64,000 bases of DNA from Phoenix dactylifera (taxonomy: Eukaryota; Streptophyta; Magnoliopsida; Arecales; Arecaceae), in contig NC_052395.1 of NCBI RefSeq assembly GCF_009389715.1, positions 25,345,482 to 25,409,481 of the forward strand, in the 5' to 3' direction. Below, in pieces: positions 1-64,000 of the stretch. The notes beneath the pieces are model-generated. The model was not told the DNA's origin, ran no database searches, and saw nothing but the letters and a program-made list of their open reading frames with translations. The stretch's first letter is position 1, and each line of letters starts with the position of its first letter. The position numbers and the translations under genes are program-made.

Positions 1-245
1 TTCAAGGCGCTTTAAATAGGCGACGACTTCTCTTCCCGGAAACGTTTTATCAAGGCACCCTTCCGCCTTTCAAGGCGTCCTCGCGTTGTGGACTCATAAT
101 GAGACCGCACGACCTGATGAGACGTTTCTGTGTTCGAGACGTCGGTTCGGATTGAGTGCGGCTCTTTAATTTTCAGGCGGACGCGCGTCATGATCTGAAC
201 GGGGAGCAGCGCTCTGCTCCACAAATCTGGTTCGTCGGAAGGGGC

Positions 246-253
246 TATATATA
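246..253 (+). promoter_or_regulatory. TATA box of the antisense ORF
   Basis: TATATATA lies 129 bp upstream of the chosen ATG at 382, in a region with no other reading. It is placed as expected for a pol II promoter driving the plus-strand ORF inside this minus-strand element. The leader between them is pyrimidine-rich. No transcript evidence is available. Confidence 0.55.
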
Positions 254-381
254 CACGTTTTTCTAAGTCTTTCTTCCTGCTTTCTTCCTGTTTTCCTCCC
301 AATCCGAAATAATCGTTCTCCGGCGAACTTCCGACAGGTCCTTTGTTTGCTCAGTCTTTCCTCCTCTTCTTTTCCTTCCTA

Positions 382-2445
382 ATGGGGTCCGGTCCAAATG
401 ATTTTGGGTCCACCATGACTGAGGTCGAGGTCGGGATAGTCGAGGAATGGTTTTTTCCTCGGCGGGGGTTCCGCTTGGAACCCGCCGGACCGGAGGATCG
501 AGTATCGAACCCTCCGGAAGGCCGGATCGGAGTGTATCGTGAGGCACTTTGGGCCGGCCTACGGTTCCCTCTCCACGGATTCTTGAACCAGCTGCTCGCG
601 GAGTACCAGTTGGTCCCGGGGCAGCTCGCTCCGAATGCGTGGAGGACGATCGTCGGATTCCTATCGCTGTGCTTGGCGCATGGGATCCTGACATCGGTCA
701 ATGTCTTCTGGCGGCTTTTCATGTTAAAGTCGAACCCGGGAGACGGGGAGTGGCTCTACGTCGCCCTCCGGGCGGGTCGGCCGCTCTTCCACGGTGCTCC
801 CTCGTCCATTCACGACTGGAAGAAAAAGTTTTTCTTTCTGGCCTCTGAGCGGACGTGGGGGTTCGACCCCAGGTGGAGGCCGTACCGACTCAGGGCCGCT
901 AATAAAATTCCCAGGCTCTCCACGCGCGAGCAAGAAGCCCTCGACTTCATTCGCGGTCTCGGGGACGGAATTCTCCTAAACGGCCTCATAAGCGAGGACG
1001 CTTTGGTGAACGTGGGCCTGAGCTCGGCGCGTCCTCATGGTAAGGGCAAGAGTAGAAAGCCTTTATTTTTTTGTCTTTTGATACTTCGGATCCCTCAGTT
1101 TTTTCTCTTTCTCTTTTTTTTTTTTTGCAGACGTCGCGAAGATGGTTACCAAAAGCGAAGTCATGTACGCTCGGTACAGGAAGAGGGCGGCCGAGCTTGG
1201 AGGGGAGCCGCTCGAGCCCAAAAAGAAGGTGAAGGTCGCTCCCCAAGTCGACCCTCCCGAGGTCGCCAAGGGGGGATGTTCGAGCTCCGAGCCCGGAGGC
1301 TCGGGTGAGGCGACCCTGGCGCTCCCGTGTACGGCGCCCATCCCCCGGGCTCCTGATCGGGTTCCTGTTCGATCCGAGGGCCCGGGGTCCGAGTCGAAGA
1401 GCAGCCAAAGGGTTGCGAGACCAGAGGTGGCGGGTGCGAGCCTTCCCGACCCGGCGGGAGACCAAGAGCGGCGATCTTACGTCGTCGAGTGGACACTGTT
1501 CGAGGACGACTCAGCCCTCGAAAACATCGAAACGGCGCGTCAACTTTTCCGCGCCGTACTCCTTCCGGCCAACAGAGCGAGGATTCAGGCCATGAGCCAG
1601 AATCAGTTCTTGGACTCGGCCCGCTTCTCCGCTGTTCGGGTAAGTCTAGTATTTTCTTCGCACAACTTTTCCTTCTCTTTTCTCTCTCTTCTTTTTTTTA
1701 ACTTTTATTTTGTTTGCAGCACCTCCACGAGACCGAGACCTTGATCGCTCTCGTCGCAGACTACCGAGATCGGGCCCGTCGGAACTCGCAGGCACGGGAG
1801 GCGGCCGAGAAGAGGGCGGAGGAGGCCGAGAAGAAAGCGGCAGAGCTCGAGCTCCATAAAAAGGAGCTCTTGCTTAGGGTGGGCGCTGCGGAAGACGAGG
1901 CCAAGCTCCTGACGATGGTGCTGGACGAGGAGAAGGCTACCCACTCTCTGGCCAGGTCAGAGTTGCGGGGGGCCGAGGCTTGTCTGGCTGAGGCGCGGTC
2001 CTTGCTCACCATGCGTGAGCAGACAATAAAGGAAGTGGAGCTCAAGATCAAGGAGCTTCAGGCTCAGCTTGGAGCCCAGGAGGAAGAGGCCCAGAGGCGG
2101 GCGGTTTAGGTCTTCCGGGAGTTGGAGGAGTTCCGGGAGCTGCTCGAGGAGGAAGCCGTGAATGGCCTCGTTCAGGGGTTCACGGACTTCCGCAACTAAC
2201 TACGCCGGCTCTGTCCCGACTTTGATCTCGACCAGCTTCAGCCCGGAGCCGGGGTCGAGGGCCTCGAGGGGGAGTCGGCCGAGGCGGCCTTGGAGGTCCC
2301 TGGGGGAGAGGCAACGTCTTCAGTCCCCGAGACTGTGCCCGAAGGCGATGAGGTCGGCGAGCCCGAAGCTACCGCCGAGAGGGTCGAGGCCGAGGGCGCT
2401 GAGATCGAGCCCGGGGAGATTCCGGCCGAAGACGCCGCGCTCTAA
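382..2445 (+). pseudogene. Antisense extra ORF of Tat element, 'putative gypsy-type transposon' domain, three exons
   Basis: The reading is split by two clear introns: exon 1 382-1039, exon 2 1131-1639, exon 3 1720-2445. Each intron has a GT donor (GTAAGGG, GTAAGTC) and a long pyrimidine tract before the acceptor CAG, and the phases join. The start is the ATG at 382 (MGSGPNDFGS); the open frame upstream has no ATG. Exon 1 encodes the plant 'putative gypsy-type transposon' domain (REGLRFPLHGF-like segment near residue 65). Exon 2 is low complexity. Exon 3 is a long Glu/Ala-rich coiled coil with an acidic tail. Two in-frame stops in exon 3 (TAG 2107-2109, TAA 2197-2199) interrupt an otherwise continuous frame ending at 2443-2445. 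Undamaged length would be about 630 residues. The function of this protein family is unknown. Confidence 0.75.
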
Positions 2446-3052
2446 CTAATAATAATTTTTTTTTTTTTGTAACTCGGGGCCGGTCCGTGCTTGTCGCACG
2501 GCCGACCCCCAATTTTGTACTTTAGCCTTTGGGCTTTTTCCAATGAATGCGCTTTTTCCCAACCCCCCTTTTTTTTGACTTCTCAAATGTTCGTTCAAAC
2601 CACCAAGGCATTTTAGGTCGGACTCGGACTTGCCGAGCTCCTGAGCTTAGATATTCCACGATCGTAGGGCTCGGAGCCTTAGGGAGCGTCTTGCTCTGAC
2701 CACCGAGCCTCGAGCTCGGGACCGAACTTTACCGAGCGGCCGCGAAACCAAGCTAAGGTTTAAGTAGACGCGTTTGACTTTTGGCTGAGGACCCCGCTAC
2801 CAATCGAGGTGTTCAAGGATACAAGAATGAACGGAGCATGCATATCGAACAAGGCGAACGCTATTGGGGCGTACCTTTTCGGGGCTATATGCCCCGTGCT
2901 ACGAATTGGTCCATGGAGAACGGCTCCGAGCTTAGTCCAAGGCACGGGGTCGTCACTTTCGAGCTTGCACACGGAGCAGCCACTCTAGCGCCAGGTTCAG
3001 GATGCCTGGATCACTTGAGCCGGCGAGGATAGGCCGAGCATAACGGCTGTGG
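2446..3052. other. Non-coding 3' region of Tat element
   Basis: Lies between the ends of the converging antisense ORF and pol. It begins with T-runs, then has GC-rich text with scattered CCGAG and CTCGAG motifs resembling degenerate pieces of the adjacent 28-bp repeat. No coding signal was found on either strand. Confidence 0.6.
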
Positions 3053-3584
3053 GGGATCGTGCCGAGCACGATGGCCGATGGAGATCGTGCCGAGCACGAT
3101 AGGTAATGGAGATCGAGCCGAGCTCGATGCCTGATGGAGATCGAGCCGAGCTCGGTGGTCGATGGAGATCGAGCCGAGCTCGATGCCTGATGGAGATCGA
3201 GCCGAGCTCGATACCTGATGGAGATCGAGTCGAGCTCGATGGTCGATGGAGATCGTGCCGAGCACGATAGGTAATGGAGATCGAGCCGAGCTCGATGCCT
3301 GATGGAGATCGAGCCGAGCTCGATGGTCGATGGAGATCGTGCCGAGCACGATAGGTAATGGAGATCGAGCCGAGCTCGATGCCTGATGGAGATCGAGCCG
3401 AGCTCGATGGTCGATGGAGATCGTGCCGAGCACGATAGGTAATGGAGATCGAGCCGAGCTCGATGCCTGATGGAGATCGAGCTGAGCTCGATAGTCGACG
3501 GAGATCGTGCCGAGCACGATAGGTAATGGAGATCGAGCCGAGCTCGATGCCTGATGGAGATCGAGCCGAGCTCGATGCCTGATG
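3053..3584. repeat. 28-bp tandem hairpin array, 19 units, in Tat 3' region
   Basis: Nineteen head-to-tail units of 28 bp, with a degenerate twentieth. Each unit holds a 6-bp inverted repeat around the loop CCGAG. Two stem types occur: ATCGAG/CTCGAT and ATCGTG/CACGAT. Units differ also in a 6-8 nt spacer (ending in GGTAAT, CCTGAT or GTCGAT), and in the middle of the array three unit types repeat in order, giving an 84-bp higher-order period. Because 84 is divisible by 3, both strands stay open over long stretches, which is not coding. Tandem arrays in this position are known from Tat elements. Confidence 0.92.
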
Positions 3585-3791
3585 GAGATCGTGCAAAATG
3601 GAGATATCGGCGTTCCGAGTTTTTGTGGCGGTCCGGCCTCGCTCGGTTCTATTTGCATCCGAGCAGGGTCGTATACACGAACTGGGCCAGGCCATCTGGG
3701 AGCATGCAGACACCAGGAGAAATTTATCACAGTTAGATAATTGTAAATAAGTCTCAACTTGACAATCGATGTGGGGGGATCCTTCGGGACA

Positions 3792-6700
3792 TCATTGGTA
3801 ATACACCCGAAGATTTTCGGAGCTCCAACTCCGAGGGATGGGAGTCCCATCAAGAGATTTTAGCTTGTAAGCTCCGGGTCGCTGGACACGTGCGATCCGG
3901 TAGGGTCCTTCCCAGTTCGGGGCCAGCTTCCCCTGCTCGGTCGGTTGGGAGGCCTCCGCCCTTCTGAGGACGAGGTCCCCCTCTTTAAAGGATTTGATCT
4001 TGACTCTGGCGTTATAGTACTGCACCGTCCTTTGCTGGTATTTTGCCATGCGAACTCGGACGGCCTCTCTTACTTCTTCGACCAAGTCGAGATTATTCCT
4101 GAGTTGCAAGGAGCTGGAGCTGGCATCAAAATGCTCTACCCTCGAAGAAGGGAGCCCGACCTCCAGGGGGATGACGGCTTCCGTCCCGTACGTCAGATTG
4201 AAGGGAGTTTCGCCGGTGGGCACCCGGAACGTGGTCCGGTAAGCCCAGAGGACGTTGTACAGGTCTTCGACCCATTGTCCTTTGGACCGGTCGAGCCTGG
4301 CCTTGAGCCCCTGCAAGATTGTTCGATTTGTTACCTCGGTTTTTTCATTTGTCTGCGGATGCGCGACCGAGGTGAAACGGTGGTCGATGCCGAGTTCGGA
4401 GCAGAACTCCCTGAAGCGAGCGTTGTCGAATTGGCGGCCATTATCTGATATGAGGATGCGGGGGAGCCCGAACCTGCAAATGATCGACTTCCAGACGAAG
4501 TCCCGCATCTTCTGCTCGGTGATTCGGGCAAGCGGCTCAGCTTCCACCCACTTCGTGAAATAGTCAATGGCGACAACGATAAATTTCCTTTGTCCAGTCG
4601 CCAAAGGGAATGGTCCCAGGATGTCAATCCCCTACTGGGCGAATGGCCAGAGGGAACTGATTGAGGTCAGTAGGGCCGAGGGTCGTCGTTGGATGCTAGC
4701 GTTCCTCTGGCACCGGTCGCACTTCTGGACGAAGTCCAGGGTGTCCTTCTGGAGTGTAGGCCAGTAATATCCTTGGCGCAGAATCTTGTGCGCTAGTGTT
4801 CGTCCCCCCAGATGGCTTCCACAAATCCCTTCGTGGACTTCGCGCATTGCATAATCCGCCTCGGACGGGCGGAGGCACCTGAGGAGGGGGAGGTGAAGGA
4901 CCTTCGATAGAGATTACCTTCGTACCATATGTACCGGGTGGCCAAGCGCTTGACTCGGCGAGCTTCTCGTTCGTCGCTGGGGAGGACATCATCCCGCAAG
5001 TAGCTGATGAGCTCGTCCGTCCAGCTTGGTTCAGCTTTGATGCAAAGGGTCGACTCAGGCTCCTCCGTGCTGGGTCTTTGGAGATACTCCAAGGCCGCTG
5101 CCTTCGGGAGTTCGCTCATGCGGGAAGACGCCAGCTTTGAGAGTTGATCTGCTCTGGAATTTTCCGTTCTAGCGATGTGTTGGATGTGGAAGGAGTTCAG
5201 AGCCGAGGTGAGGTCCCGCACCTTCCGGAAGTATTCTTGCATAGTGGGCTCTCTGGCCTCAAAATCACCCAAGATTTGGTTCACGACCAACTGGGAGTCG
5301 CTGAAGGCCCTTAGGTCTTTCACACCCAGCTCCCTGGCCAACTTGAGCCCGGCGACAAGTGCTTCGTACTCTGCTACATTGTTGGAGGTGGGAAATTCGA
5401 AGCGCAAGGCCTGCTCGGCGATCACTCCATCTGGACTGGTGAGCACGAGGCCTGCTCCGCTACCCCCCGAGTTCGAGGAGCCATCGACATGTAAAGTCCA
5501 GATCGGGCTCGGGGTCTGCTCGTCTGGAGCTGGCCTGGCTTCGGGCTCGTCTGGCACTGTGCACTCGACTATGAAGTCGGCGAGCGTTTGCGCCTTAATC
5601 GCTGGCCTGGGTCGGTACTCGATGTCGAACTCCCCAAGCTCGATGGCCCACTTTGTGGTCCGACCGGCGCGATCTGATCGCTGCAGGATCTGCTTCACCG
5701 GTTGGTCGGTTAGTACGGCTATAGTGTGGGCTTGAAAGTACGGCCGGAGCCTTCGAGCTGAGACGACCAGGGCGTAAGCGGTCTTTTCCAGCTTGGAATA
5801 TCGGGTCTCAGCACCCCTCAAGACCCGGCTTGTATAATAAACCGGCTTCTGGAGCTTGCTCTCCTCCCGGACCAGGACCGAGCTTACTGCTACAGGAGAA
5901 ACAGCTAGGTACAAGTAGAGGAGCTCGCCCTGGTGAGGCTTTGTGAGCAAGGGAGGAGAGGCGAGGAGATGTTTGAGCTCCTCAAAGGCTTGCTGACATT
6001 GGGCCGACCATAGGAAGTCTTTGGGCTTCTTGAGGGTCGCAAAGAACGGGAGGCAGCGCTCGGCCGATCGGGAGACGAATCTTCCGAGGGCTGCGACCCG
6101 GCCCGTAAGCCGCTGCACTTCCTTCACCGTCCTCGGTGGCGTCATCTCCTGAAGCGCTCGAATCTTCTCGGGATTGGCCTCGATTCCCCGCTGAGAGATC
6201 ACGAAGCCAAGGAACTTGCCCGAGGTAACTCCGAACGCGCATTTGGCCGGGTTGAGCTTCATTTGGTACCTTCGGAGTATGGAGAATATTTCGCTGAGGT
6301 CGGTCACATGGTCTTGCGCCACTTTGCTTTTTACTAGCATATCATCCACATAAACCTCCATGTTTCGGCCTATCTGATCTTTGAAGATCCGACTGACCAG
6401 CCTTTGATAAGTCGCTCCAGCATTTTTTAAGCCGAAGGGCATCACCTTGTAACAGTAAGTGCCCCCATCAGTGATGAAGGCAGTCTTCTCCTCATCCTCT
6501 GGTGCCATCCGGATTTGATTGTACCCGGAAAAGGCGTCCATAAATGTCTGCAGCTCGTGCCCCGAGGTGGAGTCCACGAGCCGGTCGATGCTAGGGAGCG
6601 GAAAGCTGTCCTTTGGGCAGGCCTTGTTCAGGTCGGTGTAGTCCACGCACATGCGCCATTTCCCGCTAGCCTTTTTGACAAGGACCACGTTGGCGAGCCA

Positions 6701-9202
6701 CTCCGGATAGGATATTTTCCGGATGAAGCCAGCCTTGAGGAGCTTATCAACTTCCTCAGCTACCGCCTGCTGCCGCTCTGGGGCGGTGTTACGCTTCTTC
6801 TGTCGCACAGGCTTACAAGGCTTCACCTGGAGTCGGTGGACCACGACCTCTGGATCTATCCCCGGCATGTCTGCTGGCGACCAAGCGAAGACGTCCGCGT
6901 TGTCCCGCAGGAAGTTGATGAGGCGATCCCTCTCGCGAGCGTCAAGGCCGGAGCCGACCTGCACGGTTAGCTCGGAAGAATTTTTTTGGAGGGGAACTCG
7001 AATGAGCAGCTCACCAGGCTCCACTCGATTCTTCTGCAGGCCGATCCGCGCCTCTAAGGTTTCGGCCGGGGGTTCATCTTTCGCTGTGGTCGACGCCTCG
7101 GCCGGCCGCCTCGCCTCATGGGTCGCCACGTAGCACCGTCTGGCTACCATCTGGTCTCCGCGGACTTCGCCGACTCCATGGCTGGTGGGAAACCGCATGA
7201 GCAAGTGGCGGGTTGAGACTATGGCTTGGAGAGCGTTGAGTCCTAGTCGCCCAAGGATGGCATTATAAGCCGAGGGCAGGCGCACCACGAGAAAATTCAT
7301 CTTCACGGTGCTCTCTCGGGGGGCGAGTCCGACCGTGACCAGGAGGTTGACCTCGCCCTCTACTGGGACTGAGTCCCCAGTGAAGCCGACCAGCGGGGCG
7401 TTCATCCTCCGCAGTTGATTTCCCGTCCTTCCCATTCTGGAATAGGCATCGAAATACAAAACGTTCGCCGAACTTCCATTATCAATCAAAATACGTTTTA
7501 CATTAAATTTGTTCACAACCATGGAGACGACCACAGCATCGTCATGGGGAGCTTCAACTCCCTTCAGGTCCTCATCTGAGAATGAGATGGCCTCCGAGGC
7601 GCGTAAGCGCTTAGGGGCAGTTCCTTCTGGAGCTCCTCCAGCCGAGGCCTCGCCTCGGATGGTGTTGATGGTGCCGACGATGGGCCTGTTGGCATTTGGA
7701 TCTTCGGGCTGTGGGGGATTCTCCACGGGCCTTCCTGCGGGCCAGTTCTGCACGAACCGGTCGAGCACTCCTCGGCAAATGAGTGCTTCGATCTCGTCCC
7801 GGAGCTGGAAGCATTCCTCCGTGTCGTGGCCGTGGTCCCGGTGGAAGCGGCAATACTTACGGGGGTTGCGCCAGGCCCCGGGATCCCGCCTCGGGGGCAG
7901 GGGTCGGAAGTAGTCGCGGCCCTCGATCTCCATGAGGATCTCGGTCCGGGGAGCGGTAAGGGGAGTGTAATTTTCGTACCTCCCGTTGGGTGTGCGGGGC
8001 CGTTGTGGTGGCCTCGGGCGAGGAGGGGATCTCTGCCGAGGCGGTCCTTGCAGCCGGGGTAAGTGCTTCAGGCGAGAGGGGCGCTCGGCTTGGTGCGGGG
8101 ATGGGCTTCTGGGGCGACCGCGGTCCTCGCGACGCCTTTTCTTAGAGGTCTGCTCGGCCCCGCTCCGCCTAGAAGCGACGGCTTCTTCAGCCTTCGCGTA
8201 CTTTCGCGCCCGAATCAACATCTCCGTGAAATCAGCGGAGAAATTCTTCTCGATGGAGAAGAGAAATCTGTAAGACCGGGCCCCGGTCTTTAATGCCGAC
8301 ATGGCGATCGACTGGTCGAGCTTCCGGACCTCCCACGTTGCAGCAGTGAAACGGTCCAGGTAGTCCCTGAGAGACTCTCCCTCCTTTTGCTTTATGTCAA
8401 GGAGGGAGTCGGAGGTCTGCCGTTGGGGTCGGCTAGCGGCGAAAGTGCTGGCGAACTGCCTGCCGAGCTGTTCGAAGGAGGAGACGGTGCTAGGCTTTAG
8501 CCCAGTGAACCAGAGCCGGGCTGCTCCTCGGAGTGTTGCTGGGAAGGCTTTACAGAGCAGGGCCCCCGTGGCTCCCTGCAGGGCCATCAAGGCCCGATAG
8601 CTTTCCAGGTGGTCAAGAGGGTCGGTCCTGTCACTGTAGGGCTCCACCTGGGGCATCTTGAACTTCGGCGGGACCGGCTCGTCCTCGATTTGCTGGGAGA
8701 AGGGGGACCGCGTGCTGAACTCGAAGTCACCATCGCGTCCCATCTTCCTGCCACGGAGCGCCTCAATCTGACGCTCCAGGTTCTCAACCTTCTTGTCAAG
8801 CTCATCGCTCGGCGGGATCGCCGCGACGGTGCGCCCTGGCGCAAGTCGTCCTGGGACCGACTCGGCTTCCGACGGTAGTGGCCAGTCTCCAGGGCCCCTT
8901 ACCGGGTGTTCTCCCCAGGGGGAGACGGGAACATGGTGATCTTGGCCGGGGAGGGGTGGTTCACTCGCAGAGGGCGCCGGTTGAACTGGGGCTGGAGGGG
9001 GCGGCATCGTCGGGACGCCCCTGGGCTGCAGGCCTTGGACAACAGCGGCCAAAGCCTAAACCTGCTGTACCAGGGCGTCAAACTGCTCCGGCCGAACTTG
9101 GGGAGTCGGATCAGCCGGAGGTGGCGAGTTCTGGACAGAATGTCCGGGGCTAGGTGGAGGACGTCGGGAGGCATTGGAAGCTCCCTTGCTTCTCAGTTTC
9201 AT
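3792..9202 (-). pseudogene. Tat gag-pol polyprotein with two stops and one frameshift
   Basis: Reading begins at the minus-strand ATG at 9202 (MKLRSKGASN). A TAG at 9058-9056 interrupts gag at codon 49, and the same frame then runs open to 4793. Order: gag core (FKMPQVEPYSDRTDPLDHL), CRFHRDHGHDTEEC segment, protease with IDNGSSANVL (about 7449-7494), reverse transcriptase with YVDD (6338-6355), RNase H, then a second RNase H starting WTLHVDGSS (about 5480-5505). Near 4880-4900 the frame shifts by one base within a C-rich run. The integrase zinc-binding HHCC segment follows in the new frame, a TAG sits at 4634-4632, and the DDE core (AIDYFTKW, SDNGRQF, downstream E) plus the NWEGPY C-terminal motif run to the stop at 3792. 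It cannot now make a complete polyprotein. Confidence 0.9.
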
Positions 9203-9214
9203 GGTCGCAACTCG

Positions 9215-9236
9215 GTCCTTTCCTCTAGCGCCAACT
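9215..9236 (-). other. Primer-binding site of Tat element
   Basis: On the minus strand, just after the LTR ends in CA, the sequence reads GTTGGCGCTAGAGGAAAG. A TGGCGC start is not the initiator-methionine type (TGGTATCAGAG) and fits the TGGCG... sites seen in Tat-lineage elements. The exact tRNA was not determined. Confidence 0.6.
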
Positions 9237-9241
9237 GTTGC

Positions 9242-9443
9242 TGAAAATTGGACCCGGGGGCGACCGTCGGCCGGAAGGGGGAGGCTCCGCCGCCTGAGTG
9301 GGGAGTGGCAGTTCGCCGACGGGCGGCGTCTTCCTGGAGACCTGCAAGAAGCCGGTGGCCGGGCTCTCCGGCACCGGCCCTCCGATGCCTAAGTCAGCAC
9401 AGGGAGAATATGTGGAGAAAAATGGAATGAGCGAGGGAGAGTC

Positions 9444-9475
<32 letters not shown>

Positions 9476-10027
9476 CGGGGACCCCCCCTTCAGTGGAGAA
9501 GTGCTTCTCTTATAGGAGGGAGCCAGTCCACCTGTGATGTGATAGAGTTTGCCGTACGATCAGTCTTTTAATGCTCGATCATGTAAGTCAATGTCATCAT
9601 CGCAGGAGGTTAGGCCGGAGCCTAAGTCAATCATGGAGTCATGCCGTCATTTATGGGCGCGTGAGTTTGCCGTGAAAGGCTGGACGTCCGTAGGCGATGG
9701 AAGCCATACGCCTTAATTGTTGAGTAAGCTGAGGGCCTGTGAATGCTATGCGTTTTAATTGTTGAGTAACCTGGAAGTCTGCACGACTCGTATACATCGG
9801 TTGTTGGAGAAGTCAACACGTAATCTCCCAACTAAGCTGTGGGAGGATGTGGCCTTAGGATATGGTTCGGGCATCCATGGGTTGGCCAAGTGTTGCTGGG
9901 TCGGGCCCCGCCCAGGGGTCTGCTCGGCCGGCTCCTGGTCGGAGGAATGCGCCCGGTTGGCTCCTGGTCGGAGGAATGCGCTCGGCCGGCTCCTGGTCGC
10001 CTAGCCATAGTGGTTTTTCCCTTAACA
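9242..10027 (-). repeat. 5' LTR of Tat element (786 bp)
   Basis: On the plus strand it starts TGAAAATTGG and ends CCTTAACA, so read on the element strand it is TG...CA. The outer edge is fixed because the next base, 10028, begins sequence shared with 58256 onward (GGAAGTACCTAGT). A GA dinucleotide run lies at about 9449-9475. Three copies of a CTCCTGGTCG(G)-type motif occur at 9920-10005. The expected duplicate of GGAAG beside the other LTR lies outside the window. Confidence 0.8.
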
Positions 10028-12377
10028 GGAAGTACCTAGTCTAACTTATATGTTGCTCTTACTTTCTCAAGCTTATCTTGATGAATTAGTCGATGGTGAA
10101 CTTTAAAAGAAATGAGGTTTGTTCTGTCACAGCTGAATTTGCTTACAGTAGGCTTTGGAATCATACCACATGAATAGCCTTTATGAAATTGAGTGTGAAT
10201 ATTTCTCAAATAGTTTTCTCAATGTGGTGACTCTGCTAAACCAGAAATACTTGAAAGAACAGCATAGTAACTAGTAAGAGACAGCATAGTATGAAGCCCT
10301 TAATGAAGTCGAGTATGAAGACTGGACTCAAACTCGCAAAAAAGCTTGGTTTCAAGTCTAACCCGAGCATGCCGGTGGGTTTTAAGTACAGCCCGGCCTC
10401 GTGGGGCACCAAAATGGGACATTGTACCCTACCGGTGACCGGGCTGCTATGGCATCATGACAGACTTTATTTTAACGTTTTACCAGATCTTTATTTTAGA
10501 AATTTATTATTGCATCGTAACGGTGGTTGTCCAAGTGGATCATCATGACAGACTTTTTCCCTTCCACTAGACACAAGTCCCGGGAGAGATGCCGATGCCG
10601 AAACCAAAACGTAAACCAACCAGAACTATAAAAAAAAGCATATAATATTGTAACAGAGAAAAGACAAGGAGCTTGTGATGGCTAGGATTCTAGACATTTT
10701 CTCAAGCCACATCAACCTAGGTCCCCACCGCGGAAGAAGTTCAATAGCAACTGATTCCTCTCATTGTCTCATGGTGGCCTTTCTAGGTAATAGTGTTGGT
10801 CTGAAGAAAACTAACCCCTTTAATTTCTTGGTTATGGTCAGCATCAAGGACAAGCTATGTGAAATAATTGTTCGCATCGTCATTAGATTGACGTTATAAA
10901 TGTGAGAACCCGTGCGAGCGTGTGTTTAGTCCCACATCGGTTATTCGCTGGGTAGATTTTGGGTACTTGTACAGGATCAAGGAATCCAAATAATACCTTC
11001 CGGCTAGCCATTTTGGGTGAGGTCCTGAGTTGTTACAAATGGTATCAGAGCGGACCCAGCCCATAACCTATGTGGACTAGGAGACACTGCAGCACGGATC
11101 CATTGGGGCTGACCACGGGCCAATCGTGGTATTTGTGATTAGATTTGAATAGTTTTGAACCCTTAGCCCGACGAGGACGTCAGGGCTTGAACGGGAGGAG
11201 TATGTGAGGATCCGTGCGAGCGTGTGTTTAGTCCCACATCGGTTATTCGCTGGGTAGATCTTGGGTACTTGTACAGGATCAAGGAACCCAAATAATACCT
11301 TCCGGCTAGCCATTTTGGGTGAGGTTCTGGGTTGTTACAAAAACTAATTTGTTTATTTGGACATGTCGGATTTGTCTATTTGAATTACTAAATTAATTAT
11401 AGATTTATTGAAAATTTTTTTTTTTTGTTAATCATAGGCCTTGCATGATATTTAGGGCACTACTCTAGGGCTCATGCGGCCGGTCACGTACCGGACCCGG
11501 ATGCTGGGTTCGGGGCGTGACAATAAACGTGCAACTTGGGGTCTAGCGTCATCTCTAAAGTCTGCTTTTGACCAGTTGCGAGATTTTCGTACCGAACACG
11601 CTATATTTCATTCAGTTGATGCACCGGTAAACACGATCTTGCTTGCTTACCATCCACAAGCACAGGACTCTTATGCACAGGTTTAATCACACCGCTTAAA
11701 ATTGAATACGCCATGAAAGTTTAACTCGAGCATGCTGGCGGGTTTCAAATTTCCAGCCTGAAAAATTAGCCCGGTTTCGGGATTGAACCCCAACGAAAAT
11801 TTTCGACTTCAAACGCCCTTCCCCACCTCTTTCCAACTCCTGTTTTCTCTATCTCGTGTGCTCTTATACCTCGCTATTTTAATGTTGTACCAGATCATTA
11901 TTTTAGAAATTTATTATTGCATCCTAACGGTCGTGGTTCAAGTGGATCAGCACGACGGACTTTTTCCTCTATCTTGAACAGGACGCAAGTTGGGGGAGAG
12001 ATGCCGAAACCAAAATGTAAACCAACCAGAACCATAAAAAAAAGCATATAATTTTGTAACAAAGAAAAGGAAAGAAGCTTGTAATGACTAGGATTCTAGA
12101 TATTTGTCTTAAGTCGCATCAAACTAGGTCCCCACTGCAGAAAAAGTTCGATAGCAACTGATTCCTCTCATGTTAGCCAAACTTGCAACTTGGAATCCAG
12201 CATTATCTCTAAAACCTGCTTTTCAACAGTAACGAGAGTCTCGTACCTGACACGCAATATTTTGTTTGATGACTTTAATACTGATTTGAAGGGAACAAGA
12301 AAAGTTTTGAACCAGAAGCAAACCATTTCTTTTTTATAAAATTCAGCCCGGCCCACCTTGACTGGCGCTATATTTTA
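10028..12377. other. NLR1 upstream block A, with an internal tandem promoter duplication
   Basis: Host sequence homologous to 58256-59859 upstream of NLR2. Within the block, 10470-10895 plus 11523-11705 form one copy and 11868-12240 plus 17268-17385 form a second copy of the same promoter-like text (GGTAAACACG, CCGAAACCAAAA and GGTTTAATCACACC motifs each occur twice). The same doubling exists in block B, so it predates the segmental duplication. No open gene was found here. Confidence 0.75.
10901..11522 (+). mobile_element. Chimeric TRIM / Del-type LTR insertion with ATAAA target duplication
   Basis: Starts with a 137-bp direct repeat (10901-11037) followed by a methionine-type primer-binding site (TGGTATCAGAGC at 11040). 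A second copy of the 137-bp repeat lies at 11203-11339, after a purine tract (GAACGGGAGGAG). This is a complete TRIM layout. The following 183 bp (11340-11522) match the last 180 bp of the solo LTR at 20998-23354 and end in GGGGCGTGACA. ATAAA flanks the whole block (10896-10900 and 11523-11527), not the TRIM alone. Block B near 59090 shows the site without the insertion. Confidence 0.78.
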
Positions 12378-12897
12378 GGGGAACTTGCTCAGCGGTCCAT
12401 TTATTGACTGAACTTTAACATTAAATCCCTATTGACCGGTTGTTTAACAACCGGTCCATATATATTTTAACATTACTTTATGGGACAAAAATGCCCCCGC
12501 CTCTTCCATTCCCACCGAAGAAGGAGAAGAAAAAGGCAGCCGCCGGCCACGGCCCACCCCCTCCCGCGCCAGCCGCCGGCCACGGCCCACCCCCTCCCGC
12601 GCCTGCCGCCGGCCACAGCCCGCCCCCTCCTGCACCCGCTGCCCCCTTCCGCGCCGCCGGAATTACCTCCGCCCCCACGGTGGGGAGGTGCCAAAGAAGA
12701 GGAGCCGCTGCCCCCCCCGGTGGCGCCATCCTGCGGCCGCCACCGTCCGACCCCCTTCCATAGCTGCCGGCCTCGCGAGAGGAGAAGGAAGAAGAAAGAA
12801 GGAGAAGGGAAGAAGAGAAGAAAAAAAGAAAAAAAAAAGAAAAAAAAGAAAATGAAAGAAAAAGAAGAAAAGAAAATAAAATAAAAATAAAAATAAA
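12378..12897 (+). repeat. Left inverted arm of the Mutator-like element
   Basis: From the tip: about 90 bp of AT-rich terminal repeat, an AAAATGCCCCC segment, a GC-rich block with three near copies of a GCCGCCGGCCACGGCCC-type unit (about 12540-12640), then a long purine tract (12776-12897). The same order in reverse complement is found in the right arm. The GC-rich block is Pro/Ala-rich if translated and could be a captured exon, but no family was recognised. Confidence 0.7.
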
Positions 12898-13023
12898 ATT
12901 AACTGTGTTCCTAGACAAGCTAACTGTGTTCACAAACAACTTAACTGTGTTCACAGACCTGGAGTCGACCCCTTAACAGCACGAGTCGACCCCTGCTCAC
13001 CTGGAGTCGACTCTCAGGCTTTC

Positions 13024-16000
13024 CTAGACAACTTAACTGTGTTCCCAGACAAGTTAACTGTGTTCCCAAACAACTTAACTGTGTTCTTAGACAACTGTGT
13101 TCCTAGACAAATTAACTGTGTTCCTAGACAAGTTAACTGTGTTCCCAAACAACTTAACTGTATTCTTAGATAACTGTGTTCCTAAACAACTTAACTGTGT
13201 TCACAGACAACTAAACTGTGTTCCTAGACAACTATGTTCCTAGACAAGTTAACTGTGTTCCCAAACAATTTAACTGTCTTCCTAAACAACTGTGTTCCTA
13301 GACAAGTTAACTGTGTTCCTAGACAACTTAACTGTGTTCCCAGACAAGTTAACTGTGTTCCTAGACAACTTAACTGTGTTCCCAGACAACTTAACTGTGT
13401 TCCCAGACAAGTTAACTGTGTTCCCAAACAACTTAACTGTGTTCCTAGACAACTGTGTTCCTAGACAAATTAACTGTGTTCCTAGACAAGTTAACTGTGT
13501 TCCCAAACAACTTAACTGTATTCTTAGATAACTGTGTTCCTAAACAACTTAACTGTGTTCACAGACAACTTAACTGTGTTCCTAGACAACTGTGTTCCTA
13601 GACAAGTTAACTGTGTTCCCAAACAATTTAACTGTGTTCCTAAACAACTGTGTTCCTAGACAAGTTAACTGTGTTCCTAGACAACTTAACTGTGTTCCCA
13701 GACAAGTTAACTGTGTTCCCAGACAAGTTAACTGTGTTCTTAGACAACTTAACTGTGTTCCCAGACAAGTTAACTGTGTTCCCAAACAACTTAACTGTGT
13801 TCCTAGACAAATTAACTGTGTTCCTAGACAAGTTAACTGTGTTCCCAAACAACTTAACTGTATTCTTAGATAACTGTGTTCCTAAACAACTTAACTGTGT
13901 TCACAGACAACTTAACTGTGTTCCTAGACAACTGTGTTCCTAGACAAGTTAACTGTGTTCCCAAACAATTTAACTGTGTTCCTAAACAACTGTGTTCCTA
14001 GACAAGTTAACTGTGTTCCTAGACAACTTAACTGTGTTCCCAGACAAGTTAACTGTGTTCCTAGACAACTTAACTGTGTTCCCAGACAAGTTAACTGTGT
14101 TCCCAGACAACTTAACTGTGTTCCTAGACAAGTTAACTGTGTTCCCAAACAACTTAACTGTGTTCCTAGACAACTGTGTTCCTAGACAAATTAACTGTGT
14201 TCCTAGACAAGTTAACTGTGTTCCCAAACAACTTAACTGTATTCTTAGATAACTGTGTTCCTAAACAACTTAACTGTGTTCACAGACAACTTAATTGTGT
14301 TCCTAGACAACTGTGTTCCTAGACAAGTTAACTGTGTTCCCAAATAATTTAACTGTGTTCCTAAACAACTGTGTTCCCAGACAAGTTAACTGTGTTCTTA
14401 GACAACTTAACTGTGTTCCCAGACAAGTTAACTGTGTTCCCAAACAACTTAACTGTGTTCCTAGACAAATTAACTGTGTTCCTAGACAAGTTAACTGTGT
14501 TCCCAAACAACTTAACTGTATTCTTAGATAACTGTGTTCCTAAACAACTTAACTGTGTTCACAGACAACTTAACTGTGTTCCTAGACAACTGTGTTCCTA
14601 GACAAGTTAACTGTGTTTCCAAACAATTTAACTGTGTTCCTAAACAACTGTGTTCCTAGACAAGTTAACTATGTTCCTAGACAACTTAACTGTGTTCCCA
14701 GACAAGTTAACTGTGTTCCCAAACAACTTAACTGTGTTCCTAGACAACTGTGTTCCTAGACAAATTAACTGTGTTCCTAGACAAGTTAACTGTGTTTCCA
14801 AACAACTTAACTGTATTCTTAGATAACTGTGTTCCTAAACAACTTAACTGTGTTCACAGACAACTTAACTGTGTTCCTAGACAACTGTGTTCCTAGACAA
14901 GTTAACTGTGTTCCCAAACAATTTAACTGTGTTCCTAAACAACTGTGTTCCTAGACAAGTTAACTGTGTTCCCAGACAAGTTAACTGTGTTCCTAGACAA
15001 CTTAACTGTGTTTCCAGACAAGTTAACTGTGTTCCCAAACAACTTAACTGTGTTCCTAGACAACTGTGTTCCTAGACAAATTAACTGTGTTCCTAGACAA
15101 GTTAACTGTGTTCCCAAACAACTTAACTGCATTCTTAGATAACTGTGTTCCTAAACAACTTAACTGTGTTCACAGACAACTTAACTGTGTTCCTAGACAA
15201 CTGTGTTCCTAGACAAGTTAACTGTGTTCCCAAACAATTTAACTGTGTTCCTAAACAACTGTGTTCCTAGACAAGTTAATTGTGTTCCTAGACAACTTAA
15301 CTGTGTTCCCAGACAAGTTAACTGTGTTCCTAGACAACTTAACTGTGTTCCCAGACAAGTTAACTGTGTTCCCAAATAACTTAACTGTGTTCCTAGACAA
15401 CTGTGTTCCTAGACAAATTAACTGTGTTCCTAGACAAGTTAACTGTGTTCCTAAACAACTTAACTGTATTCTTAGATAACTGTGGTCCTAAACAACTTAA
15501 CTGTGTTCACAGACAACTTAACTGTGTTCCTAGACAACTGTGTTCCTAGACAAGTTAACTGTGTTCCCAAACAATTTAACTGTGTTCCTAAACAACTGTG
15601 TTCCTAGACAAGTTAATTGTGTTCCTAGACAACTTAACTGTGTTCCCAGATAAGTTAACTGTGTTCCTAGACAACTTAACTGTGTTCCCAGACAAGTTAA
15701 CTGTGTTCCCAAACAACTTAACTGTGTTCCTAGACAACTGTGTTCCTAGACAAATTAACTGTGTTCCTAGACAAGTTAACTGTGTTCCCAAACAACTTAA
15801 CTGTATTCTTAGATAACTGTGTTCCTAAACAAGTTAACTGTGTTCACAGACAACTTAACTGTGTTCCTAGACAAGTTAACTGTGTTCCTAGACAAGTTAA
15901 CTGTGTTCCTAAACAATTTAACTGTGTTCCTAAACAACTGTGTTCCTAGACAAGTTAACTGTGTTCCTAGACAAATTAACTGTGTTCCTAGATAACTTAA

Positions 16001-16158
16001 CTGTGTTCCCAGACAAGTTAACTGTGTTCCCAAACAACTTAACTGTGTTCCTAAACAACTGTATTTCTAGACAACTTAACTTTGTTCACAGACAACTTAA
16101 CTGTGTTCCTAGACAAGTTAACTGTGTTCACAGACAACTTAACTGTGTTCACAGACCT
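13024..16158. repeat. 21-bp satellite with higher-order structure
   Basis: Roughly 150 head-to-tail copies of a 21-bp unit of the form TTAACTGTGTTCCTAGACAA with small variants (CCCAGAC, CCCAAAC, CACAGAC), plus 16-bp units that have lost TTAAC. A marker variant with CAATTTAACTG recurs near 13266, 13624, 13966, 14344, 14624, 14918, 15236, 15572 and 15914, giving a higher-order repeat of about 280-380 bp. The 21-bp length keeps frames open on both strands; this is not coding. Three related units also occur left of a short spacer, at 12897-12957. Confidence 0.95.
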
Positions 16159-16310
16159 GGGGTCGACCCCTGCTTACCTGGAGTCGACTCTCTCAGGCTT
16201 TCCAGAGAGCTGTTTTTTGCCTGATTTCAGGGGTCGACTCCAGCTCTTTAGGGGTCGACCCCAGCTCTTCAGGGGTCGACCCCTGAAGAGCTGGGGTCGA
16301 CCCCAGCTCA
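16159..16310. repeat. GTCGAC-rich segment with a 54-bp perfect palindrome
   Basis: Six GTCGAC sites lie in 150 bp. The stretch 16251-16304 is a perfect inverted repeat centred between 16277 and 16278, with 27 bases on each side that pair completely. The left part (about 16159-16245) resembles the U3 of the Copia LTR near 24540-24590 and 24718-24735 (shared GAGTCGACTCTCTCA and CAGAGAGC). A shorter related segment lies at 12958-13020 at the other end of the satellite. Confidence 0.85.
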
Positions 16311-16469
16311 GCATAAGTCTACAATAATTTTCTAATAACACTTAACTGTGTGCACAGTCGAAATAACTGTGTTCTGGGGTAGAATAAGTGTGTTCCGGGA
16401 TGATTTAAATATGTTCCAAGCTTATTTAACCGTGTGTCATGTTAGATTAAGTGTGTTCCAAACTTATTT

Positions 16470-17267
16470 AATTGTTCCAAGCTTATTTAACTTTATTTTT
16501 ATTTTTTTCTTTTTTTCTTTTTTTTTCTTTTTTTTTCTTCTCTTCTTCCCTTCTTCTTCTTTCTTCTTTTTTCTCCTTCCGCGAGCTGGCGGCACACAGT
16601 TAAGTTGTCTGCGAACACAGTTAACAGGACTGTGCACACAGTTAAGTGTTCTTAGAAAATTGTTGTAGAAGTGAGCGAGTCGACCCAAGATTTTCACAAG
16701 TCGACCCCAGCAGAGCAGGAGTCGACCCCAGTTCAAACTTTTTCTTTTCTTTTTCTTTTTTTTCTTCTCTTCTTCCCTTCTTCTTCTTTCTTCTCTTCCC
16801 GCGAGGCCGGCGGCGCCGGAAAGGGGCTGGGCCACGGCGGACGCTGGAGGAGGGCGGGCCGTGGCCGGCGACAGCCGCAGGACGCGGGACAGCGCCCTTC
16901 TTCGTCTTCTTCGGCACCTTCCCACCATGGGGGCAGCGGCGGAGGCATTCCCGGCGGCGCGGCCGCGGGAGGGGGCTCGGGAGGAGGCGAACCGGGCCGG
17001 CGGCGGCCGCGGGAGGGGGCAGGCCGCGGTCGGCAGCAGCCGCGGCTGGGAGATTACAGTTTGGAAAGTCTCTGAAATTCTTCTTCTTCGGAAGGATGGG
17101 ATATCATGAGGGAAGGGGCATTTTCGGTATCTTATTTCAAAATAAAAGGGGCTCAAGGACCGGGAATTACAGTTTGGAAAGTTTCTGGACCGGTTGTTTT
17201 AGATTTAATTAACAAGGACTTTTTGTTATAGTGGAGTCTTTAGAGGGATGGGAAAGTCAATTACCCT
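16470..17267 (-). repeat. Right inverted arm of the Mutator-like element
   Basis: Reverse-complement counterpart of the left arm: AT-rich tip, AAAATGCCCC segment, GC-rich block (16797-17050) and pyrimidine tract. It differs by carrying two pyrimidine tracts (about 16490-16580 and 16735-16800) with GTCGAC-containing spacer between them, so part of this arm appears duplicated. Confidence 0.65.
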
Positions 17268-17473
17268 ATATTTTATGCAAATGATGCATTCGTAGACGCG
17301 GTCCTCTTTCCTTTCTGTCCACGAGCACGCGGTCTTCAATTGATGCACCTTGACTATAGGTTTAATCACACCACTTAACATTGCAAGTTAGGAAGAAGGC
17401 CGAGCGAGCAAGCTTTCTATCTTCAGGTCACAGAGAACAAGACTACCACTTTGCAGCTGGAGTGTCCTCCAAT

Positions 17474-20400
17474 ATGGATCTGGGGATGATGGGAATGATG
17501 GTCGGAGGATGGTTTGCATCCCACGTCGCAGATAAACTGGCCGACAAGGTTTCGCTGCATTTGGACGACCGATATGATCTGCGCACGGGTGCGAAGGCTA
17601 TGGCGGAGGATGTGAAGGCTAGACTTCCTCGTATCCGAGCCGTGATCCAGGCAGCGGAGGGGAGGCCGATCAGGGACCCAACGCTGGCCGCATGGCTGAG
17701 GCAACTCAAAGATGCTGCCTACGAGGCTGACGACGTGCTGGATGAGCTTGAATTCAAGGAGCTTCATGATAAGCTACACGGCAAGAGCAAGGTGAGCGAC
17801 TTCGTATCCCCCGCTGTTAAGCTTCTCAAGCATTTTATTATGTCCGACGATAACCTGAAAAACTTGAAAAATCTTGCGGGAAATCTTGAAAAGATTTATC
17901 TTGATATCAATTGTATGGAAGAACAATTAAAGGACTACAACTCACAGCAGAGAAGTGTGACCAGAGAGACCAGCTCGATTATCCAGGACATTGTGGTTGG
18001 GAGAGACAAAGAAAGAGACATGATATTAGATGTGCTGTTGCATTTAGCTGATGAACCGGAATCTAGCATCAAATGTGGGACTGGGAGTAGTAGCTACCCG
18101 AGTCTTGGTGTTCTTCCTATAGTAGGCATTGGGGGTGTTGGCAAGACTGCTGTGGCTCAACTTATTTATAATGATGAAAGAGTAGCAAGGCATTTTGAGC
18201 TGAGGAAGTGGGTCTATGTGTCCGATAATTTTGATGTCAAGCGGATTTCTAGAGAGCTGGCATATGACTCGGTGCACGACCGAATCCCGGACGATATTAG
18301 TTTGAATGGCATTCTAGGGAAAGTTAGAGATGCCACGAGGAACAAGAGGTTTTTGCTTGTCCTTGATGATGTGTGGGACGAGACAGGTAGCAATTGGAGA
18401 GAACTCCGTGGTGTCTTAACATCTGGAGCGAAAGGAAGCATGGCTCTGGTGACAACACAAAGTCCAATAGTAGCAGAAGTTATGGGCACGATGGACCCGA
18501 TAGAACTGAAGAGCCTACAGGAAGATGACTACTGGATACTTTTCGAACATTGTGCGTTCGGTGAAAAAATTCTTGAGGAAGAGCGAAGGGAAAAATTGCA
18601 AATAATAGGAAGGAAAATATCTGAAAAACTCCATGGTTTACCTCTAGCTGGGAAGGTACTGGGAAGTTTATTGAACTCCAAACTGGATGAGGATTACTGG
18701 AAGATGATCTTAGAAAGTGAGTGGTGGGAACAAGAATATGTTTTAGATAATATCCTTCCATCTCTGGCTTTAAGTTACGAACACTTGAATGCAAATTTAA
18801 AGCAATGCTTCGCTTACTGTTCCATATTTCCCAGGAGCTATGTTTTCGAAAAAGATCGGTTAGTCCAGATGTGGATGGCTCAAGGTTTTATCCAGAACAA
18901 GAGTCGGGTAAGAATGAGAATGGAGGACATCGGGGGTCAGATATTTGACGAATTAACTCGCAGGTACTTCTTTCTACCAACTCTGACCGACAAGTATGTG
19001 ATGCATGATCTGATCAGAGAATTGGCAGTTTTTGTTTCGTTGGATGAATGCTTGGTCATCAGCGATGAGAAAGGAGAAATTCCAGAGACAATTCGACACC
19101 TGACTCTTAGGACTGATAAAAAAATGAATGCAATTATGGACACGTGTAGACTTCAAAACCTACGGTCCATTTTATTCTTTGGTGATTATGATTCTGAAAA
19201 TTTTTATAGTTTTCTTGATGGCATGTTAAAACAATCAAAAAGCCTGCGTCTCTTGGATTTATCTTACAGTCACCTGAAGCTGGATAAGCTACCGGATGCT
19301 ATCAGTGGGTTATCACATCTAAGATACTTAGATGTCTCCTGCACTAAGATCAGACACCTGCCCAAATCATTTGGTAGGCTTTGCCATCTTCAAGTTCTGA
19401 GGATGCCATCCTGCCACCTTAAAAGGTTACCTGAAGACATGAACAAATTAATCAACTTGCGGCATTTATACGGGGAGCAGACACAATTTCTCTAATTACT
19501 GGGATTGGAGATCTTATCAACCTTCAAGAATTAGAGGAATTCCGAGTCACAAAGAAGAGGCGACATGAGATTGGAGAGTTGAAGGGCTTGAGAAATCTTC
19601 GGAGACGGCTTGCGATCAAGAATCTTGAGAATGTCAATAGTAAGGAGGAGGCCATGGAGGCGATGTTGAAAGACAGAGAACATCTAACTGCATTGAATTT
19701 AATGAAGAAATTAGATGCAAGAAGTCTTCCTGATGCGGAGAAGGAGATATTTGAAGGCCTCCAACCACATCCAAGTCTTAAAGAGCTGACCATCAGGGGC
19801 TATGAAGGTATCGAATTTCCAACTTGGTTGGTGGAAAGCAACTTTCTCGCCAATCTAGAATTTATTTCTCTTGATTCTTGTGTCAAGTTGGAGAGTCTGC
19901 CGCCATTAGGGCAGCTGCCTTTCCTCAAGGAACTTCATCTCGCTAACATGCCTGCCGTAAAACGAATTGGTCGTGAATTTTATGGTGACACTGGTGTGGC
20001 ATTTCCATTCCTCGAGGCACTAACATTTAAGGGCTTCTGGAAATGGGAGGAGTGGTTGGAACCAGATGGCGCACAATTTTTACCTCGCCTCCGTATACTC
20101 GAACTCCGTGGTTGCGACAAGCTAAGGAAAGTACCCCTCCTCTTCCAGTCATCGCTTGTACAGCTCAGCATCAAACACTGTGGTGACTTCGGCAGTGCAC
20201 TGCCCGGATGTTTGCAGAGTCTCACCTTTCTCACCCAGCAACAGATCAAGGATTACCACGCCCAACTATCTCTTTGTTTATCAAATTTGAGTGCCCTCAA
20301 ACATTTGGAACTTCGGAATTGCAGGAAGATGAAGTTAGTTGGGGGGTTACAGTTTCTTACTACTCTTGAAAGCCTAGATCTCAGAGCATGTCCTAAGATC

Positions 20401-20877
20401 ATCGAGTCCTCAGAACCTGTGCAGCTCCGCGAGGAGCAGGGACTGCGAACTCTCAATCGTCTCACCATAGACGACACGATCCTACTTCAAAATCTGTGGA
20501 TTCTGTTGGGAAGCCTCCCCTCACTGCAACGGATGCATATTCGTTGGTGTCATGGTATGACCAACTTTACCAGGGAACAGGAGCTATGGTTCCAGCAACT
20601 GACATCCCTTCAAGATCTGGAGATTTATTACTGCGAGAACGTAGAAAGCCTACCTACTTCTTTGGCAAATTTTCCCTCCATCAGGAAGTTACATATATTC
20701 TACTGCCCCAAGGTTAGCTCACTGCCAGGGAATGGCCTGTCTACTTCGCTCAAAGAATTACACATCGATGGATGCCCTTTGTTGAAGGACCGATGCCAAA
20801 GAGGAGGAGCTGATTGGCCAAAGATTGCTCACATACCTTTCATACGTATTGATACCAAAACCATACAAATGCTGTGA
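17474..20877 (+). pseudogene. NLR1: CC-NB-ARC-LRR resistance gene with a frameshift
   Basis: Near-duplicate of NLR2. Start is the ATG at 17474 (MDLGMMGMMVGG); the frame is open upstream but lacks an ATG. Order: Rx-type coiled coil with a DAAYEADDVLDEL motif (about residue 80), P-loop GIGGVGKTAVAQ (residue 218), kinase-2 FLLVLDDVWDE, GLPLAGK, an RNBS-D-like CFAYCSIFPRSY segment, MHD in YVMHDL, then leucine-rich repeats. Against NLR2 one base is missing near 19475, giving a stop at 19493-19495 after about 673 residues. The remaining LRRs continue in another frame to a stop at 20875-20877. The first part could still give a truncated CC-NB protein with a few LRRs. The promoter is displaced by the 4.9-kb element ending at 17267. 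Confidence 0.9.
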
Positions 20878-20997
20878 AAAGAGAATTCGATGCCGCTCCT
20901 ACATCCATTCTTCAGGTAACCTTCAAGTCCTGTACATAGATACATGTGACTCGCATAATCATATACATGGATTAATTGGAGATTCTCATTAATGCCC

Positions 20998-23354
20998 TGT
21001 AATACCCCGGAGAAAAAAAAAAAAAAAAAAAAGGAAGGTTTGACGGGCCGGCCCGAAATGACCGGGCCCATTCCCCTTATTACGATCGTGCCCTAGGCAC
21101 GATCGTGGAAGAGGAGGGTTGCAAGGGGGGCGGCGGCGGCGTGAGGACGATCGCCGGAGGAGACCCAGCGCCGGAGCTGAGAACCGGCCGGCCGTGGAGG
21201 AAGCCGGAAAGCCTTTCCTCCCTTCAAGAGGATCCCCACCAATCGCACGAAGAGGCCTCGGATCCGTGGGTTTACTCACGGATTTCTCCATCGATTCCTC
21301 GCCGGAAAGGTCACCGGAGCACGCCGTCGGACCGAGGTAAGTGGGGCTCCCTTCCTTATGCTTCTTGTTCTGGATTTTGGGTGGCGTTGGAGGGGTTTTT
21401 GGTCGGTGAATCGTCGGAGAAGAGCCCGAAACAGGGTACCCCTGTTTCGGCCTCTCTCTTCCCGATCCCGCCGCCGCCGGTCGCCGGGTTGGCCGGGATT
21501 CATGGCAGGTGGGTTGGTCGGGTCTGTGAGGGGGTCGGAGAGGGTTTGTATGTGATGAGGGAGGGTGGATCCGAGGTCTTCTTCCTCGGGATCCCATCCT
21601 CTCCTCCTCTTCCCCTCGTCGGTTGGCCACCAGCGGCGACGACGGCGGTTGGGTGCCGTCGGGTGGAGGCCGAGCCACCATCACGGTGGCTGTGAGGGTC
21701 CGTGCGGGTCCTCCGTGGATGATGGGGGAGGAGGAAGGGAGGAAAGAGGGCTTCCGGTTCTTGGGAGAAGAAGAGGAAGAGACCACCTCTTCCTCCCTCT
21801 CTTGGCCGGCCACCATCGTCGGCGACTGCAACAGTAGCGGCCGGCGATGGTTCAGCCAGTGATGGCCGTGATGACAGGTTGGGGAGGGAGAGGGCACAGC
21901 CACCATGGCTGCTTTCCTTGGACCAAGGTAAATAGAAGGGAGATGTACTCCCAACCATGAAGGATTTTCCTTTCTTTTGGTCTTTTCACTGGGACCAGCC
22001 ATCGTCGCCGGCATGGCAGCGGCCCCGGCTGGCGACGACACAGGCTGGTGGTACAAGGGTGGGGGTCGAGCCACCCCGACTGCCCTAGATCTGGAAGGAT
22101 TGAGATGTTTGGGGACCTGGTGATGGACCCCATAGTAGATGTGAATTATGTTTTAGAATATTTAAATATTGAATAATTTAGTCTGTGAAATATAATTGAT
22201 GTTGTAGGGGAAGAGTCAGCGGTACCAGGAGGTTTTGATCAGGAGACTCAGCACCCCAGCTCGTAGGTTGTGATCCGGATCCGTATTTGAGTCAGTCCAC
22301 AAATTTCTGTAAGAATTCCCACATCTGAGCACCTCTATGTATATATTTGATTTATCGTTGGATTTATTTTATAATTATGTTGTTATTTGTTTTATGAGCT
22401 GATATGACACATATGAGGTGTGCATTTTGTTTATTGTGAAAATATTGAAATAATTAAATTGGAAAGAAATGACATATTTTTGAGAATTTATGAAAATATG
22501 TGATGTGAGTAAAATGTGGTTAAAACATGTAAACTAGACATGTAAATTGGGTTGGACTAACCTTGTCATGAGATAGCCTCTACGAGCTTATGCGTAGGAT
22601 AGCTGCCACGAGCTGATGCGTGGGATAGCCTCCACGGGCTTACACGTGGGATAGCCTCTACGAGCTTATGCGTAGGATAGCCTCCACGGGCTTACGCGTG
22701 GGATAGCCTCTACGAGCTTATGCGTAGGATAGCCTCCACGGGCTTACGCGTGGGATAGTTGCCACGAGCTTATGCGTGAGATTTGTGCAGTCTTGGACTG
22801 GGTCATGGTCTCGGTTAGTCCAAAGCCAGAAGTGAAAAACTTTGAAACTTGGGAATCAGAGTAATATGTGAATGGATCACATAATGTGAAAAAGGATTTA
22901 TGTATATGTACTGATATATACACTTGTTGTTTGTTGAGTTTTTGAAATGATGAAATGACATTTATTTGTTACTTTGATGATTTTATCATTATTACTGTGT
23001 ATGGCTGTTGGGATTCTTACTGGGCTGGAAAAGCTCATACTACACTTACATTTTTTTTCAGAGGCATTGGATTCGTAGAATCTGTCGGGTGGGACAAGAA
23101 GTAAGCTCGATCTGGAATCAGACTGCTAGATAGTTAGAAGCAGCTTATCTTTTATTGATGAACATTTAAAAATCTTGTAATTGAACCGATTGTTTATTTG
23201 GACATGTCGGATTTGTCAATTTCAATTAATTAATTAGTTGTGGATTTATTGAATTGTTGTTTATCTTAGGCCTTGCATGATCTTTAGGGCACTGCTCTAG
23301 GGCTCATGCGGCCGGTCGCGTGCCGGACCCGGGAGTTGGGTTCGGGGCGTGACA
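20998..23354 (+). mobile_element. Solo LTR (2357 bp) of a Del/Tekay-like gypsy element
   Basis: Starts TGTAATACCCCGG and ends GGGGCGTGACA, flanked by a perfect 5-bp duplication TGCCC (20993-20997, 23355-23359). No primer-binding site follows and no coding region is present, so it is a solo LTR left by recombination. The first 1.1 kb is GC-rich. Its end matches 11340-11522 and resembles the ends of the LTRs at 34465 and 38799. It sits about 120 bp after the NLR1 stop and 55 bp before the PIG-X start codon. Confidence 0.9.
22571..22785. repeat. 26-bp minisatellite of small hairpins inside the solo LTR
   Basis: Eight tandem 26-bp units beginning GGATAGC. Each has an inverted repeat of five bases. 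Units alternate between CTACG...CGTAG and CCACG...CGTGG, so the variable base changes on both sides of the stem. Confidence 0.88.
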
Positions 23355-23408
23355 TGCCCGGACCTTGTTCTCCTTTGCAGTTCCACTGGGAAGTGTAACC
23401 ACTAGTAT

Positions 23409-23522
23409 ATGGACATGCAATGCCAACATAAGGCCCAATGGCTGATGATATTTGGCCTCTTCTTCCTCTTGATCTTAACCAGCAATTGGGCATGTCATGC
23501 CGCTGCTTTGTCTTCTGACCAG
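23409..23522 (+). CDS. PIGX: PIG-X exon 1 (signal peptide)
   Basis: ATG at 23409, 38 codons, donor CAG|GTTAGC, phase 0. Encodes a charged start, a hydrophobic core and a likely cleavage after CHA, as expected for an ER-targeted protein. The ATG lies 55 bp downstream of the solo LTR. Confidence 0.75.
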
Positions 23523-23800
23523 GTTAGCATGAAAACTTATGATTTGCATTATGGGCTGCACCTGAGTCTCCTAACATTGTTTTGTATTGTTTTTATTATA
23601 ATTAGGTAAGATAATAATTTTGGCAAAGAACTTATCTTTGAGCGTTGTCTTGCAGGAAATATATGCTGTCTTTTTATTCATTGTATCTTTTTTGCTATAT
23701 AATTTTGGTCACATAATTATCCTTTTAACATTATTTTTGGCCATTGCTTTAATTATAAATTATTAATATTTATATTTCCATATACTTAATTTAATGTCAG

Positions 23801-24182
23801 GTGAGCAATGTGGGAAGCGGTGATGGGAGAATCTTTGGCTGTTTGCCTTGCTCTCAAGCCTACCTTGCCAGCTCTTATTTTGATCACCGCAATAGCCTGC
23901 TCGAATCGGATTTTCATGATTTTTTAGCTCAAGAATTCGGCACAGGTGACTTGTGTAGAGGGCTGGCTAATGATATGAATGTGCTTGGACTTGCAGACCT
24001 GCACCGACATCTGAGCGGTGACGGTTCTCATCGACACTTGGTTTCTGCCTTGAGATTTGTTAACCGATCAGATGCTATGAAATGGCTTGATTCTCACTCT
24101 TGTGAAGCAGTGATTATTGAAAGACTTCCAATTGGAGCCTTTGCAGATCCATTTGAGCTACAACATCTTGTCCACCGTAGAG
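23801..24182 (+). CDS. PIGX: PIG-X exon 2 (lumenal domain)
   Basis: Acceptor GTCAG before 23801, donor AGAG|GTAGAA after 24182, ending in phase 1. Encodes the first half of the PIG-X/PBN1 lumenal domain, including GSHRHLVSALRF and CEAVIIERLP. Confidence 0.85.
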
Positions 24183-24263
24183 GTAGAAAGCTTATCATAT
24201 TCTAGCAACAAAGCCAATTGACTTACTCCTTTGTTAAGTGTTGATAACTTCCCTCCCCTGCAG

Positions 24264-24357
24264 CCTTTCTTGATGCTGCCGTTTTTGGAGACTCAAATCT
24301 GGAATTACCCTCTGCTCTGTCCAACAGATCAATTGTTGAAATTCACATGGATATTAG
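24264..24357 (+). CDS. PIGX: PIG-X exon 3, left part before the Copia insertion
   Basis: Follows acceptor CTGCAG. Encodes AFLDAAVFGDSNLELP and HMDI. Coding identity stops exactly at the Copia LTR start (24358) and resumes at 30160 in the same frame. Confidence 0.85.
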
Positions 24358-25255
24358 TGTTGAGAAAAATGTGCCTCGAAACTCGAAACGACTGCAAATT
24401 GAATTCGGCTCAAGTTTGCTTGAAAAAAAAGTCTGTGCCAACTGAATGGAGTCGACTCCTGCAGAGCTGGAGTCGACTCCTATGAAGCTTGAGTCGACCC
24501 CAGGGATGAGAGGGTCGACTCGCATCTGCCACAGTGAAGAAACAGAGAGCAGTTTTCTGGGTTGCTTGCAGGAGTCGACTCCAGTCCTGCAGGAGTCGAC
24601 TCCAGTCCTGCAGGAGTCGACTCCAGCTTTGCAGGAGTCGAATCCAGTCATGCAGAAGTCGACTCCAGCTTTGCAGGAGTCGACTCCAGTCCTGCAGGAG
24701 TCGACTCCAGCTCTGCAGGAGTCGACTCTCTCAGAAAGACAGAACGTGCCAGTTTCGGTGCTGATACTTGGAGTCGACCCGAGGATGTCCGAGTCGACTC
24801 GAACTTATCAGGAGTCGACCCCTGAAAGTGAGGAGTCGACTCCTGATCACGGGATTGATTGAAACGGTGGCAAGATGGGTTTTTTTTTGACTTAGGGTTT
24901 TGTAGGGAAGTTTCCTTATGTGTTGAAAACCTATAAATAGGTTTTTTTGTGAACCCTAGAGAGGATGAGAGCGGCTGTAGTGAGTTTCTTTTGGAGTCCT
25001 ATCTCTCTTGTAAGCCCTAGGTGTGCAATCTCCAACAGGAAGAGAGATCATTGTAACCCTTGCTGAATATATTGAATCTGTGCGTGTGGCCTTCGTGGAC
25101 GTAACCCGTATTGGGGTGAACCACGTAAAATTGTTGTCTTTGTGATTGTTTGATTTTATTCTCTACTTCTTCTTCTTCTCGATTCGTCTTTCCGCAATTT
25201 GGATCCAGAAAGGGAATAGTACGATCGAGAGGGTGAGTGCTTTCATCCCGCAACA
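24358..25255 (+). repeat. 5' LTR of the Copia element (898 bp)
   Basis: TGTTGAG...GCAACA. U3 carries about sixteen GTCGAC-centred palindromes (24449-24845), many as perfect GGAGTCGACTCC in 21-bp tandem units. TATAAATA at 24932-24939 is a likely promoter. R/U5 contains a TTCTTCTTCTTC run. Confidence 0.92.
24571..24730. repeat. 21-bp palindrome array in Copia U3
   Basis: Eight consecutive 21-bp units, most with the 12-bp palindrome GGAGTCGACTCC; a few have one changed base. The 3' LTR has seven units at 29491-29630. All lie upstream of the LTR TATA box. Confidence 0.9.
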
Positions 25256-25270
25256 ACTAGTATCAGAGCT
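25256..25270 (+). other. Primer-binding region of the Copia element
   Basis: Directly after the 5' LTR the sequence reads ACTAGTATCAGAGCT. This is the initiator-methionine type site (usual TGGTATCAGAGC) with A in place of the first G. Confidence 0.7.
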
Positions 25271-25287
25271 ACGTTCCCTGTGTCCCA

Positions 25288-28200
25288 ATGGCTGACGAAG
25301 GAAGATTGAGGATAGAGAAATTCAACGGACAGAACTTTGGTGTGTGGAAGATGCAGATGGAAGATTACTTGCTCTCAAAGGATCTGGATCTACCACTGGG
25401 CGGAGAAGAAGCGAAGCCGACAGACATGCCGTCGGAGAAGTGGGAGCGTCTTGATAAGAAGGCGCTCGCCGCTATCCGTTTGTCCTTGGCATCGGAGATC
25501 CTCGCCAATATATCCAAAGTAAAGACTGCAAAAGATTTGATGGACACACTGGCTTCCATGTATGATGAGCCAACAGGAGCGAACAAGGTATTCCTGATTC
25601 GACGATTATTCACTTTGAAGATGAGAGACAGTGGGAGTGTTCATTCACATCTGAGTGAATTCAATACCCTATGTGCCCAATTGGAATCTGTGAAGATCAC
25701 GTTCACTGATGAGGTGAAGGCGTGGGCTCTTCTAGGTCAGATGCCTGAAAGTTGGGAAGGCTTTATCACGGCTGTTAGTAATTCTTCGGGAAAGACTACA
25801 GCGAGGTTTGATGAAGTGGTAGCTCTTATTCTGAGTGAAGAGGCTCGAAGGAAAACCCTGGATCCATCAGCAAGTTCATCTGGGAACGCGCTGGCTTTTG
25901 AAGAACGTGGAAGGACTTCAAAGAAGGGAGACAGAAATAGGGGTGGACGATCCAAGTCTAGAAACAAGTCTAGACCTCTTGGAAAGTGCTGGAATTGTGG
26001 GCAGAAGGGTCACTTGAGAAAAGACTGCAAAGTGTCGAAGAACAATGGTGGTTCTGACACTAAAGCAAGTGCTAATTTAGCCGAAACTGCAAGTGAAGAT
26101 GATGCCCTGATACTTTCCTGTGATATTCATCCAGAGTCGTGGATAGTCGACTCAGGTGCCTCGTTCCATGCTACTGGAAACAAGGCAATCATCTCAAACT
26201 ATGTTGCAGGTGATCACGGCAAGGTGTATCTTGGTGATGGAAACAGTTGCAACATCGTAGGGAAGGGAGATGCTCAGATAAAGACATCAAGTGGGATGAC
26301 TTTAACTCTGAAAGATGTGCGACATGTACCCAAACTGGCTCGAAATCTGATTTCGGTAAGTCAGTTGTCGGATTTGGGGTTTGTGACCACCTTCAATGAT
26401 GATGCTTGGAAGATCATTAAGGGAGCCTTGGTGATTGCTCGAGGTGCAAGGTCAGGAACACTATACATGACAGCTGATACTGATTCCACCGTCAGTACTG
26501 CAAATCCGACTGTTGATGCAAGGACATGGCACATGAGACTTGGCCACATGAGTCAGAAAGGGATGAAGGTGATGATGACTAAAGGAAAACTGGGAGATCT
26601 GAAATCTGTGGATTTGAAATTCTGTAAAGATTGTGTACTGTCAAAGCAGAAGAAGGTCAGTTTTTCAAAAGGAGGTAGTACCAAGAAAAATTCTAAGTTG
26701 GAACTCGTACATACTGACGTGTGGGGACCAACTCAAGTGGCTTCTCATGCAGGAGCAAGGTACTATGTCACGTTCATCGATGATGCTACCCGAAAGCTAT
26801 GGGTCTACTTCTTGAAGCACAAATCCGATGTATTTGAGAAGTTCAAGAGGTGGAAGGCTCTAGTGGAGAATGAGACAGGTCAGAGATTGAAGTGTCTCAA
26901 GTCTGACAATGGGGGCGAATACTGCAGTGATGAGTTTGAGGTTTTTTGTGCCTCAGCTGGAATTCGAAGACTGAAGACGGTTCCAGGAACGCCACAGCAA
27001 AATGGCGTTGCAGAACGCATGAACCGCACCATCAACGAGCGGGCACGATGCATGAGGCTTCATGCGGGGTTGCCGAAGATTTTTTGGGCGGAAGCGGTCA
27101 GTACAGCAGTGTATCTGATCAACAGAGGGCCTTCAGTTGCATTGGAGCTTGGACTGCCGGAGGAAGCATGGACTGGGAAAGAGGTGAAACTATCTCACTT
27201 GCGTACCTTTGGTTGCATCTCTTACGTGCTCGATACTGCAGACAATCGAACCAAGCTGGATGCAAAGTCAAAGAAGTGCACATTCATTGGGTACGGTGGT
27301 GATGATTTTGGATACCGACTCTGGGATGCGACAGATCGGAAAGTCATCAGGAGCAGAAATGTTGTATTCAATGAAGAGGTTCTGTACAAGGACCTGCAGC
27401 AACAGACGGGCCAAGGCAACAAAGCTGTAAAATCGGAATATGCAGAGCTGGATGATGAAACAATGTCTCGAGACGATGAAGAAGTTGCTGAGCCAGTGGG
27501 AGAAGCACAGCAAGAAGAAGAACTGCCAGCTGATATTCCGATTGCTTTGCGCAAGGGTAAAAGAAACAGAAAAACTCCGTCTAGGTATGCTGACTCCCTA
27601 CAATACTTGTTGCTTACGGATGGTGGTGAGCCAGAAAGCTATAAGGAGGCTTTACAGATCGAAGCCAGTGACAAGTGGAAGCTTGCCATGGATGATGAAA
27701 TGGATTCCCTATCATCTAACAGGACGTGGGACTTGGTTCCACTTCCGAAGGGGAAGAGAGCTTTGCACAACAAGTGGGTATACAGACTAAAGCTTGAACC
27801 AGATGGTTCTGAGAGGTTCAAAGCGAGACTTGTTGTCAAGGATTTTCAGCAGAAGGAGGGCATTGATTTTGACGAGATCTTTTCTCTAGTTGTGAAGATG
27901 TCTACTATCCGGATGGTGTTGAGTATAGTGGCAGCCAAAGACTTACATCTTGAGCAGCTTGACATCAAGACTGCATTTTTACATGGCGACCTTGAAGAGG
28001 AAATCTACATGAAGCAGCCAGAAGGATATGTAGTGAAGGGGAAGAAAGATTGGGTGTGCCGACTTCAGAAAAGTTTGTACGGGTTGAAACAAGCACCTCG
28101 TCAGTGGTACTTAAAGTTTGATCAATTTATGCTGAAGAATAAGTTTCAGAGGTGTAATGGTGATCATTGCTGCTACTTTAAGGGATTGAAAAGCTCATAT

Positions 28201-29178
28201 ATCATTCTACTTCTGTATGTAGATGATATGTTGGTGGCAAGTGCCAACATGGGAGAGATTGTGAAACTGAAGAAACAATTATCCCAGGAGTTTTCAATGA
28301 AGGACTTGGGTGAAGCCAAGAAAGTCCTTGGGATGCGTATCAGCAGGGACAGGAAGCTTAAAATGTTGAAGTTGTCTCAAGCAGAGTACATTGATAAGGT
28401 GCTGAAGCGGTTCAATATGGACGGGGCTAAAGCTGTGAGTACTCCGCTGGGCGCACACTTCAAGTTATCAAAGCAGGAGTGTCCGACTACGCAGAATGAT
28501 CGAGATGAGATGAAGTATGTACCCTACTCATCAGCGGTCGGAAGCCTTATGTATGCCATGGTTTGCACGAGACCGGATATTGCCCATGCAGTGGGAGTGG
28601 TGAGCAGATACATGAGCGATCCAGGCCAGGAGCATTGGAGAGCTGTGAAGTGGATATTGCGGTATCTGAAAGAAACCAGAGACTTAGGACTATGCTATGG
28701 TGGTCCTGATGTTTGCCTATATGGTTTCGTGGATTCTGACATGGCTGGAGACATTGATGGCAGAAAGAGTACTACCGGGTATGTGTTCACGCTGGGAAGT
28801 GCTGCAGTTTCATGGGTTTCGAAACTACAGAAGATTGTAGCATTGTCTACGACCGAGGCCGAATACGTTGCTCTTACTGAAGCGAGCAAGGAGATGGTTT
28901 GGTTACAAGGTTTGATGAAAGAGCTTGGCATGGAGCAAGGCGATGCGAAGTTGTATAGCGACAGCCAGAGTGCTATACATTTGGCAAAGAATGCTGCTTT
29001 TCACTCAAGGACCAAACACATTGATATCAGATATCACTTTATTCGGTCACTCCTCGAAGAAGATTTTTTCCGGCTAGAGAAGATACATACAATGGACAAC
29101 CCAGCAGATATGTTGACAAAGGTAGTTACTCTTGAGAAGTTGCACATATGTGCATCTTCTGTTGGTCTTCACAGCTAG
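25288..29178 (+). CDS. Copia gag-pol polyprotein, 1296 residues, uninterrupted
   Basis: Start ATG at 25288 (MADEGRLRIEKFNG), 33 bp after the LTR. Order with approximate residues: gag UBN2-type region 10-190; CCHC zinc knuckle CWNCGQKGHLRKDC at 234; aspartic protease WIVDSGAS at 285; integrase zinc-binding HMRLGH...CKDCVLSK from 416; integrase core with HTDVWGP (476), KSDNGGEY (538) and NGVAERMNRT (574); reverse transcriptase with LLYVDDML (977); RNase H with VDSDMAGD (1149) and STTEAEYVALTEA (1187). The integrase-before-RT order is Copia; motifs resemble the Tnt1/Tork group. All catalytic motifs seen are intact, so the element may be competent. Confidence 0.96.
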   Translation: MADEGRLRIEKFNGQNFGVWKMQMEDYLLSKDLDLPLGGEEAKPTDMPSEKWERLDKKALAAIRLSLASEILANISKVKTAKDLMDTLASMYDEPTGANKVFLIRRLFTLKMRDSGSVHSHLSEFNTLCAQLESVKITFTDEVKAWALLGQMPESWEGFITAVSNSSGKTTARFDEVVALILSEEARRKTLDPSASSSGNALAFEERGRTSKKGDRNRGGRSKSRNKSRPLGKCWNCGQKGHLRKDCKVSKNNGGSDTKASANLAETASEDDALILSCDIHPESWIVDSGASFHATGNKAIISNYVAGDHGKVYLGDGNSCNIVGKGDAQIKTSSGMTLTLKDVRHVPKLARNLISVSQLSDLGFVTTFNDDAWKIIKGALVIARGARSGTLYMTADTDSTVSTANPTVDARTWHMRLGHMSQKGMKVMMTKGKLGDLKSVDLKFCKDCVLSKQKKVSFSKGGSTKKNSKLELVHTDVWGPTQVASHAGARYYVTFIDDATRKLWVYFLKHKSDVFEKFKRWKALVENETGQRLKCLKSDNGGEYCSDEFEVFCASAGIRRLKTVPGTPQQNGVAERMNRTINERARCMRLHAGLPKIFWAEAVSTAVYLINRGPSVALELGLPEEAWTGKEVKLSHLRTFGCISYVLDTADNRTKLDAKSKKCTFIGYGGDDFGYRLWDATDRKVIRSRNVVFNEEVLYKDLQQQTGQGNKAVKSEYAELDDETMSRDDEEVAEPVGEAQQEEELPADIPIALRKGKRNRKTPSRYADSLQYLLLTDGGEPESYKEALQIEASDKWKLAMDDEMDSLSSNRTWDLVPLPKGKRALHNKWVYRLKLEPDGSERFKARLVVKDFQQKEGIDFDEIFSLVVKMSTIRMVLSIVAAKDLHLEQLDIKTAFLHGDLEEEIYMKQPEGYVVKGKKDWVCRLQKSLYGLKQAPRQWYLKFDQFMLKNKFQRCNGDHCCYFKGLKSSYIILLLYVDDMLVASANMGEIVKLKKQLSQEFSMKDLGEAKKVLGMRISRDRKLKMLKLSQAEYIDKVLKRFNMDGAKAVSTPLGAHFKLSKQECPTTQNDRDEMKYVPYSSAVGSLMYAMVCTRPDIAHAVGVVSRYMSDPGQEHWRAVKWILRYLKETRDLGLCYGGPDVCLYGFVDSDMAGDIDGRKSTTGYVFTLGSAAVSWVSKLQKIVALSTTEAEYVALTEASKEMVWLQGLMKELGMEQGDAKLYSDSQSAIHLAKNAAFHSRTKHIDIRYHFIRSLLEEDFFRLEKIHTMDNPADMLTKVVTLEKLHICASSVGLHS

Positions 29179-29263
29179 AAGTGAAGACAGAGGTTCACAC
29201 ACATGGAGGATGATTGGAGATCATGTTGCTGATGGGGTTACGGTTGCTTCAGGCTTGTTTCTC

Positions 29264-29277
29264 GGCAAGTGGGAGAT
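29264..29277 (+). other. Polypurine tract of the Copia element
   Basis: GGCAAGTGGGAGAT immediately before the 3' LTR; the usual plus-strand primer position. Confidence 0.8.
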
Positions 29278-30154
29278 TGTTGAGAAAAATGTGTCTCGAA
29301 ACTCGAAACGACTGCAAATTGAATTCGGCTCAAGTTTGCTTGAAAAAAAAGTCTGTGCCAACTGAATGGAGTCGACTCCTGCAGAGCTGGAGTCGACTCC
29401 TATGAAGCTTGAGTCGACCCCAGGGATGAGAGGGTCGACTCGCATCTGCCACAGTGAAGAAACAGAGAGCAGTTTTCTGGGTTGCTTGCAGGAGTCGACT
29501 CCAGTCCTGCAGGAGTCGACTCCAGCTTTGCAGGAGTCGACTCCAGTCATGCAGGAGTCGACTCCAGCTTTGCAGGAGTCGACTCCAGTCCTGCAGGAGT
29601 CGACTCCAGCTCTGCAGGAGTCGACTCTCTCAGAAAGACAGAACGTGCCAGTTTCGGTGCTGATACTTGGAGTCGACCCGAGGATGTCCGAGTCGACTCG
29701 AACTTATCAGGAGTCGACCCCTGAAAGTGAGGAGTCGACTCCTGATCACGGGATTGATTGAAACGGTGGCAAGATGGGTTTTTTTTTGACTTAGGGTTTT
29801 GTAGGGAAGTTTCCTTATGCGTTGAAAACCTATAAATAGGTTTTTTTGTGAACCCTAGGGAGGATGAGAGCGGCTGTAGTGAGTTTCTTTTGGAGTCCTA
29901 TCTCTCTTGTAAGCCCTAGGTGTGCAATCTCCAACAGGAAGAGAGATCATTGTAACCCTTGCTGAATATATTGAATCTGTGCGTGTGGCCTCCGTGGACG
30001 TAACCCGTATTGGGGTGAACCACGTAAAATTGTTGTCTTTGTGATTGTTTGATTTTATTCTCTACTTCTTCTTCTTCTCGATTCGTCTTTCCGCAGTTTG
30101 GATCCAAAAAGGGAATAGTACGATCGAGAGGGTGAGTGCTTTCATCCCGCAACA
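29278..30154 (+). repeat. 3' LTR of the Copia element (877 bp)
   Basis: Same ends as the 5' LTR, one 21-bp U3 unit shorter, TATA box at 29831-29838. Confidence 0.92.
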
Positions 30155-30159
30155 ACTAG

Positions 30160-30220
30160 GAATGACTTGTTGGAGAACTATGAAACTGTTATTCAGTTAC
30201 CGCTGCATGCTAGATATCCG
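30160..30220 (+). CDS. PIGX: PIG-X exon 3, right part after the Copia insertion
   Basis: Resumes the frame interrupted at 24357 and encodes [20 protein letters not shown]. It ends at CCG, followed by GT at 30221; exon 4 joins in phase 0. Sequence from 30221 already belongs to a truncated CRM element. Confidence 0.85.
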
Positions 30221-33133
30221 GTTGTCAATTTTTCTTTGATAGCGTTGAAGCTTTGTTCGGCCTCATCGGTCCACTGGAACCTTCCTTTCTTCATGCAGTC
30301 TGTTAGTGGGGCAGCAATGCTGCTGAAGTTGCGCACGAATCGTCGATAGAAGGTTGCTAAGCCATGGAAACTTCGCACCTCCGTTGCATTCTTCGAGGTA
30401 GGCCATTTTCGGATGGCTTGCACCTTCTCATCGTCGACGCGGATGCCATTGCTGCTCACAACATAGCCCAAGAACACTAGGCTAGATGTCATGAAGCTGC
30501 ATTTTCTGAGATTGAGGAAAAGTTGAGCTTCTCGGAGTGCGGTAAAGACTTGCCGTAGGTGCTTGAGATGTTCCTCCCTCGTCTGGCTATACACAAGGAT
30601 GCCGTCGAAGTAAACAATTAGGAACTTGCCAGAGAAGGGTTTGAGCACCAGGTTCATCAGGCGCATAAATGTACTCGGAGCATTCGAGAGTCCGAATGGC
30701 ATCACGAGCCACTCGTAGAGGCCTTCCGTCGTTTTGAAAGTTGTCTTCCATTCATCTCCAGAACGGATTCGTATCTGGTGGTAGCCGCTCTTGAGGTCGA
30801 TCTTGGAGAAGATCTTGGCACCTTCTAGCATATCGAGCATGTCGTCAAGGCAGAGGATGGGGAAGCGTTACTTGATGGTGATTTTGTTGATGGCGCGACT
30901 GTCGATGCACATCCTCCAGTTTCCATCCTTATTGGGGGTCAGCAGCGCTGGTACCACGCAAAGGCTCATGCTTTCGCGAACTAGTCCCTTGTGGATCAAA
31001 TCCTGCACCTGGTTTTGCAGGATCTCGTGCTCCTTGGGGCTCATATGGTAATGTCGAAGGTTTGGGAGGCTAGCACTGGGTATGAGATCGATTTGGTGCT
31101 AAATGTCACGCATGGGAGGAACGTCGTCAGGTAACTCCTTGGGCATGATGTTCTTGAAGTCTTGAAGTAGGGGGTGCACATCTCTTAGAAACTCCACTGG
31201 TTTGGCCTCCTCTCCGTTGATCACAAGGGCATAGATTTCTCCAGTGTCTTTCATATCACTTTCAAAATTATTAGGAACTAGAAAGGATCATCCCTCTACT
31301 CGAGAAGGCTTGGGACGAGTTCCTTCTCGCATAGGTCCATGGACAATCTTATGCCCATTTTTAGTGAAGGCATAAGTATTGTCTCGACCCTTATGGATGG
31401 CGTTCACATCGAACTAAGGTCTACCTAGTAGAATATGGCAGGCGTTCATATCCACTATATCACATAATATCTCATCTTCGTAATGTTTTCCAATAGAAAG
31501 AAAAACTCTACAGTGCAAAGTTACCTTGATTTCACTAATGTCTTTAAGCCACCTGATTTTGTAGGGTGTCGGGTGCGTTTCTGTAGGAAGTTGGAGCTTC
31601 TCTACCATGGATTTAGAAGCAATGTTTTCACTACTTCCGCCGTCGATGATGAGGTCGCACACCTTCTGGTTGATGGTTCATCGATTCGGAAGATGCGATG
31701 CAACTGGGAGTCAAGTTTCTGGCATGGTGCGTACATCAATCGTTGCACTACGAGGGAGAGAGCTTCCCTGTCATCCTCGTAGGTGATGGTCTTGTCGTCA
31801 TAGCCCTCCTCATCAATGCATCGTTGTGCCCCTCGTCAATGTCGTCGGCATCGGCGAGATTGGTCATCGCTTGTTTTGGGCATTGGTTGGATAAGTGCCC
31901 TGGTTGATTGCACCGGTAGCATTTAGTTCCTCGCGATGGAGCATACAGGTTGGTGGAAGAAACCCGTGTCGCGTTGTTTCCTCCGGTCAACTTGGATTGG
32001 TGATTGCCAGCCTCTTTCTTCACAACAGGTGAGGCCTCTCGAAGGGGAGCCTTTTTTTTGTTCGGGGTGAGCTCGCTTGTTGAAGTGGTTGGGGCGCCTC
32101 GTCCGTAGGCGGGGCCCTTTTGAGTAGCCCTCTCCAACTGTTTTTCAGCCCTTGTAGCTAGTTGGACCGCGTCGTGGAGATTATAGACTGGTTGGAGGTA
32201 GACCCTATCTTGGATAGGGAGTCGGAGTCCACCCACGAACCGAGCAACTTGTTGCGCTTCTGTCTCCTCCAAGTTGTAGCGAGCAGAGAACCTGTAGAAC
32301 TCGGCGGTGTAGTCATTGACAGACCGTGACCTTTGTCGACAATTTTGATATTGCTGGAAAAGGATTTGGTCATAGTCAAGGGGAAGGAATTGAGCTTGTA
32401 GCATCTTCTTCATTCGTGGCTAGAAACATTTGGGTCCTTTGCCTTGTCGCGTGCAGAAGATTTGTAGTTGCTCCCACCATGCTGAAGCGCCTCCTTTAAG
32501 CTTGTAAGCTACAAGCTTGACCTTCTTTTCCTCCGAGGTCTCCATATAGTCGAAGAAGCGTTCGACCTCCGCGAGCCAATCGAGGAAGTCCTCGATGTGT
32601 AGATGGCTATTGAAGGATGGGAGATCTACCTTCATGCAGTAGTCCCTCTCATTGCAGCCTCCGTAGCAATCACCACCCCCATAAGGGTTGCCACCACCAT
32701 AGCGATTACCATCACCATAGCGGTTGCCTCCACCCCCAAAGCGGTTTTCACCACTGTAGGGATTGTGTAGGGGTTCCTCATCGCTAGAGGAGTCGTCGTA
32801 GGGTGTGCGCGGAAAAGGACGAGCCGCGGGCTTAGGGGGAAGCAGGCCTAGAGCAGGAAGGGGAGGTTCGTCTCATTCTCTGCATCCACCATTAAGAGTT
32901 GGATCCTCATGACGAACTTGCCTTCCAAAATTTGAAGCAAGTGCTGGAGTAGAGCCGTCGTCATGAATTTGGGCAAGTCCAAGGGCTTGGGTTATCATCA
33001 CCAAAGCTTTCTGGATCTTTTCCAAATCTTGTTGCATCTTCTGTTGAGCCGCATCGAGGGTTTCAACGGTTAGCACTCCCGGAGCACTGTCCGCGGAGTT
33101 GGAGCCCCCTGATCCGTTGGTGGCACCGGCCAT
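30221..33133 (-). pseudogene. CRM gag-PR-RT remnant
   Basis: Pieces in element order: gag start at 33133 (MAGATNGSGG), gag segments 32635-32420 and 32413-31748 ending in the CCHC knuckle CYRCNQPGHLSNQC, protease (LIIDGGSS, about 31662-31414), and RT from 30840 downwards. Several frame changes and stops lie between them. The RT active site reads YFDG in place of YFDD, so it would be inactive even without the truncation. Confidence 0.8.
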
Positions 33134-33164
33134 TGGAGGGAGAGCGCCTTACTCTGATACCACT

Positions 33165-34080
33165 TGATGCAGGGGAATCGGGTCGAGGCGAGCACGTCGC
33201 CTTCGATGAAGGATGGAAAGGAAAGAGCAAGCACGTTGCTCTCTTGCTTGACGTAGAGGAAACGGGTCGAGGCGAGCACGTCGCCTTCGATGAAGGATGG
33301 AAGGGAAAGAGCAAGCACGTTGCTCTCTTGCTTGACGTAGAGAAAGCGGGTCGAGGCGAGCACGTCGCCTTCGTGAAGGATGGAAGAGAAAGAGCAAGCA
33401 CGTTATTCTCTTGTGATCGCACCAATAGAGAACTTGTGGAACAATTTTATTACTCCAAACTTCAATGATCCTAATACAAGGGAGTGGGGCCTTTATATAA
33501 TAAGGGCGAGCCACACATAAGTAGAAAGACAAGAGAAATAAAGCATATTGTAGGGCAATAATTCTAAAAATGCTGAAAAGATTCGATGGGTTGGCTGAAG
33601 TAAAAATCCTGATTCGATGGGTTGGCTGAAGCAAAAATCTTAGGGCAATAATTCTAAAAACATACTGAAAAGATTCGATGGGTTGGCTGAAGCAAAAATC
33701 TTAGGGCAATAATTCTAAAAAAATGCCGAAAAGATTCAATGGGTTGATTGGCCTTTCCTTCTTAGGTTGGATTCTCTAAACTAGGTGCAACTGAGATTGC
33801 GAGTAAGAGATTTGGAGTGGACGCTTTGGTTGGCCTTTTCTTTTTTGGCTGGATTCTCCAAACTAGGTGCGGCTGAGATCGCGGGTAGGAGATTTGAAGT
33901 AGACGCCTTGGTTGGCCTTTTCTTTTTTGGCTGGATTCTCCAAACTAGATACTGCTGAGATCGCGGGTAGGAGATATGGAGTGGATGCCTTGGTTGGCCT
34001 TTCCTTCTTTAGCTGGATTCTCCAAACTAGATGCGGCTGAGATTGCGGGTAGGAGATTTGAAATAGACGCCTGCGTCACA
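33165..34080 (-). repeat. 5' LTR of the truncated CRM element, with three internal tandem repeats
   Basis: On the plus strand it starts TGATGCAGGG just beyond the primer-binding site and probably ends GCGTCACA. It contains an 83-84-bp direct repeat (about 33180-33415, nearly three copies), a repeat built around GATTCGATGGGTTGGCTGAA (33580-33750), and a roughly 92-bp repeat containing GGCTGGATTCTCCAAACTA (33750-34075). The far end is not confirmed by a target duplication because the other end of the element is lost. Confidence 0.6.
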
Positions 34081-34464
34081 AACCAACCCTGAGGATTGAA
34101 AATTGAAATACCTTATTCTCGTGTTCTTCACTGACTCTAAGATCTTTGGATTCAAATGAATTGCTTCAGTGACTTCTAACTCGCTGACTTATATTGAGGA
34201 GAACTTCCGACTTTCTGAGTCTTAAGTTGCGGGAGTAATTCATTGTTTAGGGTACCAATGCCTCTCTTCTTACTTCTGTCTGATGTGTTTGTCTTTTTGT
34301 TTTCTCCTAAGAAACTTTTTATATTAGATTCATCATCACTTTTATTAAAAGTTTGAATCATATAGAATATAAGCTTTCTGTCAAAAATAAGAAGTGGAGA
34401 TGAATGCATGAGAAAACTTGTAATTGCAATTTATTTGAGTTACTTTAATTCCTGTATCAGATTG
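34081..34464. other. Remnant of PIG-X intron 3, left part
   Basis: AT-rich, non-repetitive sequence between the truncated CRM LTR and the Del-type insertion. Its last five bases (GATTG) are the Del target site. No gene seen. Confidence 0.6.
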
Positions 34465-36758
34465 TGTGAAGATCCGAACTGAAGTCGGCAAGGAGTGCCG
34501 ACTTCAGTTGGGTCATCGTGGTCTTCCCACGATGACCACGCCGGCCGAACGGCTAGCGAAACCCCCGCTTTCCCCCCCCCCCCCCCCCCCCTCTTCTCTC
34601 TCTCTCTCTCCCCCTCTTTCTCTCCTCTGAGAGCCTCATCCGAGCCCCATCCCTTCCCCATCCCTCTAAAAATTTGAGTTTTCCCCTCATCTTCTTCCCT
34701 TTCCTTGAGAGGTTTGCCGGAGCCACCGCCGTCGCCGGAGCCGCCAACGCCGCCGGGGTTCATCGTCGACGACCGGAGGTGAGGAAGACAACCATCTATT
34801 TGTTTCTTTTTTTTTGGATTTAAGGGGGGGAGGATTGAGTGATGTTACCGGTTGCACTTCCCCTGTTTCGGGGAAGATTTGTGAGATGCAGCCGGCCGAC
34901 GGTGGCCGGCCGGGGTCAATCCGGCCGAAATGAGTTCGGCCGGAGGTGGGCGAACAGGGGGGGACGAGTTTTGCAGCCCCGGCCTCCCTCCTTCCTCTTT
35001 TTCTTCTTTTCCTCTTCCTCTTCTCGTCCGGCGCCGCCCGTGGAGGTGGGATGGCCGACGGCGGCTGGCCGAGCGCCGCCGCCGAGGGCCACGGTCGACC
35101 GCCGAGGGCCGACCGGAGCCACCAGCCACCCCCCTTCTTCCTTTCTTCTTCTTCTTCTCCTTCTTCTTCCTCTTCTCCTTCTTTTTCTTCTTCTTCTTCT
35201 TCTTCTTCTTCCGGCTGGGTGTTTTTCCTTGCATCGATTTTCGTGCTTGATTTGTGAACCAGATCTTGGACCGGGTTCAAACTGTGAACCGGTTTCACCT
35301 ATGCTGTGAATAGGGTTTGATCCGAGTTGGAGTGAATGGGTTTTGGTTAGGGTCTGAATTTGAGTCAGGAGTTTGGGTTAGCCTGATGTGAGTACAATCT
35401 GGTTCGTCAAAATTTGATCTGATCTGGTCTGATCAGATCTGGTTTGGGTTGGGCTAGGGAACTGTTTGTGGGCTGAGTTGGGCCTGATTGGATCTGTGGG
35501 CTGGTTTGGGTTGGGCCCGAAATCTGATCTGAACCTGTTATCTGGTTTGGTTCAATTGGGCCTAATCTGTGTTGGGCCACAATTGACTTGGGTTTAAAGG
35601 GTTCTGATTTTAGGGTCTATGTTTGATCTTAGGGGCCCATTCTTGGATCTATGAACTTAGGAGTTTAAGGAATTGGAAATAGTTTAAAAATTATGTTTCT
35701 TAGTTAATTAAATAATTAATGTTTGTGTTTTAATCAGGGGTTCGTGATATCAGTGGCAGGGATTTTTAAGCGAACCCAGGTAGGTAACCTTGCTTAAAGT
35801 ATGATTTACATGTACTATGCATATGTGTGATTATTTCCAGCATATTGATATGTTTTATATTCTTGGCAGTATTATCATTTAGAAGCATGTTTTTGACTGT
35901 AAATCGATCATCTGAAAATCTATTATGCATATATATTGGTTTTGAAAACTTATGTTTATATTAAGTTTGATTGTTGGAATTTGTGGATGTGATTTTGGAG
36001 ACCGCGTGACTATTGTCTAGGATTCCCGCCAATGGGGTGGAAACGTTGGCCCTGTCGACTTGTATGAGGAGCTAGTTCCGGCACTATGGGGTGTTTTGGC
36101 TCTGCGGAGCATGCTCTGAGGAGCAGAGATTGGGGCACCCTGGGGTGCAGCACTGCGGTGCAGGGCTCCATTTGGAGCAGAGTGTTGACACTTCGGTGTG
36201 ACCATGCCACTGGGTGATGTGGCCGTAGTCATGCGGTAGATATGTGGATTATGTTATGCGTGATATGATAGACTAAGATGGTATATATATATATATATAT
36301 TACTTGAGTATCGGATTGGTTTGCGGATCATCATATTTATTTGTGCACATGACCTGTAGTTATATTGCATATGCTTTAATACATGTTATCGTGACTTTAT
36401 GCATGTTGTTACCTACTGAGCTGTTGTAGCTCATACCTGTTTTTGACATAATTGCAGGAGATGATTGATAGGGGATTCGGGAGGAGAGGACTTATGACAT
36501 TGGACATAGATAGATTTAGATTCATTTTGTCATAAGTAATTGATCTTGTAAATAAATGTTACCAACTTTATTTGAGACATTTGAAATTGAATTATTGATT
36601 TGATTATCCTAAATGATAGATTTTTAGTATTGATATTGTGATCTGATGTTGTGACTTGAGTGTCTGATTATTTCAGCCTTGCACGCCCGTGCGGTCCGCC
36701 GTGCGGGTGTGCGGCGTCTGGCGCGTCCCGGGCCTAGGTTCGGATTCGGGGCGTGACA
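34465..36758 (+). repeat. 5' LTR of the Del-type element (2294 bp)
   Basis: TGTGAAGATCC...GGGGCGTGACA. Begins with a 10-bp inverted motif pair (CTGAAGTCGGC / GCCGACTTCAG) and a second one (CATCGTGG / CCACGATG). Has a C-run near 34571-34590, CT-rich GC blocks, TTC microsatellites, a cluster of short hairpins at 36040-36230 and an AT run near 36285. Confidence 0.93.
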
Positions 36759-38559
36759 GATTTAGTGGTATCAGAGCTTAAGGTTAAGGTATCCTAGGGT
36801 TTAGGTTCAGGTAAGTGTGAGTGGGGAATTATGATAGAAAAACTATCAAAGCCTTGGTTTATAGTCACTTGAGATTGTAACATGAATGATATTATAACCT
36901 ACGGCTTAAGACCACTAGGGACTGTAGGCTTAATGGCATTAGAGTTTGACGTTTAAGATCATTAGGGATTGTGACATAAATATATCATAGTTTAAGGTTA
37001 TGATCAATTGGGACATGACAATTATATTTGGTGCTTAAGGTGTAAGATCACTGAGCATTGTGATAAAATGTATGCATCGGGTTTGGTTTTCGATGAGTGT
37101 GGAAGGAAAGTATAAATTATCTTTGATCATGATAAGAGAGGTTTGACCTAAGATTAAGTGTAGGAAAATTAATAATGGCATACCGGTTATACCATGTTCA
37201 GATATTATTTAAACGACTTGGAAGTTCAAACTTGATATGGGTTGTGATATGATCGTACTTTTGGTTTTGCTACTAATTATCAGAGTGTGATTTATACATA
37301 CATCTTCCGTATCATTGGAGTGGGCTAAGAAAGATTTTTCGTAGTATTAGTGCAGAATGTTTTCGAGGTTAAATCTGTATGGGGATTATATTTGGATTTG
37401 ACATGTTTGAATATTGTAAATCGGCATATTTCTATTAGTGGATTAAATTCTTAAGGCCATATAGTATGCAAATGGATGGAGTATTCTAATTATTTGAATT
37501 TGTATATTTGGATTGGGCTACTAAATTTTTCTTATAATTGTTGGAGACTATTGGATGTGTTAATTTGAACTCAAGTCTCGGTTTATGATCTAACTAGAAA
37601 TTTTTGTTATTGTAAAATACAAAATTGAGTAGAAATTTCGATTTTGAGATGCTTATGTGAGTTATTATGTGTAGCATTGATCATAGACATTAAGAATTTT
37701 GGTGAAAAAGAATTTGGAGGTTGATAGGGTTAATTCCTACTCATAGTGATATTGGCTCAACAGTTCTAACCCATTGAATTTGAAGTAAATTCTATTGGAA
37801 GGAAAATCAATGTAGATTTTCTGATTAAATTGCTAAAGGAATACAAGAATTACCCCTTTAAATTAAACCTAGATATTTTTGGATTCTAAGAAGGTTGTGG
37901 AGATCACGTAGTGACCTTAAACTTGACTAAAGGATTGGGGGTTAGTTATGGTAAGTATACTCTATATAAATTGAGGACAAAAAGATCTAGAGGTTTTGCT
38001 CTAGTTCTACTTGGAAATTTGAAATTTGGAGTTTTTTTAGTCTTAATGCAAAGTGATACTTTAGTCAGAAATCATTTGTGACTTTAGAGAATTAAATGAA
38101 TTAAATCAGAGTGTGCAGCGGAAGTCTGGTGGTTTGACTTATTTTGAAACTGGTTAAGATCATTAATATTTGATCTAAAAGGCATTATAATGAAATACTT
38201 GAGTTAGTTTCAGGAGAATGTTGTTGATTCTATGGATGATCTAAAGGTAGCTATGTAATTTTCACCAGTGGATCTTCTATTGTTGACAACTTTTGGGAGA
38301 ATCTTGGGCATGTTAAATTTAGCATTTACGATTGATGATTCCTTGGTTGGTCTTAGACTTGGAATGTTTTAACATAGATCTCTTATTTGTTGGAATGATG
38401 TGGGAGAAAGAAAAGAAAAAAAAAATAAATGATTATAGAATATTAAGAGGATTTGATACTAAGGATTTCTCCTATTTCTATTAAGCCAATTATGATCTCT
38501 ATGTAGAATCAAGAGAAATTAATTTCTTTGGGATATAATTATGGCATTTTAATCCAAGG
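36759..38559. other. Non-coding interior of the Del-type element
   Basis: After the primer-binding site the text is AT-rich and stop-dense in all frames, with vague repeats of 'CTTAAGxTCACTGxGGATTGTGA' type. No gag or pol similarity recognised. This is substituted or deeply decayed interior. Confidence 0.7.
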
Positions 38560-38751
38560 TTGGGAGTTTGGAATTCTTTTGAAGGAGATCAAAAGAACTT
38601 ACTACGTGTGGTAAATAGGAAGGACCAAGTTTTGAGGAGGCGCACGATTCCTTATGTAAAGGTGCAGTGGAGCAATCACAGTAAGAGAGAAGCTACTTGG
38701 GAGCTGGAGGAGGAGATGAGAGAGAAGTTTCCTGCCTTGTTCTCGGATTGA
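38560..38751 (+). pseudogene. Chromodomain tail of Del-type pol
   Basis: Encodes NRKDQVLRRRTIPYVKVQWS and EATWELEEEMREKFPALF, the C-terminal chromodomain of Del/Tekay pol polyproteins, ending at the natural stop. Upstream pol is absent. The chromodomain normally directs integration to particular chromatin. Confidence 0.85.
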
Positions 38752-38798
38752 GGTATGTTTTAATTTCGAGGACGAAATTTCTTTTTAGTTGGTTAGAG

Positions 38799-41084
38799 TG
38801 TGAAGATCCGAACTGAAGTCGGCAAGGAGTGCCGACTTCAGTTGGGTCATCGTGGTCTTCCCACGATGACCACGCCGGCCGAACGGCTAGCGAAACCCCC
38901 GCTTTCCCCCCCCCCTCTTCTCTCTCTCTCTCTCCCCCTCTTTCTCTCCTCTGAGAGCCTCATCCGAGCCCCATCCCTTCCCCATCCCTCTAAAAATTTG
39001 AGTTTTCCCCTCATCTTCTTCCCTTTCCTTGAGAGGTTTGCCGGAGCCACCGCCGTCGCCGGAGCCGCCAACGCCGCCGGGGTTCATCGTCGACGACCGG
39101 AGGTGAGGAAGACAACCATCTATTTGTTTCTTTTTTTTTGGATTTAAGGGGGGGAGGATTGAGTGATGTTACCGGTTGCACTTCCCCTGTTTCGGGGAAG
39201 ATTTGTGAGATGCAGCCGGCCGACGGTGGCCGGCCGGGGTCAATCCGGCCGAAATGAGTTCGGCCGGAGGTGGGCGAACAGGGGGGGACGAGTTTTGCAG
39301 CCCCGGCCTCCCTCCTTCCTCTTTTTCTTCTTTTTCTCTTCCTCTTCTCGTCCGGCGCCGCCCGTGGAGGTGGGATGGCCGACGGCGGCTGGCCGAGCGC
39401 CGCCGCCGAGGGCCACGGTCGACCGCCGAGGGCCGACCGGAGCCACCAGCCACCCCCCTTCTTCCTTTCTTCTTCTTCTTCTCCTTCTTCTTCCTCTTCT
39501 CCTTCTTTTTCTTCTTCTTCTTCTTCTTCTTCTTCCGGCTGGGTGTTTTTCCTTGCATCGATTTCCGTGCTTGATTTGTGAACCAGATCTTGGACCGGGT
39601 TCAAACTGTGAACCGGTTTCACCTATGCTGTGAATAGGGTTTGATCCGAGTTGGAGTGAATGGGTTTTGGTTAGGGTCTGAATTTGAGTCAGGAGTTTGG
39701 GTTAGCCTGATGTGAGTACAATCTGGTTCGTCAAAATTTGATCTGATCTGGTCTGATCAGATCTGGTTTGGGTTGGGCTAGGGAACTGTTTGTGGGCTGA
39801 GTTGGGCCTGATTGGATCTGTGGGCTGGTTTGGGTTGGGCCCGAAATCTGATCTGAACCTGTTATCTGGTTTGGTTCAATTGGGCCTAATCTGTGTTGGG
39901 CCACAATTGACTTGGGTTTAAAGGGTTCTGATTTTAGGGTCTATGTTTGATCTTAGGGGCCCATTCTTGGATCTATGAACTTAGGAGTTTAAGGAATTGG
40001 AAATAGTTTAAAAATTATGTTTCTTAGTTAATTAAATAATTAATGTTTGTGTTTTAATCAGGGGTTCGTGATATCAGTGGCAGGGATTTTTAAGCGAACC
40101 CAGGTAGGTAACCTTGCTTAAAGTATGATTTACATGTACTATGCATATGTGTGATTATTTCCAGCATATTGATATGTTTTATATTCTTGGCAGTATTATC
40201 ATTTAGAAGCATGTTTTTGACTGTAAATCGATCATCTGAAAATCTATTATGCATATATATTGGTTTTGAAAACTTATGTTTATATTAAGTTTGATTGTTG
40301 GAATTTGTGGATGTGATTTTGGAGACCGCGTGACTATTGTCTAGGATTCCCGCCAATGGGGTGGAAACGTTGGCCCTGTCGACTTGTATGAGGAGCTAGT
40401 TCCGGCACTATGGGGTGTTTTGGCTCTGCGGAGCATGCTCTGAGGAGCAGAGATTGGGGCACCCTGGGGTGCAGCACTGCGGTGCAGGGCTCCATTTGGA
40501 GCAGAGTGTTGACACTTCGGTGTGACCATGCCACTGGGTGATGTGGCCGTAGTCATGCGGTAGATATGTGGATTATGTTATGCGTGATATGATAGACTAA
40601 GATGGTATATATATATATATATATATTACTTGAGTATCGGATTGGTTTGCGGATCATCATATTTATTTGTGCACATGACCTGTAGTTATATTGCATATGC
40701 TTTAATACATGTTATCGTGACTTTATGCATGTTGTTACCTACTGAGCTGTTGTAGCTCATACCTGTTTTTGACATAATTGCAGGAGATGATTGATAGGGG
40801 ATTCGGGAGGAGAGGACTTATGACATTGGACATAGATAGATTTAGATTCATTTTGTCATAAGTAATTGATCTTGTAAATAAATGTTACCAACTTTATTTG
40901 AGACATTTGAAATTGAATTATTGATTTGATTATCCTAAATGATAGATTTTTAGTATTGATATTGTGATCTGATGTTGTGACTTGAGTGTCTGATTATTTC
41001 AGCCTTGCACGCCCGTGCGGTCCGCCGTGCGGGTGTGCGGCGTCTGGCGCGTCCCGGGCCTAGGTTCGGGTTCGGGGCGTGACA
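38799..41084 (+). repeat. 3' LTR of the Del-type element (2286 bp)
   Basis: Near-identical to 34465-36758; ten fewer C in the C-run and one more AT step, a few single-base differences (for example CGGGTTCGG against CGGATTCGG near the end). Confidence 0.93.
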
Positions 41085-41089
41085 GATTG

Positions 41090-41684
41090 CACATATGAAC
41101 TCAAGGGCTTTTCCAGCAAATGAGGTGGTTGACAGTATTGTAGTGAAATGGGTATTACCATGCATGCGTGTCTTCACATTTACAATACCTGGATGTTGAT
41201 TATGTTGTACCTTGGATTCAATAACTCAGCAACTAGTGGACAGACAATCCGTGAGCAGTTTTATTTCATTGTTCATAAATCTAATGTGTAGATTATATTT
41301 ATGATGAGGTTTTCTATTCTTTAACCTTAAATTAGAATAGTGGTCTCAAATAAATGTAAATTAGTGGGGCCAGCTCTAGTTAGACACTTTGGCTTTCACT
41401 CCTTATCCAGAGAATATTTCTCCTTTTATAGGATTGGGATCTCCTAAACTTTTTCAAATCATATTGAAGGTATCGCACCAGTTTCATATAGTTAACCTTA
41501 AGAAGAATCTCTGAACTAGCTCGTCATTTTCCGCTTAAACTTTGAAGCATAGTTTGTCCAAGTTTCTATTTACTAGTGTTCTTTGCCCTACAATTTTTGG
41601 TAGTTTAAACTTCAATCACATTTGCCAGAGTCAGTTCTGCATGTTTTGAAACATACAGTTTTAATTAGTTGATTTCATTTGCAG
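41090..41684. other. PIG-X intron 3, right part
   Basis: AT-rich host intron from the Del target site to the acceptor TTTGCAG at 41684. No element or gene recognised. Confidence 0.65.
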
Positions 41685-41963
41685 CCCCTTGACTCCAGTG
41701 GTTATGCAAGGATCGAGATAGGCCGACCAGACTTGTTCATACGCTGTAGACCAAAACAATTACAACCAGAGTTCTGTTCATGGACACTTAAAAATCTGGG
41801 TGCTGGATATGCGAAAATTGTCATGTGGCAAGTACCCTGTGGAAATGAGGCACATACAGGAATTGTATCCAGCATTACTTTTGCTACAGCACTAACGTGT
41901 GCTTTAATAATTATTTTATCAGCTATTTATTTTTCTGGGAGCAATAGTATCAAATGCTCATAA
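41685..41963 (+). CDS. PIGX: PIG-X exon 4 (PBN1 C-terminus and membrane anchor)
   Basis: Starts PLDSSGYARIEIGRPDLFIR and ends with a hydrophobic helix and a short cytosolic tail (SGSNSIKCS), stop TAA 41961-41963. A C-terminal single membrane span is the known topology of PIG-X. Confidence 0.88.
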   Translation, partial: PLDSSGYARIEIGRPDLFIRCRPKQLQPEFCSWTLKNLGAGYAKIVMWQVPCGNEAHTGIVSSITFATALTCALIIILSAIYFSGSNSIKCS

Positions 41964-42142
41964 TGATCATTAGCAGCATTGCTTTTTTATGTTATTGGAC
42001 GCCTTTTTCTCTTTCCGGTTTCTTTAAATTTGTATTAAAGGTTTCTTCATGATCATTAACAGAGGGAATATTTTCTTTTTAAAATTATTTTCTACCACTA
42101 ATCTTTGCAAACAGGGTTTTGAGGAAACTGGTTTAGTTAGTT

Positions 42143-43010
42143 AGAAGACCATCTCCACTGTGTTGGGTCTTCTCCTCCGACATCTTTGCAGCTGATGACC
42201 GTTTCTATTATCCTCATGTTTCAAAACCCACCCATTCCCTCAACGCCTTCCTCTTCGCCTGCATCCTTGCCAAGAAGCCCGACGAGGTCGGCCGGATCTT
42301 CCGGGATTTCCCCACATCTTATGGGATCACCCCCAATCTTGACACATACAACAATGTGATCAAGGCTTTCTGCGAGTCTGGCACATCAAGGTCGTTCTTT
42401 TCGGTGCTCAATGAAATGAGCTGCATCGGAATCAAGCCAAATATGATGACTTTTTGCACGGCGCTGACCGGATTTTACCAGGAGGAGCGGTTTGATGATG
42501 TGAGGAAGGTTTTGGAGCTGATGAAGAAGCACGACCGCCATCCAGGGCTCAACACTTACAATGTGAGGATACAGAGCTTGTGCAACTTAAGAGGCCTGGT
42601 GAGGCGAAGGCATTGTTCAAGAAGATGGTGGCGAAGGGCATGAAGCCAAATTGGGTTAATTACAACGATCTGATCTTTGGGTTCTGTAAGGAGGGGGATT
42701 TGGAGGAGGCGAAGAAACTCTACGAGGAGATGGGAAAAAGAGGGTGTGTCGCGGATGGTAGCTGCTACTTTACATTGATTTATTACCTCGGCCAAGGTGG
42801 AGACTTTGAGGCGGCACCGGGAGTGGTCAAGGAGACCATGGCAAGGAACTGGGTCCCATGCTCTCCAACCATGAAGATGCTCGTGAACGGGCTCGTAAAT
42901 GGGTCGAAGGTTGAGGAAGCTCGGGAGCTCATAATGAAGATGAAGGAGAAGTTCTCAGGAATGCTGATATGTGGAAGGAAGTGGAAGAAGGACTGCCTCA
43001 GCAAGCATGA
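42143..43010 (+). pseudogene. PPR336/rPPR1-like pentatricopeptide repeat pseudogene, 5'-truncated
   Basis: P-type PPR motifs from NLDTYNNVIKAFCESG onward, then NTYNVRIQSLC, KPNWVNYNDLIFGFCKEGD and VPCSPTMKMLVNGL. The wording of the last three motifs recalls the mitochondrial ribosome-associated PPR336 family. One base is missing near 42583 and another near 42960; allowing for both, the frame reaches a TGA at 43008-43010. The N-terminal third with the transit peptide is absent. These proteins bind RNA in mitochondria; this copy is dead. Confidence 0.75.
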
Positions 43011-44930
43011 AGGGAGTGATAAGGTATGCCTTGTTGGCTGGCATTAGTTGAAAACTGTGGATGGTCCAAATGCTAATTGCATGAAATGAATGTCCTCAAG
43101 ATTTTTTTCCTCTTTTTATGAACGTTTGAAATATCAACGGTCTGGCTGATTTTTCAACTTTCATGTAAAATTTGTTGAAACCCTCCACATTGTGGGGAAG
43201 AATGTTGCTAATGAAGCATCATGGATAATTAAATGTTATTGCTCTTTTCAGTTTTTGTAACAATTGCTTTGTTGGCTTCCAGAGCAGTAGAATACATTTT
43301 TCATTAAATGGATTCATGTCATGGGCAAAAGATGACATATTTGCTCTCTTGTCCTTCTGCAGTTGAGATCCCTCTCCATTTTGTGAGTGTTAACTACATT
43401 TAATTTGCCTGTGCTTCTTGTTTTCTGTCCTCGTACCTCTAGCAGTCTCCATGATTGTGCAGGTGTTGCATGTGTTGCTGTGTTTAAGTGTAAAGTGCTG
43501 ATCCTTCTATACAGAAGGCAATATTTTAAAATTATATGGTTACCCGGCTGTTTATTTATGATCTTTTCTTTGTATGATAAGAAGAGGTTATGGAAATCAG
43601 CAGTTACATATTACTGATAAATATAACAAGACTGGGAGAAGATATTAACTTTCTCCTATACTCCATTAGTTCGACTTAGTGGCAATTGATTTAACTTCCC
43701 TCTCCATGAATATAAAGCTGAGCAACCATATACGGGCCTTACAATTTTAGACACTATAAAGCATCTGATCAAATATCAGTTGTGTTAATTGTAAGCATGA
43801 CTAATGTACTCTAATTTGGTACATTAGTATCTTACAGAGTAAGAAACAATAATGTCATTACAATAAGTCAAAGTAAGAAACAAAATATAAGCTAATAATA
43901 TGGATCAACTATCACGTAATATCCAGTTCTAACCCATCAGTTGGTTTCTGTCTTGGATAAAGTCCAACTGCTCTTATCCAAAACCTTGCATGCCTGGCGG
44001 ATCTAGTCATAATGCCGTATAATATCTGAAAAAGGCTGAAACAGGGGTATGCTCATTTAGCTTTCAATAGTCTTCTAGAAAATGTTTCTTGTGAAACATT
44101 ATGTTTCATGTGAAGATCTAATTTTGTTGATACTAGATGATAATTTCCATCAACTTCAATAAATGTTTTTTCTTAATCAAACTACATCCAAGTTGATGGC
44201 TTATTAAGAGTTCTCTGTTGCGAATATGCTCCCGGGCATTATCTTATTTGACAATAAATGGTTTACGTTTTCATGAAGCATATGTCATCTTTAAACAACT
44301 GCAGTATCACTAGATGGAGCGATTAAGATTTGATGTTAATGAAGGCTTGAAGCATTTGGTTGATGTGGAAAGAAAAGGACTAGCTTATTAGTGCCATTTG
44401 AATGTCAATGTCATAATTATGATAGTTCCAACTTTTGTTTATGAGAATAACCCTGGGTTACAGATGGGAGTAAGAACAAGCTTTGAGCAGCATGAATCTA
44501 CTATACCTGTTTTGGCTTGAGGCATTGCCAACAAAAATCACCATTTTTACTGGCCATAGTACCTTTTATAAGAACATTGTTGTGTCATCTGTTATTATGG
44601 AAAGGTGAATACTCCTAGAACATAAAGAAGAATAATAGTTTTATGACTGAGTTAAATCATCAGCTGTTGGCTATTAGTTTAAGAAAAGAGGGGACTTTAG
44701 AAAGTCATGGCAAACCAATTACATATGCTTTGAGGTAACTATCTTTGTGAAGCAAAAGGAATGGTCAGCATCAATAGAACAGAATGAAGGTAAAATTCAA
44801 TACTAGGTTTATTAATCTTGTGTATCACCATATAAGAAGGAAAGCCGTCCCTCCTAAGCTTTTTCACAATTTCAAACTTAAGCTTGGATCAGTCAGGGAA
44901 GCCCTGCAAGAAAACCAGAAACTAGGGACC
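43011..44930. other. Unannotated AT-rich intergenic region
   Basis: No convincing gene, repeat or element end on either strand. Open frames here are short with no family resemblance. Confidence 0.5.
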
Positions 44931-44933
44931 TAC

Positions 44934-46748
44934 TTGGCATCGCTGCCATTTTTCGTTTCTGAAAATGTAGAAACTGAGGCTTGAAACTTATTTGGTTCCC
45001 CCTTCCACTTTTTAATATTCTGACAACTGCTTTTTAGAGTTCTCAAAAAAGTGAAAGCTCTTAGAAATAGCTTTCATTTTTCTTTGAAAATGAAAACCGC
45101 CCATTGCCACCACCGCTGCCTCTTTCACCCAGGGCCGGCCCGACCTAGGCGGTCGCCTAATCCCTGGCCCAAAGGAAGGCCACCGCTTAGGTTCAAGGAA
45201 GAGCTACAGTAAAATCTTAAATTTTCTTCGCTGCTATAGTGCCACGGCTACTTTCCATCGCAATCGCACTGCAAGAGGCTGCTTCCCATCGCCCCAAGGG
45301 CTGCTTCCCATCGCCCCAGGGGCGAGCCAGCAGGTCGTCTCCGGCCGGGGTTACAAGGAGTACCGCGGCTACGGGCTACCGCAGCCGGGGAACCAGACCC
45401 TCGATCAGTTCACTGTTCATCAAAGACATCTCTTACCGCCTCTGTTCGCCGACTCGCCGTTCCCAAATCCCACATTCCCACTTCGGCAGCGGGCAGTTCG
45501 GGCCTGTCCGGCGTCTTCTCGTCTGGGTCCCAGGAGCCAGAAGCCTTCCGCCAAAATCACATCTCCAATCTCTTACCCAAGTCCTCGGCCGCTCCCAATC
45601 CCATCCGCTGATCTGTAGTCGTTTCTAGTTAGGCCTGAGAACAAGACGAATCCACCGAAGTCGAGGCCACTCATCCCCGGACCTTATTTCCACTCGCAAG
45701 GTATGCCCTTTTTTTCTTCTTGTCTCGTTCTCCGAACTCTTTTTGTGATAACCATTCATCTGTCCAGTGGCCAGGCCGAGGCTTGGCTTGGCTTTACTTG
45801 ATCTTACATCGTGAGCCTTTTCGTGGTCCACCAACTGTTTGGCAAATTGTGTGAACGAGTTGATTTTTCCACTTGGATTAAAAATCTGGATTGGTGTTGC
45901 TAGGTTATAAATTTTATAGATCAATGATGCAGCAAGATGTCTCACCTCTGGTCCCTGCGTTCCCTAGTCATCAGGCTGACATCTCTCATGTGACACCGAG
46001 ATGATTCAGTTGTTTATACTTAATTGAATTTGACCTCTTAGTCCACTCTTCCGTTAATTTTAATACATAGATTATTCTCTGTTTAATGGCTAACTTATCG
46101 TACTGCAGATTTCCTAGTATTAGTGTTCTCTAAGAGTAACTCGGACGTACATGCACACATGTGTATAATGGCTACATCAAAGTAGTATCTTTGTGCTTTA
46201 GCAAAAAAAAAGTAGTATCTTTGTATACCCGATTCGAATTCAGGTTAAATTTTTTGGAACCTAATAGGATTGCAAATTTGATATCCTCGAGACATGTTTA
46301 AAATTTCTAGTTGGATACTGTTGCCGCTGAAATCCAGCCCAATCTCGATGCTGACTAAGCTGGATGGTTGTGGAAGATCAATAGTTACCCGTTCAGGTCG
46401 GCGAGATAGGTCCGAGTATTTTGCACTTATTAAAAATTTTTAGTTTTTTTTAAAAAAAAGATCTTTCTTAGTGAGTTCGCCTTAGGCTTCCAAATGCATT
46501 GGGCTGCCCCTGCTTTCACCATCCTTGCCACCACTCCCGTTGGACCCCACTAGCACCCACTACCGCTTGCCTATCACCCCACCGCCACCAACACCATCAC
46601 TTCCGGCACCACTGCTGCTCACTGGCCGTGACCGCACCACTACCACTGCCACAACCCAACTGACTTCCAAACAAGATTTGAGTTTCGAGTTTTTTTTTAA
46701 TAGAAACCGATTTTGTTTTCATAGCTGAAAATTGTTAAGTGATGCCAA
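44934..46748. mobile_element. Probable MITE split by a hAT element
   Basis: The left end TTGGCATCGCTGCCATTTTTC and the reverse complement of the right end, TTGGCATCACTTAACAATTTTC (shortened), share the tip TTGGCATC and a TTTTC block. Without the nested hAT insert the unit would be about 430 bp. No target duplication could be confirmed, so this stays tentative. Confidence 0.35.
45130..46512. mobile_element. Non-autonomous hAT element (1383 bp)
   Basis: Ends CAGGGCCGGCCC and, in reverse complement, CAGGGGCAGCCC, flanked by a perfect 8-bp duplication CTTTCACC (45122-45129, 46513-46520). Both features are typical of hAT. The interior has a GC-rich block (45240-45640) followed by a GGTATGC that looks like a splice donor, but no transposase. 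The block may be a leftover first exon or a captured piece; not recognised. Confidence 0.85.
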
Positions 46749-47164
46749 ATGGAAGCCGCCAAGTTTCTAGCAATTTGCTCTTTAGATTTTATGAAAAATC
46801 TTTTTGCTATTGTGCTTTGAGCTGTGCAAATATAATATGCGACAACACTAGATGGCTCATCAAAAAGTAGCACCAAAAACAATTATGCAGAATTAAACAT
46901 CAATATCATAACTGTGAAAGCAATAAAAGTAACATTCTTTTTGTTATCAATTCAATTTTAACCTTATGACTCTAAACAATGACATAGTAACCAAATCTTC
47001 ATAGATCTTTACTTAAGAATGATATGGATATAACTTAGAGGAAAAGTCAATAACAATTGTTGAAACACTCTTCAAGGATTTGAACATTGTGCTGGCACTG
47101 TTTGATTGGTAGATCAAAGTATTCTTGCAAGTTCTTCATTGTTTATAATCTTTGAGATGCCAAA

Positions 47165-47841
47165 ACATTCACCATGCTCTTCCCCATTGATGTCTCATCA
47201 AAAGATGTTTCACCGAACAACAATTGAATATACCTTTTCGAACTTTCCCTTTCTTTGCAATCTCATCTGTAACCTTCTTAGCCTCTTTGAAGTTTCCAAC
47301 CTTGCGGAACCCATGATTCAAGTGGACACACAGGTCACTTTTGGGCTTTATGCCTTTTAACCTCAACCATCACGGCTCTTGCTTCTATCCATTTTTATTA
47401 ATTTTTGCATATTCTTTTAATCCTTTGATTATGTGCAAACTCCATTGGTGGGCAGCCATGCTTTGCGATTAGTCTCATAACTTTCTTATCTATATCTTAA
47501 TTTGAAAAAATCCATGGATCAGGATATTATATGCACATTCAATAAGCAAGCAACCCTCCTTTGTACACATCTCTTCCAAACTAGCACATCCAGATGCTGC
47601 CGAGCCTAGGCTGCCATATGCACCTACACAATATGGTATACGTGGCAACAAGTCCGTTTCCATGTATTTGTGGGAGTTCGCGAAATTCATGATTCACTTT
47701 CTCGATGTTCTTGTTCCGTATACGTGTCCGAATCAACTCCTCTAGTGGTCTGGTGGTGGCATGGATGCCATGATCTTCCATCTCCTCAAAGGTGTGGAAT
47801 GATTGATCTAGCATCCCATGGCTGCCATATGGTTGGATCAT
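47165..47841 (-). pseudogene. Second PPR-type relic
   Basis: Fragments in PPR style on the minus strand: SFHTFEEMEDHGIHATTRPLE (about 47790), CAYNILIHGF (about 47500) and GNFKEAKKVTDEIAKKGKV (about 47270), separated by frame changes and stops. The tyrosine-asparagine-x-leucine-isoleucine and EM-x-x-x-G spacing suggests P-type PPR repeats. Too damaged to assign to a subfamily. Confidence 0.5.
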
Positions 47842-47849
47842 GTAATGAA

Positions 47850-48393
47850 ATAACCTCTCAATCCAGAGCTATGGGCATCGTTTCCGGTGTTCAATTACGT
47901 ATAGGTGAGCACATGGTGATGTATGCTTTGGCTCCTTGTGCACTGTGATTGAGGTCTTGATAGTGTTTTTGTTGGACGAGACTGAGAAGGATGCGATTTA
48001 TCAAATGCAAGGAAGTAATTTTCTAGTTATTAGGCCAGCTGAGGCCATTCTCTCAATTAGCTCAACTGGAGCAACCGGATCAAGATTTGACTGACCTCTC
48101 AACCCTCAGAGGTCTGGTGGGGCCCCTCTTAGGTAGGGTTACTTTGTTTGCTTAGCCGCATTGATTGCTTCGAAAGAAAGAAAGGAGGGAAAGGCTTGGA
48201 GTTGAGCTAGTGCTCTATGTAACAACCTAAGGAAAGTAGGTGCAAACCTCGTGGGAAATATCCATTCTATGTAGTTGATCAATAAAGCTTGCCTTGGCGA
48301 TTCTTCGAGTTAATTTGAGGGCCATGATTTTGTGGTTGAGTTTAGCCTGGGTGTCGTGCTGGAGGAGTGGCTTATGGAAGTTATGGGCAAAGA
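47850..48393. other. Intergenic sequence ending in an unrecognised coding-like tail
   Basis: Plus-strand text near 48320-48430 reads VVLEEWLMEVMGKEIQWLKE in one frame, and a related segment at 50031-50109 joined to 57116 reads GVVLEDSELLSKEI then WLRE. The repetition suggests a duplicated C-terminal fragment of one gene. The family was not recognised. Confidence 0.35.
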
Positions 48394-50109
48394 GATCCAA
48401 TGGCTTAAGGAGGTGCAGGCACTTAGGATTTAAGAGAAATAGAGGAAGACCTTTGGTATGGCTGGCGAGATCCGTGGTTTCACAAATCAATTAATGTGAT
48501 ACTTGGGTATTTATATTCAATTTTTTCCCCAGGATAATGATGTGAAAAATGTGATACTGATGGAGTCAAGTTCATGCAAGCTATATGATTCATTTGGAGA
48601 TTACCAAATTGTAGTTGGATGTGAAAGTTTTCATGAAGGGCTCAGCTGAGCTGTTAAGCATGATGGTTACCAATGCAAGCAGAGTTCTTATCAAGTAAAA
48701 AGGACCATTTGCACTAGGGAAACTAGTGAGTTCCCTCCATAAGATGGATAGTTGATGCTTAGCCTACAGTTAGAAAAAGATGCTCCTCCTTTTCTACATG
48801 TCTGGAGTTTGTGGGTACAAAGTTATTTGGGGGGAAAAAATGAAAAAAAGCTTTCTGCGTGTTTAAAAAGAGTTTCTACCGTAGTCTGGTGCTTGCGTTT
48901 GGACTATACACTAGTAGTGTTTGGTTAAACATTGGACTGAATCAGCTCCAAAGTGCCTTTCATGGTTATAGGGCACCTCAATGCCCGACATTTGTCATTT
49001 TCAGGTGAAGCCTGCATTTGAGATGCATGCAGGTAACTCATCTTTGTCTGGGCCTGCATAAAATTGTGTATACCAATGAGAGACCCCTACTATCTTGAAA
49101 TGGATGTACCCTCATGCAGCTGACATGGTCTCAGTTGTTTACGTCAGATCAGCTGCATGGTAGTAATATTATGAAGGCAGGCTTGCTGTTAACATTCCTA
49201 CCTTTTTTCTAGTGTAATCTTAGACGTTTAGAGCCATGCTAGACAGAGCCCTGGATAGGATCAATTGAAACCTCCTCATTGTTTCTGCAAGACCAACATA
49301 TTTCCCTTATTCTCTGCTACTTTTTAGACTCTTATTTGCTTGTATTGATCCAAATTGATTTGCTTGAAATTGTAGTAACTACAATTGGCTTCTGTCCATT
49401 GGAAAATGTTTATTTATCATCAGACCCTCTCCATGGTTTTGTGGTGTGATTTTGGTAGGAGCTAACTGCATTTTTTTGAGATGTTTCTAAAAAAGTAGTC
49501 GAGATGTTTACTTTTTATATTGAACTTGGAAAGCTGAGAGCCTGTTCGTTGGATTTATAAAATGTGTCCAAGTTTTATTGCAGGATGGTTGTTCTATCGC
49601 AGGACGACTTGATGAAACAACATGGATGCTTGCTTGACAGGAAAACAGAGCCCAGTGGATTTATACGGAACTGCTGAGATTTTGGCAGCTTCATAAGGTT
49701 TCATGCCTGCTCCTGTGGGAGAGTATAGTAAAATCAGAATGAAGTCTTCTCTATTTTTTCTTTTTACTTTGTTTGTTGAATGCAAATGAATCTTCAAGGA
49801 GAAAGTACTTAAGATAGCTATTGATCTTATTTTTTATAGTTCACAGTAATGAATTAGTCAATGGGAAGCTTGAAAGCAGTGGAGTTTTTTGTGGTCACGG
49901 CTGAATGCTCACAGCAGACTTGGGAATCATACCACATGAATAGCCTATTTGAGATCGAGTGTGAAACTGTTAAATAGTGTTCCTTAGTTTCCTGTATGGT
50001 GACCAAATAAGAAATAGTTTCCTGTGATCTTGTTCGACAAGGCTGACTTGAGTGCTGTGATTGACAAGGGAGTGGTTTTGGAAGATAGTGAATTGTTGAG
50101 CAAAGAGAT
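48394..50109. other. Host block C, copy 1
   Basis: Homologous to 57111-58460: both begin AGAGATCCA(A/T)TGGCTTA, share GTTAAGCATGATGGTTAC, GTGCAT-CTGCATG-rich text and AATCATACCACATGAATAGCCT, in the same order. Copy 1 is not followed by an NLR; it ends at the CRM insertion target GAGAT. Confidence 0.65.
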
Positions 50110-50514
50110 TGATGCCGGACAGCAGGGTAAAAAAAGAAAGAGAGAAGAAAGTGTGAGGAGGGAGGAGAGAAGGAGAACTAGGATTCGCACTTAGTACTAG
50201 CTTAGAGTTTCACATCAAAGCTAAAAGAAAGGGATTCAAAATTTTTATTCATAACATACCCTAAACGATGTACAGTCCAACATATTTATAAGATCCAGAA
50301 AATGCAAAAAGGCCCCTAAAAAGAAATTAATCTCACAAAGACCCTTAAAGATAACAAAATACTAAAATAACCCCTAAAGGCTATCAAATAACAAATACCC
50401 TAATAAGCCCAAACAAAATAAAATCACTCCAACCACAATGAAACTGGCTGAACCATTCTCCTACGGCGACTGTAGACTCGAGTGACGGGCGATCTGGCAC
50501 TAGTGTCCGCACCA
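50110..50514 (-). repeat. 3' LTR of the CRM element (405 bp)
   Basis: Plus strand starts TGATGCCGGACAGC and ends GTCCGCACCA. Confidence 0.85.
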
Positions 50515-50691
50515 GCTCTCTCGGGTGGAAAGAAGTTGACCTCGATGAATGTGGCTATACAGATTTAGAAATCCTAACATAGGGGGACATGGGTAAGAGA
50601 TCTAAAGGTTTTCTGGCTTTATAACTATACACGACCTCAAATGGACTCATGCCGATAGACTTGTTGATTGAATTATTGTATGCAAACTATG

Positions 50692-53600
50692 CTATAGGAA
50701 GGATTGAATTTCAATTACGAGTGTGTTTGCCCACAAGACACGCAAGAGGTTACCAAGACTTTGGTTTACCACTTTGGTTTGGTCGTCAGTTTGTGGATGA
50801 TAAGCAGTGAAAAATTTGAGCTTTGTACCAACTATGTGCCACAAAGTTTTCCATAAGTAACTCATGAAACGGACATCTCGGTCGGACACTATGGTGTTTG
50901 GAAGGCCATAGAGTTTGACAATCTCATGGAAAAAGAGTTTGGCCACTTTGGAGGCATCAGAGGTTGTTGAACAAGGGATAAAGTGGGCCATTTTTAAAAA
51001 ATGGTCCACGACTACAAGAATGGAATCGTGTTTTCTGAAGTTATGGAGAAGACTAAGCACAAAGTCCAAGCTAATGTCATGCCAAGGATGATCTGGTACC
51101 AGTAAAGGGGTATCTAGGCCAGTGTTCTGTTTTCAGTGTTTGGCTAATAGGCAAGTTCGCCATTGGCCAATGATTTTAGCAACATCCCTTTTCAGGCTAG
51201 GACAGAAGAATTGACGTTCCACCTCTTCGATGGACTTATCCCGTCCGAAATGCTCGGAAAGGCGACCTACATGTACTTCCCACACGAAGAAATCTCTTAC
51301 TGATGTTTGTGGGATATAGAGCTTTGCTGCCTTAAACAAATAACCATCTTGAAGATGAAACCCATCGATCAAGGGTCTTCGTCCATCAACGAGGGCTTTG
51401 TAGAGTTCCCCAAAATCAGGGCAAGAAGTAGTCCTCTTTGAGTCTGTCGAAGCCCGTGATATTGACAGACATGGTCGAGAGCAGGGTCACTCGATGACTC
51501 AGTGCATCAGCAGCTATGTTTGAGGCACCTGATGTGTGCTTTAGGACAAAAGTGTATTCCTGGAGAAACTCAACCCATTTGGCATGCCTAGAGTTTAGTT
51601 TTTTTTGGGAACTGAGGTAACAAAGAGCTTCATGATCAGAGTAGAGGACGAATTCATTGGGCAACAGACAATGGCGCCAATACCGGAGGGCCTGGACTAC
51701 GACAGAATTTCTTGTCATAGGTGGAATATTTCTGCTTAGCCTCATTTAGTTTTTCACTAAAATATGCTACGGGATGGCATTCTTGGCTGGGCACTCCACC
51801 TATACCAAGGCCAGATGTATCATACTCCACTTCAAAGGCCTTGCTAAAGTCGGGCAGGCGCATAACTGGCATCTCAGTCATCTTCTTCTTGATGTTGCTA
51901 AATGCTTTAGCAATGGCACTAGTCCAATAGAAGTCGCCTTTTTTGAGGCAATTAGTGATTGGGGACATAAGCGTGCTAAACTCCCTAATGAAATGAAGGT
52001 AGAAAGTAGCCAGCCTATGAAAACTGCGAACCTCACTGAGGATTTTAGGCTCAGGCCACTCTACTATTGCAGTGACTTTATCAGGGTCAGCAGCCAAGCC
52101 TCCGAGGAAACAATGTAACCCAAGAAGTTGACATGAGAAGTGAAGGATGAACACTTCTTGAGGTTGGCATATAGGTGCTCATTCCTCAGGGTTGTGCATA
52201 CCTGTCGCCAATGATCTAGGTGTTGCTCCTTTGATTGGCTGTAAATGAGGATGTCATCAAAGTACACGACTAAAAATTTGCCCATAAAAGGTCGCAGTAC
52301 TTGAGTCATCACCGGCATAAAAGTACTAGGAGCATTCGAGAAGCCAAAAGGCATGATCAACCATTTATACAGGCCATCTTTGGTCTTGAAAGCAGTTTTC
52401 CATTCATCCTCTAGGCAAATTTGGATATGATGGTGGCAATTTTTCAAATCAATCTTGGAAATGATCGTAGCGCCTGTCATCATATCCAACATATCATTGA
52501 GTTGAGGAATGAAAAAACAGTACTTGACCGTGATTCTACTCCAAGAGCTATCTTTCTTTGGGGTGAGGAGTGCGGGTATAGCACAAGGACTTAAGCTTTC
52601 GCGAATAAACCCTTTGCGAATGAGCTCATTGATCTGTCGTTGTAGTTCAGCATGCACAGAAGGATTCATTCGGTAATGGGGCAAGTTAGGGAGAGTCACA
52701 CCCGGAACCAAATCGATAGCGTGCTGAATGTCACGCAAAGGTGGCAAAGGATCCGAGAGGTCTTCTGGGAACACTTCTTGAAACTCCTCAAGAAAAGAGA
52801 GGACGTCGGCGGGTAATTCACTCTGACTATGGGAGTGAATTTCTTTGACAAGTAGAGCGTACATCAAAGATTCATTGATCATTTCCCTCTCAAACTCAGC
52901 AAGATGCAGGATGTGGAGATTCTTGTCCTTGGACACTTCACTCTTCTTGTTCTTGTTAGGTGCCTTGGGCCGCAAAGGATTGAGTTTAATCTTTTTGCCC
53001 TCGAACACGAAGGAACAAGAGTTGGATTGACCGTAGATGGTATATAACAACAAGGTCGAACAACCAGGGTCTCCCCAAAATTAGGTGTCCCACATCCATT
53101 GGGATTACGTCACACCATATGGTGTCTTTGTAAAAAAGGATGTGAATGGGCACAAGACATCTCTCTTTGATGTGAATAGAAGATGTGTCAATCTAAGAAA
53201 TATTATAGGGTTGTGGTATGGAAATAGAAGTCAAACCTAAGGAGGAGACGATGTTAGAAGATATCGCATTAATGCAACTCCCGCTATTAATGATGACCTT
53301 ACAATCTTTCTCCCTGCACTTAATATAAGTAGGGGACATCGAGGTTCTTCTCCAGTCATCAGTTTCTTTGGGTGTGTGAGGGCACATCTGACTACACTCA
53401 TGGTGGACTAGTTAGACTCTCTTTTTGGAGGTGCAAATGATATAGGTGTAGTACGGATGCACGCTAGGGTATCATGTCCTTTATCATACTCCTCATCATG
53501 GACACAAGACTCTGGGTTTTATATTGGGGCGATAATCCCTATCAACATTATGGACTGGACCTGGTCCTCTGTGACATGGGTAGGCTTGAGGATGGCCTGG

Positions 53601-53966
53601 AAAAGGACTAGTGTCGAGGTGGCCCTATCGGGCCGATTCTAGATGGTCTTACGTTTCATCCTCGACCTCTGGGCCCTCCAAATTGGAGGCACTACTTTCT
53701 TTGGATCCCATAATCCTCTGAAGGAAGGCCTCAACGGAGTCTAATCCGTCGTTGATCTGGGTGGATACTGTAGTCAAGTCTTGGACAGCCCTTAGCAAGG
53801 CTTCAATGTTGAGATCCATGGCAAGTTGGGATTTGAGCTGGGAGACAATACGACCACTATGAAAGTGCATATAATGAGTGTACAAAGTTGTGCGTAGCCT
53901 TACAATGCAAAGACAGTAGTGGTTCCTAGGCAGACCTAATGCATGAAAATGATGCCTAAAGCGCAA
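50692..53966 (-). pseudogene. CRM gag-pol remnant
   Basis: Minus-strand pieces: a short gag start (MDLNIEALLRAVQDL, about 53818), most of gag missing, protease with IINSGS (catalytic D replaced by N, about 53290), RT with intact YFDDILIYS within 53053-52064, RNase H with DTSGLGIGG and YSDHEALCYL, integrase HHCC segment (51372-51133) and core (VVVDHFLKMAHFIPC, VSDRDVRF, 51069-50692). Frames change at least four times. Wording of the integrase core is that of CRM elements, known for centromeric enrichment in plants. Confidence 0.85.
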
Positions 53967-54380
53967 TGTGCATGCTCAATATAAACGAAAAGCTAATCCG
54001 TAACAAATGAAATCAACCAGAGGATCATGTAATAAGTGCAAGCAAGTAATTGCAGTCAAGTAGTGCCAGTATTCTGTGTGTTGCAGGGTATCACAGAGCC
54101 TCGAAGGACTTCCAAAGATTAAGCAGCCCTACAATTAATGGCAAAGATGGGCCACTGTAAGACTTTCTCAAGTTATTTGGGTGTATGTGTTAAATTCACG
54201 GCAAGCTAAGTCAATAGAGCACACAAAAGTTCATCGATGCTGAATTTAAACAAATAAATAGATTTTCCAATAAGAGAAGAAATCTAACTTGGGCTGGGGC
54301 GACGATCAGAGATGCTGTCGCAGCAAGTAGGCTCGTCAAATGGCTCCAAATTGGGTTTGATCATAGCAACTCGGCAGGCC

Positions 54381-55300
54381 TAGACCTGACCACGGTTCGG
54401 TTCTAACCGGGGAACCGGACCGGAACCGGAACCATGTCTCGCGGTTCTTAACCGAACCGGAATCTTGAGGAATACAGTTCGGTTAAGATTCCAGGTTTGA
54501 TGGAATCGGAACCGAACCGGAACCGAAACCGGAACCGAAACCGGAATCGGAACCGGAACCGAACGGGAACCGGAACCGAACGGGACCGGAACCGGCGGTT
54601 CGGTTCTGGTTCGAACCGAAAAAACGACTATTTTACCCCTCCTAACAACTAAAAAACGGCTAGTTTGAGGGGCATTTTGGGAAACGATTATTTTACCCCT
54701 CCTAACAACTAAAAATGGCTAGTTTGAGGGGCATTTTGGGAAACGAAAATTATCCCCAATACTATATATATCTCTCCAAATCAATTTTTTCGCCACACCA
54801 CTCAATGACTCAATCTTCCAATCTCTCTCTCTCAATTTTTTACTCTTAATTATTCAATCTATTCCAATTCTCTACACACTTCATAACCTTCCCATATTTT
54901 CATTTTTTCCAATCCAATTATCAAAAATGTCTTCCTCCCGCTCAAATGAAGGCAAGGAAATATATGTTCCAAACCCAAATTCTGGGATCCAAATTACCGA
55001 CCCCCCTCTATTGATGAGTAAATAATAAAATGAGGCACAAATTATCATTTTTTATTAATTACACAATTTATTTGTATTTAAATTTTTTTTCCAATTTAAT
55101 TACACAATCTATTTTTTTTCAAAATTTTATAACCGGAACCGGAACCGTCTAGAACCGGAACCGGAACCGTCTAGAATCGGAATCGGAACCAGAACCGGCG
55201 GTTCTGGTTCCGGAACCGAACCGACTATTTTCGGTTCCGGTTAAGGTTCTAGGTTTTTGTGGAACCGGAACCGGCGGTTCCGGAACCGTGGTCAGGTCTA
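54381..55300 (+). mobile_element. hAT MITE with GGAACC-type subterminal repeats
   Basis: 920 bp with 18-bp terminal inverted repeats TAGACCTGACCACGGTTC and a perfect 8-bp duplication GGCAGGCC (54373-54380, 55301-55308). Both subterminal zones are packed with GGAACC/GGTTCC motifs, the kind of place where hAT transposases bind. Inserted in the 5' leader of the CRM element. Confidence 0.9.
54927..55025 (+). pseudogene. Leftover first exon of a hAT transposase
   Basis: ATG at 54927 opens a 32-codon frame (MSSSRSNEGKEIYVPNPNSG) preceded by a TATA-like ACTATATATATC near 54761 and a pyrimidine-rich leader. This looks like the promoter and start of the autonomous parent element, cut short by internal deletion. 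Inference from position only. Confidence 0.4.
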
Positions 55301-55308
55301 GGCAGGCC

Positions 55309-56700
55309 TGGTCAAATCAGATCCGATCACTGCAATTCGGCGGGCCTGGTCTCAGCTTCTTGTGTGGTCTGATTGGCCTGTAAACTAAAGGGGGAAAGGG
55401 GTACTGTGGGCCGGTGTGAAAAGGGCCTAATGGGCCTATTGGGCCCCAAATTAGGAGGTGGGGTGGGAGGCCTGATGGGCTGTGGACCCGAAAGGAGGGG
55501 GTGGTGTGGGCCTGTGTAAGAAAGGACCTGTTGGGCCCTTAAATTGAAGAAGGGGGAAGGGGATGGATTAGGTCGTAAGAGCGCGGGCCTGATAACTTGG
55601 GCCCGTGAGAAGGAACCTGGGTTTGGGGGGGGGGGGGGGGGTCGGAGGGGGGGGGGGGTTCAATACCATGTGGCCTGATGACAAAAGTTTCAACCCTTGA
55701 GGAGCCAAAAGAGGGAGGGAGAGGGGTGGCGATTGTGGGAGATTGGCCGAAGGAGGGAGAAGGGGTGGTTGGGTGTGGCCTTGGCCTGGTCGGGACAAGG
55801 ATGTTGGGGTGGAGTGAGGGTTTTGGTGTGAAGGAGAAGGGGGTGTAGCGCCGGGTGTGGGGTGCCGACTTTCTGGTGTCAAAGAGGGGGAACGAGGGGT
55901 AGTGGGGCTCGGGCGGCAACGGGGAAGAAGCGGAGAGCGGTAAGGAAGGGAGGAAGCGAAGTGTGGGGGAAGAAAGAGAGAGGGTTGTGGGGGTGGCAAT
56001 AAGGCTTGGGGTAGCGAGTGCGGAGCGGCAAAGGCGGAAGCGGCGACGACGGAGCGGCGAAGGCAGAGGCGGTCGCGGCAAAGGCAGAGCGGCGCTGCGG
56101 ACGGCCGCAGAGGAAGAAGATGAATAGTGAGTTCTCTTTTTTTTAGCTCAGATCCAATATGATTCGGGTTATTGGGCACGACCCGCTCCGATAACCCATT
56201 ACGGGTCCGTCACGTGCGTCACATGCACTTTTTTCTTTTTCTTTTCTTTTTTTAATCGAGTGAATTCGGGTTAACGGGTGCGACCCGCTTCGCTAACCCG
56301 CTACGTACCCGCTAGGTCTTCTCCTTCGCAGGTTGTTGCTGATGGTTATGCCGACTTCACCGGCAATCAGTGCATGGGGTGCAGTGGCGGAGAGGTCAGC
56401 GGTGCTCCTCTTCCGAATCCGGCCATGGGCAGTGGTGACAAGGACGCGGCCGAGGCCGAGCGCGTCCTCCTTGCTCGAGCACGGTCACGGTTGGCCGGTG
56501 GCTCGGGGAGGTCTCCTCCGTCAGATTGTGGGGCATGCGGTTGAAGCTCTCGGCGGCAAAGCTCGCGACGACGTTGGGGCGTCGGACGAGGGGATGGGGG
56601 GGAGGAACAGGGGCTGTTCGTAGGAAGGAAGGATTTCTTTTTATGTTGTTGTTTTCCCCCGTGTGAAGCTTGAACCCACGGCCCACAGTGGCCCAAAAGA
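55309..56700. other. Leader region of the CRM element with low-complexity sequence
   Basis: Contains G-runs (55626-55660), GGCGGAAGCGGCGACGA-type purine-rich text, and two related segments GGGTTATTGGGCACGACCCG (56168) and GGGTTAACGGGTGCGACCCG (56268). These two resemble ends of another small DNA element, but no flanking duplication was found. Proline-rich minus-strand frames here are composition artefacts. Confidence 0.45.
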
Positions 56701-56718
56701 AGCCTCTGATACCAATGC

Positions 56719-57110
56719 TGATGCTGGACAGCAGGGTAAGAAGAAAGAAAGAGGAGGGAGGAGAGAAGGAGATCTAGGCTTCGCACCTAGCCCTAGCCTA
56801 GGGTTTCACACCAAGGCTAAAAGAAGGGGAATCAAAATTTTTATTCATAGCATACCCTAAACGATGTACGATCCAACACATTTATAAGATTCAGAAAATG
56901 TAAAAAGACCCCAAAAAGAAATTAATCTCACAAAAACCCTCAAAGATAACAAAATACCAAAATAAGCCCTATAGGCTATCAAATAACAAAATACCCTAAT
57001 AAGCCCAAATAAAATAAAATCACTCCAACCACAATAAAACTGGCTGAGCCATCCTCATGCGGCGACTGTAGACTCGAGTGATGGGCGATCTGGCACTAAT
57101 GTCCACACTA
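56719..57110 (-). repeat. 5' LTR of the CRM element (392 bp)
   Basis: Plus strand starts TGATGCTGGACAGC and ends GTCCACACTA; beside it on the left is the primer-binding site. Confidence 0.85.
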
Positions 57111-58460
57111 GAGATCCATTGGCTTAGGGAGATATGGGCACTCAGAAGGCAACAAAGAAGCAAGACTTCGGTATAGCTGGTTAGATCAGTGTTTATGATC
57201 AGTCCATATGATATTTTATGTAGACTTATATTCAAATTTTCCCAAAGAGAATTAGGTGGTGTAAATGGTGGAATCAGTTTCATGCAAGCTATATATGAAC
57301 TGATGGAATCAAGTTCATGCAAGCTTTCTGGTTCATTTGGAAATTGCTAAATCGCACTTATGTTTGCGTGGATAGCTTGGTCGAGTTGTTAAGCATGATG
57401 GTTACAAAAACAAGCATGAGCCTCCTTCAGCAAGAAAAAAAGGGCAGGTTGCACTCAGAGACCAAGCAAACTTCCTTACATAAGAATGATGATTGACTTG
57501 AAGGCTGGTCTCAGAAAATTATGCACCTTCTTTTTTAAATGTCTTGTGTCTGTTAGCCATTCAAAGTAACCTATTATGTCTCTAAAATGGGCTGCTGCCA
57601 TGACATATAGCTTGCATTTGGATTGTAGTGGCTGAACATGGAACTGAAGCAGCTCTGATGTGGCTTTTCATAATTAAAGCAGACCTCAATGCCTAACATT
57701 TTCCATTTTCAGGTGGAGCCTGCGTGAGATACTTGTTAATGACACTCTTTTGATGGGCCTGCATAAAATTGGTTATACTAATTAGACACCTGTACTATCT
57801 TGCAACGGAGGGTAGCTCTCAGGCAGTTGATCTGGTCTTGTTAATTTTTAGGCCAGATCAGCTGCATGGTGGTGATGCTGTGAAAGCTAGCTTACCACCT
57901 TATTTCTAGTTCATCTTAGTTGTTTCACAGTCACACTGGAAAGAGCTTCCCTTACTCTTTGCTATTTATTTATACTTCTATTTGCTCTTATTAATCCAAA
58001 CTGATCTGTTCGCTGGGTGTTCAATAGATTTGTGATGCATGGCTTAGTTCTGTTGCAGGATCTTTTGACTGGATGCTTGCTTGAACAGGAATATAAACCC
58101 CAGAGTATTTTTAAAAGGAATTGCAGAGACCTTGGTTGCTTCGAAAAGTTTCATGTCTTTTTTTCTGTGGGAGAGTTTAGAGCCTGAAACCAGAACGGAA
58201 TATTCTCTACTTTTGTTATTACTTTGTTCGGTGAATACAAATAAATTTTGGAATAGGAAGTACCTAGTATGACTTATATGTTGCTCTTACTTTCTCAAGC
58301 TTATAGTCGATGGTGAACTTTAAAAGAAATGAGGTTTGTTCTGTCACAGCTGAATTTTGTTACAGTAGGCTTTGGAATCATACCACATGAATAGCCTTTG
58401 TGAAATTGAGTGTGAATATTTCTCAAATAGTTTTCTCAATGTGGTGACTCTGCTAAACCA
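57111..58460. other. Host block C, copy 2
   Basis: Second copy of 48394-50000, continuing into the NLR2 upstream region. At 58256 the sequence also becomes homologous to 10028 onward, so blocks A, B and C share this stretch. Confidence 0.65.
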
Positions 58461-60060
58461 GAAATACTTAAAAGAACAGCATAGTAACTAGTTAGAGACA
58501 GCATAGTATGAAGCCCTTAATGAAGTCGAGTATGAGGACTGGACTCAAACTCGCAAAAAAGGTTGGGTTTCAAGTCTAACCCGAGCATGCCGGCGGGTTT
58601 CAAGTACAGCCCGGCCTCGTGGGGCACCAAAATGGGATCATTGTACCTTGCCGGTGACCGGGCTGCTATGGCTATACGACTGTCCTCTTGTACCTCGCTA
58701 TTTTAGCGTTTTACCAGATCTTTATTTTAGAAATTTATTATTGCATCGTAATGGTGGTTGTCCAAGTGGATCATCATGACAGACTTTTCCCTCCACCTTG
58801 AATAGACTCAAGTTGGGGGAGAGATGCCGAAACCAAAACGTAAACCAACCAGGACCATAAAAAAAAAGCATGTAACATTCATTGTAACAGAGAAACGAAA
58901 AGGAGCTTGTAATGACTAGGATTCTTGACATTTTTCCACTGCGGAAGAAGTTCAATAGCGACTGATTCCTCTCATGGTAGCCTTTCTAGGTAATAGTGTT
59001 ATTCTGAAGAAAACTAACCCCTTGAATTTCTAGGGTATGGTCAACATCAAGGACAGCTATGTGAAATAATGGCTCGCACCATCATTGACATTATAAACTT
59101 GCTTTTGATGCACCGGTAAACACCGTCTTGCTTGCTTACCATCCACGAGCATAGGACTCTTATGCACAGGTTTAATCACACCGCTTATAATTGCACAGGC
59201 TATGAAAGTTTAACTCGAGCATGCTAGCCTGAAAAATTAGCTCGGCTTCGGGGAACGAACCGCGGACGAAAATTTTCGACTTCAAACGCCCTTCCCCCTC
59301 ATTTTCCCAACCCCTACTTTCTCTATCTCGGGTGCTCTTATACCTCGCTATCTTAATGTTGTACCAGATCATTATTTTAGAAATTTATTATTGCATTATA
59401 ACGGTCGTTGTTCAAGTGGATCATCATGACGGACTTTTTCCTCCATCCTGAGCAGACGCAAGTTGGGGGAGAGATGCCCGAACCAAAACTAAACCAACCA
59501 GAACCATAAAAAAAAAGCATATAATTTTGTCACAAAGAAAAGAAAAGGAGCTTGCAATGGCTAGGATTCTAGATATTTGTCTTTAAATCACATCAAACTA
59601 GGTCCCCACTGCAGAAAAAGTTCGATAGCAACTGATTCCTCTCATGTTAGCTTTTCTGACGTAAACTTGCAACTTGGAATCCAGCATTATCTCTAAAAAC
59701 CTGCTTTTCACCGGTAAGGAGAGTCTCGTACCTGACACGTAATATTTTATTTGATGACTTTAATGCTAATTTGAAGGAACAAGGAAAGTCCTTGAACCAG
59801 AAAGAAAACCATTTTTTTTTATGAAATTCAGCCCGGCCCACCTTGACTGGCGCTATATTTTATTCAATTGATGCATTCGTAGACGCGGTCTTCTCTTCTT
59901 TCTGTCCACTAGCATGCGGTCTTCAATTGATGCACCTTGACTGTGGTTTTAATCACACCGCTTAAAATTGCAAGCTAGGAAGAAGGCCCAGCGAGCAAGC
60001 TTCCTGTCTTCAGGTTACCGAGAACAAGACTACCACTGTGCAGCCGGAGCGTCCTCCAAT
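58256..60060. other. NLR2 upstream block B
   Basis: Matches block A without the chimeric TRIM and Mutator-like insertions. It keeps the same internal tandem duplication of promoter-like text (58680-59195 against 59340-59975). The empty site TATATTTTA of the Mutator-like element is at 59850-59858. Confidence 0.75.
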
Positions 60061-63000
60061 ATGGATATGGGGATGATCGGAACGAGGGTCGGAGGATGGT
60101 TTGCATCCTACGTCGTAAATAAACTGGCTGAGAAGGTTTCGCTGCATTTGGACGACCGATATGATCTGCTCACGGGTGCGAAGGCTATGGCGGAGGATGT
60201 GAAGGCCAGACTTCCTCGTATCCGAGCTGTGATCCAGGCAGCGGAGGGGAGGCCGATCAGGGACGCAGCGCTGGCCGCGTGGCTGAGGCAACTCAAAGAT
60301 GCTGCCTACGAGGCTGACGATGTGCTGGATGAGCTTGAATTCAAGGAGCTTCATGACAAGCTGCACGGCAAGAGCAAGGTGAGCGACTTCGTATCCCACG
60401 CTGTTAAGCTTCTCAAGCATTTTATAATGTCCGACGATGACCTGAAAAACTTGAAGAATCTTGCGGGAAATCTTGAAAAGATTTATCTTGACATCAATTG
60501 TATGGAAGAACAATTAAAGGACTACACCACAAAGCAGAGAAGTGTGACCAGAGAGACCAGCTCGATTATCCAGGACATTGTGGTTGGGAGAGACAAAGAG
60601 AGAGACATGATATTAGATGTGTTGTTGCATTTAGCTGATGAACCGGAATCTAGCATCAAATGTGGGACTGGGAGTAGTAGCTACCCGAGTCTTGGTGTTC
60701 TTCCTATAGTAGGCATTGGGGGTGTTGGCAAGACTGCTCTGGCTCAACTTATTTATAATGATGAAAGAGTAGCAAGGCATTTTGAGCTGAGGAAGTGGGT
60801 CTATGTGTCTGACAATTTTGATGTCAAGCGGATTTCTAAAGAGCTGGCATATGACTCGGTGCTCGCCCGGATCTCGGACGATAGTAGTTTGGATGGCATT
60901 CTAGGGAAAGTTGGAGATGCTACGAGGAACAAAAGGTTTTTGTTTGTCCTTGATGATGTGTGGGATGAGACAGGTAGCAAGTGGAGAGAACTCCATGGTG
61001 TCTTGACATCTGGAGCGAAAGGAAGCATGGTTCTGGTGACAACACAGAGTCCAGTAGTAGCAGAAGTTATGGGCACCATGGACCCCATAGAATTGAAGAG
61101 CCTACAGGAAGATGACTACTGGATACTTTTTGAACATTGTGCGTTTGGTGAAAAAAATCTTGAGGAAGAGCGAAAGGAAAAATTGCAAACAATAGGAAGG
61201 AAAATATCTGAAAAACTTCATGGCTTACCTCTAGCTGGGAAGGTACTGGGAAGTTTATTGAACTCCAAACTGGATGAGGATTACTGGAAGATGATCTTAG
61301 AAAGTGAGTGGTGGGAACATGAATATGTTTTGGATAATATCCTTCCATCTCTGGCTTTGAGTTACGAACACTTGAATGCAAATCTAAAGCAATGCTTCGC
61401 TTACTGTTCCATATTTCCCAGGGGCTATTGTTTGGAAAAAGATCGGTTAGTCCAGATATGGATGGCTCAAGGTTTTATCCAGAACAAGAGTCGGGTAACA
61501 ATGAGAATGGAAGACATCGGGGGTCAGATATTTGACGAATTAACTAACAGGTGCTTCTTTCTACCAACTCTGACTGACAAGTATGTGATGCATGATCTGA
61601 TAAGAGAATTGGCAGTCTATGTTTCGTTGGATGAATGCTTGGTCATCAGCGATGAGAAAGGAAAAATTCCAGAGACAATTCGCCACCTGACTCTGAGGAC
61701 TGATAAAAAAATGGATGCAATTATGGGCACGTGTAGACTTCAAAACCTACGGTCCATTTTATTCTTTGGTGATTATGATTCTGAAAAATTTTGTAGTTTT
61801 CTTGACGGCATGTTAAAACAATCAAAAAGCCTGCGTGTCTTGGATTTATCTTACAGCCAGGTAAAGCTGAAGAAGCTACCGGATGCTATCAGTGGGTTAT
61901 CACATCTACGGTACTTAGATGTCTCCTGCACTAAGATCAAACAGCTGCCCAAATCATTTGGTAGGCTTTGCCATCTTCAAGTTCTGAGGATGCGATCCTG
62001 CCATCTTAAAAGGTTACCCCAAGACGTGAACAAATTAAGCAACTTGCGGCATTTATATGGAGAAGCGGACACAATTTCTCTAATTACTGGGATTGGAGAT
62101 CTTATCAACCTTCAAGAATTAGAGGAATTCCAAGTCACAAAGAAGAGGCGACATGAGATTGGAGAGTTGAAGGGCTTGAGAAATCTTCGGAGACGGCTTG
62201 TGATCAAGAATCTTGAGAATGTCAATAGTAAGGAGGAGGCCATGGAGGCGATGTTGAAAGACAAAGAACACCTAACTGCATTGCATTTAGTCAAGAAATT
62301 AGATGCAAGAAGTCTTCCTGATGCGGAGAAGGAGATATTTGAAGGCCTCCAACCACATCCCAGTCTTAAAGAGCTGAGGATCAAGGGCTATGGAGGTACC
62401 AGATTTCCAACATGGATGGTGGAAAGCAAGTTTCTCACCAATCTAGAATTTATTTCTCTAGATTATTGTGTCAGGTTGGAGAGTCTGCCGCCACTAGGGC
62501 AGCTGCCTTTCCTCAAGGAACTTCATCTTGCCAACATGCCTGCCGTAAAACGAATTGGTCGTGAATTTTATGGTGACACTGGTGTGGCATTTCCATCCCT
62601 CGAGGCACTAACATTTAAGGACTTCAAGGAATGGGAGGAATGGTTGGAAGCAGATGGCGCACAATTTTTACCTCGCCTCCGTATATTCTACCTCCAAGGT
62701 TGCTACAAGCTAAGGAAAGTTCCCCTCCTCTTCCTGTCCTCATCGCTTGTAGAGCTCCGCATCGGATACTGGGGTGACTTTGGCAATGCACTGCCCGGAT
62801 GTTTGCAGAGTCTCACCTCTCTCACCGATCTACATCTCGTGGATTACCGCGCCCAAGTATCTCTTTGTTTATCAAATTTGAGTTCTCTCAAACATTTGGA
62901 ACTTTGGGATTGCCCGGAGATGAAGTTAGTTGGGGGGGGGTTACAGTTCCTTACTACACTTGAAAGACTAGAACTCACAAGATGTCCGAAGCTCATCGAG

Positions 63001-63468
63001 TCCTCAGAACCTGTGCAGCTCCACGAGGAGCAGGGACTGCGAACTCTTAATGGTCTCACCATAGACGACACGGTCCTACTTCAAAATCTGTGGATTCTGT
63101 TGGGAAGCCTCCCCTCACTGCAGCGGATGCATATACGTTGGTGTCATGGTATGACCAACTTTACAGGGGAACAGGAGCTATGGTTCCAGCAACTAACATC
63201 TCTTCAAAGTCTGCATATAACTGACTGCCATAGTCTTGAAAGCCTACCTATTTTGGCAAATTTTCCCTCTATCAGGAAGTTATATATACTCACCTGCCCT
63301 AAGGTTAGGGCACTGCCAGGGAATGGCGTGTCTACTTCGCTCGAAGAATTACACATCGGTGCATGCCCTTTTTTGAAGGACCGATGCCAAAGAGGAGGAG
63401 ATGACTGGCCAAAGATTGCTCACATACCTTTCATACATATTGATTCTGAAACCATACAAATGCCGTGA
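60061..63468 (+). CDS. NLR2: intact CC-NB-ARC-LRR resistance protein, 1135 residues
   Basis: Single-exon intracellular immune receptor of the RGA/CNL class; such proteins sense pathogen effectors and trigger defence. Start ATG 60061 (MDMGMIGTRVGG); the frame is open further upstream but has no ATG. Rx-type N-terminal coiled coil with DAAYEADDVLDEL (residue 80), P-loop GIGGVGKTALAQLIYND (218), kinase-2 FLFVLDDVWDE (about 293), GLPLAGK (388), CFAYCSIFPRGY, MHD within YVMHDL (510), then about 20 leucine-rich repeats to the C-terminal RCQRGGDDWPKIAHIP motif. All NB-ARC motifs are intact and no integrated decoy domain is present. NLR1 at 17474 is a close paralogue, about nine in ten residues the same by eye. 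Confidence 0.95.
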   Translation: MDMGMIGTRVGGWFASYVVNKLAEKVSLHLDDRYDLLTGAKAMAEDVKARLPRIRAVIQAAEGRPIRDAALAAWLRQLKDAAYEADDVLDELEFKELHDKLHGKSKVSDFVSHAVKLLKHFIMSDDDLKNLKNLAGNLEKIYLDINCMEEQLKDYTTKQRSVTRETSSIIQDIVVGRDKERDMILDVLLHLADEPESSIKCGTGSSSYPSLGVLPIVGIGGVGKTALAQLIYNDERVARHFELRKWVYVSDNFDVKRISKELAYDSVLARISDDSSLDGILGKVGDATRNKRFLFVLDDVWDETGSKWRELHGVLTSGAKGSMVLVTTQSPVVAEVMGTMDPIELKSLQEDDYWILFEHCAFGEKNLEEERKEKLQTIGRKISEKLHGLPLAGKVLGSLLNSKLDEDYWKMILESEWWEHEYVLDNILPSLALSYEHLNANLKQCFAYCSIFPRGYCLEKDRLVQIWMAQGFIQNKSRVTMRMEDIGGQIFDELTNRCFFLPTLTDKYVMHDLIRELAVYVSLDECLVISDEKGKIPETIRHLTLRTDKKMDAIMGTCRLQNLRSILFFGDYDSEKFCSFLDGMLKQSKSLRVLDLSYSQVKLKKLPDAISGLSHLRYLDVSCTKIKQLPKSFGRLCHLQVLRMRSCHLKRLPQDVNKLSNLRHLYGEADTISLITGIGDLINLQELEEFQVTKKRRHEIGELKGLRNLRRRLVIKNLENVNSKEEAMEAMLKDKEHLTALHLVKKLDARSLPDAEKEIFEGLQPHPSLKELRIKGYGGTRFPTWMVESKFLTNLEFISLDYCVRLESLPPLGQLPFLKELHLANMPAVKRIGREFYGDTGVAFPSLEALTFKDFKEWEEWLEADGAQFLPRLRIFYLQGCYKLRKVPLLFLSSSLVELRIGYWGDFGNALPGCLQSLTSLTDLHLVDYRAQVSLCLSNLSSLKHLELWDCPEMKLVGGGLQFLTTLERLELTRCPKLIESSEPVQLHEEQGLRTLNGLTIDDTVLLQNLWILLGSLPSLQRMHIRWCHGMTNFTGEQELWFQQLTSLQSLHITDCHSLESLPILANFPSIRKLYILTCPKVRALPGNGVSTSLEELHIGACPFLKDRCQRGGDDWPKIAHIPFIHIDSETIQMP

Positions 63469-63705
63469 AAAGAGAATTCGATGCCACTCCTACATCCATT
63501 CTTCAGGTAACCTTCAAGTTCTGTACATAGATACATGGACACGTATATATCCTAGTTACATTTTTGCATTGTTTTTGTATTAGTGACTCCAGATTACAAC
63601 TATATACAAGGATAATAGCTTCACAAAGTCCTTATTTTCTAGCTTTTTTCTTGGTTTTGTTTAGTCGGTTCATATTTCCGTAGCTTTAAGAAATATCCTC
63701 ATTAT
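63469..63705. other. NLR2 3' flank
   Basis: First 75 bases match the NLR1 3' flank (20878-20955), then the two copies diverge. Probable 3' UTR; no clear polyadenylation signal chosen. Confidence 0.5.
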
Positions 63706-63708
63706 CTT

Positions 63709-64000
63709 TTTTTGATGGAGCAGCGAAACAGCCACCCAGATTTATTAAGAAAGTAAAAATACAGGGAAGTTATAGGAAGAGGGGGGAGGTGGAAGATTAG
63801 AGGTTTGCAGGATCTGGAAACACTAAGATCAGAATAACAAAACAGAGGATCTGAAAACGCTCTTGCAAGGAAAAGGAAACCAGTCTCTGAAATTCGGCTG
63901 AGTAAAACATGAAGATGTAATTTCCTTTTACAGCACTGGATGACGCAGTCAAGGGATCTTCATGTCATCTATACCACCTGTCAGTTAATTATTAACAAGT
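63709..64000 (-). mobile_element. Probable LINE 3' end, running off the window
   Basis: On the minus strand the sequence ends AATAAATCTGGGTGGC, then GCTCCATCAAAAAAAG, a layout typical of 3' ends of plant L1-like elements with a short A-tail. No reverse transcriptase reading is inside the window. Confidence 0.4.

Follow-up and report, generated by a model that had tools for sequence, protein, structure and literature searches.

A probable Mutator-like, foldback-type transposon with an expanded 21-bp minisatellite upstream of a disease-resistance gene

Introduction

The Mutator-like MuTAnT elements of Medicago have long modular inverted arms with GGGG termini, insert near genes and occur as many non-autonomous copies; in the available text of the same account, duplications of 9 nt are called typical for Mutator-like elements (MULEs), and the Arabidopsis foldback element FARE is cited as now being counted as Mutator-like (PMC4486113). 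The element described here resembles MuTAnT and FARE in its long modular inverted arms, 9-nt duplications and near-gene insertion. However, MuTAnT ranges from ~200 bp to >1.6 kb and targets TA repeats, and the available text of PMC4486113 describes for it no large higher-order array of the kind found in our element.

Two foldback systems outside plants are similarly close. In the accessible part of PMC3169594, the arms of Tm1, a Mutator/Foldback element of Meloidogyne, consist largely of 13-15-bp repeats and its insertions have 9-bp duplications; it thus shares with the present element the 9-bp duplications and composite arms with short tandem repeats and a purine-rich motif, but has only 1-9 units per arm, a Phantom-like transposase in some copies and arms that are 93% alike on average. 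In Tetris, a foldback element of Drosophila virilis, 220-bp repeats in the arms have grown to satellite arrays and complete copies have 8-9-bp duplications, as described in the available text of PMC4079207. Long arms, internal tandem repeats that have expanded within the element into arrays of satellite size and 8-9-bp duplications are common to Tetris and our element, whereas the Tetris unit is 220 bp long, present in both arms and related to them, and the units found here are 21 bp long, nearly all on one side and unrelated to the arms (PMC4079207).

Plant satellites derived from tandem arrays within LTR retrotransposons are described for Lathyrus (PMC7004042) and for the Tat lineage (PMC10794571), in the parts of those papers available. 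These too are short tandem arrays in plant transposons, which sometimes lengthen, but their carriers are class I elements, while the present array lies in a probable DNA transposon whose palindrome module also occurs in a copia LTR. The Arabidopsis elements Tnat1 and Tnat2 likewise have central tandem repeats, with units of 60 or 240 bp versus 21 bp here (PMC10794571, available text). A search for Mutator-like elements with satellite or minisatellite arrays, which covered literature other than subscription papers, found no paper, and the word MULE has a count of 0 in three reviews of transposon-derived satellites (PMC9659126, PMC6947457 and PMC12628747). The first of these mentions Mutator 4 times, on silencing and in references. 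The principle is not new, as relatives in kind (Tm1, Tetris, MuTAnT) are published; the share of the array in the element, 64-73%, is striking.

Results

Within the 64-kb window (the whole stretch of palm-like plant DNA analysed), an element of 4,889 bp (12378-17266) is bordered at both ends by exact copies of the 9-bp sequence TATATTTTA, at 12369-12377 and 17267-17275 on the forward strand. A single copy, also on the forward strand, is present upstream of NLR2 (59854-59862) with matching flanks, 11616-12377 aligning to 59105-59862 at 87.9% and 17266-20968 aligning to 59853-63561 at 92.9%, and the two alignments overlap at 59853-59862, which is the duplication. Judged by these alignments, the NLR2 locus holds a real empty site, as had been proposed. 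Exact copies of TATATTTTA number four on both strands of the window against 0.50 expected, the third being inside the left arm at 12461 and the fourth the NLR2 site. The base before each copy of the duplication, and before the empty site, is a C; the duplication is therefore 9 or 10 bp long, the length typical of MULEs being 9 bp. If it is 9 bp, the element ends at 17266 and not, as in the original prediction of a 4.9-kb unit with a 9-bp duplication, at 17267.

With the right duplication counted in, 207 bases separate the element from the ATG of NLR1 at 17474. NLR1 is a CC-NB-ARC-LRR gene (17474-20877, forward strand; Pfam NB-ARC, Rx_N, WH_DRP and LRR families) with a frame break at ~19477, where, against NLR2, it passes from frame 2 to frame 1. 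The disease-resistance gene next to which the element has inserted, on the upstream side, is therefore itself damaged. Further upstream, 10901-11615 is without a collinear counterpart at NLR2. The case for a regulatory effect of the element on NLR1 is weak, and its effect on expression is unreadable from the NLR1/NLR2 comparison because of the frame break and the other upstream differences. That the element may attract silencing to NLR1 or seed satellites at other loci, as originally suggested, is speculative.

The ends of the element are formed by inverted, homologous arms of ~0.5 kb each, in line with the several hundred bases predicted. The left arm comprises an outer part (to ~12500) and a GC-rich inner part (12378-12771, forward strand), the latter with 33-bp repeats at 12537-12630, followed by an inner purine-rich tract (12772-12898, forward strand); the right arm (16738-17266, reverse strand) comprises a pyrimidine tract, a GC-rich part and the terminus. 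Aligned with the reverse complement of 16800-17266, 12378-12771 is 72.8% identical (275 of 378 aligned pairs, with 85 gap columns) and scores 191, a value reached by none of 1000 shuffles preserving local composition (maximum 95); without reverse-complementing, the right arm scores 40, a value attained by 18 of 1000 shuffles. The outermost parts, 12378-12490 (113 bp) and 17090-17266 (177 bp), score 44 against a maximum of 33 in 1000 shuffles, a likeness below what one would expect had the element moved recently. Terminal inverted repeats, often long in MULEs, are thus present, their outermost part weakly alike, and the termini are GGG. The purine-rich and GC-rich parts of the arms are of low complexity.

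The purine-rich tract of the left arm resembles two tracts at the right end: 12772-12866 is 86% identical to the reverse complement of 16493-16585, and 12772-12898 scores 99 against that of 16738-16799 (maximum 91 in 1000 shuffles). The first of these belongs to a second, partial copy of the inner arm inside the right end (16491-16591, reverse strand), composed of a pyrimidine tract and a short GC stub, of which 16512-16570 is 93% identical to 16739-16797 in direct orientation. Further arm copies were not found in the 64-kb window, where only pyrimidine-tract matches were obtained.

Between the arms lies the main array of 21-bp units, termed type A (13021-16150, forward strand), identified by Tandem Repeats Finder (period 21, 157 copies, score 3593), unit cutting and anchors. 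When 12895-16500 was cut at ACTGTGTTC, with a tolerance of two mismatches, 164 pieces resulted, of which 127 measured 21 bp, 34 measured 16 bp and 3 were longer. Higher-order blocks are marked by nine anchors between 13162 and 15805 at a spacing of 279-379 bp, and their 200-bp cores differ by 1.5% on average. The array thus has both tandem monomers and homogenised higher-order copies, as expected of satellite DNA and as predicted for a 3.1-kb array; with units of 21 bp and a length of 3.1 kb, it is provisionally classed as a minisatellite. The prediction that the element is mostly tandem repeat also holds at the array share given above. Type A units extend beyond the array on both sides, with outlying units at 12899-12956 (forward strand; Tandem Repeats Finder 12900-12955, period 21, A cores from 12902), decayed units at the right edge (16340-16490, forward strand; A consensus scores of 46-50, reached by 0 of 300 shuffles) and inverted units beside the right arm (16592-16665, reverse strand; cores at 16592, 16613 and 16634). 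These last are the only 3 inverted cores of 165, the other 162 sharing one orientation.

No source of unit A was found in the regions compared. Eight comparisons, of two A variants with four regions covering the arms, the copia LTR and gypsy tandem repeats, gave no score above shuffles, since 88 or more of 300 shuffles attained each one. Elsewhere in the window, a query of three A units gave only 10-bp matches, and single 9-base A cores (at most 1 mismatch) occur 4 times; a two-unit pattern had 0 matches in viral and 0 in prokaryote contigs, as expected for plant DNA. A 99-aa frame in A matched two metagenome proteins (E 0.0017 and 0.0019) with 55-57% likeness across 37-38% of its length, within a short 7-residue repeat; these were taken as unrelated, and the reading of A as a coding repeat was set aside.

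A second repeat, type B, consists of 21-bp-phased palindromes, given here without strand, that flank the array. The left block (12957-13020) has GTCGAC at 12964, 12985 and 13006, the right blocks (16153-16309) at 16162, 16183, 16233, 16254, 16275 and 16296, and a further group adjoining the right arm (16677-16735) at 16679, 16700 and 16721. The A-B junction is alike on both sides of the array, except that the right block lacks exactly 21 bp, one unit. A relation of A to B was rejected, the score being equalled by 479 of 500 shuffles. GTCGAC palindromes in 21-bp phase also occur in a copia element at a distance of 7 kb, in both of its LTRs, at 24358-25260 (5' LTR) and 29278-30159 (3' LTR, one unit fewer), both on the forward strand and with limits as set by BLAST; 16203-16322 matches 29463-29583 of the LTR at 74% over 121 columns (E 6e-18). 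The palindromes in the element match the copia LTRs, and a minisatellite module is therefore common to two transposon classes.

The right B blocks contain a perfect palindrome of 54 bp (16251-16304), and the DNA fold of 16222-16322 has -41.6 kcal/mol (z -11.25), while one 101-nt piece of the array folds no better than its own shuffles (z 0.28). The large foldback originally predicted is consequently retained in part. Folding back is conceivable for the arms, the 54-bp palindrome and the three inverted units beside the right arm; it is not expected of the array itself, because the arms are 73% alike, nearly all cores point one way and the array piece has this z value.

Capture of gene fragments is a feature of other Mutator-like elements. 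Every one of the 19 stop-to-stop frames of at least 90 aa overlapping the element was examined, and none contained a Pfam transposase family or, as would mark a Pack-MULE, a captured host gene fragment with a Pfam match above cut-off; the only foreign likeness found in the element is to the copia LTR. Fifteen frames had no Pfam match at E 0.1, and the other four, all repeat-rich, had weak matches below curated cut-offs, the best being CtsR (E 0.00015, 22.1 bits versus a cut-off of 23.1); all of these were dismissed as chance products of repeated letters. A low-complexity frame across the right arm had no match at E 0.01 among 7988 candidates scored, and the 64-kb window gave 0 hits both to Rfam at gathering scores and in a tRNA scan. 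The lack of a transposase family in the 19 frames is as expected of a non-autonomous copy.

Discussion

We consider it probable, at roughly 75%, that the element is a non-autonomous Mutator-like, foldback-type DNA transposon in which a minisatellite has expanded. Its assignment to Mutator, as originally predicted, is inferred from structure (the 9-bp duplication, long inverted arms, GGG termini and insertion near a gene) rather than from a named family. The explanation is supported by the empty site with its duplication, arms far above local-composition shuffles, the 19 frames without a transposase family, the higher-order blocks, the decayed edges, A-B junctions differing by one 21-bp unit, the match to the copia LTR and the plant precedents MuTAnT and FARE. 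Against it count the weak likeness of the outer ends, the failure to find another arm copy in the 64-kb window and the low complexity of the GC-rich and purine-rich arm parts.

A transposase supplied from elsewhere would have cut and pasted the 4.9-kb unit, in trans, into the AT-rich 9-bp site 207 bp ahead of the NLR1 start codon, an event which would postdate the separation of NLR1 and NLR2 by duplication, because NLR2 has the empty site. A short stretch of 21-bp units may have grown in the element by unequal exchange or slippage, its timing relative to insertion being equally presumptive. Single units would have expanded first, some being cut by 5 bp to 16 bp, and blocks of 14-19 units would then have been amplified whole, giving higher-order copies ~1.5% apart in their cores with decayed edges. 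The GTCGAC palindromes beside the array were probably acquired from a copia-type LTR, in which direction the transfer is presumed to have run.

A foldback of the Tm1 or Tetris kind, with the repeat as a component of the arms and a left block that expanded while the right kept three units, overlaps with this explanation and has somewhat less than an even chance. A and B units lie beside both arms, the right-hand A units (three cores) are inverted, the right end contains a further, partial arm, and repeat-bearing arms with 8-9-bp duplications have precedents in the available accounts of Tm1 (PMC3169594) and Tetris (PMC4079207). Against it, 162 of 165 A cores have one orientation, the A/B order next to the arm differs between ends, and A is unlike the arms, whereas the Tetris repeat, in the text available, shares 37 bp with its arm.

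It is unlikely that the array is a captured piece of an ordinary chromosomal satellite. Such satellites commonly show higher-order structure, and A resembles neither the arms nor the copia LTR more closely than shuffles do; however, the decayed edges and the outlying and inverted units beside the arms would fit growth in place better, and the rest of the window holds only 10-bp matches to the three-unit query and four single cores. Very improbable is the absence of any transposon, the array having arisen by break repair with a short duplication and the arms being a chance low-complexity likeness: the arms do have many purine/pyrimidine and GC tracts and a likeness of only 73%, but their score of 191 against a shuffle maximum of 95, and 40 in the wrong orientation, and a clean empty site whose 9 bp are duplicated exactly, argue against it.

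If the element is the Mutator-like transposon proposed, a single mobile unit within a resistance-gene cluster would display three stages in the birth of a satellite, namely isolated outlying units, the 21-bp array and higher-order blocks that have been amplified. Should arrays of different sizes occur between further copies of these arms, a plant DNA transposon would allow satellite growth to be watched, and the palindromes in common with the copia LTR would show tandem modules crossing transposon classes. As a tentative and rather doubtful extension, the 21-bp-phased module may itself move between classes, the copia-LTR and Mutator-like GTCGAC palindromes being one minisatellite; the DNA transposon would then have served as a chassis for another repeat, likewise with a 21-bp period, which grew into a higher-order satellite capable of being pasted into gene-rich regions. 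Type B also scored 35 against gypsy repeats, above all 300 shuffles (maximum 32).

Insertion at the NLR1 locus

The related CC-NB-ARC-LRR resistance genes NLR1 (from 17474) and NLR2 (from 60061) are distinguished by a 4,889-bp unit, 12378-17266, present upstream of NLR1 and absent from NLR2, where only the DNA flanking it on either side is represented. The left flank, 11616-12377, matches 59105-59862 at 87.9%, the right flank together with NLR1, 17266-20968, matches 59853-63561 at 92.9%, and the two matches overlap at the NLR2 locus on TATATTTTA. This motif is observed in two copies bracketing the unit (12369-12377 and 17267-17275) and in a single copy at NLR2 (59854-59862), in agreement with the original prediction of a 9-bp target duplication at NLR1 and an empty site at NLR2. 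A C precedes all three copies, so the duplication is 9 or 10 bp long; at 9 bp, the left end of the unit begins GGGGAA and the right end, taken 5′ to 3′ from the opposite strand, GGGTAA. Comparison of the two loci thus identifies the unit, termed here the element, as having inserted, with duplication of its target, at a position that is still empty at NLR2. The insertion postdates separation of the two NLR loci, unless the NLR2 locus once held a copy which was lost without trace, a less economical reading. Over its entire length the NLR2 product (60061-63468) shares 93% identity with an RGA4-like protein of Phoenix dactylifera, its best coconut and oil palm matches reaching 70–74%, so that the window is identified as plant DNA of a palm near Phoenix.

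The element lies 207 bases before the NLR1 ATG, right duplication included, and at NLR2 the empty site is equally far from the start codon. Speculatively, if the TATA-like TATATTTTA serves as a TATA box, the core promoter would have been kept and only upstream DNA displaced. The predicted separation of NLR1 from its upstream region is not the only difference between the loci. Region 10901-11615 upstream of NLR1 also has no collinear NLR2 counterpart, and the NLR1 reading frame (17474-20877) shifts at ∼19477, splitting it into parts that share 91.6% and 83.3% identity with NLR2; the first open part, of 673 aa, ends early in the LRR region. Because of the frame shift and the other upstream change, any difference between NLR1 and NLR2 in expression or marks could have arisen in more than one way. 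The 10901-11615 difference involves 140 bp present twice (10900-11039 and 11202-11341, 95.7%) as well as a stretch of 174 bp with 85% likeness to 23190-23354.

Inverted arms and element class

The inverted arms claimed for the element were recovered: left arm 12378-12771, aligned with reverse-complemented 16800-17266, is identical at 275 of 378 paired positions (72.8%, 85 gap columns). The score of 191 is 2-fold the best value, 95, among 1000 shuffles preserving composition in 20-bp blocks, and decreases to 40 if the right arm is not reverse complemented. The outermost 113 bp (left) and 177 bp (right) score 44 (best shuffle 33), while the inner tract, purines on the left and pyrimidines on the right, scores 99 against a best shuffle of 91, which, given its low complexity, is weak evidence. 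A partial second copy of the inner arm occurs in the right end at 16491-16591; its segment 16512-16570 shows 93% likeness to 16739-16797. No further arm copies were detected in the rest of the window, other matches being pyrimidine tracts only.

For a DNA transposon of plants, long inverted arms together with a 9-bp duplication indicate a Mutator-like element, the class to which the element, judged by its structure, most likely belongs. A Pfam search of its 19 frames of at least 90 aa detected no transposase, 15 lacking any match at E 0.1 and four, repeat-rich, giving weak matches below the cut-off. The element would therefore move only with help.

The 21-bp array

The element is mostly tandem repeat, as predicted: the array at 13021-16150 (Tandem Repeats Finder) constitutes 64% of it, and the span from first to last forward core, including the neighboring palindrome blocks, ∼73%. 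The main unit, A, is TTAACTGTGTTCCTAGACAAC, in tandem on the + strand. Allowing at most one mismatch, 162 forward cores occur from 12902 to 16450 (shuffle average, 0.4), three inverted cores at 16592, 16613 and 16634, and four in the window outside the element. Cut at the core, the array yields 164 pieces; 127 measure 21 bp, 34 measure 16 bp (unit A minus 5 bp) and three are longer. The order of unit variants recurs at nine anchors (13162, 13520, 13862, 14241, 14520, 14815, 15131, 15468 and 15805) spaced by 358, 342, 379, 279, 295, 316, 337 and 337 bp, each spacing arithmetically equal to 11–15 units of 21 bp plus 3–4 of 16 bp. In pairwise comparison, the 200-bp cores surrounding these anchors show 1–5 mismatches (mean 1.5%), the last core having 10 gap columns relative to the others. 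Toward the right edge, at 16340-16490, the units have decayed but can still be recognised. Unequal exchange is expected to generate such recurring variant order with decayed edges through growth and homogenisation, a process which the array pattern fits. Higher-order structure was observed, but by unit size and length the array is a minisatellite and the predicted term satellite is not yet earned.

GTCGAC palindromes

Unit A has no likeness to the arms, to the LTR of the copia element ∼7 kb away or to unit B, the 21-bp-phased GTCGAC palindromes beside the array. The window contains 55 GTCGAC sites, 12 in the element, 30 in the LTRs of the copia element and 13 elsewhere. Those in the element form four blocks (12964-13006, 16162-16183, 16233-16296 and 16679-16721) with exact 21-bp steps inside each. 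The copia element has an open reading frame at 25288-29178 and LTRs at 24358-25260 and 29278-30159 (96.8% identical), each containing 15 sites mostly in exact 21-bp steps; each LTR also has a single step of 20, the 5′ LTR a further one of 42, and blocks are set apart by larger gaps. The B consensus scores 110 on the copia LTR (best of 300 shuffles, 34). Element and LTR are 74% identical over 121 columns (E 6e-18), the match beginning in the non-repeated CAGAGAGC stretch, and the alignment places the likeness past the palindrome itself. We infer that the element may have captured its B palindromes from an LTR. The A array has the same A-B junction on either side, and the B blocks flanking it differ by exactly 21 bp. 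The two LTRs of one element are identical at insertion; as those of the copia element now differ by one unit (7.7 and 6.7 B copies, tandem repeat count), B arrays also change in 21-bp steps.

Predicted folding

DNA folding of three stretches of the element only partially supported the predicted large foldback. A strong hairpin (−41.6 kcal/mol, z −11.25) is predicted at 16222-16322, including a perfect 54-bp palindrome at 16251-16304, and 16490-16635, which covers the partial arm and inverted units, gave z −3.40, whereas A-array piece 13037-13137 gave z 0.28.

Relation to known elements

Features of the element recall described systems. MuTAnT of Medicago has modular foldback arms, GGGG ends, sites near genes and 9-nt duplications, termed typical for MULEs in a report that also cites FARE as Mutator-like (PMC4486113). 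Tm1, whose arms include short tandem repeats, has features of both Mutator and foldback elements (PMC3169594), and repeats within the foldback element Tetris can grow into satellite arrays (PMC4079207). As far as could be compared, the element differs from these in array share, one-sidedness, higher-order structure and LTR-like palindromes.

Other repeats in the window

A gypsy-type frame at 4793-9007 (−) encodes, in addition to RT_RNaseH, a further RNase H-like domain (RVT_3) and is accompanied on its 3′ side by an 84-/28-bp tandem array, 3033-3594, an arrangement that recalls the variable 3′ repeats of Tat-lineage elements. One set of small tandem repeats occurs twice, at 34587-35443 and 38911-39767, 4,324 bp apart, suggesting two LTRs of another retroelement.
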